Positions 1 through 64,000 of a stretch of DNA of 64,000 nt are shown here, piece by piece. Origin of the DNA: Staphylococcus lutrae (lineage in GTDB: Bacteria; Bacillota; Bacilli; Staphylococcales; Staphylococcaceae); the NCBI RefSeq assembly GCF_002101335.1, contig NZ_CP020773.1:1488001-1552000 (forward strand). Direction: 5' to 3'. A program made the position numbers and the translations under genes. Under the pieces are notes generated by a model. The model ran no database searches. It had not been told where the DNA came from and saw only the letters and a list, made by a program, of their open reading frames with translations. The first letter of the stretch is position 1, and every line of letters begins with the position of its first letter.

Positions 1-1253
1 GTTTTGGTGTGCGTCATAAAGAAAAAATTAAAACATTAAAAGCGAATGTCGATGTTTTAACGTTAACGGCAACACCTATCCCAAGAACGCTGCACATGAG
101 CATGCTGGGCGTTCGAGACTTGTCGGTGATTGAGACCCCACCAGAAAATCGTTTTCCAGTTCAAACTTATGTACTGGAACAAAATAGTAACTTTATTAAA
201 GAGGCGCTCGAACGTGAGTTGGCTCGTGGTGGACAAGTCTTTTATCTATACAATCGTGTGGATTCGATTTATGAAAAACGTGAACAACTTCAAATGTTGA
301 TGCCAGATGCAACGATTGGCATTGCACACGGACAGTTGCCAGAGCGGGAACTGGAAGAAACGATGCTGGATTTTATTAATGGCGAATATGATATTTTAGT
401 GACAACGACCATTATTGAAACGGGTGTTGATGTCCCGAATGCTAACACACTCATTATTGAAGATGCAGATCGTTTTGGTTTGAGTCAATTGTATCAGTTG
501 CGTGGGCGTGTCGGTCGTTCCAGTCGAATTGGGTATGCCTATTTTCTACACGCGGCAAATAAAGTATTAAACGAAGTCGCTGAAGAACGTCTACAGGCGA
601 TTAAAGAATTTACCGAACTTGGTAGTGGCTTCAAAATTGCGATGCGAGATTTAAATATTCGTGGTGCAGGAAATCTTCTCGGTAAGCAACAACATGGCTT
701 TATTGATTCTGTAGGATTTGATTTGTACTCACAAATGTTGGAAGAAGCAGTGAATGAAAAACGGGGCATAAAAGAAGAAGTGGTCGTCCCTCAATTAGAA
801 ATCGATTTAAAATTAGATGCATACTTGCCAGCGTCATATATACGCAACGAACAAGCCAAAATCGAAATCTATAAAAAATTAAGAGCAACAGAGAAAATGG
901 AACAACTGATGGATATTAAAGACGAGTTGCTCGATCGTTTCAATACGTATCCAATCGAAGTCGAACGCTTGTTGGATACGGTAGAAATTAAAGTCCATTT
1001 ACTACATGTCGGAGTGCAAACAGTGAAAGATACAGGGAAAGCGATAGAAATTTTGCTGACGCCAGCAGGAACGAATGATATCGATGGTGAAGCCCTATTT
1101 AAAAATACGTTAGCGCTCGGCCGTGCAATGAAAGTGGGCGTACAAGACGGTTGTATGAAAGTCACTTTAACCAAAGGAAAACAGTGGCTAGACGCACTTA
1201 AATTTTTAGCGAAAACATTAGAAGAAAGTTTGAGAATCCCTCATGAAATCTAA
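1..1253 (+). CDS. mfd: Transcription-repair coupling factor Mfd, C-terminal part
   Basis: Mfd is an ATP-driven DNA translocase that removes stalled RNA polymerase from lesions and recruits UvrA. The reading frame is open from base 3, so the gene begins outside the window; about 416 C-terminal codons are present. Visible motifs are TATPIPRTL (helicase motif III), the [10 protein letters not shown] stretch and QLRGRVGRS (motif VI) of the RecG-like motor, followed by the TRCF C-terminal domain. The 3' end overlaps the next gene by 11 bases, so the two are translationally linked, as in other Firmicutes. Identity is confident from motifs and order. Confidence 0.96.
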
Positions 1254-2775
1254 ATCAGCATTTAATGGGGTCGTCGTGCTCACGTTAGGATTGATCATCG
1301 TCAAAATATTAAGTGCGCTTTATCGTGTGCCTTATCAGAATGTATTAGGGGATGAAGGGTTATATGCTTACCAACAAATTTACCCTATTGTTGCATTAGG
1401 TGTGGTGTTATCGAGCAATGCCTTACCCAGTGCTTATACACAAATTTTAGGGCATCAGCAGATTTCGAGAACTTATTTATGGCGTTTGAGCCGTCGCTTA
1501 ACGGGGATAGGTGGAATCATTTGCATTTCGATGCTTATCGGCGCAAAAGGCATCGCTTTGGCTATGGGGGATGTTCACCTCACTCCGATGATTCGGGCAG
1601 CTAGCTTTAGTTTCTTATGCATAGGTGCACTAGGACTATTGCGGGGGTATTTTCAATCCAAATACGAAATGCATATGCCAGCGTATTCACAAGTGTTGGA
1701 ACAAGTTGTCCGCGTCGGTCTGATCGGATGCGTAATCGTGATGTTTATACAGGGGGACTTAACGATCTATCAAGCGGGAACATGGGCGATAGTTGCGTCT
1801 ACAGCGGGCTTTTTTATCGCAACAATTTTTCTTGGATTTAAGAGCCATCTTCCTGATATCACCATGCCACCTTCAACGGTTGCATGGCGTCGTTTCATCG
1901 TTGCGACAGCGATTTTTGCGATCAGTCATTTAATCGTAATTTTGTGGCAAGTCATTGATAGTTTTACCGTTGTCAACATGTTGCGTTATGGAACCGGTCT
2001 TACTTTTAGTGAAGCGATTATGCAGAAAGGTATTTTCGATCGTGGCGCTTCATTGATTCAAATGGGGTTGATTGTAACGACGACTTTTTGCTTTGTACTG
2101 ATTCCGTTATTGACAGACACTAAAAATAAAGGGCAATTCCAACAAATGCATAGTTATGCCAATGCTTCGCTTAAAATGACGATAGTGATAAGCAGTGCGA
2201 GTGGAATTGGATTAGTTAACTTGTTGCCGTTATTGAATCGTGTTTTTTTTGAACGGGATGATTTGACGGTGACGTTATCCATTTATATGTTAACCGTTAT
2301 TTGTGTGTCGCTCATTATGATGTATATTGCGTTGTTAGAAGTTCATGAGCAGTTCACCATGGTGATAAAAGGGTTGATGATTGGATTCATTGCCAAAATG
2401 GGTCTGAATGTTTTGTTGATTTCATGGCTTGGCATTTTAGGCGCAAGTATCGCGACTGTGATGTCTTTAGTCGTATTTGTTATTTTCTTACATGCCCGCG
2501 TGATGCAGTTTTATCAACTCAAGGCACTTAGAAAATTTTACTTAAAATTGACTCTGGCTTTATGCGTGATGACGGCTAGTGTACAATTAAGTCGTTACCT
2601 TATTCCTGATGTCACACGTATCGAAGGACTCATCGCGCTACTTGTTACTGCGGCAGTAGGTGTAGGGAGTATCGTGTTGATGTTGCTTTATCTCAATATA
2701 TTAAGTGCTGAAGAATGGAGACATTTACCATTTGGAGATAAGGTGATTTCATGGGAGAAAGGAAGGAAATCATGA
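1243..2775 (+). CDS. MOP-superfamily polysaccharide/lipid flippase (YabM/SpoVB-like)
   Basis: Integral membrane protein of 510 residues made of repeated hydrophobic segments with short charged loops. It belongs to the MurJ/Wzx/SpoVB type of polyprenyl-linked saccharide exporters. The N-terminal block with [24 protein letters not shown] (split here as [11 protein letters not shown] then [13 protein letters not shown]) is typical of the family. The ATG lies inside the mfd end, and the stop overlaps the next start in an ATGA arrangement. The position between mfd and the MazG gene matches B. subtilis yabM. The exact substrate is not known; a role in envelope lipid transport is inferred from family. 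Confidence 0.88.
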
Positions 2776-3959
2776 CACAACAACTTACGATTATTGGATT
2801 AGGAAATTACGGATTAGATGAATTGCCTGTAAGTCTTTATCGTCTGATTCAACAACAAGACAAGATTTATGTCCGTACACAAGCACATCCGGTCATTGAA
2901 CAATTAGATGGAATTGAAATTGAAAGCTTTGATGAGGTGTATGAAGCCCATGACACGTTCGAAGCGGTGTATGCAGAAATAACTGAACGACTCATTCAGT
3001 CTGCACAACATGAGGATGTGGTGTATGCTGTGCCGGGCCATCCTCGCGTTGCAGAAACAACAACACAATTATTACTTGCAGAAGCACCCAAACATCACAT
3101 CAACGTAACAGTGTTAGGGGGACGAAGTTTTATCGATGACATCTTTGCAGCGGTAGATGTCGATCCTAATGATGGTTTCACAATGTTAGATGCCACTGCG
3201 TTAGATGTGGCAATGCTCAATCCTCGCACGGCGACACTTATTACGCAAGTGTATAGCGATAAGGTCGCTGGAGATTTGAAGTTAAGTTTAATGGAGCGCT
3301 ATCCCGATGCATTTGAAGTGATGGTCGTAGATGGCGCGCATCAAGCAGGCGCGCACGTCACCCGTTGCCCGATTTATGCACTGGATCATGAGATCAACTA
3401 TTCAAATTTAACGAGTGTATTTGTCCCTAAACTAGAGGATGCCACTGCCTTTTACGCTGATTTTGATTTTGTCGACCACGTCATTGCCCAATTAGTGGAT
3501 GATGTACAAGGGTGTCCGTGGGATAAAGTTCAAACCCATCAGTCATTAAAACGCTATTTATTAGAAGAAACGTTCGAATTATTTGAGGCGATTGATCATG
3601 AAGATGATTGGCACATGATTGAGGAGTTGGGTGATATTTTGCTACAAGTCTTACTTCATGCGAATATTGGGCGTAAAGAAGGCTTTATGGATACACGTGA
3701 GGTTGTCGCGAGTTTGACTGAGAAAATGATTCGACGCCACCCGCACATTTTTGCAGATGCTGATGCAAGCGATGTTGAAGATGTAAAAACGATATGGCAA
3801 GCGCAAAAACAAGCAGAAGGTAAAAAAGAACGTGTGAAATTTGAGAAAGTATTTGCGACACATTTCTTAAAACTGTATGATGAAGTCAAAAATAAAGACT
3901 TAACGGAAGAAGCCTTATATGCATATTTAGAAAAGGGAGGTTCTCATGAGACTCGATAA
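2772..3959 (+). CDS. YabN-type fusion: tetrapyrrole methylase domain plus MazG pyrophosphohydrolase
   Basis: Protein of 395 residues. The N-terminal half (about 1-220) is a tetrapyrrole-methylase-like fold beginning LTIIGLGNYGLDELP. The C-terminal half is a MazG domain with GCPWDKVQTHQSLKRYLLEE and the acidic EELGDILLQ motif that binds metal for NTP hydrolysis. MazG enzymes clear non-canonical nucleotides; the job of the methylase half is unknown. I chose the ATG at 2772 because it overlaps the upstream stop (ATGA) and has a GGAAGG ribosome site about 8 bases before it. An upstream in-frame ATG at 2751 lacks this. The end overlaps rqcP by 14 bases. Confidence 0.9.
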   Translation: MTQQLTIIGLGNYGLDELPVSLYRLIQQQDKIYVRTQAHPVIEQLDGIEIESFDEVYEAHDTFEAVYAEITERLIQSAQHEDVVYAVPGHPRVAETTTQLLLAEAPKHHINVTVLGGRSFIDDIFAAVDVDPNDGFTMLDATALDVAMLNPRTATLITQVYSDKVAGDLKLSLMERYPDAFEVMVVDGAHQAGAHVTRCPIYALDHEINYSNLTSVFVPKLEDATAFYADFDFVDHVIAQLVDDVQGCPWDKVQTHQSLKRYLLEETFELFEAIDHEDDWHMIEELGDILLQVLLHANIGRKEGFMDTREVVASLTEKMIRRHPHIFADADASDVEDVKTIWQAQKQAEGKKERVKFEKVFATHFLKLYDEVKNKDLTEEALYAYLEKGGSHETR

Positions 3960-4203
3960 ATATTTAAAAGTATCGCGTTTGATTAAACGACGTACGCTTG
4001 CGAAAGCATTGAGCGATCAAGGGCGTATTGCAATCAATGGCCATACTGCAAAAGCAAGTACAGATGTTAAAGTTGATGATGTATTAGTCATTCAGTTTGG
4101 TCAAAAAAATGTTACAGTAAAAGTCACGGGGTTAAGTGAACATGCCACAAAGGAAAATGCAAAAGGAATGTTTGAACTGGTTAAAGAAGAGCGCATCCAG
4201 TAA
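3946..4203 (+). CDS. rqcP: RqcP (YabO), S4-domain ribosome quality-control factor
   Basis: Small basic protein of 85 residues. It starts MRLDKYLKVSRLIKRRTLAK, the S4 RNA-binding signature shared with Hsp15. In Firmicutes RqcP works with RqcH on obstructed 50S subunits to add C-terminal Ala tails to stalled peptides. The ATG follows a strong AAAGGGAGG site and overlaps the mazG gene by 14 bases. Length and neighbours (yabN before, divIC after) match the family. Confidence 0.93.
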   Translation: MRLDKYLKVSRLIKRRTLAKALSDQGRIAINGHTAKASTDVKVDDVLVIQFGQKNVTVKVTGLSEHATKENAKGMFELVKEERIQ

Positions 4204-4230
4204 AGGGGATACAAAGAAAGGTGACGCCTC

Positions 4231-4620
4231 ATGAATGAAAAAATTCAAAATATCGGCAATCAGTATACAAGTCAAAAAAATGCCAAGAAAAAGAACCATG
4301 AACGCCGAAAAAAGGTCGTTAAAAAACGTGTGTCAGTGTTTGGTGGTATACTGCTAGGCATCATTATTTTGTTGTTAGTGATGTTGGTGCTCCAACTCAA
4401 AGGGAATCACGATGCCTCTGTTGAGCGTCAAGCAAAAGAAGAAGAATACCAAAAATTGCAAGACAAAGAGATTGAATTGAAAGAACAACTGAACAATTTA
4501 AATGATGAAGCCTACGTCGAGAAAATCGCGAGGGACGAGTACTACCTAAGTAATGACGGTGAAATTATTTTTAAATTACCGAATGATGATAAGCAAAATA
4601 AACAATCTAAAAAAGAGTAG
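4231..4620 (+). CDS. divIC: Cell-division protein DivIC (FtsB-type)
   Basis: Bitopic septal protein of 129 residues. It has a basic cytoplasmic N-terminus, one membrane helix at about residues 34-56 and an extracellular coiled coil (about 62-95) rich in Glu, Lys and Leu, then the conserved YVEKIARDEYYLSNDGE block. DivIC acts with DivIB and FtsL in the divisome to activate septal peptidoglycan synthesis. The start ATG lies 27 bases after the rqcP stop with an AAAGGTGA site. Position and topology make the call firm. Confidence 0.93.
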   Translation: MNEKIQNIGNQYTSQKNAKKKNHERRKKVVKKRVSVFGGILLGIIILLLVMLVLQLKGNHDASVERQAKEEEYQKLQDKEIELKEQLNNLNDEAYVEKIARDEYYLSNDGEIIFKLPNDDKQNKQSKKE

Positions 4621-4685
4621 TGTGCTTTTAAATATAGAAAAAGATGATATAAAGTCGCATAAAAAAGTCGAATTACAATTTGTCG

Positions 4686-4714
4686 TTGTGAAAACAGACA
4701 AACAAACGTATAAT
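4686..4714 (+). promoter_or_regulatory. SigmaA-type promoter for the S1-domain gene
   Basis: TTGTGA (4686-4691) and a perfect TATAAT (4709-4714) are separated by 17 bases in the 134-base gap after divIC. This would start transcription near 4721 for the S1-domain gene. Sequence match only. Confidence 0.7.
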
Positions 4715-4754
4715 AGAACTATATTGAACTAAAGCGGGAGGATGCATTAAAACA

Positions 4755-5132
4755 ATGTCAATCGAAGTAGGAAGTAAGTTAAAAGGTAAAGTCACTGGTA
4801 TCAAAAAATTTGGTGCATTCGTGGAATTGCCTGAAGGAAAAAGTGGGCTAGTTCATATTAGTGAAGTAGCGGATAATTATGTAGAGAATGTAGAAGACCA
4901 TTTATCAGTCGGTGATGAAGTAGAAGTAAAAGTACTATCAATTGCAGATGATGGTAAAATCAGTTTATCAATTAAAAAAGCGAAAGAGCGTCCACGTAAA
5001 CAAAAACCGGCGCAAAAACCAGAAGACTTTGAGAAGAAACTATCGAACTTTTTGAAAGATAGTGAAGACAAACTTACTTCTATTAAACGTCAGACAGAAT
5101 CAAGACGTGGTGGCAGAGGTTCACGTCGTTAA
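4755..5132 (+). CDS. S1 RNA-binding domain protein (YabR / GSP13 type)
   Basis: Protein of 125 residues. Residues 1-75 form a single S1 domain (VGSKLKGKVTGIKKFGAFVEL, KSGLVHISEVAD, GDEVEVKVLSI, GKISLSIKKA), followed by a basic tail ending RRGGRGSRR. Such proteins bind RNA and the ribosome. The start ATG is 13 bases after GGGAGG, a rather long spacing, but the nearer ATG at 4742 runs into a stop at once. It has its own promoter and a terminator follows. Confidence 0.9.
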   Translation: MSIEVGSKLKGKVTGIKKFGAFVELPEGKSGLVHISEVADNYVENVEDHLSVGDEVEVKVLSIADDGKISLSIKKAKERPRKQKPAQKPEDFEKKLSNFLKDSEDKLTSIKRQTESRRGGRGSRR

Positions 5133-5149
5133 GCATTACATGATGACTT

Positions 5150-5195
5150 AGAGGTTGAGAAACGAAGGCTAACTTTGACTCTCAGCCTCTATTTT
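5150..5195 (+). terminator. Rho-independent terminator after the S1-domain gene
   Basis: AGAGGTTGAGA pairs with TCTCAGCCTCT (one G-U pair), followed by ATTTTA. It ends just before tilS, so tilS may be read partly by read-through. Confidence 0.75.
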
Positions 5196-5210
5196 AATGT
5201 GGGAGTGACA

Positions 5211-6506
5211 ATGAACATGCAACAAAATTGGAAAATGACCGATCATCTTGTACTTGCGGTATCGACAGGGGTAGACAGCATGGTTTTACTGCATCGTTTA
5301 TTACATGATTATGCAGCAACGTATCGACAGTTGACGTGCTTGCATGTCCATCACGGTTTACGCACGGCGTCAGATGAAGAAGCGGCATTTATTCAAAACT
5401 ATTGTGAAGCACATCAGATTGCTTGTTATGTGAAACATTTAGATTTGTCTGAGGCAGTTGCACAAAATCGAAGCATACAAAATGATGCAAGAGTCATGCG
5501 CTACAAGTGGTTTGATGAAATGATGATGCAACTTCATGCGGATTGTTTGTTAACAGCACACCATCAAGATGATCAAATTGAAACCATTTTTTATCGTTTG
5601 TTTACAGGAAAAAGTACGCGGAATCATTTAGGTATTTCTGATGTTGCACATCGGCAGTCCTATACTGTGTTAAGGCCGCTGTTAAATATGACGAAAGCAC
5701 AAATTCGCGCCTACCAACAGCAACATGACGTGCCTTTTTTTGAAGATCGGTCCAATGCGAGCGACAGTTACGTACGCAATCAGATTAGAAACCGCTTATT
5801 GCCTTATATCGCATCGAATCAACAGCTACAACCTCAGCATTTATTAAGATTAAAAGCGTTTCACGACGAAGCGTTGAATTTGATGGAACGTGAAGTAGAC
5901 GCATTTATTACATCATTTGTGACAAGAAACGCACATTCTACCATCTTGGAGAGAAACGCTTTTAACGCACTCACGCCACATGTTAAAATGTTGACTTTGG
6001 ATAGATTGTTGCATGAATATGAGGATAGCGTTACGATGAGTGCACATACGTACGAAGATTGGTTCCAAAAGTTAGCGAGTCCAATTGCGCAAACCGAGCT
6101 GTTGCATACAAACCAATGGCAAGCGGATATTGTGTATGATAAATTAGTAATAATGGCGCCGCTACAACCGCATCACACACTGCATACAATGCAAGTCACA
6201 GATGCAGGTCATTACCGTTTTGGACTTTATGACGTTCAGTTGACGGCTACACCAGATGTAGCTTTACCTTTGTTACGGATTCGGACGCGCCAACAAGGTG
6301 ATCGCGTGCCGTGGCTTCACGGCCATCATAAAAAAGTATCGCGACTCATGATTGATGAGAAAGTGCCTGCATACTTGAGGGCGCAGATGCCTATTGTCGA
6401 AACGATGGAAGGCGATATTTTAGCGGTAGGTCCCTTGTTTATTCAGCAAAAATTTAGAAATGTAATCAAGATACAGTTTATGGGAGATGACATACATGGA
6501 AAATGA
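5211..6506 (+). CDS. tilS: tRNA(Ile)-lysidine synthase
   Basis: TilS converts C34 of the CAU-anticodon tRNA-Ile to lysidine so that it reads AUA. The 431-residue protein has the N-type pyrophosphatase loop as AVSTGVDSM near residue 20 (Thr where many have Gly), LHVHHGLR, LTAHHQDDQIET and the RPLL segment, then the TilS-specific C-terminal domains. I chose the ATG at 5211: GGGAGTG lies just upstream and the N-terminus aligns with the S. aureus protein. An in-frame start at 5175 lies inside the preceding terminator. The 3' end overlaps hpt by 11 bases. Confidence 0.93.
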   Translation: MNMQQNWKMTDHLVLAVSTGVDSMVLLHRLLHDYAATYRQLTCLHVHHGLRTASDEEAAFIQNYCEAHQIACYVKHLDLSEAVAQNRSIQNDARVMRYKWFDEMMMQLHADCLLTAHHQDDQIETIFYRLFTGKSTRNHLGISDVAHRQSYTVLRPLLNMTKAQIRAYQQQHDVPFFEDRSNASDSYVRNQIRNRLLPYIASNQQLQPQHLLRLKAFHDEALNLMEREVDAFITSFVTRNAHSTILERNAFNALTPHVKMLTLDRLLHEYEDSVTMSAHTYEDWFQKLASPIAQTELLHTNQWQADIVYDKLVIMAPLQPHHTLHTMQVTDAGHYRFGLYDVQLTATPDVALPLLRIRTRQQGDRVPWLHGHHKKVSRLMIDEKVPAYLRAQMPIVETMEGDILAVGPLFIQQKFRNVIKIQFMGDDIHGK

Positions 6507-7035
6507 TTTGAAAGCAGTGTTATTAACTGAGGACGACATCCAGGAAATTTGTCATAAATTAGGTCAACAAATCACAGAGGATTATCGAGGGAAAACGTTG
6601 TTCTGTGTAGGGATTTTAAAAGGGTCCGTTTTATTTATGACAGATTTGATTAAGCGGATTGATTTGCCATTAGCGATTGATTTTATGGATGTTTCAAGTT
6701 ACCACGGGGGAACAGAGTCGACAGGTGAAGTTCAAATTTTAAAGGATTTGAGTGCGTCTATTGAAAATAAAGATGTGCTCATTATTGAAGATATCCTTGA
6801 GACGGGAACAACATTAAAATCTATTACAGAGCTGCTACAATCTCGTCGCGTACGTTCTTTAGAAATCGTCACATTATTGGATAAACCGAATCGACGTAAA
6901 GCAGATATTGAGGCCAAATATGTCGGTAAGAAAATTCCTGATGAGTTTGTCATCGGATACGGTTTAGATTATCAAGAGAAATATCGTAATTTGCCTTATA
7001 TTGGAACACTGAAGCCAGAAATATACGCCGATTAA
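6496..7035 (+). CDS. hpt: Hypoxanthine phosphoribosyltransferase
   Basis: Purine-salvage enzyme that makes IMP and GMP from hypoxanthine or guanine and PRPP. At 179 residues it has the normal family length. The PRPP-binding loop VLIIEDILETGTTL and the base-binding KPNRRKADI/YVGKKIPDEFVIGYGLDY region are intact. The ATG at 6496 is preceded by GGAGA and aligns with the S. aureus start; an ATG nine bases earlier is less well spaced. It follows tilS with an 11-base overlap, the usual tilS-hpt-ftsH order. Confidence 0.95.
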   Translation: MENDLKAVLLTEDDIQEICHKLGQQITEDYRGKTLFCVGILKGSVLFMTDLIKRIDLPLAIDFMDVSSYHGGTESTGEVQILKDLSASIENKDVLIIEDILETGTTLKSITELLQSRRVRSLEIVTLLDKPNRRKADIEAKYVGKKIPDEFVIGYGLDYQEKYRNLPYIGTLKPEIYAD

Positions 7036-7165
7036 TCGGTATACATTGAATCTGATTCAGGTGTTTTCGTCAATGCGATGGAGGCGCCTACAGTGGAATC
7101 CATATGAATGCGGCATGTTGCAAGAATCGATAAAAGTCAATTACTAGCCATGTATGTAACAATTA

Positions 7166-7174
7166 TGGTAAAAT
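7166..7174 (+). promoter_or_regulatory. Extended -10 promoter candidate for ftsH
   Basis: TGGTAAAAT forms an extended -10 about 40 bases before the ftsH start; no good -35 is seen. The rest of the 178-base hpt-ftsH gap shows no other structure. Confidence 0.4.
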
Positions 7175-7213
7175 TTTTATTAGTTTTATATTTGAAGTAG
7201 GAGGAAACGACGC

Positions 7214-9325
7214 ATGCAGAAAGCTTTTCGTAATGTGCTGTTTATAGCCATTGTCGGCGTTGTTATCTTTGGGTTGTTTTCATGGATTAATGGGAATGGC
7301 AACGTACCTAAAGAGTTAACTTATACGCAGTTTATGCAAAAATTAGATGATGGAGAATTGAAATCTTTAGAAATTCAACCCGAAAATAATGTGTATAAAG
7401 TGAGTGGTAAGTTAAAGAATAATGACGATTATGCATCAACAATTCTGTTCAATGATGATCAAGAGTTGAATAAAGTTACCAAAACAGCCAAAGAACAAAA
7501 TGGATTAGAATTTACAGTTAAAGAAGAAGAGGGGCAGAGTGTATTTGTAAGTATTATTTCTACATTAATTCCTGTCTTAGTCATTGCTTTACTCTTTATC
7601 TTCTTCCTTAGTCAGGCTCAAGGTGGTGGCGGTGGCGGTCGTATGATGAACTTTGGTAAATCCAAAGCCAAGATGTACGATAGTCAAAAAGGTCGCGTCC
7701 GTTTCACAGATGTAGCCGGAGCAGATGAAGAGAAGCAAGAACTCATTGAAATTGTCGATTTCCTAAAAGACAATAAAAAATTCAAGCAAATGGGATCTCG
7801 TATTCCGAAAGGGGTCTTGTTGGTTGGACCACCAGGGACAGGGAAAACCTTACTTGCACGTGCTGTTGCAGGTGAAGCCGGTGTGCCATTTTTCTCAATC
7901 AGTGGTTCAGACTTTGTTGAAATGTTTGTCGGTGTTGGTGCGAGCCGTGTCCGTGATTTATTCGAAAATGCGAAGAAAAATGCGCCGTGTATCATTTTTA
8001 TAGATGAGATCGATGCTGTAGGTCGCCAGCGTGGTGCGGGTGTCGGTGGCGGTCATGATGAACGTGAGCAAACATTGAACCAACTTCTTGTAGAGATGGA
8101 TGGTTTTGGTGAAAATGAAGGTATTATCATGATTGCTGCAACGAACCGTCCAGACATCTTGGACCCTGCCTTATTACGTCCAGGTCGATTTGACCGTCAA
8201 ATTCAAGTTGGACGTCCAGATGTGACAGGTCGTGAAGCAATTTTACATGTTCATGCTAAAAATAAACCTTTAGATGAGACAATAGACCTTAAAGCGATTG
8301 CACAACGTACGCCTGGTTTCTCAGGTGCCGATTTGGAAAACTTATTAAACGAAGCGTCATTAATTGCAGCGCGTAGTGGTAAGAAAAAAATCGACATGCG
8401 TGATATTGAAGAAGCAACCGATCGTGTCATTGCCGGTCCAGCTAAAAAATCTCGTGTTATTTCTGACAAAGAACGTAACATTGTCGCTCATCACGAAGCA
8501 GGTCATACGATTATTGGTATGGTGCTTGATGAAGCAGAAGTGGTACACAAAGTGACGATTGTTCCACGAGGTCAAGCCGGCGGTTACGCAATGATGTTGC
8601 CGAAACAAGATCGTTTCTTAATGACAGAGCCAGAATTGCTCGATAAAATTTGTGGCTTGCTTGGTGGACGTGTTGCAGAAGATATCATCTTTAATGAAGT
8701 GTCGACAGGTGCTTCGAATGACTTTGAGCGTGCGACACAAATTGCACGTGATATGGTGACGAAATACGGTATGAGTAAAAAACTTGGACCGTTACAATTT
8801 TCACATGGTGGCGGACAAGTCTTTTTAGGTAAAGATATGTCTGGTGAGCCGGAATATTCTGGTCAAATCGCATTTGAAATTGATAAAGAAGTACAACGTA
8901 TCGTCAAAGAACAATATGAACGTTGTAAACAAATCTTATTGGAACATGAATCACAATTACGATTAATTGCAGAGACACTATTAACAGAAGAAACATTAGT
9001 TGCTGAACAAATTCAGTCATTATTCCATGAAGGGCATTTGCCAGAAGTGAATTATGATGAAGCTAAAGTGGTGAATCATTCAGAAAATGAAGCATTTAAA
9101 GATGGCAAATTTGGTAAGTCTTATGATGACATTCGACGCGAGCAAGAAGCGTTGACAGAACGTGCAAACCGTGGTCAATCTGAACGTCGTCAGGAGGCAC
9201 CATCGAAAGATGATTCGTCTGAAGGGCATGAAGAATCAAAACAAGAGGAACAAAATGATACAACAGGTTTTGAGCAAGGGCCAAACATTGAACGCCCAGG
9301 TGACGACCCATCACCACGTCAATAG
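7214..9325 (+). CDS. ftsH: ATP-dependent zinc metalloprotease FtsH
   Basis: Membrane AAA+ protease that degrades misfolded membrane proteins and regulators. It has 703 residues. Two N-terminal membrane helices (about 5-25 and 112-133) flank an extracellular domain. A Gly-rich linker leads to Walker A GPPGTGKT (205-212), Walker [10 protein letters not shown], the second region of homology ([20 protein letters not shown]) and zinc motif HEAGH (427-431). The tail after about residue 620 is hydrophilic and low-complexity, as in other staphylococci. The start follows an AGGAGG site. A terminator follows, so it ends its unit. Confidence 0.97.
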
Positions 9326-9334
9326 GCATTGAGC

Positions 9335-9383
9335 AAAAGGACTTTTCTTGAAAGTAATCGACTTTTAGGAAAGGTCCTTTTCT
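9335..9383 (+). terminator. Terminator after ftsH
   Basis: AAAAGGACTTTTC pairs imperfectly with GGAAAGGTCCTTTT, giving a hairpin rich in T at its 3' side, directly after the ftsH stop. The following 218 bases to hslO show no clear promoter. Confidence 0.7.
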
Positions 9384-9601
9384 CATGGAATGTTAGGCAT
9401 CACCGATCACGTCACTAACGTGTAAACGCTAAAAACCGCGATGACTCAATTGTGCCAATCGTATGCAAGGCATTTTAGTTGAGTCCGCATTAACTAACGC
9501 GTATGATGATGCAAAGTAGAGAACGCATAGATGGAACTTCAAAATCTTTGCTATCCATCAATATGATTACTTTAAGGGATTTTAAGGAGTGAGCTAGAAA
9601 A

Positions 9602-10486
9602 ATGACACATGATTATTTAGTGAAAGCACTCGCCTTTAATGGCGAAATTCGCGCATATAGCGTCAATTCAACCGAAACGATTCAGGAAGCGCAAACAAGG
9701 CACTACACATGGCCGACAGCCTCTGCAGCATTAGGTAGAACGATGACAGCCACTGTGATGATGGGTGCCATGTTAAAAGGAGACCAAAAGTTAACAGTGA
9801 CAGTTGATGGCGATGGTCCTATTGGAAGAATTATTGCAGACGCAGATGCGACAGGTAAAGTACGCGGCTATGTCACACAGCCACAAACACACTTCCCATT
9901 AAACGAACAAGGCAAACTCGATGTGCGACGGGCGGTAGGAACAAGCGGTGCCATCAACGTAGTCAAAGACATTGGCCTACGTGATTACTATACGGGAAGT
10001 AGCCCTATTATTTCTGGGGAGCTAGGCGAGGATTTTACGTACTATTTTGCCAACAGCGAACAAGTGCCTTCATCAGTAGGGGTGGGGGTTTTAGTGAATC
10101 CGGACAACTCAATTAAAGCGGCTGGAGGATTTGTGATTCAAGTGATGCCAGGGGCTAAAGAAGAAACGATTGATCGTTTGGAAGCGGCAATTAAGTCGAT
10201 GAAACCAGTATCTACTTTAATTGCAGAAGGACTGACGCCAGAAGAAATGTTGCAAACGATTTTAGGCGAAGAGAACGTGACAGTTTTAGAAACGATGCCC
10301 GTCGCATTTGAATGTCAATGTAGCTATGACAAGTTTTTAAATGCAATCAAAGGTTTAGGGGAAGCAGAGATTGAAGATATGATCGCAAAAGATCACGGTG
10401 CAGAAGCGGAATGTCATTTCTGTCGCTCACGTTATCATTTTTCTGAAGAGGCGCTTCAATCCTTGCTGACTGAAACGACATCTTAA
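9602..10486 (+). CDS. hslO: Redox-regulated chaperone Hsp33
   Basis: Cytoplasmic holdase chaperone activated by oxidation. It has 294 residues of normal length. The zinc/redox switch is complete near the C-terminus: ECQCS (CxC) and ECHFC (CxxC), about 30 residues apart. Conserved blocks [21 protein letters not shown] and [16 protein letters not shown] (shown whole in the frame) support the call. The ATG at 9602 follows AAGGAGTGAG at a normal spacing. It precedes cysK, as in B. subtilis and S. aureus. Confidence 0.95.
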
Positions 10487-10582
10487 AAGGATTGCGTGTA
10501 TGGGGCGGTCATGACGATTTATGATGTTTTTGTTGATATTAAGAAACAAAAATATAGGATTAAGATTAGTGATTTACTTTTG

Positions 10583-10612
10583 TTGACATATAAATAGTGG
10601 TACACTTAAGAT
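10583..10612 (+). promoter_or_regulatory. Promoter candidate for cysK
   Basis: TTGACA (10583-10588) and TAAGAT (10607-10612) with an 18-base spacer, about 45 bases before the cysK start. cysK is normally repressed by CymR in staphylococci; I see no operator that I can assign with confidence. Confidence 0.5.
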
Positions 10613-10667
10613 ATCCGATACAAAAACTATGTGTTATCAAAATATATGAAAAGTGAGGCTGATGATG

Positions 10668-11597
10668 ATGGTCAGAAAACCCGTAGAGAACATTACTGAA
10701 ATAATTGGTCAAACCCCCGTAGTCAAGTTACGTCACCAAGCAGGTGAAGATGCAGCAGATATCTATGTGAAATTGGAATATCAAAATCCAGGAGGTTCAG
10801 TTAAAGATCGTATTGCATTGGCGATGATTGAACAAGCTGAAAAAGATGGAAAAATCAAGCCGGGCGATACGATTGTTGAGCCTACATCAGGTAACACAGG
10901 AATTGGGCTTGCGTTTGTATGTGCGGCGAAAGGCTACAAAGCGGTATTCACTATGCCTGAAACAATGAGTATGGAACGTCGCAACTTATTAAAAGCGTAT
11001 GGTGCGGAATTAGTGCTCACACCTGGAGCAGAAGCGATGAAAGGTGCCATTAAAAAAGCAAAAGAACTCAAAGAGAAATACGGTTATTTTGAGCCACAAC
11101 AATTCGAAAACCCTGCCAATCCACGCGTGCATGAATTGACGACAGGTCCAGAACTCGTCGAACAATTCAAAGGCCGTACCATCGATGCCTTTTTAGCAGG
11201 TGTTGGTACAGGGGGGACGCTTTCTGGTGCAGGTAAAGTCTTGAAAGAAAAGTATCCAGAGATTCAAATTGTAGCGATTGAGCCAGAAGATTCGCCGGTA
11301 CTTAGTGGTGGTGAACCAGGACCGCATAAATTGCAAGGTTTAGGTGCTGGATTTATTCCGGGTACATTGAACACAGAGATTTATGATGAAATCATTAAAG
11401 TCGGTAACGAGGTTGCGATGGAAACATCACGTCGTGTAGCAAAAGAAGAAGGGATTCTCGGTGGTATTTCTTCAGGTGCTGCAATTTATGCTGCGATTCA
11501 AAAAGCAAAAGAATTAGGTAAAGGTAAGACGGTTGTAACAGTCTTGCCAAGTAATGGTGAGCGTTACTTATCAACGCCATTGTACAACTTCGAGTAA
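10668..11597 (+). CDS. cysK: Cysteine synthase A (O-acetylserine thiol-lyase)
   Basis: PLP enzyme that makes cysteine from O-acetylserine and sulfide. The CysE substrate-maker is at 52.9 kb in this window. It has 309 residues. The PLP lysine is K46 in NPGGSVKDR. The phosphate/asparagine loop PTSGNTG, the GTGGTLSG loop and SSGAA near the C-terminus are intact. Three ATGs lie in a row (10662, 10665, 10668). I chose the last, which aligns with the S. aureus start and is 9 bases from GTGAGG. Confidence 0.95.
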
Positions 11598-11610
11598 ATG
11601 TGATAAAGAT

Positions 11611-11657
11611 TGAGAAAAAGCAGGATTGTGAAAGGAATTTCGCAGTCCGGCTTTTTC
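11611..11657 (+). terminator. Terminator after cysK
   Basis: Hairpin of AAAAAGCAGGATTGTG with CGCAGTCCGGCTTTTT, ending in a T run, 14 bases after the cysK stop. Confidence 0.8.
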
Positions 11658-13053
<1,396 letters not shown>

Positions 13054-13061
<8 letters not shown>

Positions 13062-13539
13062 TGCATATTTAGGTTTAGGAAGTAATATCGGTGATCGTGA
13101 AGCACAGTTGAAACAAGCCGTTGCGTTATTAGACGCGCACGATGCAATTCATGTTGTCTCAGTGTCTCCCGTTTACGAAACCAAACCGGTGGGCTATACA
13201 GAACAACCTGATTTTTTGAATTTATGTGTACACATTCAAACAGAACTGCCCGCTCATGCATTACTTGAAGTCGCCTTGAAAACGGAGGCCGAATTACATC
13301 GCGTACGCAAAGAGCGATGGGGCCCGCGTACGATGGATATCGATATTTTGTTGTACGGTGATGCAATGATTGAAGACGAAGATTTAATCGTTCCACATCC
13401 ACGCATGACTGAACGTGCTTTTGTCATGATTCCATTGAATGACATCGCTACAAACGTCATTGAACCGCATTCAGGCCAAACCATTCAACAACTCGTCCCA
13501 CATGATGATACAGTAGTGAAATATAAAGAAACATTATGA
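13054..13539 (+). CDS. folK: Hydroxymethyl-dihydropterin pyrophosphokinase
   Basis: Activates the pterin for FolP by pyrophosphate transfer from ATP. It has 161 residues. [11 protein letters not shown] at the N-terminus, [15 protein letters not shown] with the metal-binding Asp pair, and [12 protein letters not shown] are the three family blocks, all intact. It overlaps folB by 8 bases. It completes the folate branch with folP and folB. Confidence 0.95.
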
Positions 13540-13583
13540 TGAAACAAAGTGACTGACTTTGAAAACATTGGAGGAATTTTGAA

Positions 13584-14576
13584 ATGTGGAAAATTGGAGA
13601 CGTTGAAATTGAAAACAGAGTCGTCCTTGCACCGATGGCAGGGGTATGTAACTCTGCGTTTCGACTCACCGTTAAAGAGTTCGGTGCAGGGCTCGTATGT
13701 GCTGAAATGGTGAGTGACAAAGCGATTCTATTCAACAACCCGAAAACAATGAAAATGCTTTATATAGATGAAAATGAGCGCCCGTTATCACTGCAAATTT
13801 TCGGAGGAGAAAAAGAGACGTTGGTTGAAGCAGCTGAATACGTCGATAAAAATACAACAGCGGACATTATTGATATTAACATGGGGTGTCCGGTTTCAAA
13901 AATTATTAAATGTGAAGCGGGTGCCCGCTGGTTACTCGATCCGAACAAGATCTATGAAATGGTATCAGCTGTGACAGAACGTGTGAGTAAGCCTGTCACA
14001 TGCAAGATGCGCATTGGTTGGGATGAAAATCACATTTTTGCAGTTGAAAATGCAAAAGCAGCTGAACGTGCAGGTGCTGCGGCGATTTCGCTACATGGCC
14101 GGACACGTGTACAAATGTATGAAGGTAAGGCGGATTGGGATATCATTCGTCAAGTGAAGGAAGCTGTGAATATTCCAGTCATTGGTAACGGTGATGTAAC
14201 GAGCCCTGAACTTGCTGAAAAGATGCTGCGAGAAACAGGGGTCGATGCGGTCATGATTGGACGCGAGGCATTAGGTAATCCATGGATGATTTATCGTACG
14301 GTTCATTATTTAGAAACTGGTGAACTGATAGACGAACTACAGATTGATGAAAAAATTGAAATTGCATTACTACATTTGAATCGCCTTGTTGATTTAAAAG
14401 GCGAGAAAGTCGGCGTCATGGAAATGAGAAAACATGCGTCTTGGTACTTGAAAGGTGTCAGAGGAAATGGCACAGCACGTAAAGCGTTAAATCAGGCAGA
14501 AACTTTAGCGGAAATGACTGAAATTTTAACGCAATTTCGTGATGAACGAATGGAAAAGCAAAAACTAGAAGTATAG
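13584..14576 (+). CDS. dusB: tRNA-dihydrouridine synthase (DusB type)
   Basis: FMN enzyme that reduces specific uridines in the tRNA D-loop. It has 330 residues. VVLAPMAGVCNSAFR is the FMN-binding start, INMGCPVSKIIKCEAGARW carries the catalytic Cys region, and PVIGNGDV and MIGREALGNPW close the barrel. The ATG follows GGAGGA by a normal spacing. It sits between the folate genes and lysS, as in B. subtilis (yacF). Confidence 0.93.
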   Translation: MWKIGDVEIENRVVLAPMAGVCNSAFRLTVKEFGAGLVCAEMVSDKAILFNNPKTMKMLYIDENERPLSLQIFGGEKETLVEAAEYVDKNTTADIIDINMGCPVSKIIKCEAGARWLLDPNKIYEMVSAVTERVSKPVTCKMRIGWDENHIFAVENAKAAERAGAAAISLHGRTRVQMYEGKADWDIIRQVKEAVNIPVIGNGDVTSPELAEKMLRETGVDAVMIGREALGNPWMIYRTVHYLETGELIDELQIDEKIEIALLHLNRLVDLKGEKVGVMEMRKHASWYLKGVRGNGTARKALNQAETLAEMTEILTQFRDERMEKQKLEV

Positions 14577-14583
14577 GAAATGA

Positions 14584-16086
<1,503 letters not shown>

Positions 16087-16138
16087 ATTGTCGCGTTCTA
16101 ATGATAGAAACATATGATTCACGCATGAATGAATGATA

Positions 16139-16190
16139 ATTTTAATAAACGTAAACCGTACGCATGATGTAGGGTTTACGTTTATTAAAT
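16139..16190 (+). terminator. Strong hairpin terminator after lysS
   Basis: An 18-bp near-perfect inverted repeat, TTTAATAAACGTAAACC with GGGTTTACGTTTATTAAA, lies 50 bases after the lysS stop. The A- and T-rich flanks would let it work in either direction. Confidence 0.8.
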
Positions 16191-16235
16191 AACGACGAAA
16201 AGTATTAACGACTCGGATGAGATTTTGAAAGGGGA

Positions 16236-16448
16236 TTGAAAGAAGTAGCACACGCATTTTGCAGATGCTTAACGAAATTTGTAGACGAATATCGGTATCG
16301 CATGCGTGTTATTCAATCAGTGTTCCGCTTGAGTATGACGGTACATGAAAGAGACAATTTTTATTGTTCTGATTTCTACAGACGTTTGATTCAAGAAATC
16401 ATCGGAGCGATGCATGAGGTTGATTTTCCAATTCCAACACGAAGATAA
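16236..16448 (+). CDS. Small hypothetical protein, possibly a gene remnant
   Basis: Open frame of 70 codons starting with TTG after AAAGGGG, between the lysS terminator and the rRNA promoters. The product is basic with several Arg, Tyr and Phe residues and no recognised motif, signal or membrane segment. I do not recognise it. It may be a real short gene, the remnant of an older one, or a chance frame. The unusual start codon and isolation keep confidence low. Confidence 0.25.
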   Translation: MKEVAHAFCRCLTKFVDEYRYRMRVIQSVFRLSMTVHERDNFYCSDFYRRLIQEIIGAMHEVDFPIPTRR

Positions 16449-16533
16449 GAGGTTGTTGATGCAGTCGAAGAATAACAATATGAAGCTTTGAACAGAGGAT
16501 AATAAATAAATATAAAAAACACTAAAAAATCAG
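16449..16533. other. AT-rich spacer before the rRNA promoters
   Basis: A-rich, no gene seen. It may serve as an UP-element-like region for the promoter that begins at 16534; that role is inferred from base composition only. Confidence 0.35.
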
Positions 16534-16667
16534 TTGACTTTGTTGATAGAATTGAGTATTATATAAAAGTCGTCAAATTAAGTGGCAAACAAATTTAAAG
16601 TACTTGTAAAAAACTTAAACAAAGTGTAAAATTAACTATTGAAAAGTTTTCACAAAGCGGGTATTAT
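16534..16667 (+). promoter_or_regulatory. Three tandem rRNA promoters
   Basis: Three sigmaA-type promoters, each with a 17-base spacer: TTGACT-TATTAT (16534-16562), TTGTAA-TAAAAT (16604-16632) and TTGAAA-TATTAT (16639-16667). Tandem promoters before stable RNA are expected. The last starts transcription about 40 bases before the first 5S rRNA. Confidence 0.8.
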
Positions 16668-16713
16668 AAAAAGGTACTCAACAAGAGTTGAATAAAAATT
16701 AAAAAACAATTTG

Positions 16714-16828
16714 TCTGGTGACTATGGCAAAGAGGTCACACCTGTTCCCATGCCGAACACAGAAGTTAAGCTCTTTAGCGCTGATGGTAGTTGGACTTAC
16801 GTTCCGCGAGAGTAGGACGTTGCCAGGC
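16714..16828 (+). rRNA. rrf: 5S rRNA, copy 1, at the head of the operon
   Basis: 115 bases with the conserved CCCATGCCGAACACAGAAG core. Terminal helix pairs TCTGGTGAC with the 3' end GTTGCCAGGC. Unusually it lies first in the unit, before eight tRNAs and the 16S gene. That suggests the downstream end of a deleted or recombined rRNA operon. Confidence 0.95.
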
Positions 16829-16838
16829 ATATTATAAT

Positions 16839-16914
16839 GGAGAATTAGCTCAGCTGGGAGAGCATCTGCCTTACAAGCAGAGGGTCGGCGGTTCGAACCC
16901 GTCATTCTCCACCA
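16839..16914 (+). tRNA. tRNA-Val (TAC)
   Basis: 76 bases with encoded CCA. Acceptor GGAGAAT pairs with ATTCTCC; anticodon loop CTTACAA gives TAC; GTTCGAA T-loop. First of eight tRNAs between 5S and 16S. Confidence 0.96.
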
Positions 16915-16915
16915 T

Positions 16916-16991
<76 letters not shown>

Positions 16992-16997
16992 TTTAAT

Positions 16998-17070
16998 GAG
17001 CCATTAGCTCAGTTGGTAGAGCATCTGACTTTTAATCAGAGGGTCAGAGGTTCGAATCCTCTATGGCTCA
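16998..17070 (+). tRNA. tRNA-Lys (TTT)
   Basis: 73 bases; acceptor GAGCCAT with ATGGCTC; anticodon loop CTTTTAA gives TTT. The 3' CCA is not encoded (TCA follows), so it must be added. Confidence 0.95.
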
Positions 17071-17088
17071 TCATTTGAATATGATTGA

Positions 17089-17163
17089 GCAGAAGTAGTT
17101 CAGCGGTAGAATACGACCTTGCCAAGGTCGGGGTCGCGGGTTCGAATCCCGTCTTCTGCTCCA
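17089..17163 (+). tRNA. tRNA-Gly (GCC)
   Basis: 75 bases with encoded CCA. Acceptor GCAGAAG with CTTCTGC; anticodon GCC in loop TTGCCAA; normal T-arm. Confidence 0.95.
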
Positions 17164-17170
17164 TTATTTT

Positions 17171-17256
17171 GCCGGGGTGGCGGAACTGGCAGACGCACAG
17201 GACTTAAAATCCTGCGGTGAGAGATCACCGTACCGGTTCGATTCCGGTCCTCGGCA
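17171..17256 (+). tRNA. tRNA-Leu (TAA)
   Basis: 86 bases with a long class II variable arm (GGTGAGAGATCACC). Anticodon loop CTTAAAA gives TAA. CCA not encoded. Confidence 0.95.
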
Positions 17257-17269
17257 TCAATACGTTTCA

Positions 17270-17346
17270 GCGCCCGTAGCTCAATTGGATAGAGCGTTTG
17301 ACTACGGATCAAAAGGTTATGGGTTCGACTCCTATCGGGCGCGCCA
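17270..17346 (+). tRNA. tRNA-Arg (ACG)
   Basis: 77 bases with encoded CCA. Acceptor GCGCCCG with CGGGCGC; anticodon ACG, whose A34 is normally deaminated to inosine. Confidence 0.95.
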
Positions 17347-17360
17347 TTTAATTTAAATAA

Positions 17361-17434
17361 CGGGAAGTAGCTCAGCTTGGTAGAGCACTTGGTTTGGGAC
17401 CAAGGGGTCGCAGGTTCAAATCCTGTCTTCCCGA
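17361..17434 (+). tRNA. tRNA-Pro (TGG)
   Basis: 74 bases; acceptor CGGGAAG with CTTCCCG; anticodon TGG in loop TTTGGGA. CCA not encoded. Confidence 0.95.
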
Positions 17435-17449
17435 CTTTTCTAAAAATAT

Positions 17450-17525
17450 GGGGGCTTAGCTCAGCTGGGAGAGCGCCTGCTTTGCACGCAGGAGGTCAGC
17501 GGTTCGATCCCGCTAGTCTCCACCA
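17450..17525 (+). tRNA. tRNA-Ala (TGC)
   Basis: 76 bases with encoded CCA. Acceptor GGGGGCT with AGTCTCC contains two G-U pairs; anticodon loop TTTGCAC gives TGC. Last tRNA before the 16S leader. Confidence 0.95.
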
Positions 17526-17538
17526 TTATTTTTTAATA

Positions 17539-17657
17539 TGAACATTGAAAACTGAATGACAATATGTCAACGTTAATTCCGATAATTTTGAGTACTTCAA
17601 CAGTACTTTCGAGAGTGATTGACTTAAACAATCAATGAGCTATATCAAGCTTACTTC
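17539..17657 (+). promoter_or_regulatory. 16S leader with boxA-like site and processing stem, copy 1
   Basis: GAACATTGAAAACTGAAT is boxA-like. The stretch 17547-17580 is complementary to 19249-19279 after the 16S gene, giving the long stem that RNase III cuts to free pre-16S. Local hairpins AGTACT/AGTACT and TGATTG/CAATCA lie between. The same leader recurs before the second 16S copy. Confidence 0.65.
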
Positions 17658-22355
<4,698 letters not shown>

Positions 22356-22435
22356 AAATGATGTTCATTAGGTTTTATTGATAAATACGATACTTACTAT
22401 CTAGTTTTGAATGTATATACATTCATATACCATTG

Positions 22436-22550
22436 TTTGGTGACTATGGCAAAGAGGCTACACCTGTTCCCATGCCGAACACAGAAGTTAAGCTCTTTAG
22501 CGCCGATGGTAGTTGGACTTACGTTCCGCGAGAGTAGGACGTTGCCAAGC
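22436..22550 (+). rRNA. rrf: 5S ribosomal RNA, copy 2
   Basis: 115 bases. The terminal helix reads TTTGGTGAC with GTTGCCAAGC. Relative to copy 1 both strands of one pair changed (C to T, G to A), so pairing is kept. GAGGCTACACC replaces GAGGTCACACC. Confidence 0.95.
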
Positions 22551-22561
22551 AAAACTTTTAA

Positions 22562-22583
22562 TATGACCTGTTGGTCATTTTTT
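22562..22583 (+). terminator. Terminator after the first rRNA operon
   Basis: ATGACC-TGTT-GGTCAT hairpin followed by a T run, 11 bases after the 5S gene. Confidence 0.85.
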
Positions 22584-22616
22584 CTTGGAAAAATTAAAGA
22601 AAAATGATAAAAGTTG

Positions 22617-22645
22617 TTGACTCAGATGCGATGATTATGTATAAT
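22617..22645 (+). promoter_or_regulatory. Promoter of the second rRNA operon
   Basis: TTGACT (22617-22622), 17-base spacer, perfect TATAAT (22640-22645). Single promoter, in contrast to the three before the first unit. Confidence 0.85.
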
Positions 22646-22675
22646 TAATTCTTGTCGAGTCAAAAAGAAATAACA

Positions 22676-22794
22676 TGAACATTGAAAACTGAATGACAAT
22701 ATGTCAACGTTAATTCCGATAATTTTGAGTACTTCAACAGTACTTTCAAGAATGATTGACTTAAACAATCAACGAGCTATATCAAGCTTACTTC
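22676..22794 (+). promoter_or_regulatory. 16S leader with boxA-like site and processing stem, copy 2
   Basis: Nearly identical to the leader at 17539-17657, with a few base changes (AAGAATG for GAGAGTG, AACGAGC for AATGAGC). It carries the same boxA-like site and RNase III stem arm. Confidence 0.65.
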
Positions 22795-27582
<4,788 letters not shown>

Positions 27583-27662
27583 AAATGATGTTCATTAGGT
27601 TTTATTGATAAATACGATACTTACTATCTAGTTTTGAATGTATACACATTCAATATGATGAA

Positions 27663-27777
27663 TCTGGTGCCAATGGCAAAGAGGTCACACCTGTTCCCAT
27701 GCCGAACACAGAAGTTAAGCTCTTTAGCGCCGATGGTAGTCGGACTTACGTTCCGCGAGAGTAGGACGGTGCCAGGT
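27663..27777 (+). rRNA. rrf: 5S ribosomal RNA, copy 3
   Basis: 115 bases. Terminal helix TCTGGTGCC with GGTGCCAGGT; the inner pairs differ from copies 1 and 2 but stay complementary. The core CATGCCGAACACAGAAG is unchanged. Confidence 0.95.
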
Positions 27778-27784
27778 TATCGAA

Positions 27785-27824
27785 AGCTTCAAAGCAATGG
27801 TATTCTATTGCTTTGAAGCTTTTT
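27785..27824 (+). terminator. Strong terminator after the second rRNA operon
   Basis: 14-bp perfect stem AGCTTCAAAGCAAT with ATTGCTTTGAAGCT, then TTTTTCTTTTT, seven bases after the last 5S. Confidence 0.92.
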
Positions 27825-27881
27825 CTTTTTGAAACTTTTGGCATGCCTCTCTATTAAGAGCTCTTCGCATTCATTCTGTTT

Positions 27882-27889
27882 TTCTTTCA
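27882..27889. repeat. Target-site duplication, left copy
   Basis: TTCTTTCA, identical to 29412-29419, directly outside the left inverted repeat. Confidence 0.88.
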
Positions 27890-27957
27890 GGTTCTATACT
27901 TTTAACGGTTGGTGAGTTTTTCAGGTTCTATACTTTTAACGGTTGGTGAGTTTTTCA
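27890..27957 (+). repeat. 34-base tandem duplication of the IS left terminus
   Basis: Two exact copies (27890-27923 and 27924-27957, apart from the last base) of the left inverted repeat plus eight bases. Only the outer copy is flanked by the target duplication. Confidence 0.9.
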
Positions 27958-28047
27958 CTGGCCGTTATTTTTGTTTTAAATACAAAAATAGCACAAATAT
28001 CTCTATAATTGTAAGTGACAAAACCAACAAATTAAGGAGAGATATTC

Positions 28048-29373
28048 GTGCCTATGTATAATGATATATCAGAAATGATTGGAATAAAAGTATCAAATTT
28101 AAAAATCACTGAATGTTTAGGTATTCAAACCTTCAAGAACGTTCAATCATTGTTTTATAAAGGGGTTTTAACTTATCAACCTAAAGGTTGTGAGTGTTGT
28201 GGTATCAAGAATGAGCAACACACAGTTATTAAAAATGGCTTTCGCAGTACAAGAGTGTATATGGGGCTTATTCTTGAAAGGCCTAGTTATCTTGTGTTAA
28301 AAAAGCAACGCTTCTATTGTAAAGCTTGTGGTCAAACTTTTACGGCTAAAACACCATATATAGAACCGCGTTGTACAATTTCTAATGACGTAAAACTAAT
28401 GGTGACGAGAAAGCTCGCCACTGTCATATCTGAAAAAGATATAGCGAATAGTGTTTTAGTTTCACCTTCAACTGTTCATCGGTATTTGAAAGACCTAGGG
28501 GAAGCAGTAAAAACACAACCTAGTGATATATTGCCCCAACATTTATCCTTTGATGAATTTAAGTCAACTAATGATGTCGACAGCTCTATGAGCTTTATAT
28601 ACTGTGATAGTATCACGCATGATATTATTGATATCTTGCCAGATCGACGTAAGTTCAAGTTGGAAGAATACTTTTTAAGATTCTCAAGAAAGCAGCGTGA
28701 AGGAGTTAAAAGTGTTTCTATTGATATGTATCCACCATACATGTCGCTAATTCAATCATTATTTCCCAATGCAGATATTATCTTAGACCGTTTTCATATT
28801 GTTCAAGCGGTTAACCGTGAAATCAATCACAGTCGCGTTAAAACAATGAATAGTTTTAAGACTAAAGAAAAACCCAAGTACAATAAATTAAAACGGTATT
28901 GGAAGCTTTTATTAAAATCTCCAATTGAATTAGACAGAGTCCATTATCACTCGTTCAGACTTTTTAATACATGGCATAGTCAGTATAGTTTAGTACAATT
29001 CTTGTTAACTTTTGATGAAGAATTCCAATTAACGTATGAAGCAGGACATCATATTCTAGAAACCCTAAGATCAAATAACATTGAACAATTAGAGGAAGCA
29101 TTACAACGTTCGAAGAGTTTAAATATTTCAAATGGACTCAAACGTGTTATTAACACACTCATAAAATATATACCTTATATTTCAAATACGATTCAAAATC
29201 CTCATTTGACCAATGGTCCAATTGAAGGTATTAACAATAAAATAAAGCTTATTAAGCGTGTCTCTTATGGTTATAGAAATTTTTATAACTTTAGAAATAG
29301 GATTTTAATTATTTCAAGGTTATACGTAAGTGAATATAAAAAACGTACTAAGCAACAAAAAATTGCCACTTAG
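28048..29373 (+). CDS. ISL3-family transposase
   Basis: DDE-type transposase of 441 residues. The N-terminal zinc-binding region has CECCG and CKACG pairs, followed by a helix-turn-helix (VSPSTVHRYLKDLGE). The catalytic core includes LSFDEFKS, SIDMYPPYMSLI, ILDRFHIVQAVNREI and the ending TNGPIEGINNKIKLIKRVSYG (given in parts: TNGPIEGINNKIK, LIKRVSYG). The start is GTG at 28048, eight bases after AAGGAG; an ATG two codons on is too far. The frame is intact, so the enzyme may be active. Confidence 0.93.
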   Translation: MPMYNDISEMIGIKVSNLKITECLGIQTFKNVQSLFYKGVLTYQPKGCECCGIKNEQHTVIKNGFRSTRVYMGLILERPSYLVLKKQRFYCKACGQTFTAKTPYIEPRCTISNDVKLMVTRKLATVISEKDIANSVLVSPSTVHRYLKDLGEAVKTQPSDILPQHLSFDEFKSTNDVDSSMSFIYCDSITHDIIDILPDRRKFKLEEYFLRFSRKQREGVKSVSIDMYPPYMSLIQSLFPNADIILDRFHIVQAVNREINHSRVKTMNSFKTKEKPKYNKLKRYWKLLLKSPIELDRVHYHSFRLFNTWHSQYSLVQFLLTFDEEFQLTYEAGHHILETLRSNNIEQLEEALQRSKSLNISNGLKRVINTLIKYIPYISNTIQNPHLTNGPIEGINNKIKLIKRVSYGYRNFYNFRNRILIISRLYVSEYKKRTKQQKIAT

Positions 29374-29411
29374 TACGATATTTCTTCACCAACCGACGTT
29401 GACAAAGAGCC

Positions 29412-29419
29412 TTCTTTCA
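29412..29419. repeat. Target-site duplication, right copy
   Basis: TTCTTTCA directly after the right inverted repeat, identical to 27882-27889. Confidence 0.88.
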
Positions 29420-29550
29420 ATCTGTCTCTCACTCCTATACAATGAAATGTGCCGTTATCTTCTCTTTATGAGACTTGTTTATTGCGAGATTTTCACAATA
29501 ATGATAAAAATAGATATGTTGAGGCAAGTGATCATTTGAATTGGAGGTGA

Positions 29551-31485
29551 ATGCGCTTGTTTCGTTATTTGAAGAAAGTGGTCTATCTTGATATACATAA
29601 AATTGATTTGCAACGTGGATTTCGCCAAGGTCTTTTGATGTTGATTCCTTTACTTTATGGTTGGATTTTTAATGACTTTTCAAGTGCGCTATTAGCGACG
29701 ATTGGAACGTTTGCCAATATTTATGTCTTTAAAGGGCCTTTTACCTCACGTATTCGTTCGGTCGTATTTGCAGCAATGGGACTGGTCGTTACGATGATGA
29801 TTGGTACTTTAACGGCAGGGATTCCTTTACTTTTTGGTATTTTCCTATTGTTTGTTGCAGTCATTCCATATTATGTTTTTAATACCCTTGATATTGTTGG
29901 ACCTGCATCCACATTTTTTATCATTGGTTTTAGTTTATCTAGTGTCATGCCAATAGAGCCTTCTTCCTTTTTAATACGTGGTGCGATAGTGGGTATAGGG
30001 GGAATACTTGCTATTTTGTTTGTATTGATTGCGTCTATTTTAAGCAAAGAAACACCTGAATTTGACGCAGTTTCTAATGAGTTTCGACAATTGCAGCAAA
30101 TGGTACAGCATTTTAATGATCAAGTGAAATTTAATGCATTAACTAAAACGACTGTACAAACGTTAATTGCAACATCAGAGACGTTGAAAGCCTCGCGGGC
30201 ACTGATGAAGAAGAAAACTTTAGCTGTGCAGCGTTTAACGTTGCTTCACCATGCAGCTGAAGGGGTTTATTCTGAATTACTGGAGTTAAATGCGAAAGGT
30301 CATCGCCCAATACCTGCCATTATTCCGGAAATGATGACAGATGTCGTCATACGTGTGACAGATCAAACGCAACAAAAGACGACATGGAAGAAAGCGATAT
30401 CGGTCTCGCCTGAATTTGACACATTGGTGGAGCTGATTTTTAAGATAGATGAAGTGTTGGATAGCCCTCAAGAACAAGTTGAAAAGCATGTACGTATGCA
30501 ATCGCCACAATATTGGAATCGATTACGTTACCACTTAACACCAGAGTCTATGAATTTTATTTCTGCAGCTAAATATACTTTAATCATGGGGGTTGCGATT
30601 TTAGTTGCCTTGTTATTTAATTTTGAGCGTGCGTATTGGATTCCATTGAGTGCGCATACGGTTTTACTCGGTGGAACAACCGTTGCAAGTATTGAGCGTG
30701 CAGGGGCAAGATGGATTGGTACATGCGTGGGCATTGTGATAGTCATTGGCTTTTTATTATTAGAGCCACATACCGCCATGATTATCCTTGCACTTTGTTT
30801 CAGTGGGATGGTCACTGAAACTTTAATCGGTGCGAATTATACACTTGCGATGATTGCGATTACCAGTCAAGTGGTATTACTCGCAGGTTTGGCACAAGGG
30901 CAATTAACTTTAGATATTGCAATTCCACGTTTATTGGATACAACGGTCGGAATCTTAATTGCAGTCATAGGTATTCTCTTGATTGGCAGACGTCTGGCTT
31001 CTAAATATTTGCCAGAGATGATGGCCCAAGTGACACGTATGGAAGCGCAAATTTTTCATACGATTTTTTCCAATACCCCATACGATAATGAGATGTTTAT
31101 CCAACGAGATCGCCTGAAGTTGAAAATACGTATTGAAAATATGGAAGCGATGTATCGTTTCGCATATGGTGAATTATTATCCAATCAAAAGCGGACACAA
31201 TACTTTTATCCTGCTATGTTTATACTCGAACAAATGAGTTTTAAATTATTACAAGCGATGTATGATCAGCAACGGCCGATGATCAGTGAGGAAGAGATGG
31301 GGCAATATTTAGTGACATTTGAAAATATTGCTAAACTATTTGAGAAGGGGCAACGTCAAGAGGCGATTGTGATGCTTCCTGAAATGCCACGTTATGCGCA
31401 ACTACGACGTTTTTTAATGCAACTTCAACAAATTGAGCTGTATGATTATCAAAACAGAAGAAATCCACATTTATTAAAAGATTGA
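29551..31485 (+). CDS. FUSC / aromatic-acid exporter family membrane protein
   Basis: Protein of 644 residues with two clusters of membrane helices (about 20-170 and 340-480), each followed by a cytoplasmic helical domain. This is the layout of the fusaric-acid/aromatic-acid efflux (FUSC, ArAE) family. The substrate is unknown. The ATG at 29551 is only three bases from GGAGG; the TTG two codons later (29557) has better spacing and may be the true start. It sits between the IS and pdxR, alone in its direction. Confidence 0.8.
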   Translation: MRLFRYLKKVVYLDIHKIDLQRGFRQGLLMLIPLLYGWIFNDFSSALLATIGTFANIYVFKGPFTSRIRSVVFAAMGLVVTMMIGTLTAGIPLLFGIFLLFVAVIPYYVFNTLDIVGPASTFFIIGFSLSSVMPIEPSSFLIRGAIVGIGGILAILFVLIASILSKETPEFDAVSNEFRQLQQMVQHFNDQVKFNALTKTTVQTLIATSETLKASRALMKKKTLAVQRLTLLHHAAEGVYSELLELNAKGHRPIPAIIPEMMTDVVIRVTDQTQQKTTWKKAISVSPEFDTLVELIFKIDEVLDSPQEQVEKHVRMQSPQYWNRLRYHLTPESMNFISAAKYTLIMGVAILVALLFNFERAYWIPLSAHTVLLGGTTVASIERAGARWIGTCVGIVIVIGFLLLEPHTAMIILALCFSGMVTETLIGANYTLAMIAITSQVVLLAGLAQGQLTLDIAIPRLLDTTVGILIAVIGILLIGRRLASKYLPEMMAQVTRMEAQIFHTIFSNTPYDNEMFIQRDRLKLKIRIENMEAMYRFAYGELLSNQKRTQYFYPAMFILEQMSFKLLQAMYDQQRPMISEEEMGQYLVTFENIAKLFEKGQRQEAIVMLPEMPRYAQLRRFLMQLQQIELYDYQNRRNPHLLKD

Positions 31486-31540
31486 AACATATCAAATAGG
31501 AGCACGCGGTGTACGACTGGTTATGTCTCCCGCGTGCTTT

Positions 31541-32953
31541 TTATTGGAAATCATTTGAAGTAAAGCAACGAATCAGTTGGGCAATGTGTTGATCAAGTTC
31601 ACATATCGGAATGCCTCCAAATCCTAGCACAAATCGAGGGGGTTGGACTTGCTTGTTGTGATAAAGATAATGAGAAAGTGGTTTCATATCTATTTCAAAG
31701 TGTGTCAGGCGCTCCAAACAAGTTTTTTCACTCCAACCATTTTTTATCGTAATGATAAAGTGCATCCCCGTTTTTTCACCGGAAACGTCAAAAACATGTG
31801 GATAGCGCATCAGTTGTGTGAGAATGATATCCCGTTTTTGACGGTAAATTTTACGCATTCGATTTAAATGCCTTTCAAACTGATTGGTCTCCATAAATCG
31901 TGCCACCATATATTGCGTATGGCGGGGAACGGTCCCCCCTTCGATATGAGTGGTGCGTTGATAGAGTGATAACAGTGGTTTGGGTAACACCGCATAAGCA
32001 ATTCGAATCGTTGGTGAAATCGATTTTGAAAAGGTGCTTACATAAATGACACGACCCGCTTGATCTAAGCTTTGAAGTGCAGGAATGGGCTTACCTTCAT
32101 AGCGGAATTCTGAATCATAATCATCCTCAATGATAAAACGGTGGGGCTGTGCAGTCGCCCATTTTAAAAGGCGCATCCGGTTTTTTAAATGCATGGTCAC
32201 ACCTGTTGGGAATTGATGACTGGGTGTAATGTACACGATATGATGGGATTGATGTGACGTATCTTCAATGACAATGCCCTCTTTTTCGACTGGAATGAAG
32301 TGATAAGGAATATGCTTACGTTTGAGCACTTGATGGACTTGAGGATAAATCGGGTCTTCTAAAATAAACTTTTTCGTGTCGGGCAATAAGTCTGTAATCA
32401 TTGATAATAATTGTTCAGTAGATGAAGCAACGATGACTTGTTCAGGCGTTGACTGTACCCCACGACTGTGAAATAAATAATGACTAATTTGCGTTCTTAA
32501 TGCAAGATCCCCCTGTTTATGACCCGGTTCAATCAGGTGAAATTGTAATTCTTCAAATGCTTCTTTCGCATACTTCCGAAATTGCTCGAAAGGGAAATGA
32601 TGTTGATCAATGGTCCCTAATTTAAACGCGTAAGTTAAATTTGGAAAAGGAGGGTGAACTTGGGAAAGACTTTCCAACTCTACCGATTGCGTAAAAGGAA
32701 GCGTGTCGATATCACTGACGAAAAATCCAGATTTAGCACGACTATAGATATAGCCTTCATCCACCAGTTGTGCGTATGCACTTTCAACGGTCGTTTGACT
32801 GACTGATAAATATTGGCTCAGTTGCCGTTTAGAGGGGAGTTTTTCACCTTCATGCATCTGTCCTTTAATAATACTTTGTTTAATATTTTCATATAACTGA
32901 AGATAAATAGGTTGGGCGAGTGATTTATCAATATGAAACATTAACATTTCCAT
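31541..32953 (-). CDS. pdxR: MocR/GabR-type regulator PdxR
   Basis: Chimeric regulator of 470 residues. A GntR winged helix (about 1-75; KLPSKRQLSQYLSVSQTTVE) is fused to an aminotransferase-like domain that senses pyridoxal phosphate, with the PLP-lysine region STFSKSISPTIRIAY and the DDYDSEFRYEGKP block. It is divergent from pdxST, the normal place of PdxR, which activates them when PLP is low and represses itself. Several in-frame ATGs lie together; I chose 32953, six bases after GGAG. An upstream TTG (32965) or the ATG at 32947 are alternatives. Confidence 0.88.
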   Translation of the reverse strand: MEMLMFHIDKSLAQPIYLQLYENIKQSIIKGQMHEGEKLPSKRQLSQYLSVSQTTVESAYAQLVDEGYIYSRAKSGFFVSDIDTLPFTQSVELESLSQVHPPFPNLTYAFKLGTIDQHHFPFEQFRKYAKEAFEELQFHLIEPGHKQGDLALRTQISHYLFHSRGVQSTPEQVIVASSTEQLLSMITDLLPDTKKFILEDPIYPQVHQVLKRKHIPYHFIPVEKEGIVIEDTSHQSHHIVYITPSHQFPTGVTMHLKNRMRLLKWATAQPHRFIIEDDYDSEFRYEGKPIPALQSLDQAGRVIYVSTFSKSISPTIRIAYAVLPKPLLSLYQRTTHIEGGTVPRHTQYMVARFMETNQFERHLNRMRKIYRQKRDIILTQLMRYPHVFDVSGEKTGMHFIITIKNGWSEKTCLERLTHFEIDMKPLSHYLYHNKQVQPPRFVLGFGGIPICELDQHIAQLIRCFTSNDFQ

Positions 32954-33061
32954 AGGCATCTCCAATCTGACCAGGTTAGTTTTTGTAATTCTGACACTTT
33001 AAGCGGTTCAGATAATAGTATAAGCTACATGTGTAAATAATAAAAGGGAGTGAAAACACCT
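32954..33061. promoter_or_regulatory. pdxR-pdxS divergent control region with candidate PdxR sites
   Basis: ATCTGACC (32965-32972), TTCTGACA (32989-32996) and the inverted GGTTCAGAT (33005-33013) resemble one another and lie where a dimeric MocR regulator would bind. TATAAG/TAGTAT follows for pdxS, and AAAGGGAGTG is its ribosome site. The assignment is inference from position and repetition. Confidence 0.5.
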
Positions 33062-33949
33062 ATGTCAAAACAAATCGGTTCAGAACGTGTTAAACGAGGT
33101 ATGGCAGAAATGCAAAAAGGTGGCGTCATCATGGATGTCGTCAACGCAGAACAAGCCAAAATTGCAGAAGAAGCAGGGGCAGTCGCTGTCATGGCGCTTG
33201 AGCGTGTACCATCAGATATTCGTGCGGCTGGAGGTGTGGCGCGTGCATGTAACCCTTCAATTGTAGAAGAAGTGATGAACGCGGTCTCTATTCCAGTTAT
33301 GGCAAAATGTCGTATTGGTCATATTACAGAAGCAAGAGTATTAGAAGCGATGGGCGTGGACTACATTGACGAATCAGAAGTCCTTACGCCTGCAGATGAA
33401 GTGTTCCATTTGAAGAAAAGCGATTATACAGTTCCGTTTGTATGTGGCTGTCGTAATCTAGGTGAAGCCGCGCGTCGTATTGGCGAAGGTGCTGCAATGT
33501 TACGGACGAAAGGTGAGCCAGGAACAGGAAATATCGTTGAAGCGGTACGTCATATGCGCCAAGTCAATCAAGAAGTGAAGCGCATCACAGTCATGAGTGA
33601 TGATGAATTAATGACTGAAGCGAAAAACCTAGGTGCACCTTATGAGATTTTAAAAGATATTAAAGCACATGGCCGACTACCAGTTGTAAACTTTGCGGCT
33701 GGAGGCGTGGCAACACCACAAGATGCGGCTTTAATGATGGAATTAGGTGCTGACGGCGTTTTCGTTGGGTCAGGAATTTTCAAATCAGAAGACCCTGAAA
33801 TGTTTGCAAAAGCAATTGTTCAAGCGACAACACATTATCAAGATTACAAATTGATCGGTGAATTAGCGAAAAAATTAGGTACGGCAATGAAAGGATTAGA
33901 TATCCAGAAATTGTCATTAGAAGAACGCATGCAAGAGCGTGGTTGGTAA
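33062..33949 (+). CDS. pdxS: Pyridoxal 5'-phosphate synthase, PdxS subunit
   Basis: Makes PLP from ribose 5-phosphate, glyceraldehyde 3-phosphate and ammonia supplied by PdxT. The 295-residue barrel has [13 protein letters not shown], the first catalytic Lys in [10 protein letters not shown], and the second in [12 protein letters not shown]. The start is the ATG at 33062, 12 bases after AAAGGGAG, and it aligns with S. aureus; an in-frame GTG at 33050 lies within the ribosome site. One base separates it from pdxT. Confidence 0.97.
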
Positions 33950-33950
33950 G

Positions 33951-34511
33951 ATGAAAATTGGTGTTTTAGCATTACAAGGTGCAGTTCGTGAACATCTTCG
34001 TCATATTGAATTGGCAGGTCATGAAGGAATTCCTGTAAAAAAAGTAGAACAACTCGAAGAAATTGATGGATTGATTATTCCAGGAGGAGAATCGACGACT
34101 TTGCGCCGTTTAATGAACCTATACGGCTTTAAAGCGGCATTACGTGAATCATCACTCCCGATGTTTGGAACATGTGCAGGTCTCATTGTCCTTGCGAAAG
34201 ATATTGTTGGAGAAGAAGGTTATCTTCAAAAACTAGATATCACCGTAGAGCGAAATTCATTCGGTCGTCAAGTGGATAGTTTTGAAGCTGAACTCGATAT
34301 CAAAGGTATAGACCAACCTATTGAAGGTGTATTTATTCGTGCCCCTCATATCCAATCGGTTGAATCTGCAGTTGAAATACTTGGAGAAATTGATGGAAAA
34401 ATCATCGCTGTACAACAAGGCCGTTATTTAGGTGTCTCTTTCCACCCTGAATTAACAGATGATTATCGTATCACACAATATTTTATTGAGCACGTCATGA
34501 CACACGCATAA
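33951..34511 (+). CDS. pdxT: Pyridoxal 5'-phosphate synthase, PdxT glutaminase subunit
   Basis: Glutamine amidotransferase of 186 residues that feeds ammonia to PdxS. Class I triad is visible: C75 in [10 protein letters not shown], and His and Glu in FHPEL near residue 170. [11 protein letters not shown] is the oxyanion loop. The ATG is directly after the pdxS stop (TAAGATG). It is the last B6 gene; a long hairpin follows and then the CRISPR leader. Confidence 0.97.
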
Positions 34512-34516
34512 AGATA

Positions 34517-34586
34517 AAACATGCCGATGATGTAAGGAATCACGCCACTTCAACATTAGTGATTCAGTACGGAGGCATGTTTTTTT
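34517..34586 (+). terminator. Terminator of pdxST
   Basis: AAACATGCC pairs with GGCATGTTT across an inner AATCAC/GTGATT stem, ending in seven T. It isolates the CRISPR array from pdxST transcription. Confidence 0.85.
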
Positions 34587-34664
34587 GATTACAACCTATA
34601 ATTTATTGTGCACTTTTAAAAATGAGTGGCAATGTGAATGGAATATAGTATAATGTATCTAGAG
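34587..34664 (+). promoter_or_regulatory. CRISPR leader with promoter
   Basis: AT-rich 78 bases before the first repeat. GTGGCA (34626-34631), 17 bases, TATAAT (34649-34654) would start the pre-crRNA at about 34661, right at the first repeat. The leader ends TCTAGAG, comparable in place to the leader-end motif that anchors Cas1-Cas2 in type II-A systems. It lies at the end opposite the decayed repeat, so new spacers should enter here. Confidence 0.7.
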
Positions 34665-35229
34665 GTTTTAGTACTCTGTTATTTTAGGTATAAGTGATAC
34701 TCAGCTTGTGCATCTTCTTTTAATTGTTTAGTTTTAGTACTCTGTTATTTTAGGTATAAGTGATACATTCGTTATCATTCGGAAAGATAAAACCGAGTTT
34801 TAGTACTCTGTTATTTTAGGTATAAGTGATACAAAAAAGTTTTATCAATCCGCAGCTTAGTTGTTTTAGTACTCTGTTATTTTAGGTATAAGTGATACAC
34901 AAAGTGTATGCACTGTGCTATACTTAATGTTTTAGTACTCTGTTATTTTAGGTATAAGTGATACAGGAGTTAGAGAATACTTTCGACAACTGGCGTTTTA
35001 GTACTCTGTTATTTTAGGTATAAGTGATACACTCCACGCACCTGAGGGGCTTTCGTCTCTGTTTTAGTACTCTGTTATTTTAGGTATAAGTGATACATAG
35101 TGATGTTGGCGAGCCTAAATTAATTTGTTTTAGTACTCTGTTATTTTAGGTATAAGTGATACAATAATCAAAACTCGATAAAAAAACTTTAAAGTTTTAG
35201 TACTCTTTTATTTTAGGTATAAATGATAC
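34665..35229 (+). CRISPR. Type II-A CRISPR array: 9 repeats, 8 spacers
   Basis: The 36-base repeat starts GTTTTAGTACTCTG and ends GGTATAAGTGATAC, close to the S. aureus Cas9 repeat. Repeats begin at 34665, 34731, 34797, 34863, 34929, 34995, 35061, 35127 and 35194. Repeats 1-8 are identical. Repeat 9 has two changes (G to T at position 14, G to A at position 30), marking the old end. Spacers 1-7 are 30 bases and spacer 8 is 31. All spacers differ. Repeat orientation means crRNAs are read from the + strand, as are tracrRNA and the cas genes. Confidence 0.98.
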
Positions 35230-35236
35230 ATGAATG

Positions 35237-35273
35237 GTTTTAATATAATGACGATTTGAACCGTGAGTGATAC
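35237..35273 (+). repeat. Possible decayed tenth CRISPR repeat
   Basis: 37 bases that start GTTTTA and end AGTGATAC, matching both ends of the repeat but not the middle, seven bases after repeat 9. It may be a worn-out repeat left after a spacer deletion, or coincidence. Confidence 0.3.
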
Positions 35274-35304
35274 GTTGAGGGGCTTCCTTAATTATCAAAA
35301 TCGG

Positions 35305-35349
35305 TTTTTGAACTATGTTGTTTCTGATGTGTGAAACAATGTTCAAAAA
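35305..35349. repeat. Long inverted repeat before the tracrRNA promoter
   Basis: TTTTTGAAC (35305-35313) and TTGTTTC (35318-35324) pair with GAAACAA (35333-35339) and GTTCAAAAA (35341-35349): 16 pairs with small bulges around an 8-base loop. It has no T run on the + strand and ends five bases before the tracrRNA -35 box. It could be a regulator site or an array 3'-end structure. Confidence 0.6.
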
Positions 35350-35353
35350 AGGC

Positions 35354-35381
35354 TTGCCATACACTTAATATGTGGTACAAT
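35354..35381 (+). promoter_or_regulatory. tracrRNA promoter
   Basis: TTGCCA (35354-35359), 16-base spacer, extended -10 TGGTACAAT (TACAAT at 35376-35381). Start expected near 35388. Confidence 0.75.
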
Positions 35382-35387
35382 ATAATT

Positions 35388-35483
35388 GTGAGTACTGAAG
35401 TGTACTTATACCTAAAATGACAGAACCTACTAAAACAAGACAATATGTCGTGTTTATCCCGCTAATCTATTAGTGGGATTTTT
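35388..35483 (+). ncRNA. tracrRNA
   Basis: About 95 bases. The anti-repeat (35400-35436) pairs with the CRISPR repeat: 8 bp at ACTAAAAC, an internal bulge, then 18 bp including one G-U pair. It is followed by a small stem GAC-AATAT-GTC and a terminator stem CCCGCTAAT/ATTAGTGGG with five T. The layout equals that of S. aureus Cas9 tracrRNA, and the stems show paired changes against it. It is transcribed toward cas9 and ends about 50 bases before it. Confidence 0.92.
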
Positions 35484-35533
35484 CTATATCAAATGTGAGC
35501 GGAGTAGGTTTGGATGAAATGGGAGGGACATGT

Positions 35534-38500
35534 ATGCGTAATAGTTATATATTGGGTCTGGATATCGGTATTACTTCTGTTGGTTATGGCATCATTGATC
35601 GTGTCACAAGAGAGGTTATCGATGCAGGTGTCCGTTTATTTCCAGAGGCCAATGTTGAAAATAATGAAGGACGAAGAAGCAAAAGAGGGGCGCGTCGTTT
35701 AAAAAGAAGACGAATTCATCGCTTAAATCGAATCAAACAATTGCTTAAAAATGCTGGATTGTTAGAAGGCGACGTACTTCCTAAAAGTACGAATCCTTAT
35801 GAGATTAGAGTGAGAGGTTTGCGTTCACCATTGACTAAAGATGAATTGGTAATTGCATTGTTACATATCGCTAAAAGAAGAGGTATTCACAACATCAATA
35901 TTGTAGGTGATGATGAAGAAACGGATAGTACTTTATCTACAACAGCGCAGTTAAAGAAAAATGAGAAAGCATTAAAAGGTCAATTTGTATGTGAACTTCA
36001 ATTAGACAGATTAGCGAACGCGCATCAAGTTCGAGGAGAGAAAAATAGATTTAAAACGGAAGATATTGTTAAAGAGGTACGTGCATTACTCCAACAACAA
36101 CAAAATTTTCACAATATTGACAATTCATTCGTTGAGCAATACATAGCGTTACTTGAAAGTCGACGTACTTATTATGAAGGTCCGGGTGAAGGGAGCCCGT
36201 ATGGATGGGATGGAGATATTAAGAAATGGTACGAAATGTTGATGGGGTATTGTACATATTTCCCAGAAGAATTGAGAAGTGTGAAGTACGCTTACACTGC
36301 AGATTTATTCAATGCGTTGAATGATTTGAATAACTTAGTGATTACACGAGATGACAATTCAAAATTAACTTATGCTGAAAAATATCACATCATAGAGAAT
36401 GTGTTTAAGCAAAAAAAGGTGCCGACATTAAAACAAATTGCTAAAGAAATCGGTGTCAATGAAAGCGATATCAAAGGTTATCGAATCAATAAATCAGAAA
36501 AGCCGCTGTTCACATCGTTTAAGTTGTATCATGATTTAAAGTCGGTGTTCAGTGATCCAACGAAGCTTGAAGATATCGATTTACTTGATCGTATTGCTGT
36601 CGTTTTAACGATGTATCAAGATGCAGAGAGTATGAAAGCGGCATTGAATACATTTCCAGAAGTGTTTTCAGAAGCAGAAAAAGAGAAACTGAGTGCGTTA
36701 ACGGGTTATGCCGGCACACATCGATTATCGTTAAAGTGTATGAATTTGTTAATTCCTGATTTATGGCAAACGTCATTAAATCAAATGGAATTGTTTGTGA
36801 AGCTCAACCTCAAACCTCAAAAACTAGATTTGTCTCAATGTCATCAAATTCCAACGCAACTTGTCGATGAATTTATTTTATCTCCTGTTGTTAAACGTGC
36901 ATTTACACAATCCATCAAGGTTATCAACGCAATTATCCAAAAGTATGGCTTGCCTGATGATATTATTATAGAGTTAGCAAGAGAAAAAAATAGTGCGGAT
37001 AAACGAAAGTTTTTAAATCAATTACAGAAAAAGAATGAAAAGGCGCGACATGAAATCAATACATTAGTCGCGCAGTATGGTCAACCGAATGCCAAGCGTT
37101 TAGTAGAGAAAATTACGCTTCATCAACAACAAGAAGGGAAATGTTTATATTCGCTTAAAGACATTCCTTTAGAACAATTGCTCAAGCAACCTTATTTATA
37201 CGAAGTGGATCATATCATTCCGCGTTCCGTCTCGTTTGATAATTCTATGCAGAATAAAGTTTTAGTATTGGCTGAAGAAAACGCCAAAAAAGGGAACCAA
37301 ACGCCATACCAATATTTGAATTCGAGAGAGGCTTCGATGACTTATCCGGAATTCAAACAACATATTTTAAACTTGAGTAAGGCTAAAGATCGAATCTCTA
37401 AAAAGAAAAGAAATTATTTATTAGAAGAAAGAGATATTAATAAATTTGATGTTCAAAAAGACTTTATCAATAGAAACTTAGTGGATACAAGATATGCGAC
37501 ACGTGAGTTAGCTTCATTGTTAAAAGCATATTTTAAAACGCATGAATTACCTGTAAAGGTGAAAACGATTAATGGTGGATTTACGCATTATTTAAGAAAA
37601 GTGTGGAAGTTTGATAAAGATCGAAACAAAGGATATAAACATCATGCTGAGGATGCTTTGATTATTGCAAATGCTGATTTTCTATTTAAAAATCAAACTT
37701 TAAATAAAATCGAAGCGATACTGAATGAACCTGGACGTGAAGTGGAATCTGATACTGTCAAAGTGCAGAGTGAAGATAATTATCAAGACTTGTTTGAAAA
37801 TACGAAAAAAGCGTTTGCTATTAAAAACTTTAAAGACTTTAAGTTCTCTCATCGCGTCGATCAGAAACCTAATCGACAATTAGTGAATGACACCCTTTAT
37901 TCGACACGCGAAGTGAATGAAGATTTGTACGTCGTTCAAACATTAAAAGATATATATAGTAAAGACAATAAAGATGTTAAACGCTTGTTTGATAAACAAC
38001 CAGAAAAGTTTTTAATGTTTCAACATGACCCGGAAACATTTAAGAAATTTGAACTCGCAATGAAACAATATGCAGAAGAGAAAAATCCATTAGCGCGTTA
38101 TTATGAAGAACAAGGGTATATCACAAAATATGCCAAAAAAGGAGATGGCCCACCTGTTAAAAGTTTGAAGTATATCGGAAAAAAAGTTGGAAAGCATTTA
38201 GATGTAACGGGTGATTACGAGGATTCGAATCGAAAGTTAGTTAAACTGTCGTTGAAGTCGTTTCGCTTTGATATATACCATACAGATAAAGGATATAAAA
38301 TGGTTCCTATTACTTATTTAGATGTACAAAAGAAAGAAAAATATTATTATATCCCAACAGAAAAGTATGAGGCGCTTAAACAGGAAAAAGGCATCAATCA
38401 AAACGCTCAATTTATAGGATCGTTTTATTATAATGACCTCATTGAATTTGATGGAGAACTTTATCGTGTTATCGGAATCAATAATGGAGATAAAAACTTA

Positions 38501-38698
38501 GTTGAATTGGATATGGTGGATATCAGATATAAAGAATACTGTGAGCTCAATAGTATTACGACGACACCAAGGATTGTTAAAACCATTAGTCCTAAGACGC
38601 AATCCATTGAAAAATATACGACAGATATTTTAGGAAATTTGTATAAGGCACAACCTGGCAAAAAGCCACAATTCATTTTTAATAAGGATGAAGACTAA
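35534..38698 (+). CDS. cas9: Compact type II-A Cas9 nuclease (SaCas9-like)
   Basis: RNA-guided DNA nuclease of 1054 residues (S. aureus Cas9 has 1053), similar along its whole length. RuvC-I has D10 in LGLDIGITSVGYG; the Arg-rich bridge helix is at about 41-73; REC spans about 74-428. RuvC-II has E480 (IIIELAREKN); HNH has D559-H560 and N583; RuvC-III has H704 and D707 in HHAEDALIIAN. WED and PAM-interacting domains follow. N983, N984, E991 and R1013 match SaCas9 PAM residues N985, N986, E993 and R1015, but R991 is Leu (L989). The ATG follows GGGAGG; an upstream GTG (35495) lacks a site. The stop overlaps cas1. Confidence 0.98.
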   Translation: MRNSYILGLDIGITSVGYGIIDRVTREVIDAGVRLFPEANVENNEGRRSKRGARRLKRRRIHRLNRIKQLLKNAGLLEGDVLPKSTNPYEIRVRGLRSPLTKDELVIALLHIAKRRGIHNINIVGDDEETDSTLSTTAQLKKNEKALKGQFVCELQLDRLANAHQVRGEKNRFKTEDIVKEVRALLQQQQNFHNIDNSFVEQYIALLESRRTYYEGPGEGSPYGWDGDIKKWYEMLMGYCTYFPEELRSVKYAYTADLFNALNDLNNLVITRDDNSKLTYAEKYHIIENVFKQKKVPTLKQIAKEIGVNESDIKGYRINKSEKPLFTSFKLYHDLKSVFSDPTKLEDIDLLDRIAVVLTMYQDAESMKAALNTFPEVFSEAEKEKLSALTGYAGTHRLSLKCMNLLIPDLWQTSLNQMELFVKLNLKPQKLDLSQCHQIPTQLVDEFILSPVVKRAFTQSIKVINAIIQKYGLPDDIIIELAREKNSADKRKFLNQLQKKNEKARHEINTLVAQYGQPNAKRLVEKITLHQQQEGKCLYSLKDIPLEQLLKQPYLYEVDHIIPRSVSFDNSMQNKVLVLAEENAKKGNQTPYQYLNSREASMTYPEFKQHILNLSKAKDRISKKKRNYLLEERDINKFDVQKDFINRNLVDTRYATRELASLLKAYFKTHELPVKVKTINGGFTHYLRKVWKFDKDRNKGYKHHAEDALIIANADFLFKNQTLNKIEAILNEPGREVESDTVKVQSEDNYQDLFENTKKAFAIKNFKDFKFSHRVDQKPNRQLVNDTLYSTREVNEDLYVVQTLKDIYSKDNKDVKRLFDKQPEKFLMFQHDPETFKKFELAMKQYAEEKNPLARYYEEQGYITKYAKKGDGPPVKSLKYIGKKVGKHLDVTGDYEDSNRKLVKLSLKSFRFDIYHTDKGYKMVPITYLDVQKKEKYYYIPTEKYEALKQEKGINQNAQFIGSFYYNDLIEFDGELYRVIGINNGDKNLVELDMVDIRYKEYCELNSITTTPRIVKTISPKTQSIEKYTTDILGNLYKAQPGKKPQFIFNKDED

Positions 38699-39600
38699 TG
38701 GCATGGAGAATTGTATATGTAGCAGAGGTGAATCGACTTTCCCTTAACCTAAACAGTCTTAAAATTGTAAAAGGAGATGACGAATATAAAATTCCTTTAA
38801 ATGATATTTTTGCAATCGTGATAGAAGATTTAACTGTTTCAATTACGGCACGTTTATTAGTTGAGCTCTCAGATTATAATATCCTTGTTATCTTTTGTAA
38901 TCAAAAACATTTACCAGAATGTGTGATGCAGCCTGTGTCTGGCCATTATAGGCAGTATAACCAAACCCGTGCACAACTTTCTTGGGATCATGCGAGAAAA
39001 GAAGAATTATGGAAATGGATTGTGAAGAAAAAAATCAACAATCAAATAGAATGCATGAAACATTGTCAAATTGATAATGAAAGAATTGAAAAGATGTATG
39101 AATTGTATCGCTCTGTACAAATTTTTGATAAAAACAATATTGAAGGGCAAGCAGCAAAATATTATTTTAATAGTTTTTTTACGAATTTCAACCGAGATAA
39201 TGAGGATTTGCTTGAAAATGCAGTCTTAAACTATGGTTATGCTATTTTAAATGCTGCGATAGGAAGAACCTTAGTTGCAAAAGGTTTAATCCCTTCATTA
39301 GGCATACATCATATCGGTGGGCGTAATCATTTTAATCTTGCCTCTGATTTGATTGAACCTTTTCGACCATTAGTTGATTTGTACTTAATGAAATATCCGC
39401 CTGAATCGTTTATGACGAAAGAATATCGTGTCAAGTTAGTGAATCTTTTACATGCAAGGGTTGAGATTGATGGGAAGATGCAAACGGTCATAAGAGCTAT
39501 TGAATTGATGATTCAATCTGTCATTGATTATTTTCGAGAAGGACAAACATCCTTATTAATGTTTCCAAATCTTGCTAAATACGCTTTTTATGAGTTATAG
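38698..39600 (+). CDS. cas1: CRISPR integrase Cas1 (type II-A)
   Basis: Integrase subunit that inserts new spacers with Cas2. It has 300 residues. Metal-binding residues E149 (DKNNIEGQAAKYYF), H205 (LGIHHIGGRNHFNL) and E220 (SDLIEPFRP) are all present. The start is coupled to the cas9 stop (TAATG, one shared base) and the end overlaps cas2 by 11 bases, so the operon is translated as a chain. No damage seen. Confidence 0.97.
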   Translation: MAWRIVYVAEVNRLSLNLNSLKIVKGDDEYKIPLNDIFAIVIEDLTVSITARLLVELSDYNILVIFCNQKHLPECVMQPVSGHYRQYNQTRAQLSWDHARKEELWKWIVKKKINNQIECMKHCQIDNERIEKMYELYRSVQIFDKNNIEGQAAKYYFNSFFTNFNRDNEDLLENAVLNYGYAILNAAIGRTLVAKGLIPSLGIHHIGGRNHFNLASDLIEPFRPLVDLYLMKYPPESFMTKEYRVKLVNLLHARVEIDGKMQTVIRAIELMIQSVIDYFREGQTSLLMFPNLAKYAFYEL

Positions 39601-39913
39601 ATTTATGCGAGTCATCTTAATGTTTGACCTACCTGTTGAAACGAAGCAACAAAGAAGGATATATAGTAAGTTTAGGAAACGGCTACTCGAAAATGGATTT
39701 CTAATGATGCAATATTCAATCTATGTCAAAAGTGTCATCAATCGTGATGCAGCGACACTAAGTGTCAATCAGATTAAACAGTTTTTACCAAGAGAAGGCC
39801 ATGTCCGTGCATTAATGATTACAGAGAAGCAATATGAAAAAATGCAAATTTTACTTGGAGAAGAAGATAAAAATAGTGTGATTTTAGGGGAAAATCGAAC
39901 AATATTATTTTAG
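39590..39913 (+). CDS. cas2: CRISPR adaptation protein Cas2
   Basis: Structural partner of Cas1, 107 residues. It begins MSYRFMRVILMFDLPVETKQ, with D13 at the usual place in the ferredoxin-like fold. I chose the ATG at 39590, which gives the MSYR start typical of type II-A Cas2 and overlaps cas1 by 11 bases. An upstream ATG at 39572 would add six residues. csn2 starts 12 bases after the stop. Confidence 0.96.
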   Translation: MSYRFMRVILMFDLPVETKQQRRIYSKFRKRLLENGFLMMQYSIYVKSVINRDAATLSVNQIKQFLPREGHVRALMITEKQYEKMQILLGEEDKNSVILGENRTILF

Positions 39914-39925
39914 AGGTTATTTGAA

Positions 39926-40921
39926 ATGGAGAAAATAGTGTGGGAATTAAAAAGCGAAGGGCTTCATTCTATTGAATTGAACATTGAAAACTATACATCT
40001 ATATATAATGAGTTTGATACAAGAGAAGAAGATATTTTACAAACCATTTATGGCTATTTTCAAAAACGGGCATCTAATAAAGCGTATGTCACGATAATTG
40101 ACAAGGCAGATGGAGAGGTCATTCCCTCTCAACGCTATCAATGTTGGTTGGTTAATCATGAATTTATTGAAAAAGAATTTGAACTTGCTCAAACCAGTTT
40201 ATTGAACAAAAAAATTGTTCGACAACTCAAAGAAAATTATGAAATAGAAAGCTACTTGCATACGATGAATGTATTACTTGAAGATTTAGTTCAATTCGTT
40301 GATCATGGGTTGCCCATTAAACCTAAACCTTTTGATTACAAAGCATTTTCAAAGCATCTACAGTTCAAGTTTGATGATCATGTTGATTATTATAGATTGA
40401 TTAATCGGCTAGAAAGGATGCTGCCACTCATTGTTGAAGAAATGGAACAAATTTCAAATCATAGAACCTTGCTTATTTACACTTATCCAGAGGCGAATTT
40501 AAGTCCGAAAGAACAAATTCAGTTCAGAAAATGTTTGGAAAGCTTAAATATACCGGTCATCACATTAACGGGGTCAGCGCATTTTCTTTCTAGAAATCTG
40601 ATGGGAATGAATTATATTAGAAGAGATCGACAATTGATTAATATGCGGTGGTTAAATCAATTGGTTTGGGATGCACCGATGAATTACGAAATGGATGAAA
40701 TTATGGTGAGCTTAAAGCGTTTCATTCATTTGTATCAGGACAAGTTAGAGATGACCCCCTTGATTTCAAATCATCGCTTAGCCGATATCATGTTATTTGA
40801 CCCGATTGATATTTATGTTGGATTCTCATTTATGAGATATGCGGAACAAGCTTTTACTACAGATATGGATTGGGGTGTATTGCCAGAACCGGTGAGTCGC
40901 TATATGCAGCACTTGTTATAA
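39926..40921 (+). CDS. csn2: Long-form Csn2 adaptation protein
   Basis: Fourth cas gene, which marks the locus as type II-A. Csn2 forms a tetrameric ring that binds DNA ends during spacer capture. At 331 residues it is far longer than the classical form (about 220) and closer to the long Csn2 variants of about 320-350 residues. LLIYTYPEANLSPKEQIQF and LNIPVITLTGSAHFLSRNL resemble the P-loop-like core lacking a clear ATP site. Assigned mainly from position and length class; sequence identity to classical Csn2 is weak by eye. Confidence 0.85.
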   Translation: MEKIVWELKSEGLHSIELNIENYTSIYNEFDTREEDILQTIYGYFQKRASNKAYVTIIDKADGEVIPSQRYQCWLVNHEFIEKEFELAQTSLLNKKIVRQLKENYEIESYLHTMNVLLEDLVQFVDHGLPIKPKPFDYKAFSKHLQFKFDDHVDYYRLINRLERMLPLIVEEMEQISNHRTLLIYTYPEANLSPKEQIQFRKCLESLNIPVITLTGSAHFLSRNLMGMNYIRRDRQLINMRWLNQLVWDAPMNYEMDEIMVSLKRFIHLYQDKLEMTPLISNHRLADIMLFDPIDIYVGFSFMRYAEQAFTTDMDWGVLPEPVSRYMQHLL

Positions 40922-40940
40922 ATGGATGAGAAGATGATAA

Positions 40941-40984
40941 AAAAAGGCACAGCATTCATTGCTTACGTGAATGTTGTGCCTTTT
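40941..40984. terminator. Two-way terminator between csn2 and nupC
   Basis: AAAAGGCACAGCATTCA pairs with TGAATGTTGTGCCTTTT. It has A/T runs on both sides, so it can end the cas operon on + and nupC on -. Confidence 0.88.
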
Positions 40985-41003
40985 CTAATATGAATATCAT
41001 GAA

Positions 41004-42209
41004 TTACAAGAAAAATCCTGCAATTGTCGCAGAAATGAATGATACGAGTGTTGCACCAAACAATAATTTCAAGCCGAAACGTGCGACGATATCTCCCTTT
41101 TCATCATGTAATGATTTAATTGCACCTGAGATGATGCCGATTGAGCTAAAGTTTGCAAATGAAACTAAGAATACAGAGACAACACCTAAAGAACGCTCTG
41201 TTAAGCCATGGACTTTACCCAGTTCAGTCATGGCTACGAATTCATTGGACAATAACTTTGTCGCCATAATCGATCCAGCATCCACGGCATCGTTCCAAGG
41301 AATCCCTGTTAAAAACGCTAATGGCGCAAAGATAAAACCAATTAATGTTTGGAAGTTCCAATCCAATGTACCACCAGAAACGAGGCTGATGATTCCCCCA
41401 ATGAGCCCATTTAACAATGAAATTAAAGCGATATAACCAATCAACATCGCCCCTACAATCACTGCGACTTTAAAACCATCTAAAATATACTCACCTAACA
41501 TTTCAAAGAAAGACTGCTGTTTCTTTTCTGTATCAATCAGAAGCTTATCATCTTCCTCATTGACTTTATAAGGATTGATAATCGACGCGATGATGAAGCC
41601 GCCAAATAAGTTCAATACAACGGCTGTAACAACATACTTAGGATCAATAAGTGTGAAGTAAGCGCCAATGATGGAGGCTGATACAGTTGACATTGCAGAT
41701 GCAGTTAATGTATACAAGCGTTGTTTTGTAATATAAGGCAATTGTTTTTTTAACGAAATAAACACTTCAGATTGCCCTAAAATTGCAGCTGCAACCGCAT
41801 TGTACGACTCTAAGCGACCCATACCATTAATTTTTGAGATTAAAAAGCCTAGAACGTTAATGATCAATGGTAAAATCTTCGTGTATTGTAAAATACCGAT
41901 GAGTGCTGAAATGAATACAATCGGTAATAATACACTTAAGAAGAATGACATCGCTCCGTCATTCAGTAATCCACCGAAGACGAAATTGACACCGACTGCC
42001 GCTTGTTTCAGTAAATATTCAAAGCCTTTTGCGATACCACCGACAATTTTAATACCAATATCTGTTTTGAGTAGGAAAAAGGCTAAAATCAACTGAATAA
42101 CAAGCATCAGTCCGATGTAATGCCAACGCACGTTCTTTTTGTCTGAACTTGCAACGAGTGCGAGGGCTAAGAAAACAACAATCCCGATGACCCCAATTAA
42201 AATATGCAT
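41004..42209 (-). CDS. nupC: Concentrative nucleoside transporter NupC
   Basis: Nucleoside-cation symporter of 401 residues with about ten membrane segments. The CNT family blocks are present: GILQYTKILPLIINVLG, GMGRLESYNAVAAAILGQSE with the substrate-binding Gly/Gln region, and FANFSSIGIISGAI near the C-terminus. The ATG at 42209 is preceded on the minus strand by AGAGGTGGAA. It is convergent with the cas operon and divergent from ctsR. In S. aureus it directly follows pdxT, so the CRISPR locus is an insertion between these two genes. Confidence 0.95.
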   Translation of the reverse strand: MHILIGVIGIVVFLALALVASSDKKNVRWHYIGLMLVIQLILAFFLLKTDIGIKIVGGIAKGFEYLLKQAAVGVNFVFGGLLNDGAMSFFLSVLLPIVFISALIGILQYTKILPLIINVLGFLISKINGMGRLESYNAVAAAILGQSEVFISLKKQLPYITKQRLYTLTASAMSTVSASIIGAYFTLIDPKYVVTAVVLNLFGGFIIASIINPYKVNEEDDKLLIDTEKKQQSFFEMLGEYILDGFKVAVIVGAMLIGYIALISLLNGLIGGIISLVSGGTLDWNFQTLIGFIFAPLAFLTGIPWNDAVDAGSIMATKLLSNEFVAMTELGKVHGLTERSLGVVSVFLVSFANFSSIGIISGAIKSLHDEKGDIVARFGLKLLFGATLVSFISATIAGFFL

Positions 42210-42310
42210 GTGAGTTCCACCTCTGTTTTTCTAATAAATTTTCACTAAGACTATCATACAACAAAAATGTAAGCAGTAACATAACTATTTTGGGAATTTA
42301 AAATCAAATT

Positions 42311-42360
42311 GGTTGAAAAAGGTCAAAGTCAGCTCTATAATATAGTCAAAGATGGTCAAA
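42311..42360 (+). promoter_or_regulatory. ctsR promoter flanked by two CtsR operators
   Basis: TTGAAA (42313-42318), 17 bases, TATAAT (42336-42341). Two heptad repeats of the CtsR type lie over it: GGTTGAA-AAA-GGTCAAA (42311-42327) and AGTCAAA-GAT-GGTCAAA (42344-42360). Binding at both would cover the -35 and the start site, giving strong autorepression lifted by heat. Confidence 0.9.
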
Positions 42361-42372
42361 AGGGGTGATACC

Positions 42373-42834
42373 ATGCATAATATGTCTGACATCATAGAAC
42401 AATACATCAAGCAATTGTTTGAAGAAGCGCAAGACGATGTTGTGGAAATTCAACGTGCACACATTGCACAGCGATTTGATTGTGTGCCTTCTCAGTTGAA
42501 TTACGTCATCAAAACACGCTTTACGAATGAACATGGTTATGAAATAGAAAGCAAACGTGGTGGCGGTGGCTACATTCGAATTACTAAAGTGGAGACGAAA
42601 GACCAAAACAATTATATTAAACGATTAATCGGCTTGATTGGCCCTGCCCTTTCGCAACAACAAGCTTTATATATTATTGATGGTTTGTTAGACAATGGTT
42701 TAGTCACGGAGAGAGAAGCCAAGATGATTGCAGCAGTAGTGGATAGAGAAACGTTGAAAATGGATGTAGCTTCAAGAGATATCATCCGAGCCAATATTTT
42801 AAAACGGTTACTTCCTGTCATTAATTATTACTAG
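42373..42834 (+). CDS. ctsR: Class III heat-shock repressor CtsR
   Basis: Repressor of clp genes, 153 residues. The winged helix includes [20 protein letters not shown] and the DNA-contacting Arg-Gly wing [12 protein letters not shown]. The C-terminal half holds the dimer region recognised by McsB. I chose the ATG at 42373 ([10 protein letters not shown]), preceded by GGGGTG and equal to the S. aureus start; an ATG at 42352 lies inside the operator. It is the first gene of ctsR-mcsA-mcsB-clpC. Confidence 0.96.
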
Positions 42835-42848
42835 AAGGGTGATGTGCG

Positions 42849-43379
42849 ATGAAAATCGATAAACGAGTACTTGAGAAGCAACACAAAGACCAACATGAAC
42901 ATTTGAACGTTCGTATGTATGATCAAACGGGTGACGAGTCATCCGATGCACAGTGGCATGAAGGCGATGATGTTGAAGGCACTTTTGTGATTCAACAAAT
43001 TTTACAACATTTGGCAGCAAAACATGGGCTGAGTGTCGATCAAGTGGTTTATCGAGAACAAAAACGTTGCCCGAATTGCCAAATGACGTTAAAAGATATT
43101 GCACATGTCGGCAAGTTCGGATGTCATCAATGTTATCAGACGTTTAAAGAAGATGTCTATGATATCGTAAGACGCGTACAAGGTGGGCATATCGAACATG
43201 CGGGTAAATGTCCGAAATCAGCGCAACATCAACGTGCAATCAAAAAGCAGCTCGAAGCCAAACGTGCGCGCCTTGATCAGTTAGTGGCGCAACAAGCATT
43301 TGAAGAAGCGGCTGTCGTGCGTGATGAGATTCAAGCGCTTGAGCGACAAAGTGAGGTGTCCCGACAAGATGGTGAATAA
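42849..43379 (+). CDS. mcsA: McsA, arginine-kinase adaptor, lacking the N-terminal zinc module
   Basis: Adaptor that activates McsB and aids CtsR control. It has 176 residues. One zinc module is complete (CPNC at 74-77, CHQC at 92-95), followed by the UVR domain (about 132-168; [15 protein letters not shown]). McsA normally has a second CxxC pair in its first 35 residues; here that part is hydrophilic and has no Cys. Just upstream in another frame, an ATG at 42842 would read Met-Cys-Asp-Glu-Asn-Arg then stop. This recalls the usual start and may be its remnant. It overlaps mcsB by 11 bases. Confidence 0.9.
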
Positions 43380-44373
43380 CTTGGATCAATACATGAGCCA
43401 TTGGATGAAAAAGGTCAATGCACAACCTGTGATTATGTCTTCACGTATTCGCTTAGCGCGCAATCTTGAAAACTATGTGCATCCACTGATGTTTTCATCT
43501 GAAGAAGAGGGACATCGCGTGATTAACGAAGTACAAGATGTGTTGACGGATTTGAAGGTATTGCGCTTAGATGAACTCGATCAATTGAGCAAGTATAAGC
43601 TCGTGGCGAAACATCTAATTAGTCCGGAGCTAACGAAACAACCGGCTGCTGCGGTGTTGCTGAGTGAGGATGAGTCGATTAGTGTCATGGTGAATGAAGA
43701 AGATCATATTCGAATCCAAGCGATGGGTAATGATTTGTCTTTAAACGAATTGTATCAAAAAGCGTCAGAAATTGATGATACGTTAGATCAGGCAGTGCAA
43801 GTGAGTTATGATGAACAACTCGGTTACTTAACGACGTGTCCAACAAATGTAGGAACAGGGATGCGTGCGAGCGTGATGTTGCATTTGCCGGGGTTATCCA
43901 TTATGAAGCGAATGAATCGCATTGCGCAGACGATCAACCGTTTCGGCTTTACGATTCGTGGGATTTACGGTGAGGGCTCACAAGTTTATGGTCACATTTA
44001 TCAAGTTTCGAATCAAATGACTTTAGGAAAAAGTGAGCAAGAAATTATTGATGCATTGACGGAATTAGTCAATCAAATCATTCATGAAGAGCTCGCATTG
44101 CGCGAACGACTCAATGCGCATAATCATATGGAAACATTGAATAGAATTTATCGTTCATTGGGTATATTAAAGTATGGTCGCCTCATTTCAGTGGAAGAAG
44201 CATCATATCGCTTAAGTGATATTAAGTTAGGCGTAGATTTAGGAATATTAGATATGGAGAATTTTCGATTTAATGAATTAATGGTCGCGATACAGTCACC
44301 ATTTTTAATAGATGAGACGGATGAGCAATCAATAGAAGCCAAACGCGCAGAGATTTTAAGAACTTATATATAA
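43369..44373 (+). CDS. mcsB: Protein-arginine kinase McsB
   Basis: Phosphorylates arginines, marking proteins for ClpC-ClpP and inactivating CtsR. It has 334 residues with the guanidino-kinase fold: [16 protein letters not shown] (nucleotide-binding Arg), [11 protein letters not shown], the catalytic-Cys loop [15 protein letters not shown], and [12 protein letters not shown]. The start is the ATG at 43369 after GTGAGGTG, overlapping mcsA; a GTG directly after is possible. Confidence 0.96.
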
Positions 44374-44388
44374 TTAGGAGGTTGGCAT

Positions 44389-46848
44389 ATGTTATTTGGA
44401 AGATTAACTGAACGTGCGCAACGTGTGTTAGCGCATGCACAAGAAGAAGCAATTCGCTTGAACCATTCCAATATTGGGACGGAACATTTACTACTCGGTT
44501 TAATGAAAGAACCTGAAGGCATTGCTGCGAAAGTATTGGAAAGTTTTAACATTACTGAAGAGAAAGTCATTGAAGAAGTCGAAAAATTAATTGGACACGG
44601 TCAACAGCAAATGGGGGCGCTACACTATACGCCACGTGCGAAAAAAGTAATCGAATTGTCTATGGATGAAGCACGTAAGTTACAACACAATTTTGTAGGG
44701 ACAGAACACATTTTACTTGGATTGATCCGTGAAAATGAAGGTGTGGCTGCCCGTGTATTCGCGAACTTAGACCTTAATATTACTAAAGCACGCGCGCAAG
44801 TAGTCAAAGCTTTAGGCAGTCCTGAAATGTCTAATAAAAATACGCAAGGTGCGAAAGCGAATAACACACCGACTTTAGATGGATTAGCCCGTGATTTAAC
44901 GGTCATTGCTAAAGATGGCACATTAGATCCTGTCGTAGGACGTAATGCGGAGATTACACGTGTGATTGAAGTGTTGAGTCGTCGTACGAAAAACAACCCT
45001 GTATTGATTGGTGAACCGGGTGTAGGGAAAACAGCCATTGCAGAAGGGCTTGCCCAAGCGATTGTTAACAATGAAGTACCTGAAACACTTAAAGGGAAAC
45101 GTGTAATGTCATTAGATATGGGAACAGTTGTTGCAGGGACAAAATATCGCGGTGAATTTGAAGAGCGTTTGAAAAAAGTGATGGAAGAAATTCATCAAGC
45201 TGGAAATGTGATTTTGTTCATTGACGAATTGCATACCCTTATTGGTGCTGGTGGTGCGGAAGGTGCGATTGATGCGTCTAATATTTTAAAACCTGCATTG
45301 GCACGTGGTGAATTGCAATGTATTGGTGCCACAACGTTAGATGAGTATCGGAAACACATTGAAAAAGACGCAGCCCTTGAGCGTCGTTTCCAACCTGTAC
45401 AAGTTGCTGAGCCGAGCGTAGCGGATACGATTGAAATTTTGAAAGGATTGCGCGATCGTTATGAGGCGCATCATAGAATCAATATTTCAGATGAAGCCAT
45501 TGTTGCTGCAGCTAAGCTCAGCCAGCGTTATGTACAAGACCGCTTCTTACCGGATAAAGCGATTGACTTAATCGATGAAGCGAGTTCAAAAGTACGTTTG
45601 AAAAGTCATACAACACCAACGAATTTAAAAGAAATTGAACAGCAAATCGAACAAGTGAAGAAAGAAAAAGATGCGGCAGTCCATGCTCAAGAGTTTGAAA
45701 ATGCCGCAAACTTAAGAGATAAACAAACGAAACTTGAGAAACAATATGAAGAAGCTAAAAACGAATGGAAAAACAATCAAGGTGGCGAGCATACAACGTT
45801 AGTCGCTGAAGATATTGCAGAAGTCATTGCCGGTTGGACTGGAATTCCGTTGACACGCTTGAATGAAACAGAGTCGGATCGCCTGCTCAAATTAGAAGAG
45901 ACATTGCACGAACGTGTCATTGGTCAAAATGATGCTGTCATTGCGGTTTCTAAAGCAGTTCGTCGTGCACGTGCGGGATTAAAAGATCCAAAACGTCCAA
46001 TTGGTAGCTTTATCTTCTTAGGACCTACAGGGGTCGGTAAAACAGAGCTTGCGCGCGCTTTAGCAGAAGCGATGTTTGGAGAAGAAGACGCAATGATACG
46101 TGTGGATATGAGTGAATTCATGGAGAAACATGCGGTCAGTCGACTCGTCGGTGCCCCTCCAGGATATGTGGGTCACGATGATGGTGGGCAATTAACTGAA
46201 AAAGTTCGCCGTAAACCGTACTCTGTCATTTTATTTGATGAGATTGAAAAAGCACATCCAGATGTCTTTAACATTCTATTACAAGTACTCGATGATGGAC
46301 ATTTAACAGATACGAAAGGACGTCGAGTAGACTTTAGAAATACAGTGATTATTATGACATCTAACGTCGGTGCACAAGAACTCCAAGATCAACGCTTTGC
46401 CGGATTCGGTGGTAGTTCGGAAGGACAAGATTACGAAACAATTCGCAAAACGATGATGAAAGAATTGAAAAATGCGTTCCGTCCTGAATTTTTAAACCGT
46501 GTTGATGATACGATTGTCTTCCATAAATTAAATAAAGAAGAATTGAAAGAAATTGTTACGATGATGGTCGGTAAGTTAACACAACGCTTGTCTGAACAAA
46601 ATATTAATATCAATGTGACAGAAGCCGCAAAAGATAAAATTGCTGAAGAAGGCTATGATCCAGAATATGGTGCGCGTCCATTGATTCGTGCCATCCAAAA
46701 AACCGTGGAAGATAACTTGAGTGAGTTGATTTTAGAAGGTAAAGAATTGGAAGGTAAAAATGTCACTGTAGATTATGATGGTGAATCATTCCAGTATGAC
46801 ATTCATGAACGTGAAGCAGATGAAGATAAAGCAGTCACAGAAGCATAA
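44389..46848 (+). CDS. clpC: ClpC ATPase, chaperone subunit of ClpCP
   Basis: Hexameric AAA+ unfoldase of 819 residues. Two N-terminal Clp repeats (1-145) bind adaptors. D1 has GEPGVGKT and [16 protein letters not shown] middle coiled domain with a UVR-like stretch is at about 410-475. D2 has [32 protein letters not shown] and the sensor-2 region [16 protein letters not shown] precedes the ATG, 15 bases after mcsB. It is the last gene of the CtsR operon. Confidence 0.97.
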
Positions 46849-46896
46849 CATGTGAAAAAAGAAAGAATCTGAGATTAAAACAACTCAGCCAATCAT

Positions 46897-46942
46897 AAAA
46901 CCCGAGATACCCGTCCTCTATACGGGAAGGTCTCGGGTTTTT
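46897..46942 (+). terminator. Terminator of the ctsR operon
   Basis: AAACCCGAGA with TCTCGGGTTT around an inner CCGT/ACGG stem, then a T run. Confidence 0.9.
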
Positions 46943-46957
46943 GCCGTGATGATCAAT

Positions 46958-47009
46958 CGGACGAATAGGATGTGTAATCATCCATAAGGCTCGTCCGCTT
47001 TTCGTTTTT
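46958..47009 (+). terminator. Second hairpin after clpC
   Basis: CGGACGA (46958-46964) pairs with TCGTCCG (46991-46997); an inner GGATG/CATCC stem is enclosed. CTTTTCGTTTTT follows. A back-up terminator is likely. Confidence 0.6.
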
Positions 47010-47321
47010 AATTATGAGGATCATTCATCTACAAAAGATAAAATGACTTTGCAAGATCATAAAAATGCGACCTAAAGGTTTGCCGGGGTTGCACCAGATG
47101 TACATTAAATGATCGCATCATAAATGGTATCATTAATCATATTAATGACGTGCTTTAACTTTTAGGCATTTTTCACGCAACTGGACACCATTTCAAGCGA
47201 CGAGCAAAGCGTTCTTTAAATCATGATTGCAGGATGACGTGTAGGATAAACAACAACATTTGTCATGAACCGCTTTCGAGTATAAAATAGATATGTTATA
47301 TGAAGAGATGGAGGTGTCGGG
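47010..47321 (+). promoter_or_regulatory. clpC-radA gap with the radA promoter
   Basis: No gene is seen. TTGTCA (47260-47265), 17 bases, TAAAAT (47283-47288) is the likely radA promoter. GGAGGTG precedes the GTG start of radA. The first 250 bases show only short inverted AT repeats. Confidence 0.65.
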
Positions 47322-48689
47322 GTGGCAAAAAAGAAAACGATATTTGAATGTACCGCTTGTGGTTATCAATCACCGAAATGGATGGGAAAATGTCCGAACT
47401 GTGGGGCATGGAATTCAATGGAAGAATCTTTTGAACAAAAGACAACCAGTCCGAAACATGGGGTACGCTCAGAGAAAGCATCAACAGCAAAGATACAAAA
47501 ATTGCATGACATCAAGCAAGAACTCGCACCACGGATTCAAACGAATAGCGGTGAATTGAATCGTGTGCTCGGTGGTGGCATCGTAGAAGGTTCTCTCGTC
47601 CTCATTGGTGGGGATCCAGGTATCGGAAAGTCAACTTTATTACTACAAATGTGTGCGGCGTTATCACAAGAGAAAAAAGTACTGTATGTCACAGGGGAAG
47701 AATCACTCAATCAAACTAAAATAAGAGCAGATCGATTGGATGAAGATGCAAGCCAATTGAATGTTTTTGCTGAGACGGATTTGGTGGTTATTCATGAAGC
47801 GGTGAAGCAGTTAGAACCGGATTTGATTGTTGTGGACTCCATTCAAACCATCTATCATCCGGAAATTAGTTCTGCACCGGGATCTGTTTCGCAAGTCCGT
47901 GAAAGCACGCAAAGTCTGATGCATATTGCTAAACAAATGAACATTGCGACGTTTATTGTAGGGCATGTGACAAAAGAAGGCCAGATTGCGGGGCCGCGTT
48001 TACTCGAGCACATGGTGGATACGGTACTGTATTTTGAAGGAGATGAGCATCACGCATATCGTATTTTAAGAGCAGTTAAAAACCGCTTCGGCTCGACGAA
48101 TGAGATGGGGATCTTTGAAATGAAACAATCGGGATTGAAAAGTGTAATGAATCCCTCAGAAATGTTTTTAGAAGAACGATCAACTAATGTTGCGGGTTCT
48201 ACGATTGTTGCGACAATGGAAGGGACACGCCCGTTACTTATTGAAGTGCAAGCATTAGTGACACCGACAACGTTTAATAATCCGAGACGTATGGCGACGG
48301 GGATCGACCATAATCGCCTTAGCCTATTGATGGCGGTATTGGAGAAAAAAGAAGGCTATTTACTTCAACAACAAGACGCCTATATTAAAGTGGCTGGAGG
48401 CGTGAAGTTGTCCGAGCCGGCAGTGGATTTGAGTATCATTGTTGCAACGGCGTCTAGTTTCAAAGATCAGGCAGTAGATGGTCTGGATTGCTTTATTGGT
48501 GAGGTAGGACTTACAGGTGAAGTCAGACGTGTATCAAGAATAGAACAACGTGTGCAAGAAGCAGCAAAATTAGGTTTCAAACGTGCAATTATTCCTAAAA
48601 ATAATATTGGAGGATGGCATTTTCCGAAAGGGATTGAAGTGATAGGCGTTACCTCAGTGAATGAAGCGTTAAAATACGCATTAAAATAA
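47322..48689 (+). CDS. radA: DNA repair ATPase RadA
   Basis: Branch-migration helicase of recombination, 455 residues. Four-Cys zinc finger C10, C13, C24, C27; Walker [11 protein letters not shown]; the RadA motif KNRFGST; and the C-terminal Lon-like domain ([28 protein letters not shown]). The start is GTG at 47322, nine bases after GGAGGTG. No other gene lies in its own unit before yacL. Confidence 0.96.
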
Positions 48690-48709
48690 TTGGAAGGAGG
48701 GGTAATGAC

Positions 48710-49771
48710 ATGGATTTTATTAAGTTATGGGTTGTTTTATCATACATTATGATTGGTAGTGTCTTAGGTATTGTTTTAATTCCTGAACTTTTTACTGATT
48801 TTCATATCAATCACCCTCCCGTGATGGAAAATAGCTATGTGACTGCGTTAATGGGTATTATGACAGTGTTTATCTTGTTTGGCTGGTTTATTCCACGTAT
48901 TGCTTATGCAATCAAAGATATAGAACAATATATTTTAAGTTACAGTGCGATTGAGATTATCTTTGCAACGATTGGGTTGTTTATGGGCTTACTGATATCG
49001 GTGATGGTGTCCTTTATCCTAGAATTCATTGGGACGAACTTTATTAACCGAGTCGTGCCCATCCTACTCACGTTAAGTTTAGGTTATTTAGGGTTTCAAT
49101 TTGGACTCAAGAAGCGTGATGAAATGCTGTTGTTTTTACCGGAAAATATGGCGCGTTCGATGGCAATCAACGCCCGCAATGCAGTGCCTAAAATTATCGA
49201 TACGAGCGCCATTATTGATGGGCGTATTTTAAAAATTATGGAAGCGGGCTTTATTGATGGAGAAGTATTGATTCCTCAAGGGGTTATCAATGAGCTTCAA
49301 ATGGTTGCAGATTCGACGGATAGCGTGAAACGAGATAAAGGGCGCCGCGGTTTAGAAATCTTAAACTCGGTGCACACATCGAAGCACCCTACGCGTATCA
49401 TTCATCCGCAACGTAGTCATCATGATATTGATGACCTTATTGTTCGTTTAGCACAACACTACCGAGCGCATGTGATTACGACAGATTATAATTTGAACAA
49501 AGTATGTAGCATTCAAGGGATAAAAGTGTTGAATGTGAATGACTTATCTGATGCAATACGACCAGAAGTTCATCAAGGAGATCGATTTGACTTAATGATT
49601 ACAAAGGTTGGCAAAGCGCCGGGGCAAGGTGTCGGTTACTTTGATGATGGAACAATGGTTGTCGTTGATGATGCGAAACAATATGTCAATCAAACGATTA
49701 CACTCGAAGTGATTAGTATGTTACAAACTGCATCAGGGCGAATTATTTTTGCGAAAAAGGTGGAAGTATAA
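48710..49771 (+). CDS. PIN-TRAM domain membrane protein (YacL)
   Basis: Protein of 353 residues with four N-terminal membrane helices (about 1-140), a cytoplasmic PIN nuclease-like domain with acidic residues in KIIDTSAIIDGRI and HHDIDDLIVRLA, and a C-terminal TRAM domain (APGQGVGYFDDGTMVVV). Its job is not settled; RNA binding or cleavage at the membrane is inferred from domains. It lies between radA and ispD as in Bacillus, and its stop is directly before the ispD ATG. Confidence 0.9.
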   Translation: MDFIKLWVVLSYIMIGSVLGIVLIPELFTDFHINHPPVMENSYVTALMGIMTVFILFGWFIPRIAYAIKDIEQYILSYSAIEIIFATIGLFMGLLISVMVSFILEFIGTNFINRVVPILLTLSLGYLGFQFGLKKRDEMLLFLPENMARSMAINARNAVPKIIDTSAIIDGRILKIMEAGFIDGEVLIPQGVINELQMVADSTDSVKRDKGRRGLEILNSVHTSKHPTRIIHPQRSHHDIDDLIVRLAQHYRAHVITTDYNLNKVCSIQGIKVLNVNDLSDAIRPEVHQGDRFDLMITKVGKAPGQGVGYFDDGTMVVVDDAKQYVNQTITLEVISMLQTASGRIIFAKKVEV

Positions 49772-50455
49772 ATGGCAAATTATCACGTGATTATACCGGC
49801 CGCGGGCACGGGAAAGCGGATGGGACGTTCGTATAATAAGTTATTTATCGACGTGTCGGGACGCAGTATTTTGGAACATACGATAGCGGTTTTTCAGGCG
49901 GATTCCCATTGCGAGAGTATTCATCTGGCCATTCACCCGAGAGATGAACAATCACTTCAGACATTGATTAAACCTTATGATAAAGTAAAGGCTCTAGTTA
50001 TCGGAGGAAGTGAACGCCAAGACAGTATTGCACGTGTGATACAAAGTGTGTCATTTTCGGATGAAGAGGTTGTCCTAGTCCATGACGGTGCGCGCCCTTT
50101 TGTTAAACATGAGACGATTCATGAAGTGACAACCGCGATTCAACAATACGGGGCTGCAATTGTAGGGGTTCAGACTAAAGATACTATTAAACGTGTGACA
50201 CAGCAATTCGTCGCTGAAACGTTAGATCGTACGACGTTATGGCAGGTGCAAACCCCTCAAGGTGCCACTTTTGGTAAGTTGAAGGCAGCTTATGAACACG
50301 CGCGGAAGCAACAAATTACGGGGACTGATGATGCCTCGCTTCTGGAAGCAAATGGACAGCGCGTCTATATGGTTGAAGGCGATTACGATAATATTAAATT
50401 AACAACAGAAGAAGATTTGACTTATGCTGAAGCAATATTAGAAAAAAGGAGATGA
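49772..50455 (+). CDS. ispD: 2-C-methyl-D-erythritol 4-phosphate cytidylyltransferase
   Basis: Third step of the MEP isoprenoid pathway: makes CDP-methylerythritol from MEP and CTP. It has 227 residues. VIIPAAGTGKRMGRSYNKLF is the CTP-binding loop, VLVHDGARPFV and TGTDDASLLEANG are family blocks. It sits directly after yacL and seven bases before ispF, the Bacillus order. Most staphylococci lack it because they use mevalonate; its presence here points to the hyicus/intermedius/schleiferi clade. The related TarI of teichoic acid synthesis is similar, but the ispF neighbour decides. Confidence 0.92.
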   Translation: MANYHVIIPAAGTGKRMGRSYNKLFIDVSGRSILEHTIAVFQADSHCESIHLAIHPRDEQSLQTLIKPYDKVKALVIGGSERQDSIARVIQSVSFSDEEVVLVHDGARPFVKHETIHEVTTAIQQYGAAIVGVQTKDTIKRVTQQFVAETLDRTTLWQVQTPQGATFGKLKAAYEHARKQQITGTDDASLLEANGQRVYMVEGDYDNIKLTTEEDLTYAEAILEKRR

Positions 50456-50462
50456 TGTGAAG

Positions 50463-50941
50463 ATGTTTAGAGTGGGCTTAGGCTATGATGTGCACGCATT
50501 TGATGCAACACGGCCTTTGATTATCGGGGAATTGAAGTGCCACATACACATGGATTAAAAGGGCACAGTGATGCGGATGTATTGCTACATGCGATTACAG
50601 ATGCGATGCTAGGTGCATGTGCATTAGGCGATATCGGTAAGTTGTTTCCAGATACAGATCCGCAGTTTAAAGATGCGGATTCGAAAAAGTTGCTGACTGA
50701 AGCATACATACAAGTGAAAAACGAAGGCTATGTCATCAATAATATTGATGCAACAATCATTGCAGAACAGCCGAAATTCAGACCTCATATTGATCGTATG
50801 CGCGCAGTGATTGCTGAATTGTTTGAAGTTGAAGTCGCACGTGTCAATGTGAAGGCAACAACAAGTGAAAAACTCGGATTCACTGGGCGTCAAGAAGGCA
50901 TCGCAGCACAAGCGATTGTTTCCTTAAACGCGAAAGTGTAA
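50463..50941 (+). pseudogene. ispF: 2-C-methylerythritol 2,4-cyclodiphosphate synthase, with a one-base frameshift
   Basis: Fifth step of the MEP pathway. The start MFRVGLGYDVHAF carries the zinc Asp and His, but the frame breaks at GGGG (50526-50529) and would stop soon after. The rest, beginning at [20 protein letters not shown], is perfectly conserved one frame away. Adding one G gives an uninterrupted 159-residue protein, the usual length, with no other damage. The MEP pathway is essential where mevalonate is absent. A sequencing under-call of GGGGG therefore seems more likely than a real pseudogene. Confidence 0.92.
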
Positions 50942-50973
50942 TCGGAACGCCACATGCATAAATGAACATGACA

Positions 50974-50982
50974 TGCTATAAT
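50974..50982 (+). promoter_or_regulatory. Extended -10 promoter before gltX
   Basis: TGCTATAAT (50974-50982), 34 bases before the gltX start. No convincing -35. Confidence 0.5.
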
Positions 50983-51016
50983 GAAACAATTGAAAAACGA
51001 AACAGGAGTGAACGAA

Positions 51017-52471
51017 ATGAGTAACCGAGTGAGAGTAAGATATGCGCCAAGTCCGACAGGTTATCTGCATATTGGTAACGCACGTACGGCATTGTTTAAC
51101 TATTTATTCGCCAAACATTATGACGGAGATTTTATTATCCGTATTGAAGATACAGATACACAACGTAATTTAGCCGATGGGGAATCATCACAATTCGAGA
51201 ATTTGAAATGGTTAGGTCTAGATTGGGATGAATCTGTAGATCAAGATAAAGGTTATGGTCCTTATCGTCAATCAGAGCGTGGAGACATTTATCGCCCATT
51301 AATTGAACAGTTATTAGCTGAAGACAAAGCTTACAAATGTTATATGACGGAAGATGAATTAGAAGCAGAACGTCAAGCACAAATTGCACGTGGTGAAATG
51401 CCACGTTATGGGGGCAAACATGCGCACTTGACAGAGGCGGAGCGCCAACAATTTGAGGCTGAAGGACGACAACCTTCTATTCGTTTCCGTGTTCCTCAAG
51501 ATAAAACGTATACGTTCAATGATATGGTCAAGGGGCCTGTATCATTTGAATCAGACAATTTTGGGGATTGGGTTATCGTAAAAAAAGACGGTATTCCGAC
51601 GTATAATTTTGCGGTGGCAGTAGACGACCATTATATGGAAATCTCAGACGTTATCCGTGGCGACGACCACATTTCTAATACACCTAAACAATTGATGATA
51701 TATGAGGCGTTTGGTTGGACACCGCCGAAGTTTGGACATATGACGTTAATTGTTAATGAGCAACGCAAAAAGCTCAGCAAGCGTGACGGTCAAATTTTAC
51801 AATTTATTGAGCAATATAGAGATTTAGGATACTTACCAGAAGCGTTATTTAATTTTATCGCTTTGTTAGGCTGGTCTCCAGAAGGGGAAGAAGAAATTTT
51901 CTCTAAAGATGAATTGATCAAGATGTTTACTGAAAAACGTTTGTCTAAATCGCCTGCCTTTTTCGATAAACAAAAATTGGCGTGGATTAACAATCAATAT
52001 ATGAAAGAAAAAGATGCGGATACAGTGTTTGAAATGACATTACCGCACATGATTAAAGCAGGATTGCTTCCTGAGTCACCATCAGAGTCTGAATTGGATT
52101 GGGGACGTAAATTGGTTGCACTCTATCAAGAACAAATGAGCTATGCCGGTGAAATTGTACCATTATCTGAGTTGTTCTTCCGCGATGAGAAAGAATTGGA
52201 TGAGGCGTCACAAGAAGTACTTAACGGTGAACAAGTGCCAGAATTGATGCAAGTCCTCCATAGTAAATTGACGACACTTGAAAACTTTGAAGCGGCTGAA
52301 ATTAAAAAGACGATTAAAGAAGTCCAAAAAGAGACAGGGATCAAAGGAAAGCAATTGTTCATGCCAATTCGTGTAGCGGTCACAGGACAAATGCACGGTC
52401 CGGAATTGCCAAATACGATGGAAGTACTAGGCAAAGAAAAAGTCCTCGGCCGTATCCAAAGCTTATTATAA
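51017..52471 (+). CDS. gltX: Glutamyl-tRNA synthetase
   Basis: Class I synthetase of 484 residues; in staphylococci it also charges tRNA-Gln with Glu for later amidation. The HIGH motif reads YLHIGNART near residue 15 and KMSKS reads KKLSKRDG near residue 255. The all-helical anticodon-binding domain follows. The ATG at 51017 follows AGGAGTGA; an in-frame ATG at 50981 overlaps the promoter. Confidence 0.96.
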
Positions 52472-52495
52472 AATGCGCATTAACGGTTTTTAAAC

Positions 52496-52524
52496 TTGAT
52501 ATCATATTAGAAATCGACTACTAT
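52496..52524 (+). promoter_or_regulatory. Promoter of the cysE T-box transcript
   Basis: TTGATA (52496-52501), 17 bases, TACTAT (52519-52524), just before the T-box leader. Confidence 0.6.
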
Positions 52525-52540
52525 AAAAGTGGAATTGAAT

Positions 52541-52751
52541 AAAGGACAAGTAAGCAAATGGCGTGTAATCAGAGAGTGTACGGTGGGTGGAAGTACATCG
52601 CAAAATTTGTTGAATGCACCTTTAGGATAAAAAATTAAATGATGAATTGAGTGAGTATATTTGTCCAATCAACCATTGGCGATATACTAATTAAGAGTGG
52701 AACCGTGCGTATGAGCACCTCTGACATTGAATATGTTAGAGGTGTTTTTTT
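52541..52751 (+). promoter_or_regulatory. Cysteine T-box riboswitch
   Basis: Leader RNA that reads tRNA-Cys charging. AGAGAGTGTACGG/GTGGAAGTACATC forms the distal stem I features, and GAATGCACC holds the likely specifier TGC (Cys). AAGAGTGGAACCGTGC (52693-52708) is the T-box proper that would pair with the tRNA 3' end in the antiterminator. CACCTCTGACA/TGTTAGAGGTG with seven T (52716-52751) is the terminator. Uncharged tRNA-Cys would let transcription proceed into cysE-cysS. Confidence 0.9.
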
Positions 52752-52854
52752 AAATCATCATGCACAGGGTCTTACTGAGTATGAAAGCTGTGACAAAATG
52801 CTTTGGGCTTGAAACAATCAAACGCATGTCATGTGATTAAAAGGAGGGATGATT

Positions 52855-53496
52855 GTGATACGACGGATGATAGATGATGTCAAAATGGTATTTGAACAAG
52901 ATCCAGCAGCACGCTCAACTTTAGAAGTCATTACAACATATGCAGGTTTACATGCGGTGTGGAGTCACTTGATTGCGCACCGTTTGTACAAGAAGAAACG
53001 TTACACACTTGCACGTGTGATTTCACAAATTTCCCGCTTTTATACTGGAATTGAAATCCACCCGGGAGCTAAAATTGGACGACGTTTATTTATTGACCAC
53101 GGCATGGGTGTTGTGATTGGTGAAACATGTACGATCGGCGATAATGTGACGATCTATCAAGGTGTGACACTGGGCGGTACTGGGAAGGAAAAAGGAAAAC
53201 GGCATCCGGACATTGGGGACAATGTTTTAATTGCAGCGGGCTCTAAGGTGTTAGGTAATATTAAAGTGCATTCAAATGTGAATATTGGTGCGAATTCTGT
53301 TGTGTTAAGCGATGTGCCGAGTTACTCGACGGTGGTGGGTATACCGGGTCGGATTGTTAAGCAAGACGGAAAACGAATTGGGAAAACGTTTGATCATCTC
53401 GATTTACCAGATCCAATTTATGAACAGTTGAAGCAGCTTGAACGACAACTTGAACAAACTAAAAATGGAGAGATTAAAGATGATTACATTATATAA
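52855..53496 (+). CDS. cysE: Serine O-acetyltransferase
   Basis: Makes O-acetylserine, the substrate of CysK. It has 213 residues. An N-terminal helical part is followed by a left-handed beta-helix of hexapeptide repeats with [19 protein letters not shown], carrying the catalytic His, and [20 protein letters not shown] chose GTG at 52855: GGAGGG lies six bases before it, whereas the ATG at 52849 directly abuts that site. The end overlaps cysS by 17 bases. Controlled by the Cys T-box. Confidence 0.94.
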
Positions 53497-54880
53497 TACA
53501 TTAACGCGTCAAAAGGAAAAGTTTAAACCAATTGAACCAGGCAAAGTAAAAATGTACGTGTGTGGGCCGACAGTATATAATTACATTCATATCGGGAATG
53601 CACGCCCAGCAATCAATTACGATGTGGTTCGTCGTTACTTTGAATATAAAGGTTATGAAGTGAACTATGTCTCTAATTTTACAGATGTGGATGACAAATT
53701 AATCAAACGGGCGCAGGAGTTGGGTGAGACTGTTCCGGAAATTGCAGACCGTTATATCAAAGCGTTTCATGAAGATACTGCCGCATTAAATGTAAAACCA
53801 GCCACATGTAATCCACGGGTAATGGATCATATGGATGAAATTATTCAATTTATTCAAAAACTAGTGGATGAAGGTTTTGCTTATGAGAGTGGTGGAGATG
53901 TTTACTTTAGAACACGTAAGTTTGAAGATTACGGTAAGTTGAGTCATCAATCTTTAGATGATTTAAAGGTAGGCGCCCGGATTGAACAAGGTGAAAATAA
54001 GGAAGATGCGCTCGACTTTACGCTTTGGAAAAAAGCAAAGCCGAATGAGATTAGTTGGGATAGCCCGTTTGGTGAAGGGCGTCCGGGTTGGCATATCGAA
54101 TGTTCAGTTATGGCATTTGAAAAATTAGGGCCAACAATTGACATTCATGCGGGTGGAAGTGATTTACAATTTCCACATCATGAAAATGAAATTGCACAAT
54201 CAGAAGCACATAATCACGCACCGTTTGCAAATTACTGGATGCATAACGGCTTCATTAATATTGATAATGAAAAGATGAGTAAGTCTTTAGGGAACTTTAT
54301 CTTAGTTCACGATATTATCAAAGAAGTCGATCCTGATGTTTTACGCTTTTTTATGATTAGTGTGCATTACAGAAGTCCAATCAATTATAATTTAGAGCTT
54401 GTCGAAGCGGCTAAAAGTGGCTTGGCGCGTATTCGTAACAGCTACGACGCTTTGAATGCACGTGAAGCGGTAGCGACGAATTTAACTGATGATGGGGCAA
54501 TATTAACGCAAATCGAGCAGATTTTAGCGCAGTTTGAAACAGTCATGGATGATGATTTTAATACAGCGAATGCGATTACCGCGTGGTACGATTTAGTTAA
54601 GCTTGCGAACAAGTATTTGTTAGAAGACCATACGTCGACACAAGTCATTCAGCGTTTTAAAGCTGTATTTGAGACATTTAGTGACATTTTAGGGGTGCCA
54701 TTGACTTCGAATCAAGGGGATATGCTACTTGATGAAGAGATTGAAAAATTGATTGAGGCACGAAATGAAGCGCGAAAAGCGAAAGATTATGCACGTGCAG
54801 ATGAAATTAGAGCACAGTTGAAAGCACAAAACATTATATTAGAAGATACGCCACAAGGTGTGAGATATAAACGTGGATAA
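53480..54880 (+). CDS. cysS: Cysteinyl-tRNA synthetase
   Basis: Class I synthetase of 466 residues. [19 protein letters not shown] gives the zinc Cys (C28) and HIGH motif; [13 protein letters not shown] holds the other zinc ligands; KMSKSLGNF is the second signature. The ATG at 53480 follows GGAGA inside the cysE end; a frame start at 53438 would add unrelated residues. It is made from the T-box transcript with cysE, and overlaps mrnC by 8 bases. Confidence 0.96.
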
Positions 54881-55274
54881 AAGGGTCAATATTACGTTGC
54901 TCAACCCACTATCATTAGCCTATGTCGGCGATGCGGTACTCGACCAATACGTACGAACGTACATCATCTTAAAACTTCAAAGCAAACCGAATCGGCTCCA
55001 TCAAGAGGCGAAACGATTTGTCTCTGCTAAAAGCCAGGCGGAAACGTTAATGCGTTTAGTAGAGAATGATTGGTTTACTGATGAAGAGTACATGATTGTG
55101 AAGCGTGGACGCAACGCCAAAAGTTATACGAAAGCGAAGAATACAGATGTCCAAACGTATCGGAAAAGTTCGGGTTTAGAAGCAGTACTCGGTTTTTTAT
55201 ATCTAAATCAACAAACAGAACGATTGGAAGCATTATTAAAAACCATTGTTGAATATGTGGAAGAAAGGCGTTGA
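54873..55274 (+). CDS. mrnC: Mini-ribonuclease III
   Basis: Dimeric RNase III-like enzyme without a dsRNA-binding domain that matures 23S rRNA. It has 133 residues. [13 protein letters not shown] near residue 15 and the [22 protein letters not shown] block hold the catalytic acids. The start is GTG at 54873, overlapping the cysS end. Usual place between cysS and rlmB. Confidence 0.94.
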
Positions 55275-55279
55275 AATCC

Positions 55280-56029
55280 ATGGACTCGGAAATTATTGTG
55301 GGTCGCCATGCAGTGAGAGAAGCAGTCATATCAGGTCACAGCATCAATAAAATTTTAATCCAAGATAGCATGAAGAAACAGCAAATTGAAGATATTTTAA
55401 AACTTGCGAAATCATCAAAACTCGTTGTCCAAGAGGTGCCAAAATCTAAATTAGATCAAATTTCAAGTGCGCCACATCAAGGGGTAGCTGCATATGTTGC
55501 ACCATATGAGTATGAAGATTTAGAGCATTTTTTAATACGACAAGCACAACAGGAACATTTATCAACGGTGTTAATTCTAGATGGTTTAGAAGACCCACAT
55601 AACTTAGGTTCGATTTTGAGAACGGCAGACGCGACGGGGGTGGATGGCATTATCATTCCGAAACGGCGCTCGGTGGCATTGACGCAAACCGTTGCAAAAG
55701 CGTCAACAGGTGCGATTCAACACGTGCCTGTCATTCGCGTGACGAACTTATCTCAAACGATAGATGTGCTCAAAGATAAAGGGTATTGGGTCGCGGGCAC
55801 TGAGGCGAATCATGCGACAGACTATCGTGAGATGCAAGCAGACATGCCTTTAGCCATCGTGATTGGGAGTGAAGGACAAGGCATGAGTCGTCGTGTAAAA
55901 GAAAAATGTGACTTTTACATTAAAATTCCGATGGTCGGCCATGTGAACAGTCTCAATGCTTCGGTCGCTGCAAGTTTGATGATGTATGAAGTATTTCGCA
56001 AACGACACCCTATTGGTGGTGACAAATAA
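55280..56029 (+). CDS. rlmB: 23S rRNA (guanosine-2'-O-)-methyltransferase RlmB family
   Basis: SPOUT methyltransferase of 249 residues with an N-terminal substrate domain (GRHAVREAV) and the knotted SAM site: [32 protein letters not shown] and [15 protein letters not shown]. The ATG at 55280 aligns with S. aureus; a TTG at 55271 overlaps the mrnC stop. Exact target nucleotide is inferred from family. Confidence 0.93.
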
Positions 56030-56031
56030 AT

Positions 56032-56556
56032 ATGAAAGACTACTATGTCATAATAGATGGATATAACATGATAGGTCAGTCTCCAGAACTCAGTCGCCTT
56101 GCTAAAGAAAGTTTGGAAGAGGCGCGAGAAAAACTGTTAATAGAAATTTCGAATTACAGCGCCGTGACAAAGGGTGAAATTGTATGTGTGTTCGATGCGT
56201 ATGATCGTGGTACACCTCAAACAGAATATGTGTATCACGGCGTAAAAGTCATCTTCACGAAAGAAAATGAAACGGCGGACAGCTTTATAGAGCGCTATGT
56301 TTATAACATTTACAATAAACATACGACGCATATTACCGTAGTAACGAGTGATATGAGTGAGCAACATGCGATATTCGGAACAGGTGCATATCGTTTATCA
56401 TCGCGAGAAATGTGGCGTCATTTAAAAGAAAACAAAGATGCCGTCGTAAAGTCGATACATCGCTTTGACGAAAACAAGCCCCGTACACGCATTCAACTGT
56501 CAGAAGAATTGCTCTCTGAATTTGAAAAACTTAGACGTGGTGAGTCTCAAGACTAG
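56032..56556 (+). CDS. rae1: Rae1/YacP, ribosome-dependent mRNA endonuclease (NYN domain)
   Basis: PIN-like NYN nuclease of 174 residues. YYVIIDGYNMIGQ gives the first acidic motif, CVFDAYDRG the second and VVTSDMSEQ the third. In B. subtilis this protein cuts mRNA in the ribosomal A site. It begins two bases after rlmB, so it belongs to the cysE-to-rae1 run. Confidence 0.92.
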   Translation: MKDYYVIIDGYNMIGQSPELSRLAKESLEEAREKLLIEISNYSAVTKGEIVCVFDAYDRGTPQTEYVYHGVKVIFTKENETADSFIERYVYNIYNKHTTHITVVTSDMSEQHAIFGTGAYRLSSREMWRHLKENKDAVVKSIHRFDENKPRTRIQLSEELLSEFEKLRRGESQD

Positions 56557-56631
56557 TCTTTTAGTATGTTGTTGATTTCCCCCTTTGACAGATATGATTA
56601 GAGATAATTTGTCGAAGGTGAGGAAATCAGT

Positions 56632-57198
56632 ATGACATTATCTCTCGAACAACAGACGATTTTTGCTGAGACGGTTCAACGCGCTCAACAGCAACAACCG
56701 GAAGCCATGGCACAGTTAATGATGTACATTGAGCAGTTAGCGCGAAAAAGCTTTGGTGATTTCAGTGTGGCGCAGGCAGATTGTGAAGACTTAATTCAAG
56801 ACGTGATGATTGCGATTTATCAGAAGTTACAGAGTGAGCACTTTTATCTAGGAATTCCATTCGAGCATTATATCAATCGTACCATTTATCGTCGCAAAGT
56901 CGATTATCGTCGTAGGAAACTGACGCATCAGCGAATATTTGAAGATTATGTTCAAGGATACGCCTTTCGCTATCAAAATCAGTTGGAACAGCAACAACGA
57001 TATGATAGATATGAAATTGAAGCGTTACTACAACAAGTATCAGAACAATTAAGCGCTTTTGAAATGCGTGTTTTAGAAGGATTGATACAAGAGTGGAAAC
57101 CGGCGGAAATTGCTCAAGCGTTAGCCACTAGAGATAAAAAAGTATACAACGCGATCTATAGAATTCGACAAAAAATGAAATGTTTACTAGACGCATAA
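56632..57198 (+). CDS. sigH: Sigma-70 family factor SigH
   Basis: Alternative sigma factor of 188 residues. Region 2 (about 20-85; CEDLIQDVMIAIYQKLQ) and a C-terminal region 4 helix-turn-helix (EWKPAEIAQALATRDKKVYNAIYRIRQKM in parts: EWKPAEIAQALAT, KKVYNAIYRIRQKM) are visible. In S. aureus SigH drives competence genes and its gene holds the same place before rpmG-secE-nusG. Sequence is poorly conserved between staphylococci, so the call leans on position. Confidence 0.85.
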   Translation: MTLSLEQQTIFAETVQRAQQQQPEAMAQLMMYIEQLARKSFGDFSVAQADCEDLIQDVMIAIYQKLQSEHFYLGIPFEHYINRTIYRRKVDYRRRKLTHQRIFEDYVQGYAFRYQNQLEQQQRYDRYEIEALLQQVSEQLSAFEMRVLEGLIQEWKPAEIAQALATRDKKVYNAIYRIRQKMKCLLDA

Positions 57199-57204
57199 TG
57201 GCGT

Positions 57205-57234
57205 TTGACAATTGAATGCAAACTTATGTATAGT
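57205..57234 (+). promoter_or_regulatory. Promoter for rpmG-secE-nusG
   Basis: TTGACA (57205-57210), 18 bases, TATAGT (57229-57234) with a TG directly before it. Confidence 0.75.
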
Positions 57235-57266
57235 AAACTGGTATTATAGAAGCAAGGTGAGAAACG

Positions 57267-57410
57267 TTGAAAAAAGTGCCGTTAAATTGTGAAAAATGTG
57301 GTAATCGAAATTATCATGTACCGAAATCGACGAACATTACAGAACGCTTAGTATTGAAAAAGTTCTGTGCAAAATGTAACACACATACACTTCATAAAGA
57401 ATCCAAATAA
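57267..57410 (+). CDS. rpmG: 50S ribosomal protein L33
   Basis: Ribosomal protein of 47 residues starting with TTG after AAGGTGAG. It reads MKKVPLNCEKCGNRNY with CxxC at residues 8-11 and a second CAKC near the end (about 34-37). It is thus the zinc-containing form. This gene is easily missed because of its size and start codon. Normal place before secE. Confidence 0.93.
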   Translation: MKKVPLNCEKCGNRNYHVPKSTNITERLVLKKFCAKCNTHTLHKESK

Positions 57411-57428
57411 ATTGGAGGGAAATTGATA

Positions 57429-57608
57429 ATGCCGAAAAAAGAAAGCTTCTTCCAAGGTGTAAAATCCGAAATGGAAAAGACGAGTTGGCCAACAGGATCG
57501 GAACTTGTTAAATATACAACCATTGTTGTCATGACTGTATTATTCTTCTTGTTGTTTTTCTGGGGCTTAGACATCGGAATTGGACAGTTAATTGAATTGA
57601 TAAAATAG
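57429..57608 (+). CDS. secE: Preprotein translocase subunit SecE
   Basis: Essential clamp of the SecY channel, 59 residues with one membrane helix at about 32-55. [18 protein letters not shown] is the conserved amphipathic start. ATG at 57429 is nine bases from GGAGGG; an in-frame TTG two codons earlier is too close. Confidence 0.95.
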
Positions 57609-57626
57609 GAATGGGGAGTTGTCAGC

Positions 57627-58175
57627 ATGTCTGAAGAGATAGGTGCAAAACGTTGGTATGCAGTTCATACCTACTCTGGTTACGAAAATAAAGTAAAAAA
57701 GAATTTGGAAAAACGTGTCGAATCGATGAATATGACGGAGCAAATCTTTAGAGTGGTGATTCCAGAAGAGGAAGAAACACAAGTCAAAGATGGTAAAGCG
57801 AAGAAACAAATGAAAAAAACGTTTCCGGGTTATGTACTCGTTGAGCTCATCATGACAGACGAATCATGGTATGTTGTAAGAAACACACCAGGTGTGACAG
57901 GTTTTGTAGGTTCAGCAGGTGCAGGTTCAAAACCAAACCCGTTATTGCCAGATGAAGTGCGCTTTATTCTGAAGCAGATGGGTATGAATGAGAAAACAAT
58001 CGACGTTGAAGTGGATTTAGGAGAACAAGTCCGTATTACCTCTGGCCCATTTGCAAGTCAAGTGGGTGAAGTCAGTGAGATTGAAGCAGATAAATTCAAG
58101 CTCACAGTACTGGTCGATATGTTTGGCAGAGAGACGCCTGTCGAAGTAGAGTTTGATCAAATAGAGAAGTTATAA
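57627..58175 (+). CDS. nusG: Transcription factor NusG
   Basis: Elongation/pausing factor of 182 residues. The NGN domain (1-115; AKRWYAVHTYSGYENKVKKN, FPGYVLVEL, VRNTPGVTGFVG) binds RNA polymerase. The KOW domain (about 125-180; EQVRITSGPFASQVGEVSEI) contacts partners. It lies 18 bases after secE. Confidence 0.97.
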   Translation: MSEEIGAKRWYAVHTYSGYENKVKKNLEKRVESMNMTEQIFRVVIPEEEETQVKDGKAKKQMKKTFPGYVLVELIMTDESWYVVRNTPGVTGFVGSAGAGSKPNPLLPDEVRFILKQMGMNEKTIDVEVDLGEQVRITSGPFASQVGEVSEIEADKFKLTVLVDMFGRETPVEVEFDQIEKL

Positions 58176-58205
58176 CCTCCAGGGAAAAATGTTACAAAAA
58201 ATGTG

Positions 58206-58234
58206 TTGTATTATGTTATCTGGAGTGTTATAAT
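58206..58234 (+). promoter_or_regulatory. Promoter of rplK-rplA
   Basis: TTGTAT (58206-58211), 17 bases, TATAAT (58229-58234) with extended TGT. Confidence 0.8.
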
Positions 58235-58237
58235 TAC

Positions 58238-58315
58238 GTGGTCGCGCATTCGAAGCGCTACATTTCGTCACGAAATGTTTAAGAGTGGGAGGGCAAAAAT
58301 GAGCCCTGTGACCAC
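58238..58315 (+). promoter_or_regulatory. Structured leader before rplK
   Basis: GTGGTC (58238-58243) pairs with GACCAC (58310-58315), enclosing three hairpins: CGC/GCG, ACATTTCG/CGAAATGT and GGGC/GCCC. The leader lies between promoter and start, where ribosomal proteins often regulate their own genes. The ligand is unknown. Confidence 0.55.
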
Positions 58316-58341
58316 ATCACGATATCAAGGAGGTGCACATC

Positions 58342-58764
58342 GTGGCTAAAAAAGTAGAAAAAGTAGTTAAGTTACAAATTCCAGCAGGTAAAGCAAACCC
58401 AGCACCACCAGTTGGTCCTGCATTAGGTCAAGCCGGTGTGAACATTATGGCTTTCACAAAGGAATTTAACGCACGTACGCAAGAACAGGTAGGTTTAATC
58501 ATTCCAGTTGAGATTTATGTATATGAAGATCGTTCATTTACATTTATCACTAAAACACCACCTGCAGCTGTATTGCTTAAAAAAGCAGCAGGCGTTGAAA
58601 AAGGTTCTGGTGAGCCTAACAAAAACAAAGTTGCAACAGTAACTAAAGATCAAGTACGTGAAATTGCTAACAGTAAAATGCCTGACTTAAATGCTGCCGA
58701 TGAAGAAGCAGCTATGCGTATCATCGAAGGTACTGCACGTAGTATGGGGATTGTTGTTGAGTAA
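58342..58764 (+). CDS. rplK: 50S ribosomal protein L11
   Basis: L11 binds the GTPase centre of 23S rRNA and is needed for RelA activation. 140 residues; [20 protein letters not shown] is the N-terminal signature. The start is GTG at 58342, seven bases after AAGGAGG. Confidence 0.97.
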
Positions 58765-58815
58765 TTGTCAACATTCAAAAAACAATAAAATGATACGATA
58801 AATTTCGAAAACGAA

Positions 58816-58885
58816 CGCAGATAGGCCATTGATTAATGAGATATGAATCATTTGAATCGTGTATTGAACGCGAGGGCTATCTGCG
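58816..58885 (+). promoter_or_regulatory. Stem-loop leader before rplA
   Basis: CGCAGATAGGCC (58816-58827) pairs with GGGCTATCTGCG (58874-58885), one mismatch, in the 189-base gap between rplK and rplA; a second small stem CTTGCT/AGCAGG follows. A site for L1 feedback or RNA processing is plausible by position. Confidence 0.55.
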
Positions 58886-58953
58886 CTCAACTTGCTATTA
58901 AGCAGGTTAACGTGGGAGGACATTCCGATAAAACCACTAAAGGAGGACAAAAA

Positions 58954-59646
58954 ATGGCTAAAAAAGGTAAAAAGTATCAAGAAGCTTTAAAAAAAGTTGA
59001 TCGCCAAGCATTTTACAGTGTTGAAGAAGCGATTCGTTTAGCTCAAGAAACATCAGTTGTTAACTTTGACGCTTCAGTTGAAGTGGCATTCCGTTTAGGT
59101 ATCGATACGCGTAAAAACGACCAACAAATCCGTGGTGCAGTTGTATTACCAAATGGTACTGGTAAAACACAACGCGTTTTAGTATTTGCTAAAGGTGATA
59201 AAATCGCTGAAGCAGAAGCAGCTGGCGCTGACTATGTAGGTGACGCTGAGTACGTTAACAAAATCCAACAAGGTTGGTTCGATTTTGACGTTGTTGTAGC
59301 AACACCAGACATGATGGGTGAAGTAGGTAAATTAGGTCGCGTATTAGGACCTAAAGGTTTAATGCCTAACCCTAAAACAGGTACTGTAACAATGGACGTT
59401 AAAAAAGCAGTTGAAGAAATCAAAGCAGGTAAAGTAGAATATCGTGCTGAAAAAGCAGGTATCATTCACGCTTCTATCGGTAAAGTTTCTTTTGAAACAG
59501 AAAAATTAGTTGAAAACTTCAACACTTTACAAGACGTGTTAGCAAAAGCTAAACCAGCTTCAGCTAAAGGAACATACTTTAAGTCTGTAGCGGTTACAAC
59601 AACAATGGGTCCTGGTATCAAAGTAGACACAGCGACTTTCAAATAA
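58954..59646 (+). CDS. rplA: 50S ribosomal protein L1
   Basis: L1 forms the mobile stalk at the E site. 230 residues; the segments [20 protein letters not shown] and [12 protein letters not shown] are its signature. The ATG at 58954 follows AAAGGAGG; upstream in-frame codons belong to the leader. Confidence 0.97.
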
Positions 59647-59713
59647 TCACATTCATCCGTACTGAGTGATCGAAGCGCGTATTCATCACTTAGTACATGA
59701 TTTCATAAAAAGG

Positions 59714-59742
59714 TTGACTTATTACGAGAAAACCTTTATATT
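59714..59742 (+). promoter_or_regulatory. Promoter of rplJ-rplL
   Basis: TTGACT (59714-59719), 17 bases, TATATT (59737-59742). Confidence 0.8.
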
Positions 59743-59749
59743 AAATTCT

Positions 59750-59880
59750 GTTGAATATTTTACCTAAGACAGTAGGAGTTCTGAGCAAGGACTTAAACTT
59801 ATATCCTACCGAGGCTAAAATGGACTTGAACGTTAAATCTTTCAAGCACTTTTTGCCGTGGGTAAAAAGTGCTTTTTTAA
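59750..59880 (+). promoter_or_regulatory. L10 leader with attenuator
   Basis: Resembles the known L10(L12)4-binding leader of Firmicutes: GTAGGAGTTCTGAGCAAGG, TATCCTACCGAGGC, then a terminator-like hairpin AAGCACTTTTT/AAAAAGTGCTT with T run (59844-59878). L10-L12 excess would favour termination before rplJ. Confidence 0.85.
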
Positions 59881-59935
59881 TTTAAGTGTAACTTAATTAT
59901 AAAAGCACCCAAAACTTATCTATGGAGGTGTCAAG

Positions 59936-60436
59936 ATGTCAAGAATCATTGAAGCGAAACAACAACAAGTTGACGTTATCGCAGATCAACTTAAAAGTTC
60001 TGTTTCTACAGTAGTTGTAGACTACCGTGGTTTAACAGTCGCAGAAGTAACAGAATTGCGTAAGCAATTACGTGAAGCGAATGTTCAGTACAAAGTGTAC
60101 AAAAACACAATGTTACGCCGTGCAGCGGAACAAGCTGGCATTGAAGGCTTGGATGAATTCTTTACTGGCCCAACGGCAGTCGCATTTACGACTGAAGATG
60201 TCGTTGCGCCAGCAAAAGTCATTGCTGGATTCGCTAAAGAACACGAAGCTTTAGAAATCAAGACAGGTATCATGGAAGGTAATGTGATTTCTGCTGAAGA
60301 TGTGAAGACAGTAGGTTCATTACCATCACACGAAGGTCTTGTATCAATGCTTCTTTCTGTATTACAAGCACCAATTCGCAATTTCGCTTATGCAGTTAAA
60401 GCTGTTGGAGAAAACAAAGAAGAAAACGCAGAATAA
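59936..60436 (+). CDS. rplJ: 50S ribosomal protein L10
   Basis: Base of the L12 stalk. 166 residues; [20 protein letters not shown] and [14 protein letters not shown] are the rRNA-binding part, and the C-terminal helix binds L12 dimers. ATG follows GGAGGTG. Autoregulated through the leader upstream. Confidence 0.97.
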
Positions 60437-60479
60437 TTGATTAATTAAAACTAAAATTAAAAATTGGAGGAATATAAAC

Positions 60480-60845
60480 ATGGCTAATCAAGAGCAAATC
60501 ATTGAAGCAATCAAAGAAATGTCAGTTTTAGAATTAAACGACTTAGTAAAAGCAATTGAAGAAGAATTTGGTGTAACTGCAGCAGCACCAGTAGCAGTAG
60601 CAGGTGCAGCAGGTGGAGACGCAGCAGCAGAAAAAACTGAATTTGATGTTGAATTAACTTCAGCTGGATCATCAAAAATCAAAGTTGTTAAAGCAGTTAA
60701 AGAAGCAACTGGCTTAGGCTTAAAAGATGCGAAAGCATTAGTTGACGGTGCACCAAGCATCATCAAAGAAGCAATGCCTAAAGAAGAAGCTGAAAAACTT
60801 AAAGAACAATTAGAAGAAGTTGGCGCTTCAGTAGAATTGAAATAA
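60480..60845 (+). CDS. rplL: 50S ribosomal protein L7/L12
   Basis: Acidic stalk protein, 121 residues. The N-terminal dimer domain is joined by an Ala-rich hinge (about 37-52) to the factor-binding C-terminal domain ([20 protein letters not shown]). 43 bases after rplJ, with GGAGGA site. Confidence 0.98.
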
Positions 60846-60859
60846 TTCATTGATAAGTG

Positions 60860-60892
60860 AAAAACCCGCTATTACATAATAGCGGGTTTTTG
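60860..60892 (+). terminator. Terminator after rplL
   Basis: AAAACCCGCTATTA with TAATAGCGGGTTTTT; strong perfect stem. Confidence 0.92.
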
Positions 60893-60922
60893 AATATTAA
60901 ACGATAAAGAGGTGCAACGCCG

Positions 60923-61531
60923 ATGAGTCATTACTATGATGTACAACCTGATGCCCGGACGAATGAAAAAGAAATTACATACCAGTATCAACGGCATCAG
61001 CTTCATCTTACTACAGACGCCGGTGTTTTTTCGCGTGATCAAGTGGATTTTGGCTCGGATTTGTTAATTCAAACATTTCTTAATGCACATCCCCCAGGTC
61101 AAAAGAAGACGATTCTTGATGTAGGTTGCGGCTATGGTCCAATCGGTTTGATGTTGGCGAAAGTGGCACCACATGATTGCGTGACCATGGTAGATGTGAA
61201 CCGACGAGCGTTGAGCTTAGTGGAGAAAAATGCGAAGCGTAATCAAATCACAAATGTGACGGTCAAAGAAAGCGATGGTCTCTCACAAGTTGCTGACGAA
61301 ACTTTTCAATACGTCTTGACAAATCCTCCGATTAGAGCGGGTAAACAAATCGTTCATCAAATTCTCAGTGATGCATATCATGTGCTTGAAAAACAAGGGA
61401 TGCTTTATGTTGTCATACAAAAGAAACAAGGTATGCCCTCTGCGAAGAAAAAAATGTCTGACGTTTTCGGAAATGTTGAGTCGATCAAAAATAGTAAAGG
61501 CTATCACATTTTAAAGAGTGTTAAATGTTGA
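60923..61531 (+). CDS. Class I SAM-dependent rRNA methyltransferase (RsmC-like)
   Basis: 202 residues. SAM-binding motif I ILDVGCGYGPIGLMLAK, acidic VDVNRRALSL and motif IV TNPPIRAGK are present. This is the form of the RsmC/YbxB group that methylates guanine N2 in 16S rRNA. It lies between rplL and rpoB as in Bacillus (ybxB). The target is inferred from family. Confidence 0.9.
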   Translation: MSHYYDVQPDARTNEKEITYQYQRHQLHLTTDAGVFSRDQVDFGSDLLIQTFLNAHPPGQKKTILDVGCGYGPIGLMLAKVAPHDCVTMVDVNRRALSLVEKNAKRNQITNVTVKESDGLSQVADETFQYVLTNPPIRAGKQIVHQILSDAYHVLEKQGMLYVVIQKKQGMPSAKKKMSDVFGNVESIKNSKGYHILKSVKC

Positions 61532-61611
61532 TTTTGTCGTTGAGTTATGATATAGTCGTAAGATGAAATAATTATGTTCAATAAGTGTGTACTTTTACGG
61601 TTAAAGTTTCA

Positions 61612-61640
61612 TTGTAACATTTCAAAATAAGACTTATAGA
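61612..61640 (+). promoter_or_regulatory. Promoter candidate for rpoB
   Basis: TTGTAA (61612-61617), 17 bases, TATAGA (61635-61640), about 100 bases before the rpoB start. The rest of the 212-base gap shows no other strong structure. Confidence 0.55.
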
Positions 61641-61743
61641 ATAGAAAATGGTGTCATCGTTTCATGTGCTACCGTTTTCTTTTTGTCTTGTTGCATGATG
61701 GGAACTGAAAAGTGTTCACACAATTTTTGAGGGGTGAATCTGT

Positions 61744-64000
61744 TTGGCAGGTCAATTTGTCCAATATGGAAGACATCGTAAACGTAGAAACTACGCAAGA
61801 ATTTCAGAAGTTTTAGAGTTACCAAACTTAATTGAAATTCAAACGAAATCGTACGATTGGTTCTTAAAAGAAGGTTTGTTAGAAATGTTCCGTGATATAT
61901 CTCCAATTGAAGACTTCACGGGGAATCTTTCATTAGAGTTTGTAGATTATAGATTAGGTGAACCAAAATATGATTTAGAAGAATCTAAAAACCGTGACGC
62001 AACGTACGCAGCACCTTTGCGCGTGAAGGTGCGTTTGATCATTAAAGAAACTGGAGAAGTGAAAGACCAAGAAGTATTTATGGGAGACTTCCCATTAATG
62101 ACGGAAACAGGTACTTTCGTTATTAACGGGGCAGAGCGTGTTATCGTATCACAATTAGTGCGTTCACCATCTGTTTATTTTAATGAAAAATTAGATAAAA
62201 ATGGACGCGTGAACTATGATGCGACCGTTATTCCGAACCGTGGTGCTTGGTTGGAATACGAAACAGATGCGAAAGATGTCGTTTATGTACGTATCGATAG
62301 AACGAGAAAGTTACCATTAACTGTGTTATTACGTGCATTAGGCTACTCAACAGATCAAGAAATTATCGAATTAATTGGTGATAATGAGTATTTACGCAAT
62401 ACATTGGAAAAAGATAGTACAGAAAATACGGAACAAGCGTTATTGGAGATTTACGAGCGCTTACGTCCAGGTGAGCCACCAACTGTAGAAAATGCGAAAA
62501 GCTTGTTATACTCTCGTTTCTTTGACCCTAAACGTTACGATTTAGCAAGTGTAGGCCGATATAAAGCCAACAAAAAACTACATTTGAAACACCGCCTATT
62601 CAACCAGAAACTAGCAGAACCGATTGTGAATACGGATACAGGTGAAATTGTTGCTGAAGAAGGCACAGTACTGGATCGTCGTAAATTAGACGAAATCATG
62701 GATGTACTCGAAACAAATGCGAATACACAAGTTTATGAACTTCAAAACAGCATTATTGATGAGCCAGTGGAAATTCAATCCATTAAAGTGTATGTCCCTA
62801 ATGATGATGAAGCGCGTACAACGACAGTGATTGGTAATGCGTTCCCAGATTCAGAAGTGAAATGTATTACACCGGCAGATATTGTTGCGTCTATGTCTTA
62901 CTTCTTTAATTTATTGCATGGTATTGGTTACACAGACGATATCGACCACCTTGGTAATCGTCGTCTACGCTCAGTCGGTGAGTTGTTACAAAACCAATTC
63001 CGCATTGGTTTGTCAAGAATGGAGCGTGTCGTGCGTGAAAGAATGTCAATCCAAGACACAGATTCGATTACACCACAACAATTAATCAATATTCGTCCAG
63101 TCATTGCATCGATTAAAGAGTTTTTTGGTAGTTCTCAATTATCACAATTCATGGACCAAGCGAACCCACTTGCTGAATTAACACATAAGCGTCGTCTATC
63201 TGCCTTAGGGCCAGGTGGTTTAACGCGTGAACGTGCACAAATGGAAGTGCGTGACGTCCATTACTCCCACTACGGGCGTATGTGTCCAATTGAAACACCA
63301 GAGGGTCCGAATATTGGTTTGATCAACTCATTATCAAGTTATGCGCGTGTCAATGAGTTTGGTTTTATCGAGACACCGTACCGAAAAGTAGATATTGAGA
63401 CAAATACGATTACAGACCAAATCGATTACTTAACTGCTGATGAAGAAGACAGTTATGTTGTCGCTCAGGCGAATGCACGTCTCGATGAAAATGGTCGTTT
63501 CTTAGACGATGAGATTGTGTGTCGTTTCCGGGGTAATAACACAACAATGGCCAAAGAAAAAATGGATTACATGGACGTTTCACCTAAGCAGGTTGTTTCT
63601 GCGGCGACAGCATGTATTCCGTTCTTAGAAAACGATGACTCAAACCGTGCCTTAATGGGTGCGAACATGCAACGTCAAGCTGTGCCATTGCTCAACCCAG
63701 AATCTCCATTTGTTGGAACAGGAATGGAGCATGTTGCGGCACGTGATTCAGGGGCAGCTGTGATTTCTAAACATCGTGGACGTGTAGAACATGTTCAGTC
63801 GAGTGAAATTTTGGTGCGTCGTTTAGTAGAAGAAAATGGTGAAGAAGTAGAAAGCGTATTGGATCGTTATCCGTTAGCGAAATTCAAACGTTCGAACTCA
63901 GGAACATGTTACAACCAACGCCCGATTATTGCGAAGGGTGATATCGTAGAAAAAGGTGAAATTCTAGCCGATGGTCCATCTATGGAACTGGGTGAAATGG
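61744..64000 (+). CDS. rpoB: RNA polymerase beta subunit RpoB, N-terminal part
   Basis: Runs off the window after 752 codons. It starts TTG at 61744 after GAGGGGTG and reads [20 protein letters not shown]. The frame is open throughout. The rifampicin region ([31 protein letters not shown]) is the drug-sensitive form, with no known resistance change at the Gln, Asp, His, Arg or Ser sites. [23 protein letters not shown] catalytic-core blocks follow (seen as [19 protein letters not shown]). Confidence 0.97.

Follow-up and report, generated by a model that had tools for sequence, protein, structure and literature searches.

A complete SaCas9-type II-A CRISPR-Cas locus, most likely gained between pdxT and nupC, in Staphylococcus lutrae

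A complete SaCas9-type CRISPR-Cas system of subtype II-A was identified between pdxT and nupC in Staphylococcus lutrae, and we hold with high confidence that it is an immune system gained at this site and working as its family does. The window, a stretch of 64,000 nucleotides analysed at its full length, carries on the plus strand a leader, an array of nine repeats and eight spacers, a tracrRNA, cas9, cas1, cas2 and csn2. All the parts named in the original prediction were found on one strand and the genes are open, in agreement with the complete type II-A locus that it described. The features of the locus and its borders are given below.

33939..34511, plus strand: pdxT, the left neighbour; an ORF, its true start probably at ATG 33951, whose orthologue adjoins nupC in 84 of 84 genomes
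34512..34590, plus strand: terminator-like hairpin 3' of pdxT (fold -25.2 kcal/mol, z -4.7, equalled by 0 of 200 shuffles)
34587..34664, plus strand: leader, with a -10-like TATAAT at 34649-34654 (promoter-like, 10/12) and TCTAGAG abutting repeat 1
34665..35229, plus strand: CRISPR array of nine 36-nt repeats and eight spacers
35238..35273, plus strand: decayed repeat 1, start uncertain (last 20 nt 14/20; 28 of 1000 shuffles equal)
35274..35303, plus strand: fossil spacer of exactly 30 nt, flanked by two decayed repeats
35304..35339, plus strand: decayed repeat 2 (22/36, equalled by 3 of 1000 shuffles; first 20 nt 16/20, by 0 of 1000)
35354..35381, plus strand: tracrRNA promoter-like site TTGCCA-16-TACAAT (10/12), such sites being no commoner than in shuffles
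35388..35485, plus strand: tracrRNA, with 5' hairpin (35388-35409), anti-repeat (35404-35436), nexus, and terminator (35456-35479) with T run
35534..38698, plus strand: cas9 of the SaCas9 type, 1054 aa counted from its ATG (GTG 35495 opens the mechanical ORF)
38698..39600, plus strand: cas1, type II (TIGR03639, E 3e-87), with E149, H205 and E220 in place
39605..39913, plus strand: cas2 (TIGR01573, E 1e-22)
39926..40921, plus strand: csn2, long form, 331 aa (PADLOC Csn2 model PDLC02122, E 7.6e-135)
40937..40989, folding on both strands: terminator-like inverted repeat in the csn2/nupC gap (arms 22 nt, 86% complementary)
41004..42209, minus strand: nupC, the right neighbour; an ORF whose orthologue adjoins pdxT in 84 of 84 genomes

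Because pdxT and nupC are adjacent in all 84 genomes of the genus, while cas9 lies between them in S. lutrae only, genome comparison indicates that the CRISPR locus was most likely gained at a variable pdxT-nupC site. The possibility raised with the original prediction, that the same locus occupies this place in all staphylococci and is not an island, is contradicted by its absence there from the other 83 genomes. A small-type cas9 match is present in 25 of the 84 genomes, and in none of the other 24 does it lie between the two genes; a near relative by nupC and pdxT identity has 80 nt between them and no cas9. The gap exceeds 1 kb in 15 genomes, including that of S. lutrae, and the intergenic sequence differs between lineages. 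Thus, of the island said to have been gained cleanly, the gain is likely, but a clean junction is not supported. No insert-end repeats were observed among 20 of the 39 direct families and 25 of the 46 inverted pairs, and no mobile element, scar or donor of the locus was found. A tblastn search of 72,556 plasmid records at a strict threshold (E 1e-100) gave no match to the Cas9. Alternatively, the locus may be ancestral at pdxT-nupC and have been lost or replaced elsewhere, with no gain by this lineage. This is consistent with the spread of small-type cas9 over 25 genomes, with three of these showing decay or breakage of one system (the small type being in fragments in G068), with the array-upstream order common to related Cas9 loci, and with the nearest named Cas9 relative (82% identity) belonging, by name, to the same species group. 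However, none of the other 83 genomes, near relatives included, has cas9 at this place and the other 24 carriers have it elsewhere, so that an ancestral position appears unlikely and the gain by S. lutrae is preferred.

Terminators had been predicted on both sides of the locus, and folding supports them. None of 200 shuffles folded as well as the hairpin at either border, the csn2-nupC border (40930-40995) having z values of -6.6 on the plus and -5.5 on the minus strand, but a simple terminator scan, which returned 3 sites against 3.0 in shuffles, lists neither. Promoter-like sites show no excess over chance (29 against 30.2); those of the leader and the tracrRNA are among the seven best, each scoring 10/12. 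The GC content of the cas genes (0.33-0.34) is lower than that of positions 28001-64000 of the window (0.385), in keeping with a gain, but the gap is slight and common among defence genes.

The Cas9 matches TIGR01865 (E 7.6e-203) as well as the Pfam families HNH_4 and Cas9_RuvC, and its residues 1-1048 align to the SaCas9 structures (5axw, 5czz) of S. aureus at 1352 bits. The catalytic residues D10, E480, H560, N583, H704 and D707, which define the RuvC and HNH sites of a type II effector, are in place and identical to those of SaCas9; together with E149, H205 and E220 of Cas1 they bear out the claim that the catalytic residues of both proteins are intact. The full-length homology and the compact size of 1054 residues likewise support its description as an orthologue of the S. 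aureus enzyme, and the small-Cas9 system is of SaCas9-type II-A. Among the matches listed outside its own 90%-identity cluster, the closest named relative is the S. pseudintermedius protein P0019 (1055 aa, 82% identity), which, from its species and length, is probably the published SpsCas9. The II-A loci of the S. hyicus/S. chromogenes/S. agnetis type form a sister Cas9 clade; in one of these (G036) the array also lies upstream of the tracrRNA and cas9, whereas its cas9 sits elsewhere in the chromosome. In S. pyogenes type II-A, cas9-cas1-cas2-csn2 and a tracrRNA are accompanied by a leader and array downstream of csn2. The gene set is common to both, whereas in S. lutrae the Cas9 is small, Csn2 is long, and the leader and array are upstream of the tracrRNA. 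The locus is thus a close cousin of known enzymes and mostly ordinary.

At the positions that read the PAM (985, 986, 991, 993 and 1015 in SaCas9 numbering), the S. lutrae Cas9 has N, N, L, E and R, and P0019 has N, H, R, E and R; in a protein differing from P0019 at 18% of residues, H986 is thus replaced by N and R991 by L. Since R991 of SaCas9 is also Leu here, PAM positions 5 and 6 are probably read less strictly. Two of the eight spacers match prophage genes of other staphylococci, at 29/30 and, for spacer 5 with four mismatches, at 26/30 nucleotides; random-sequence expectations per spacer are 3e-7 and 0.001, respectively. Both protospacers lie in phage-type ORFs or next to lysis genes, and their PAM flanks, TTGAAG and AAGATT, are both NNGA, at these two sites only. 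SpsCas9 (WP_104052030), a protein of 1055 aa and of the same SaCas9 type, has a measured PAM of NNGR according to an excerpt of its report (PMC8811835), and this PAM fits both targets; the PAM of the S. lutrae enzyme would accordingly be of the NNGR type beyond NNGA.

For the remaining six spacers, no credible target emerged from phage and plasmid records, staphylococcal genomes or, for those among spacers 1-7, IMG/VR. A blastn search of 34600-35500 with E up to 10 gave no credible spacer target among 40 of 53 phage records and 10 plasmid records, and exact IMG/VR scans, which took the 19-20 nt at the 3' end of each of spacers 1-7, gave none for spacers 2-7. Seven IMG/VR contigs for spacer 1, matching at only 21-23 of 30 letters, were rejected as targets, as were matches to staphylococcal plasmids, which are lone repeat-like units. 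The search for self-targeting in the own genome gave, besides the array, one 23-nt stretch at E 0.04.

The assignment to subtype II-A is also supported by the csn2 adjoining cas9, cas1 and cas2. The PADLOC model identifies this gene, against the silence of NCBIfam, Pfam and PDB sequence searches with its product. The leader meets repeat 1 as TCTAGAG/GTTTT, with the GAG before GTTT typical of II-A leaders, and CTAGAG occurs at this border in 19 of 24 arrays from 22 loci compared. An excerpt of PMC5382924 assigns the GAG/GTTT border to II-A Groups 1 and 2; the fuller motifs ATTTGAG and CTRCGAG are not matched by this leader. Eight of the nine regularly spaced repeats, an arrangement expected of type II, are identical and the ninth has two mismatches, while seven spacers measure 30 nt and the other 31 nt. 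Allowing up to 3 mismatches, all 9 matches to the repeat across the 2.53 Mb genome fall in this array, and the reversed control gives 0. The pair of decayed repeats with its 30-nt fossil spacer, in the interval between array and tracrRNA, was overlooked in the original prediction.

The tracrRNA, whose 5' end presumably lies near 35388, was recognised by an anti-repeat of which 35404-35424 is 95% complementary to the repeat over 21 nt. Its helices are 95.7% paired in relatives, and in 8 of 14 pairs both partners have changed in one sequence or another; such paired changes argue for their conservation among relatives. The 5' hairpin overlies or borders the anti-repeat at its 5' end, at a position fixed across the SaCas9 family although its letters vary. 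It is possible, if doubtful, that this hairpin gates crRNA pairing or marks the transcript for maturation. No account of it as a regulatory element was found in the literature searched, and its fixed position across the family may be new.

Expression, cutting and spacer acquisition by this locus, like the route of its gain, are what we infer. At the CTAGAG/GTTTT junction of leader and repeat, Cas1, Cas2 and Csn2 with Cas9 would insert spacers taken from phages, the array transcript would pair with the tracrRNA and be cleaved by host RNase III, and the guided Cas9 would cleave phage DNA adjoining an NNGR-type PAM. A locus intact on paper yet silent or non-functional, a recent acquisition heading to decay, is suggested by the decayed last units of the array and by the fragments with stops of small-type cas9 in G068; it is rendered improbable by the eight identical repeats, the four open genes, the retained catalytic residues and the prophage targets. 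The decayed repeat with the 30-nt spacer could also be a built-in guide with which Cas9 represses its own promoter, as an excerpt of PMC11417352 describes for tracr-L of S. pyogenes, a natural single guide for Cas9 self-repression. Upstream of the tracrRNA, and on its strand, a repeat-like sequence does follow a 30-nt guide-like stretch, but the arrangement is absent from the aligned relatives, as judged by eye, and such a role is very improbable. A natural single guide was rejected in the window, where the guide-like 3' end has no second match of at least 10 nt, in the cas promoter or elsewhere, and its three 9-nt matches all fall beyond the locus.

A second, larger and inherited type II-A system, missed in the original prediction, is present elsewhere in the S. 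lutrae genome. Its large Cas9 is frameshifted near a run of nine A, a frameshift that may be an assembly error, and six of its seven spacers, searched in the 84 genomes with E up to 0.001, gave no match outside their array.

The locus that we favour as a working, gained immune system adds an open, compact Cas9 whose PAM is predicted to be relaxed. If the tracrRNA 5' hairpin is functional, it would bear on guide production in the SaCas9 family, whose guides are widely used and in which it would be a regulatory element. With a defence system arriving where the inherited type II-A Cas9 is frameshifted, a small species group offers the chance to test whether one Cas9 system replaces another.

The small-Cas9 locus of Staphylococcus lutrae lies between pdxT on its left and nupC on its right. 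All the components named in the original prediction of a complete type II-A system were found in the window on the forward strand, as listed below.

Features of the small-Cas9 locus (window positions)
34587-34664, +, leader
34665-35229, +, array of nine 36-nt repeats and eight spacers
about 35388-35485, +, tracrRNA
35534-38698, +, cas9
38698-39600, +, cas1
39605-39913, +, cas2
39926-40921, +, csn2

The locus is complete and belongs to a known kind; its Cas9 is a new SaCas9 orthologue. Since cas9 and cas1 overlap by one base and are followed by gaps of 4 nt (cas1-cas2) and 12 nt (cas2-csn2), the four genes are likely to form one operon. Eight of the nine repeats are identical, the ninth carries two changes, and a scan of the whole S. 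lutrae genome at up to three mismatches gave no copy of the repeat elsewhere. Lone repeat-like units were observed on two plasmids, Mammaliicoccus sciuri pWHA07 (L169, near 9012) and one of Staphylococcus simulans (L170, near 9001).

The proteins gave profile matches to TIGR01865 for Cas9 (7.6e-203), the type II model TIGR03639 for Cas1 (3e-87) and TIGR01573 for Cas2 (1e-22). The residues which we take to be catalytic from SaCas9 (D10, E480, H560, N583, H704 and D707) and from type II Cas1 (E149, H205 and E220) are all present, so that, as judged from sequence, the claim of intact catalytic residues held. For the fourth gene product, searches against NCBIfam, Pfam and PDB sequences gave no match; it matched the PADLOC Csn2 model PDLC02122 at 7.6e-135, and its AlphaFold2 model has a mean pLDDT of 87.5. 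Apart from the query itself, 16 relatives came up in a protein search, and the eight that bear a name are all from Staphylococcus; one, P0015, has a Cas1 domain and a match covering just 57%, and was excluded from the alignment.

Among the best 120 of 698 matches, drawn from at most 8000 candidates, the closest named relative of the Cas9 is an S. pseudintermedius protein, 82% identical and of the same length as SpsCas9. The 90%-identity cluster of the S. lutrae protein has two member sequences, and therefore a copy nearer than this relative exists in that database. A CRISPR system was reported in 238 of 493 S. pseudintermedius isolates, the type II system with cas9-cas1-cas2 being the commoner one (PMC10624692). 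As far as can be told, others have already cloned the closest cousin and determined its PAM, and the locus is for this reason of modest interest.

Targets were searched with the eight spacers joined as one query against 84 genomes, including that of S. lutrae, at E up to 0.05; matches, mostly short and some crossing the joins, occurred in 54 of the 84, again including S. lutrae. A spacer at five or fewer mismatches was found in only two of the nine loci of other genomes checked. Spacer 3 matches G057 at 29/30, in an ORF without assigned function next to holin and endolysin genes (flank TTGAAG), and spacer 5 matches an RNA-ligase ORF of phage type in G022 at 26/30 (flank AAGATT); the chance expectations per spacer, for 84 genomes of random sequence at 36% GC, are 3e-7 and 0.001, respectively. 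Both flanks fit NNGA (n=2). According to PMC8811835, SpsCas9 has the PAM NNGR, and places 986 and 991 are tied to PAM positions 5 and 6; at the PAM-reading places, in the SaCas9 numbering of that source, the S. lutrae enzyme carries N985, N986, L991, E993 and R1015. Its PAM is predicted, by inference, to be NNGR.

The array was probably longer formerly, extending to the tracrRNA promoter. After the ninth repeat, a decayed repeat ends at 35273 (last 20 nt 14/20; 28 of 1000 shuffles as good) and is separated by a fossil spacer of exactly 30 nt from a second at 35304-35339, which matches at 22/36 (3 of 1000 shuffles), at 16/20 over its first 20 nt (0 of 1000) and at 17/24 over its first 24 nt (4 of 1000). 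The fossil stretch contains no above-chance match to the repeat's final 14 nt (521 of 1000 shuffles did as well). We also considered, and reject, the possibility that the fossil spacer belongs to a natural single guide of the kind reported in S. pyogenes (PMC11417352), because a search of the window for a further 10-nt match to the spacer's 3' end found none.

Complementarity between the repeat and the anti-repeat (35404-35424) is 95%, and a sequence in which a linker connects repeat and tracrRNA has a folding energy of -52.4 kcal/mol (z -9.9). A tracrRNA was identified in all but one (G043) of 23 loci searched. An alignment of 20 of the resulting 22 sequences (G064 and Salinicoccus left out) shows pairing in 95.7% of cells of the nexus and terminator helices, and for 8 of the 14 base pairs at least one sequence has both partners substituted; the pairing, double-change and covariation values were reached by 0 of 500 shuffles, and the count of further pair types, reached by 224 of 500, is not unusual. 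The motif CTAGAG stands immediately 5' of the first repeat in 19 of 24 arrays with two or more repeats (22 loci), and is absent in G007, G024, G054, G065 and L007; in II-A leaders of Groups 1 and 2 the border is given as GAG/GTTT (PMC5382924). In 9 of 22 other loci an array precedes cas9 and runs in its direction, two of the nine having arrays on both sides; in one (G070) the upstream array is inverted. This inverted array (L136, G070:C1:837001-857000) has five repeats and its own CTAGAG leader border. On a Cas9 tree of 24 proteins, 14 with a layout label, the layouts need 4 changes (minimum 3; 0 of 200 label shuffles as good). Array and tracrRNA seem to shift position relative to the cas genes, because the tracrRNA is downstream of them in five loci (L132, L133, L143, L004 and L001).

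A hairpin at a fixed position at the tracrRNA 5' end of small-Cas9 loci is, from sequence comparison, a possible new detail. A perfect stem of at least 5 pairs occurs just before or over the anti-repeat start in 21 of 22 tracrRNAs (Salinicoccus without), its position constant and its letters differing between loci (35388-35409 in S. lutrae). In 16 of 22 loci no more than 10 of 200 shuffles attained its score (6 in S. lutrae); in the remaining six, 13-85 did. Native arms score 18.4 on average versus 12.2 when paired at random between loci, and 0 of 2000 random pairings reach the native value, although the search takes the best stem and split point from the native hairpin and so favours native arms. 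When the right arm was replaced by a different one, just 10 of the 22 native hairpins outscored all their swapped versions, and the free energy z is -2 or lower in only 7 of 22 (-1.5 in S. lutrae). A DNA dyad would look identical to an RNA hairpin.

The same genome contains another type II-A locus near G000:C1:588-595 kb, whose array has seven exact repeats and one decayed.

Features of the second locus (positions in L049, G000:C1:584000-602000)
4032-4525, array
4654-5502, -, csn2
5499-5816, -, cas2
5833-6708, -, cas1
6698-10024 and 9972-10712, -, large Cas9 pieces

A frameshift divides the large Cas9 between two overlapping ORFs, of 246 and 1108 aa. The system seems to have been inherited at one fixed site and to be disrupted in S. 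lutrae alone, because its flanks match in relatives and the large Cas9 is open (1309-1352 aa) in the nine other genomes having one. In blastn of selected stretches, both flanks matched in G068 and G011, the oxidoreductase flank only in G022, G019 and G037, only the flank with sugar-metabolism genes in G030, and only array or cas sequence in G062 and G049; the G065 stretch compared is another locus. An assembly error is possible, since the break is close to a run of nine A. The near relative G068 presents the reverse, with an open large Cas9 and, at another place (L145, G068:C1:1744001-1762000), a small-type cas9 that is broken up and interrupted by many stops.

The original prediction further held that the small-Cas9 locus is an island gained between pdxT and nupC. 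These genes match side by side on one contig in 84 of 84 genomes, and by our sorting of cas9 matches 25 of the 84 carry the small type, whole or in pieces, 10 the large type and three both (S. lutrae, G065 and G068); none of the other 24 small-type genomes has the small cas9 at this position. In near relatives the two genes are 80 nt apart (G037) or separated by 0.7-1.6 kb of different sequence (G019, G022, G051 and G068), the long gaps being inspected at their ends. The GC content is 0.33-0.34 in the cas genes, 0.39 in pdxT, 0.38 in nupC and 0.385 in window 28001-64000. No repeat at the insert ends was among the repeats listed, no recombinase was evident by eye among the ORFs of 30000-45000, and no Cas9 of this kind was found on plasmid records at E 1e-100, including the plasmids with lone repeat-like units. 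The pdxT-nupC stretches compared included L110, L111, L113, L117 and L124-L127. The gap has a median of 177 bases, ranges from 45 bases to over 3 kb in other genomes (next largest 3395; 6498 in S. lutrae, by match coordinates) and exceeds 1 kb in 15 of 84, S. lutrae and 14 others. With gap size so variable, the pdxT-nupC gap looks like a place often taking up DNA; and given the absence of the locus there from the other small-cas9 genomes, the short or different gaps of relatives and the lower GC, the small-Cas9 locus was most likely gained at this frequently changing spot.
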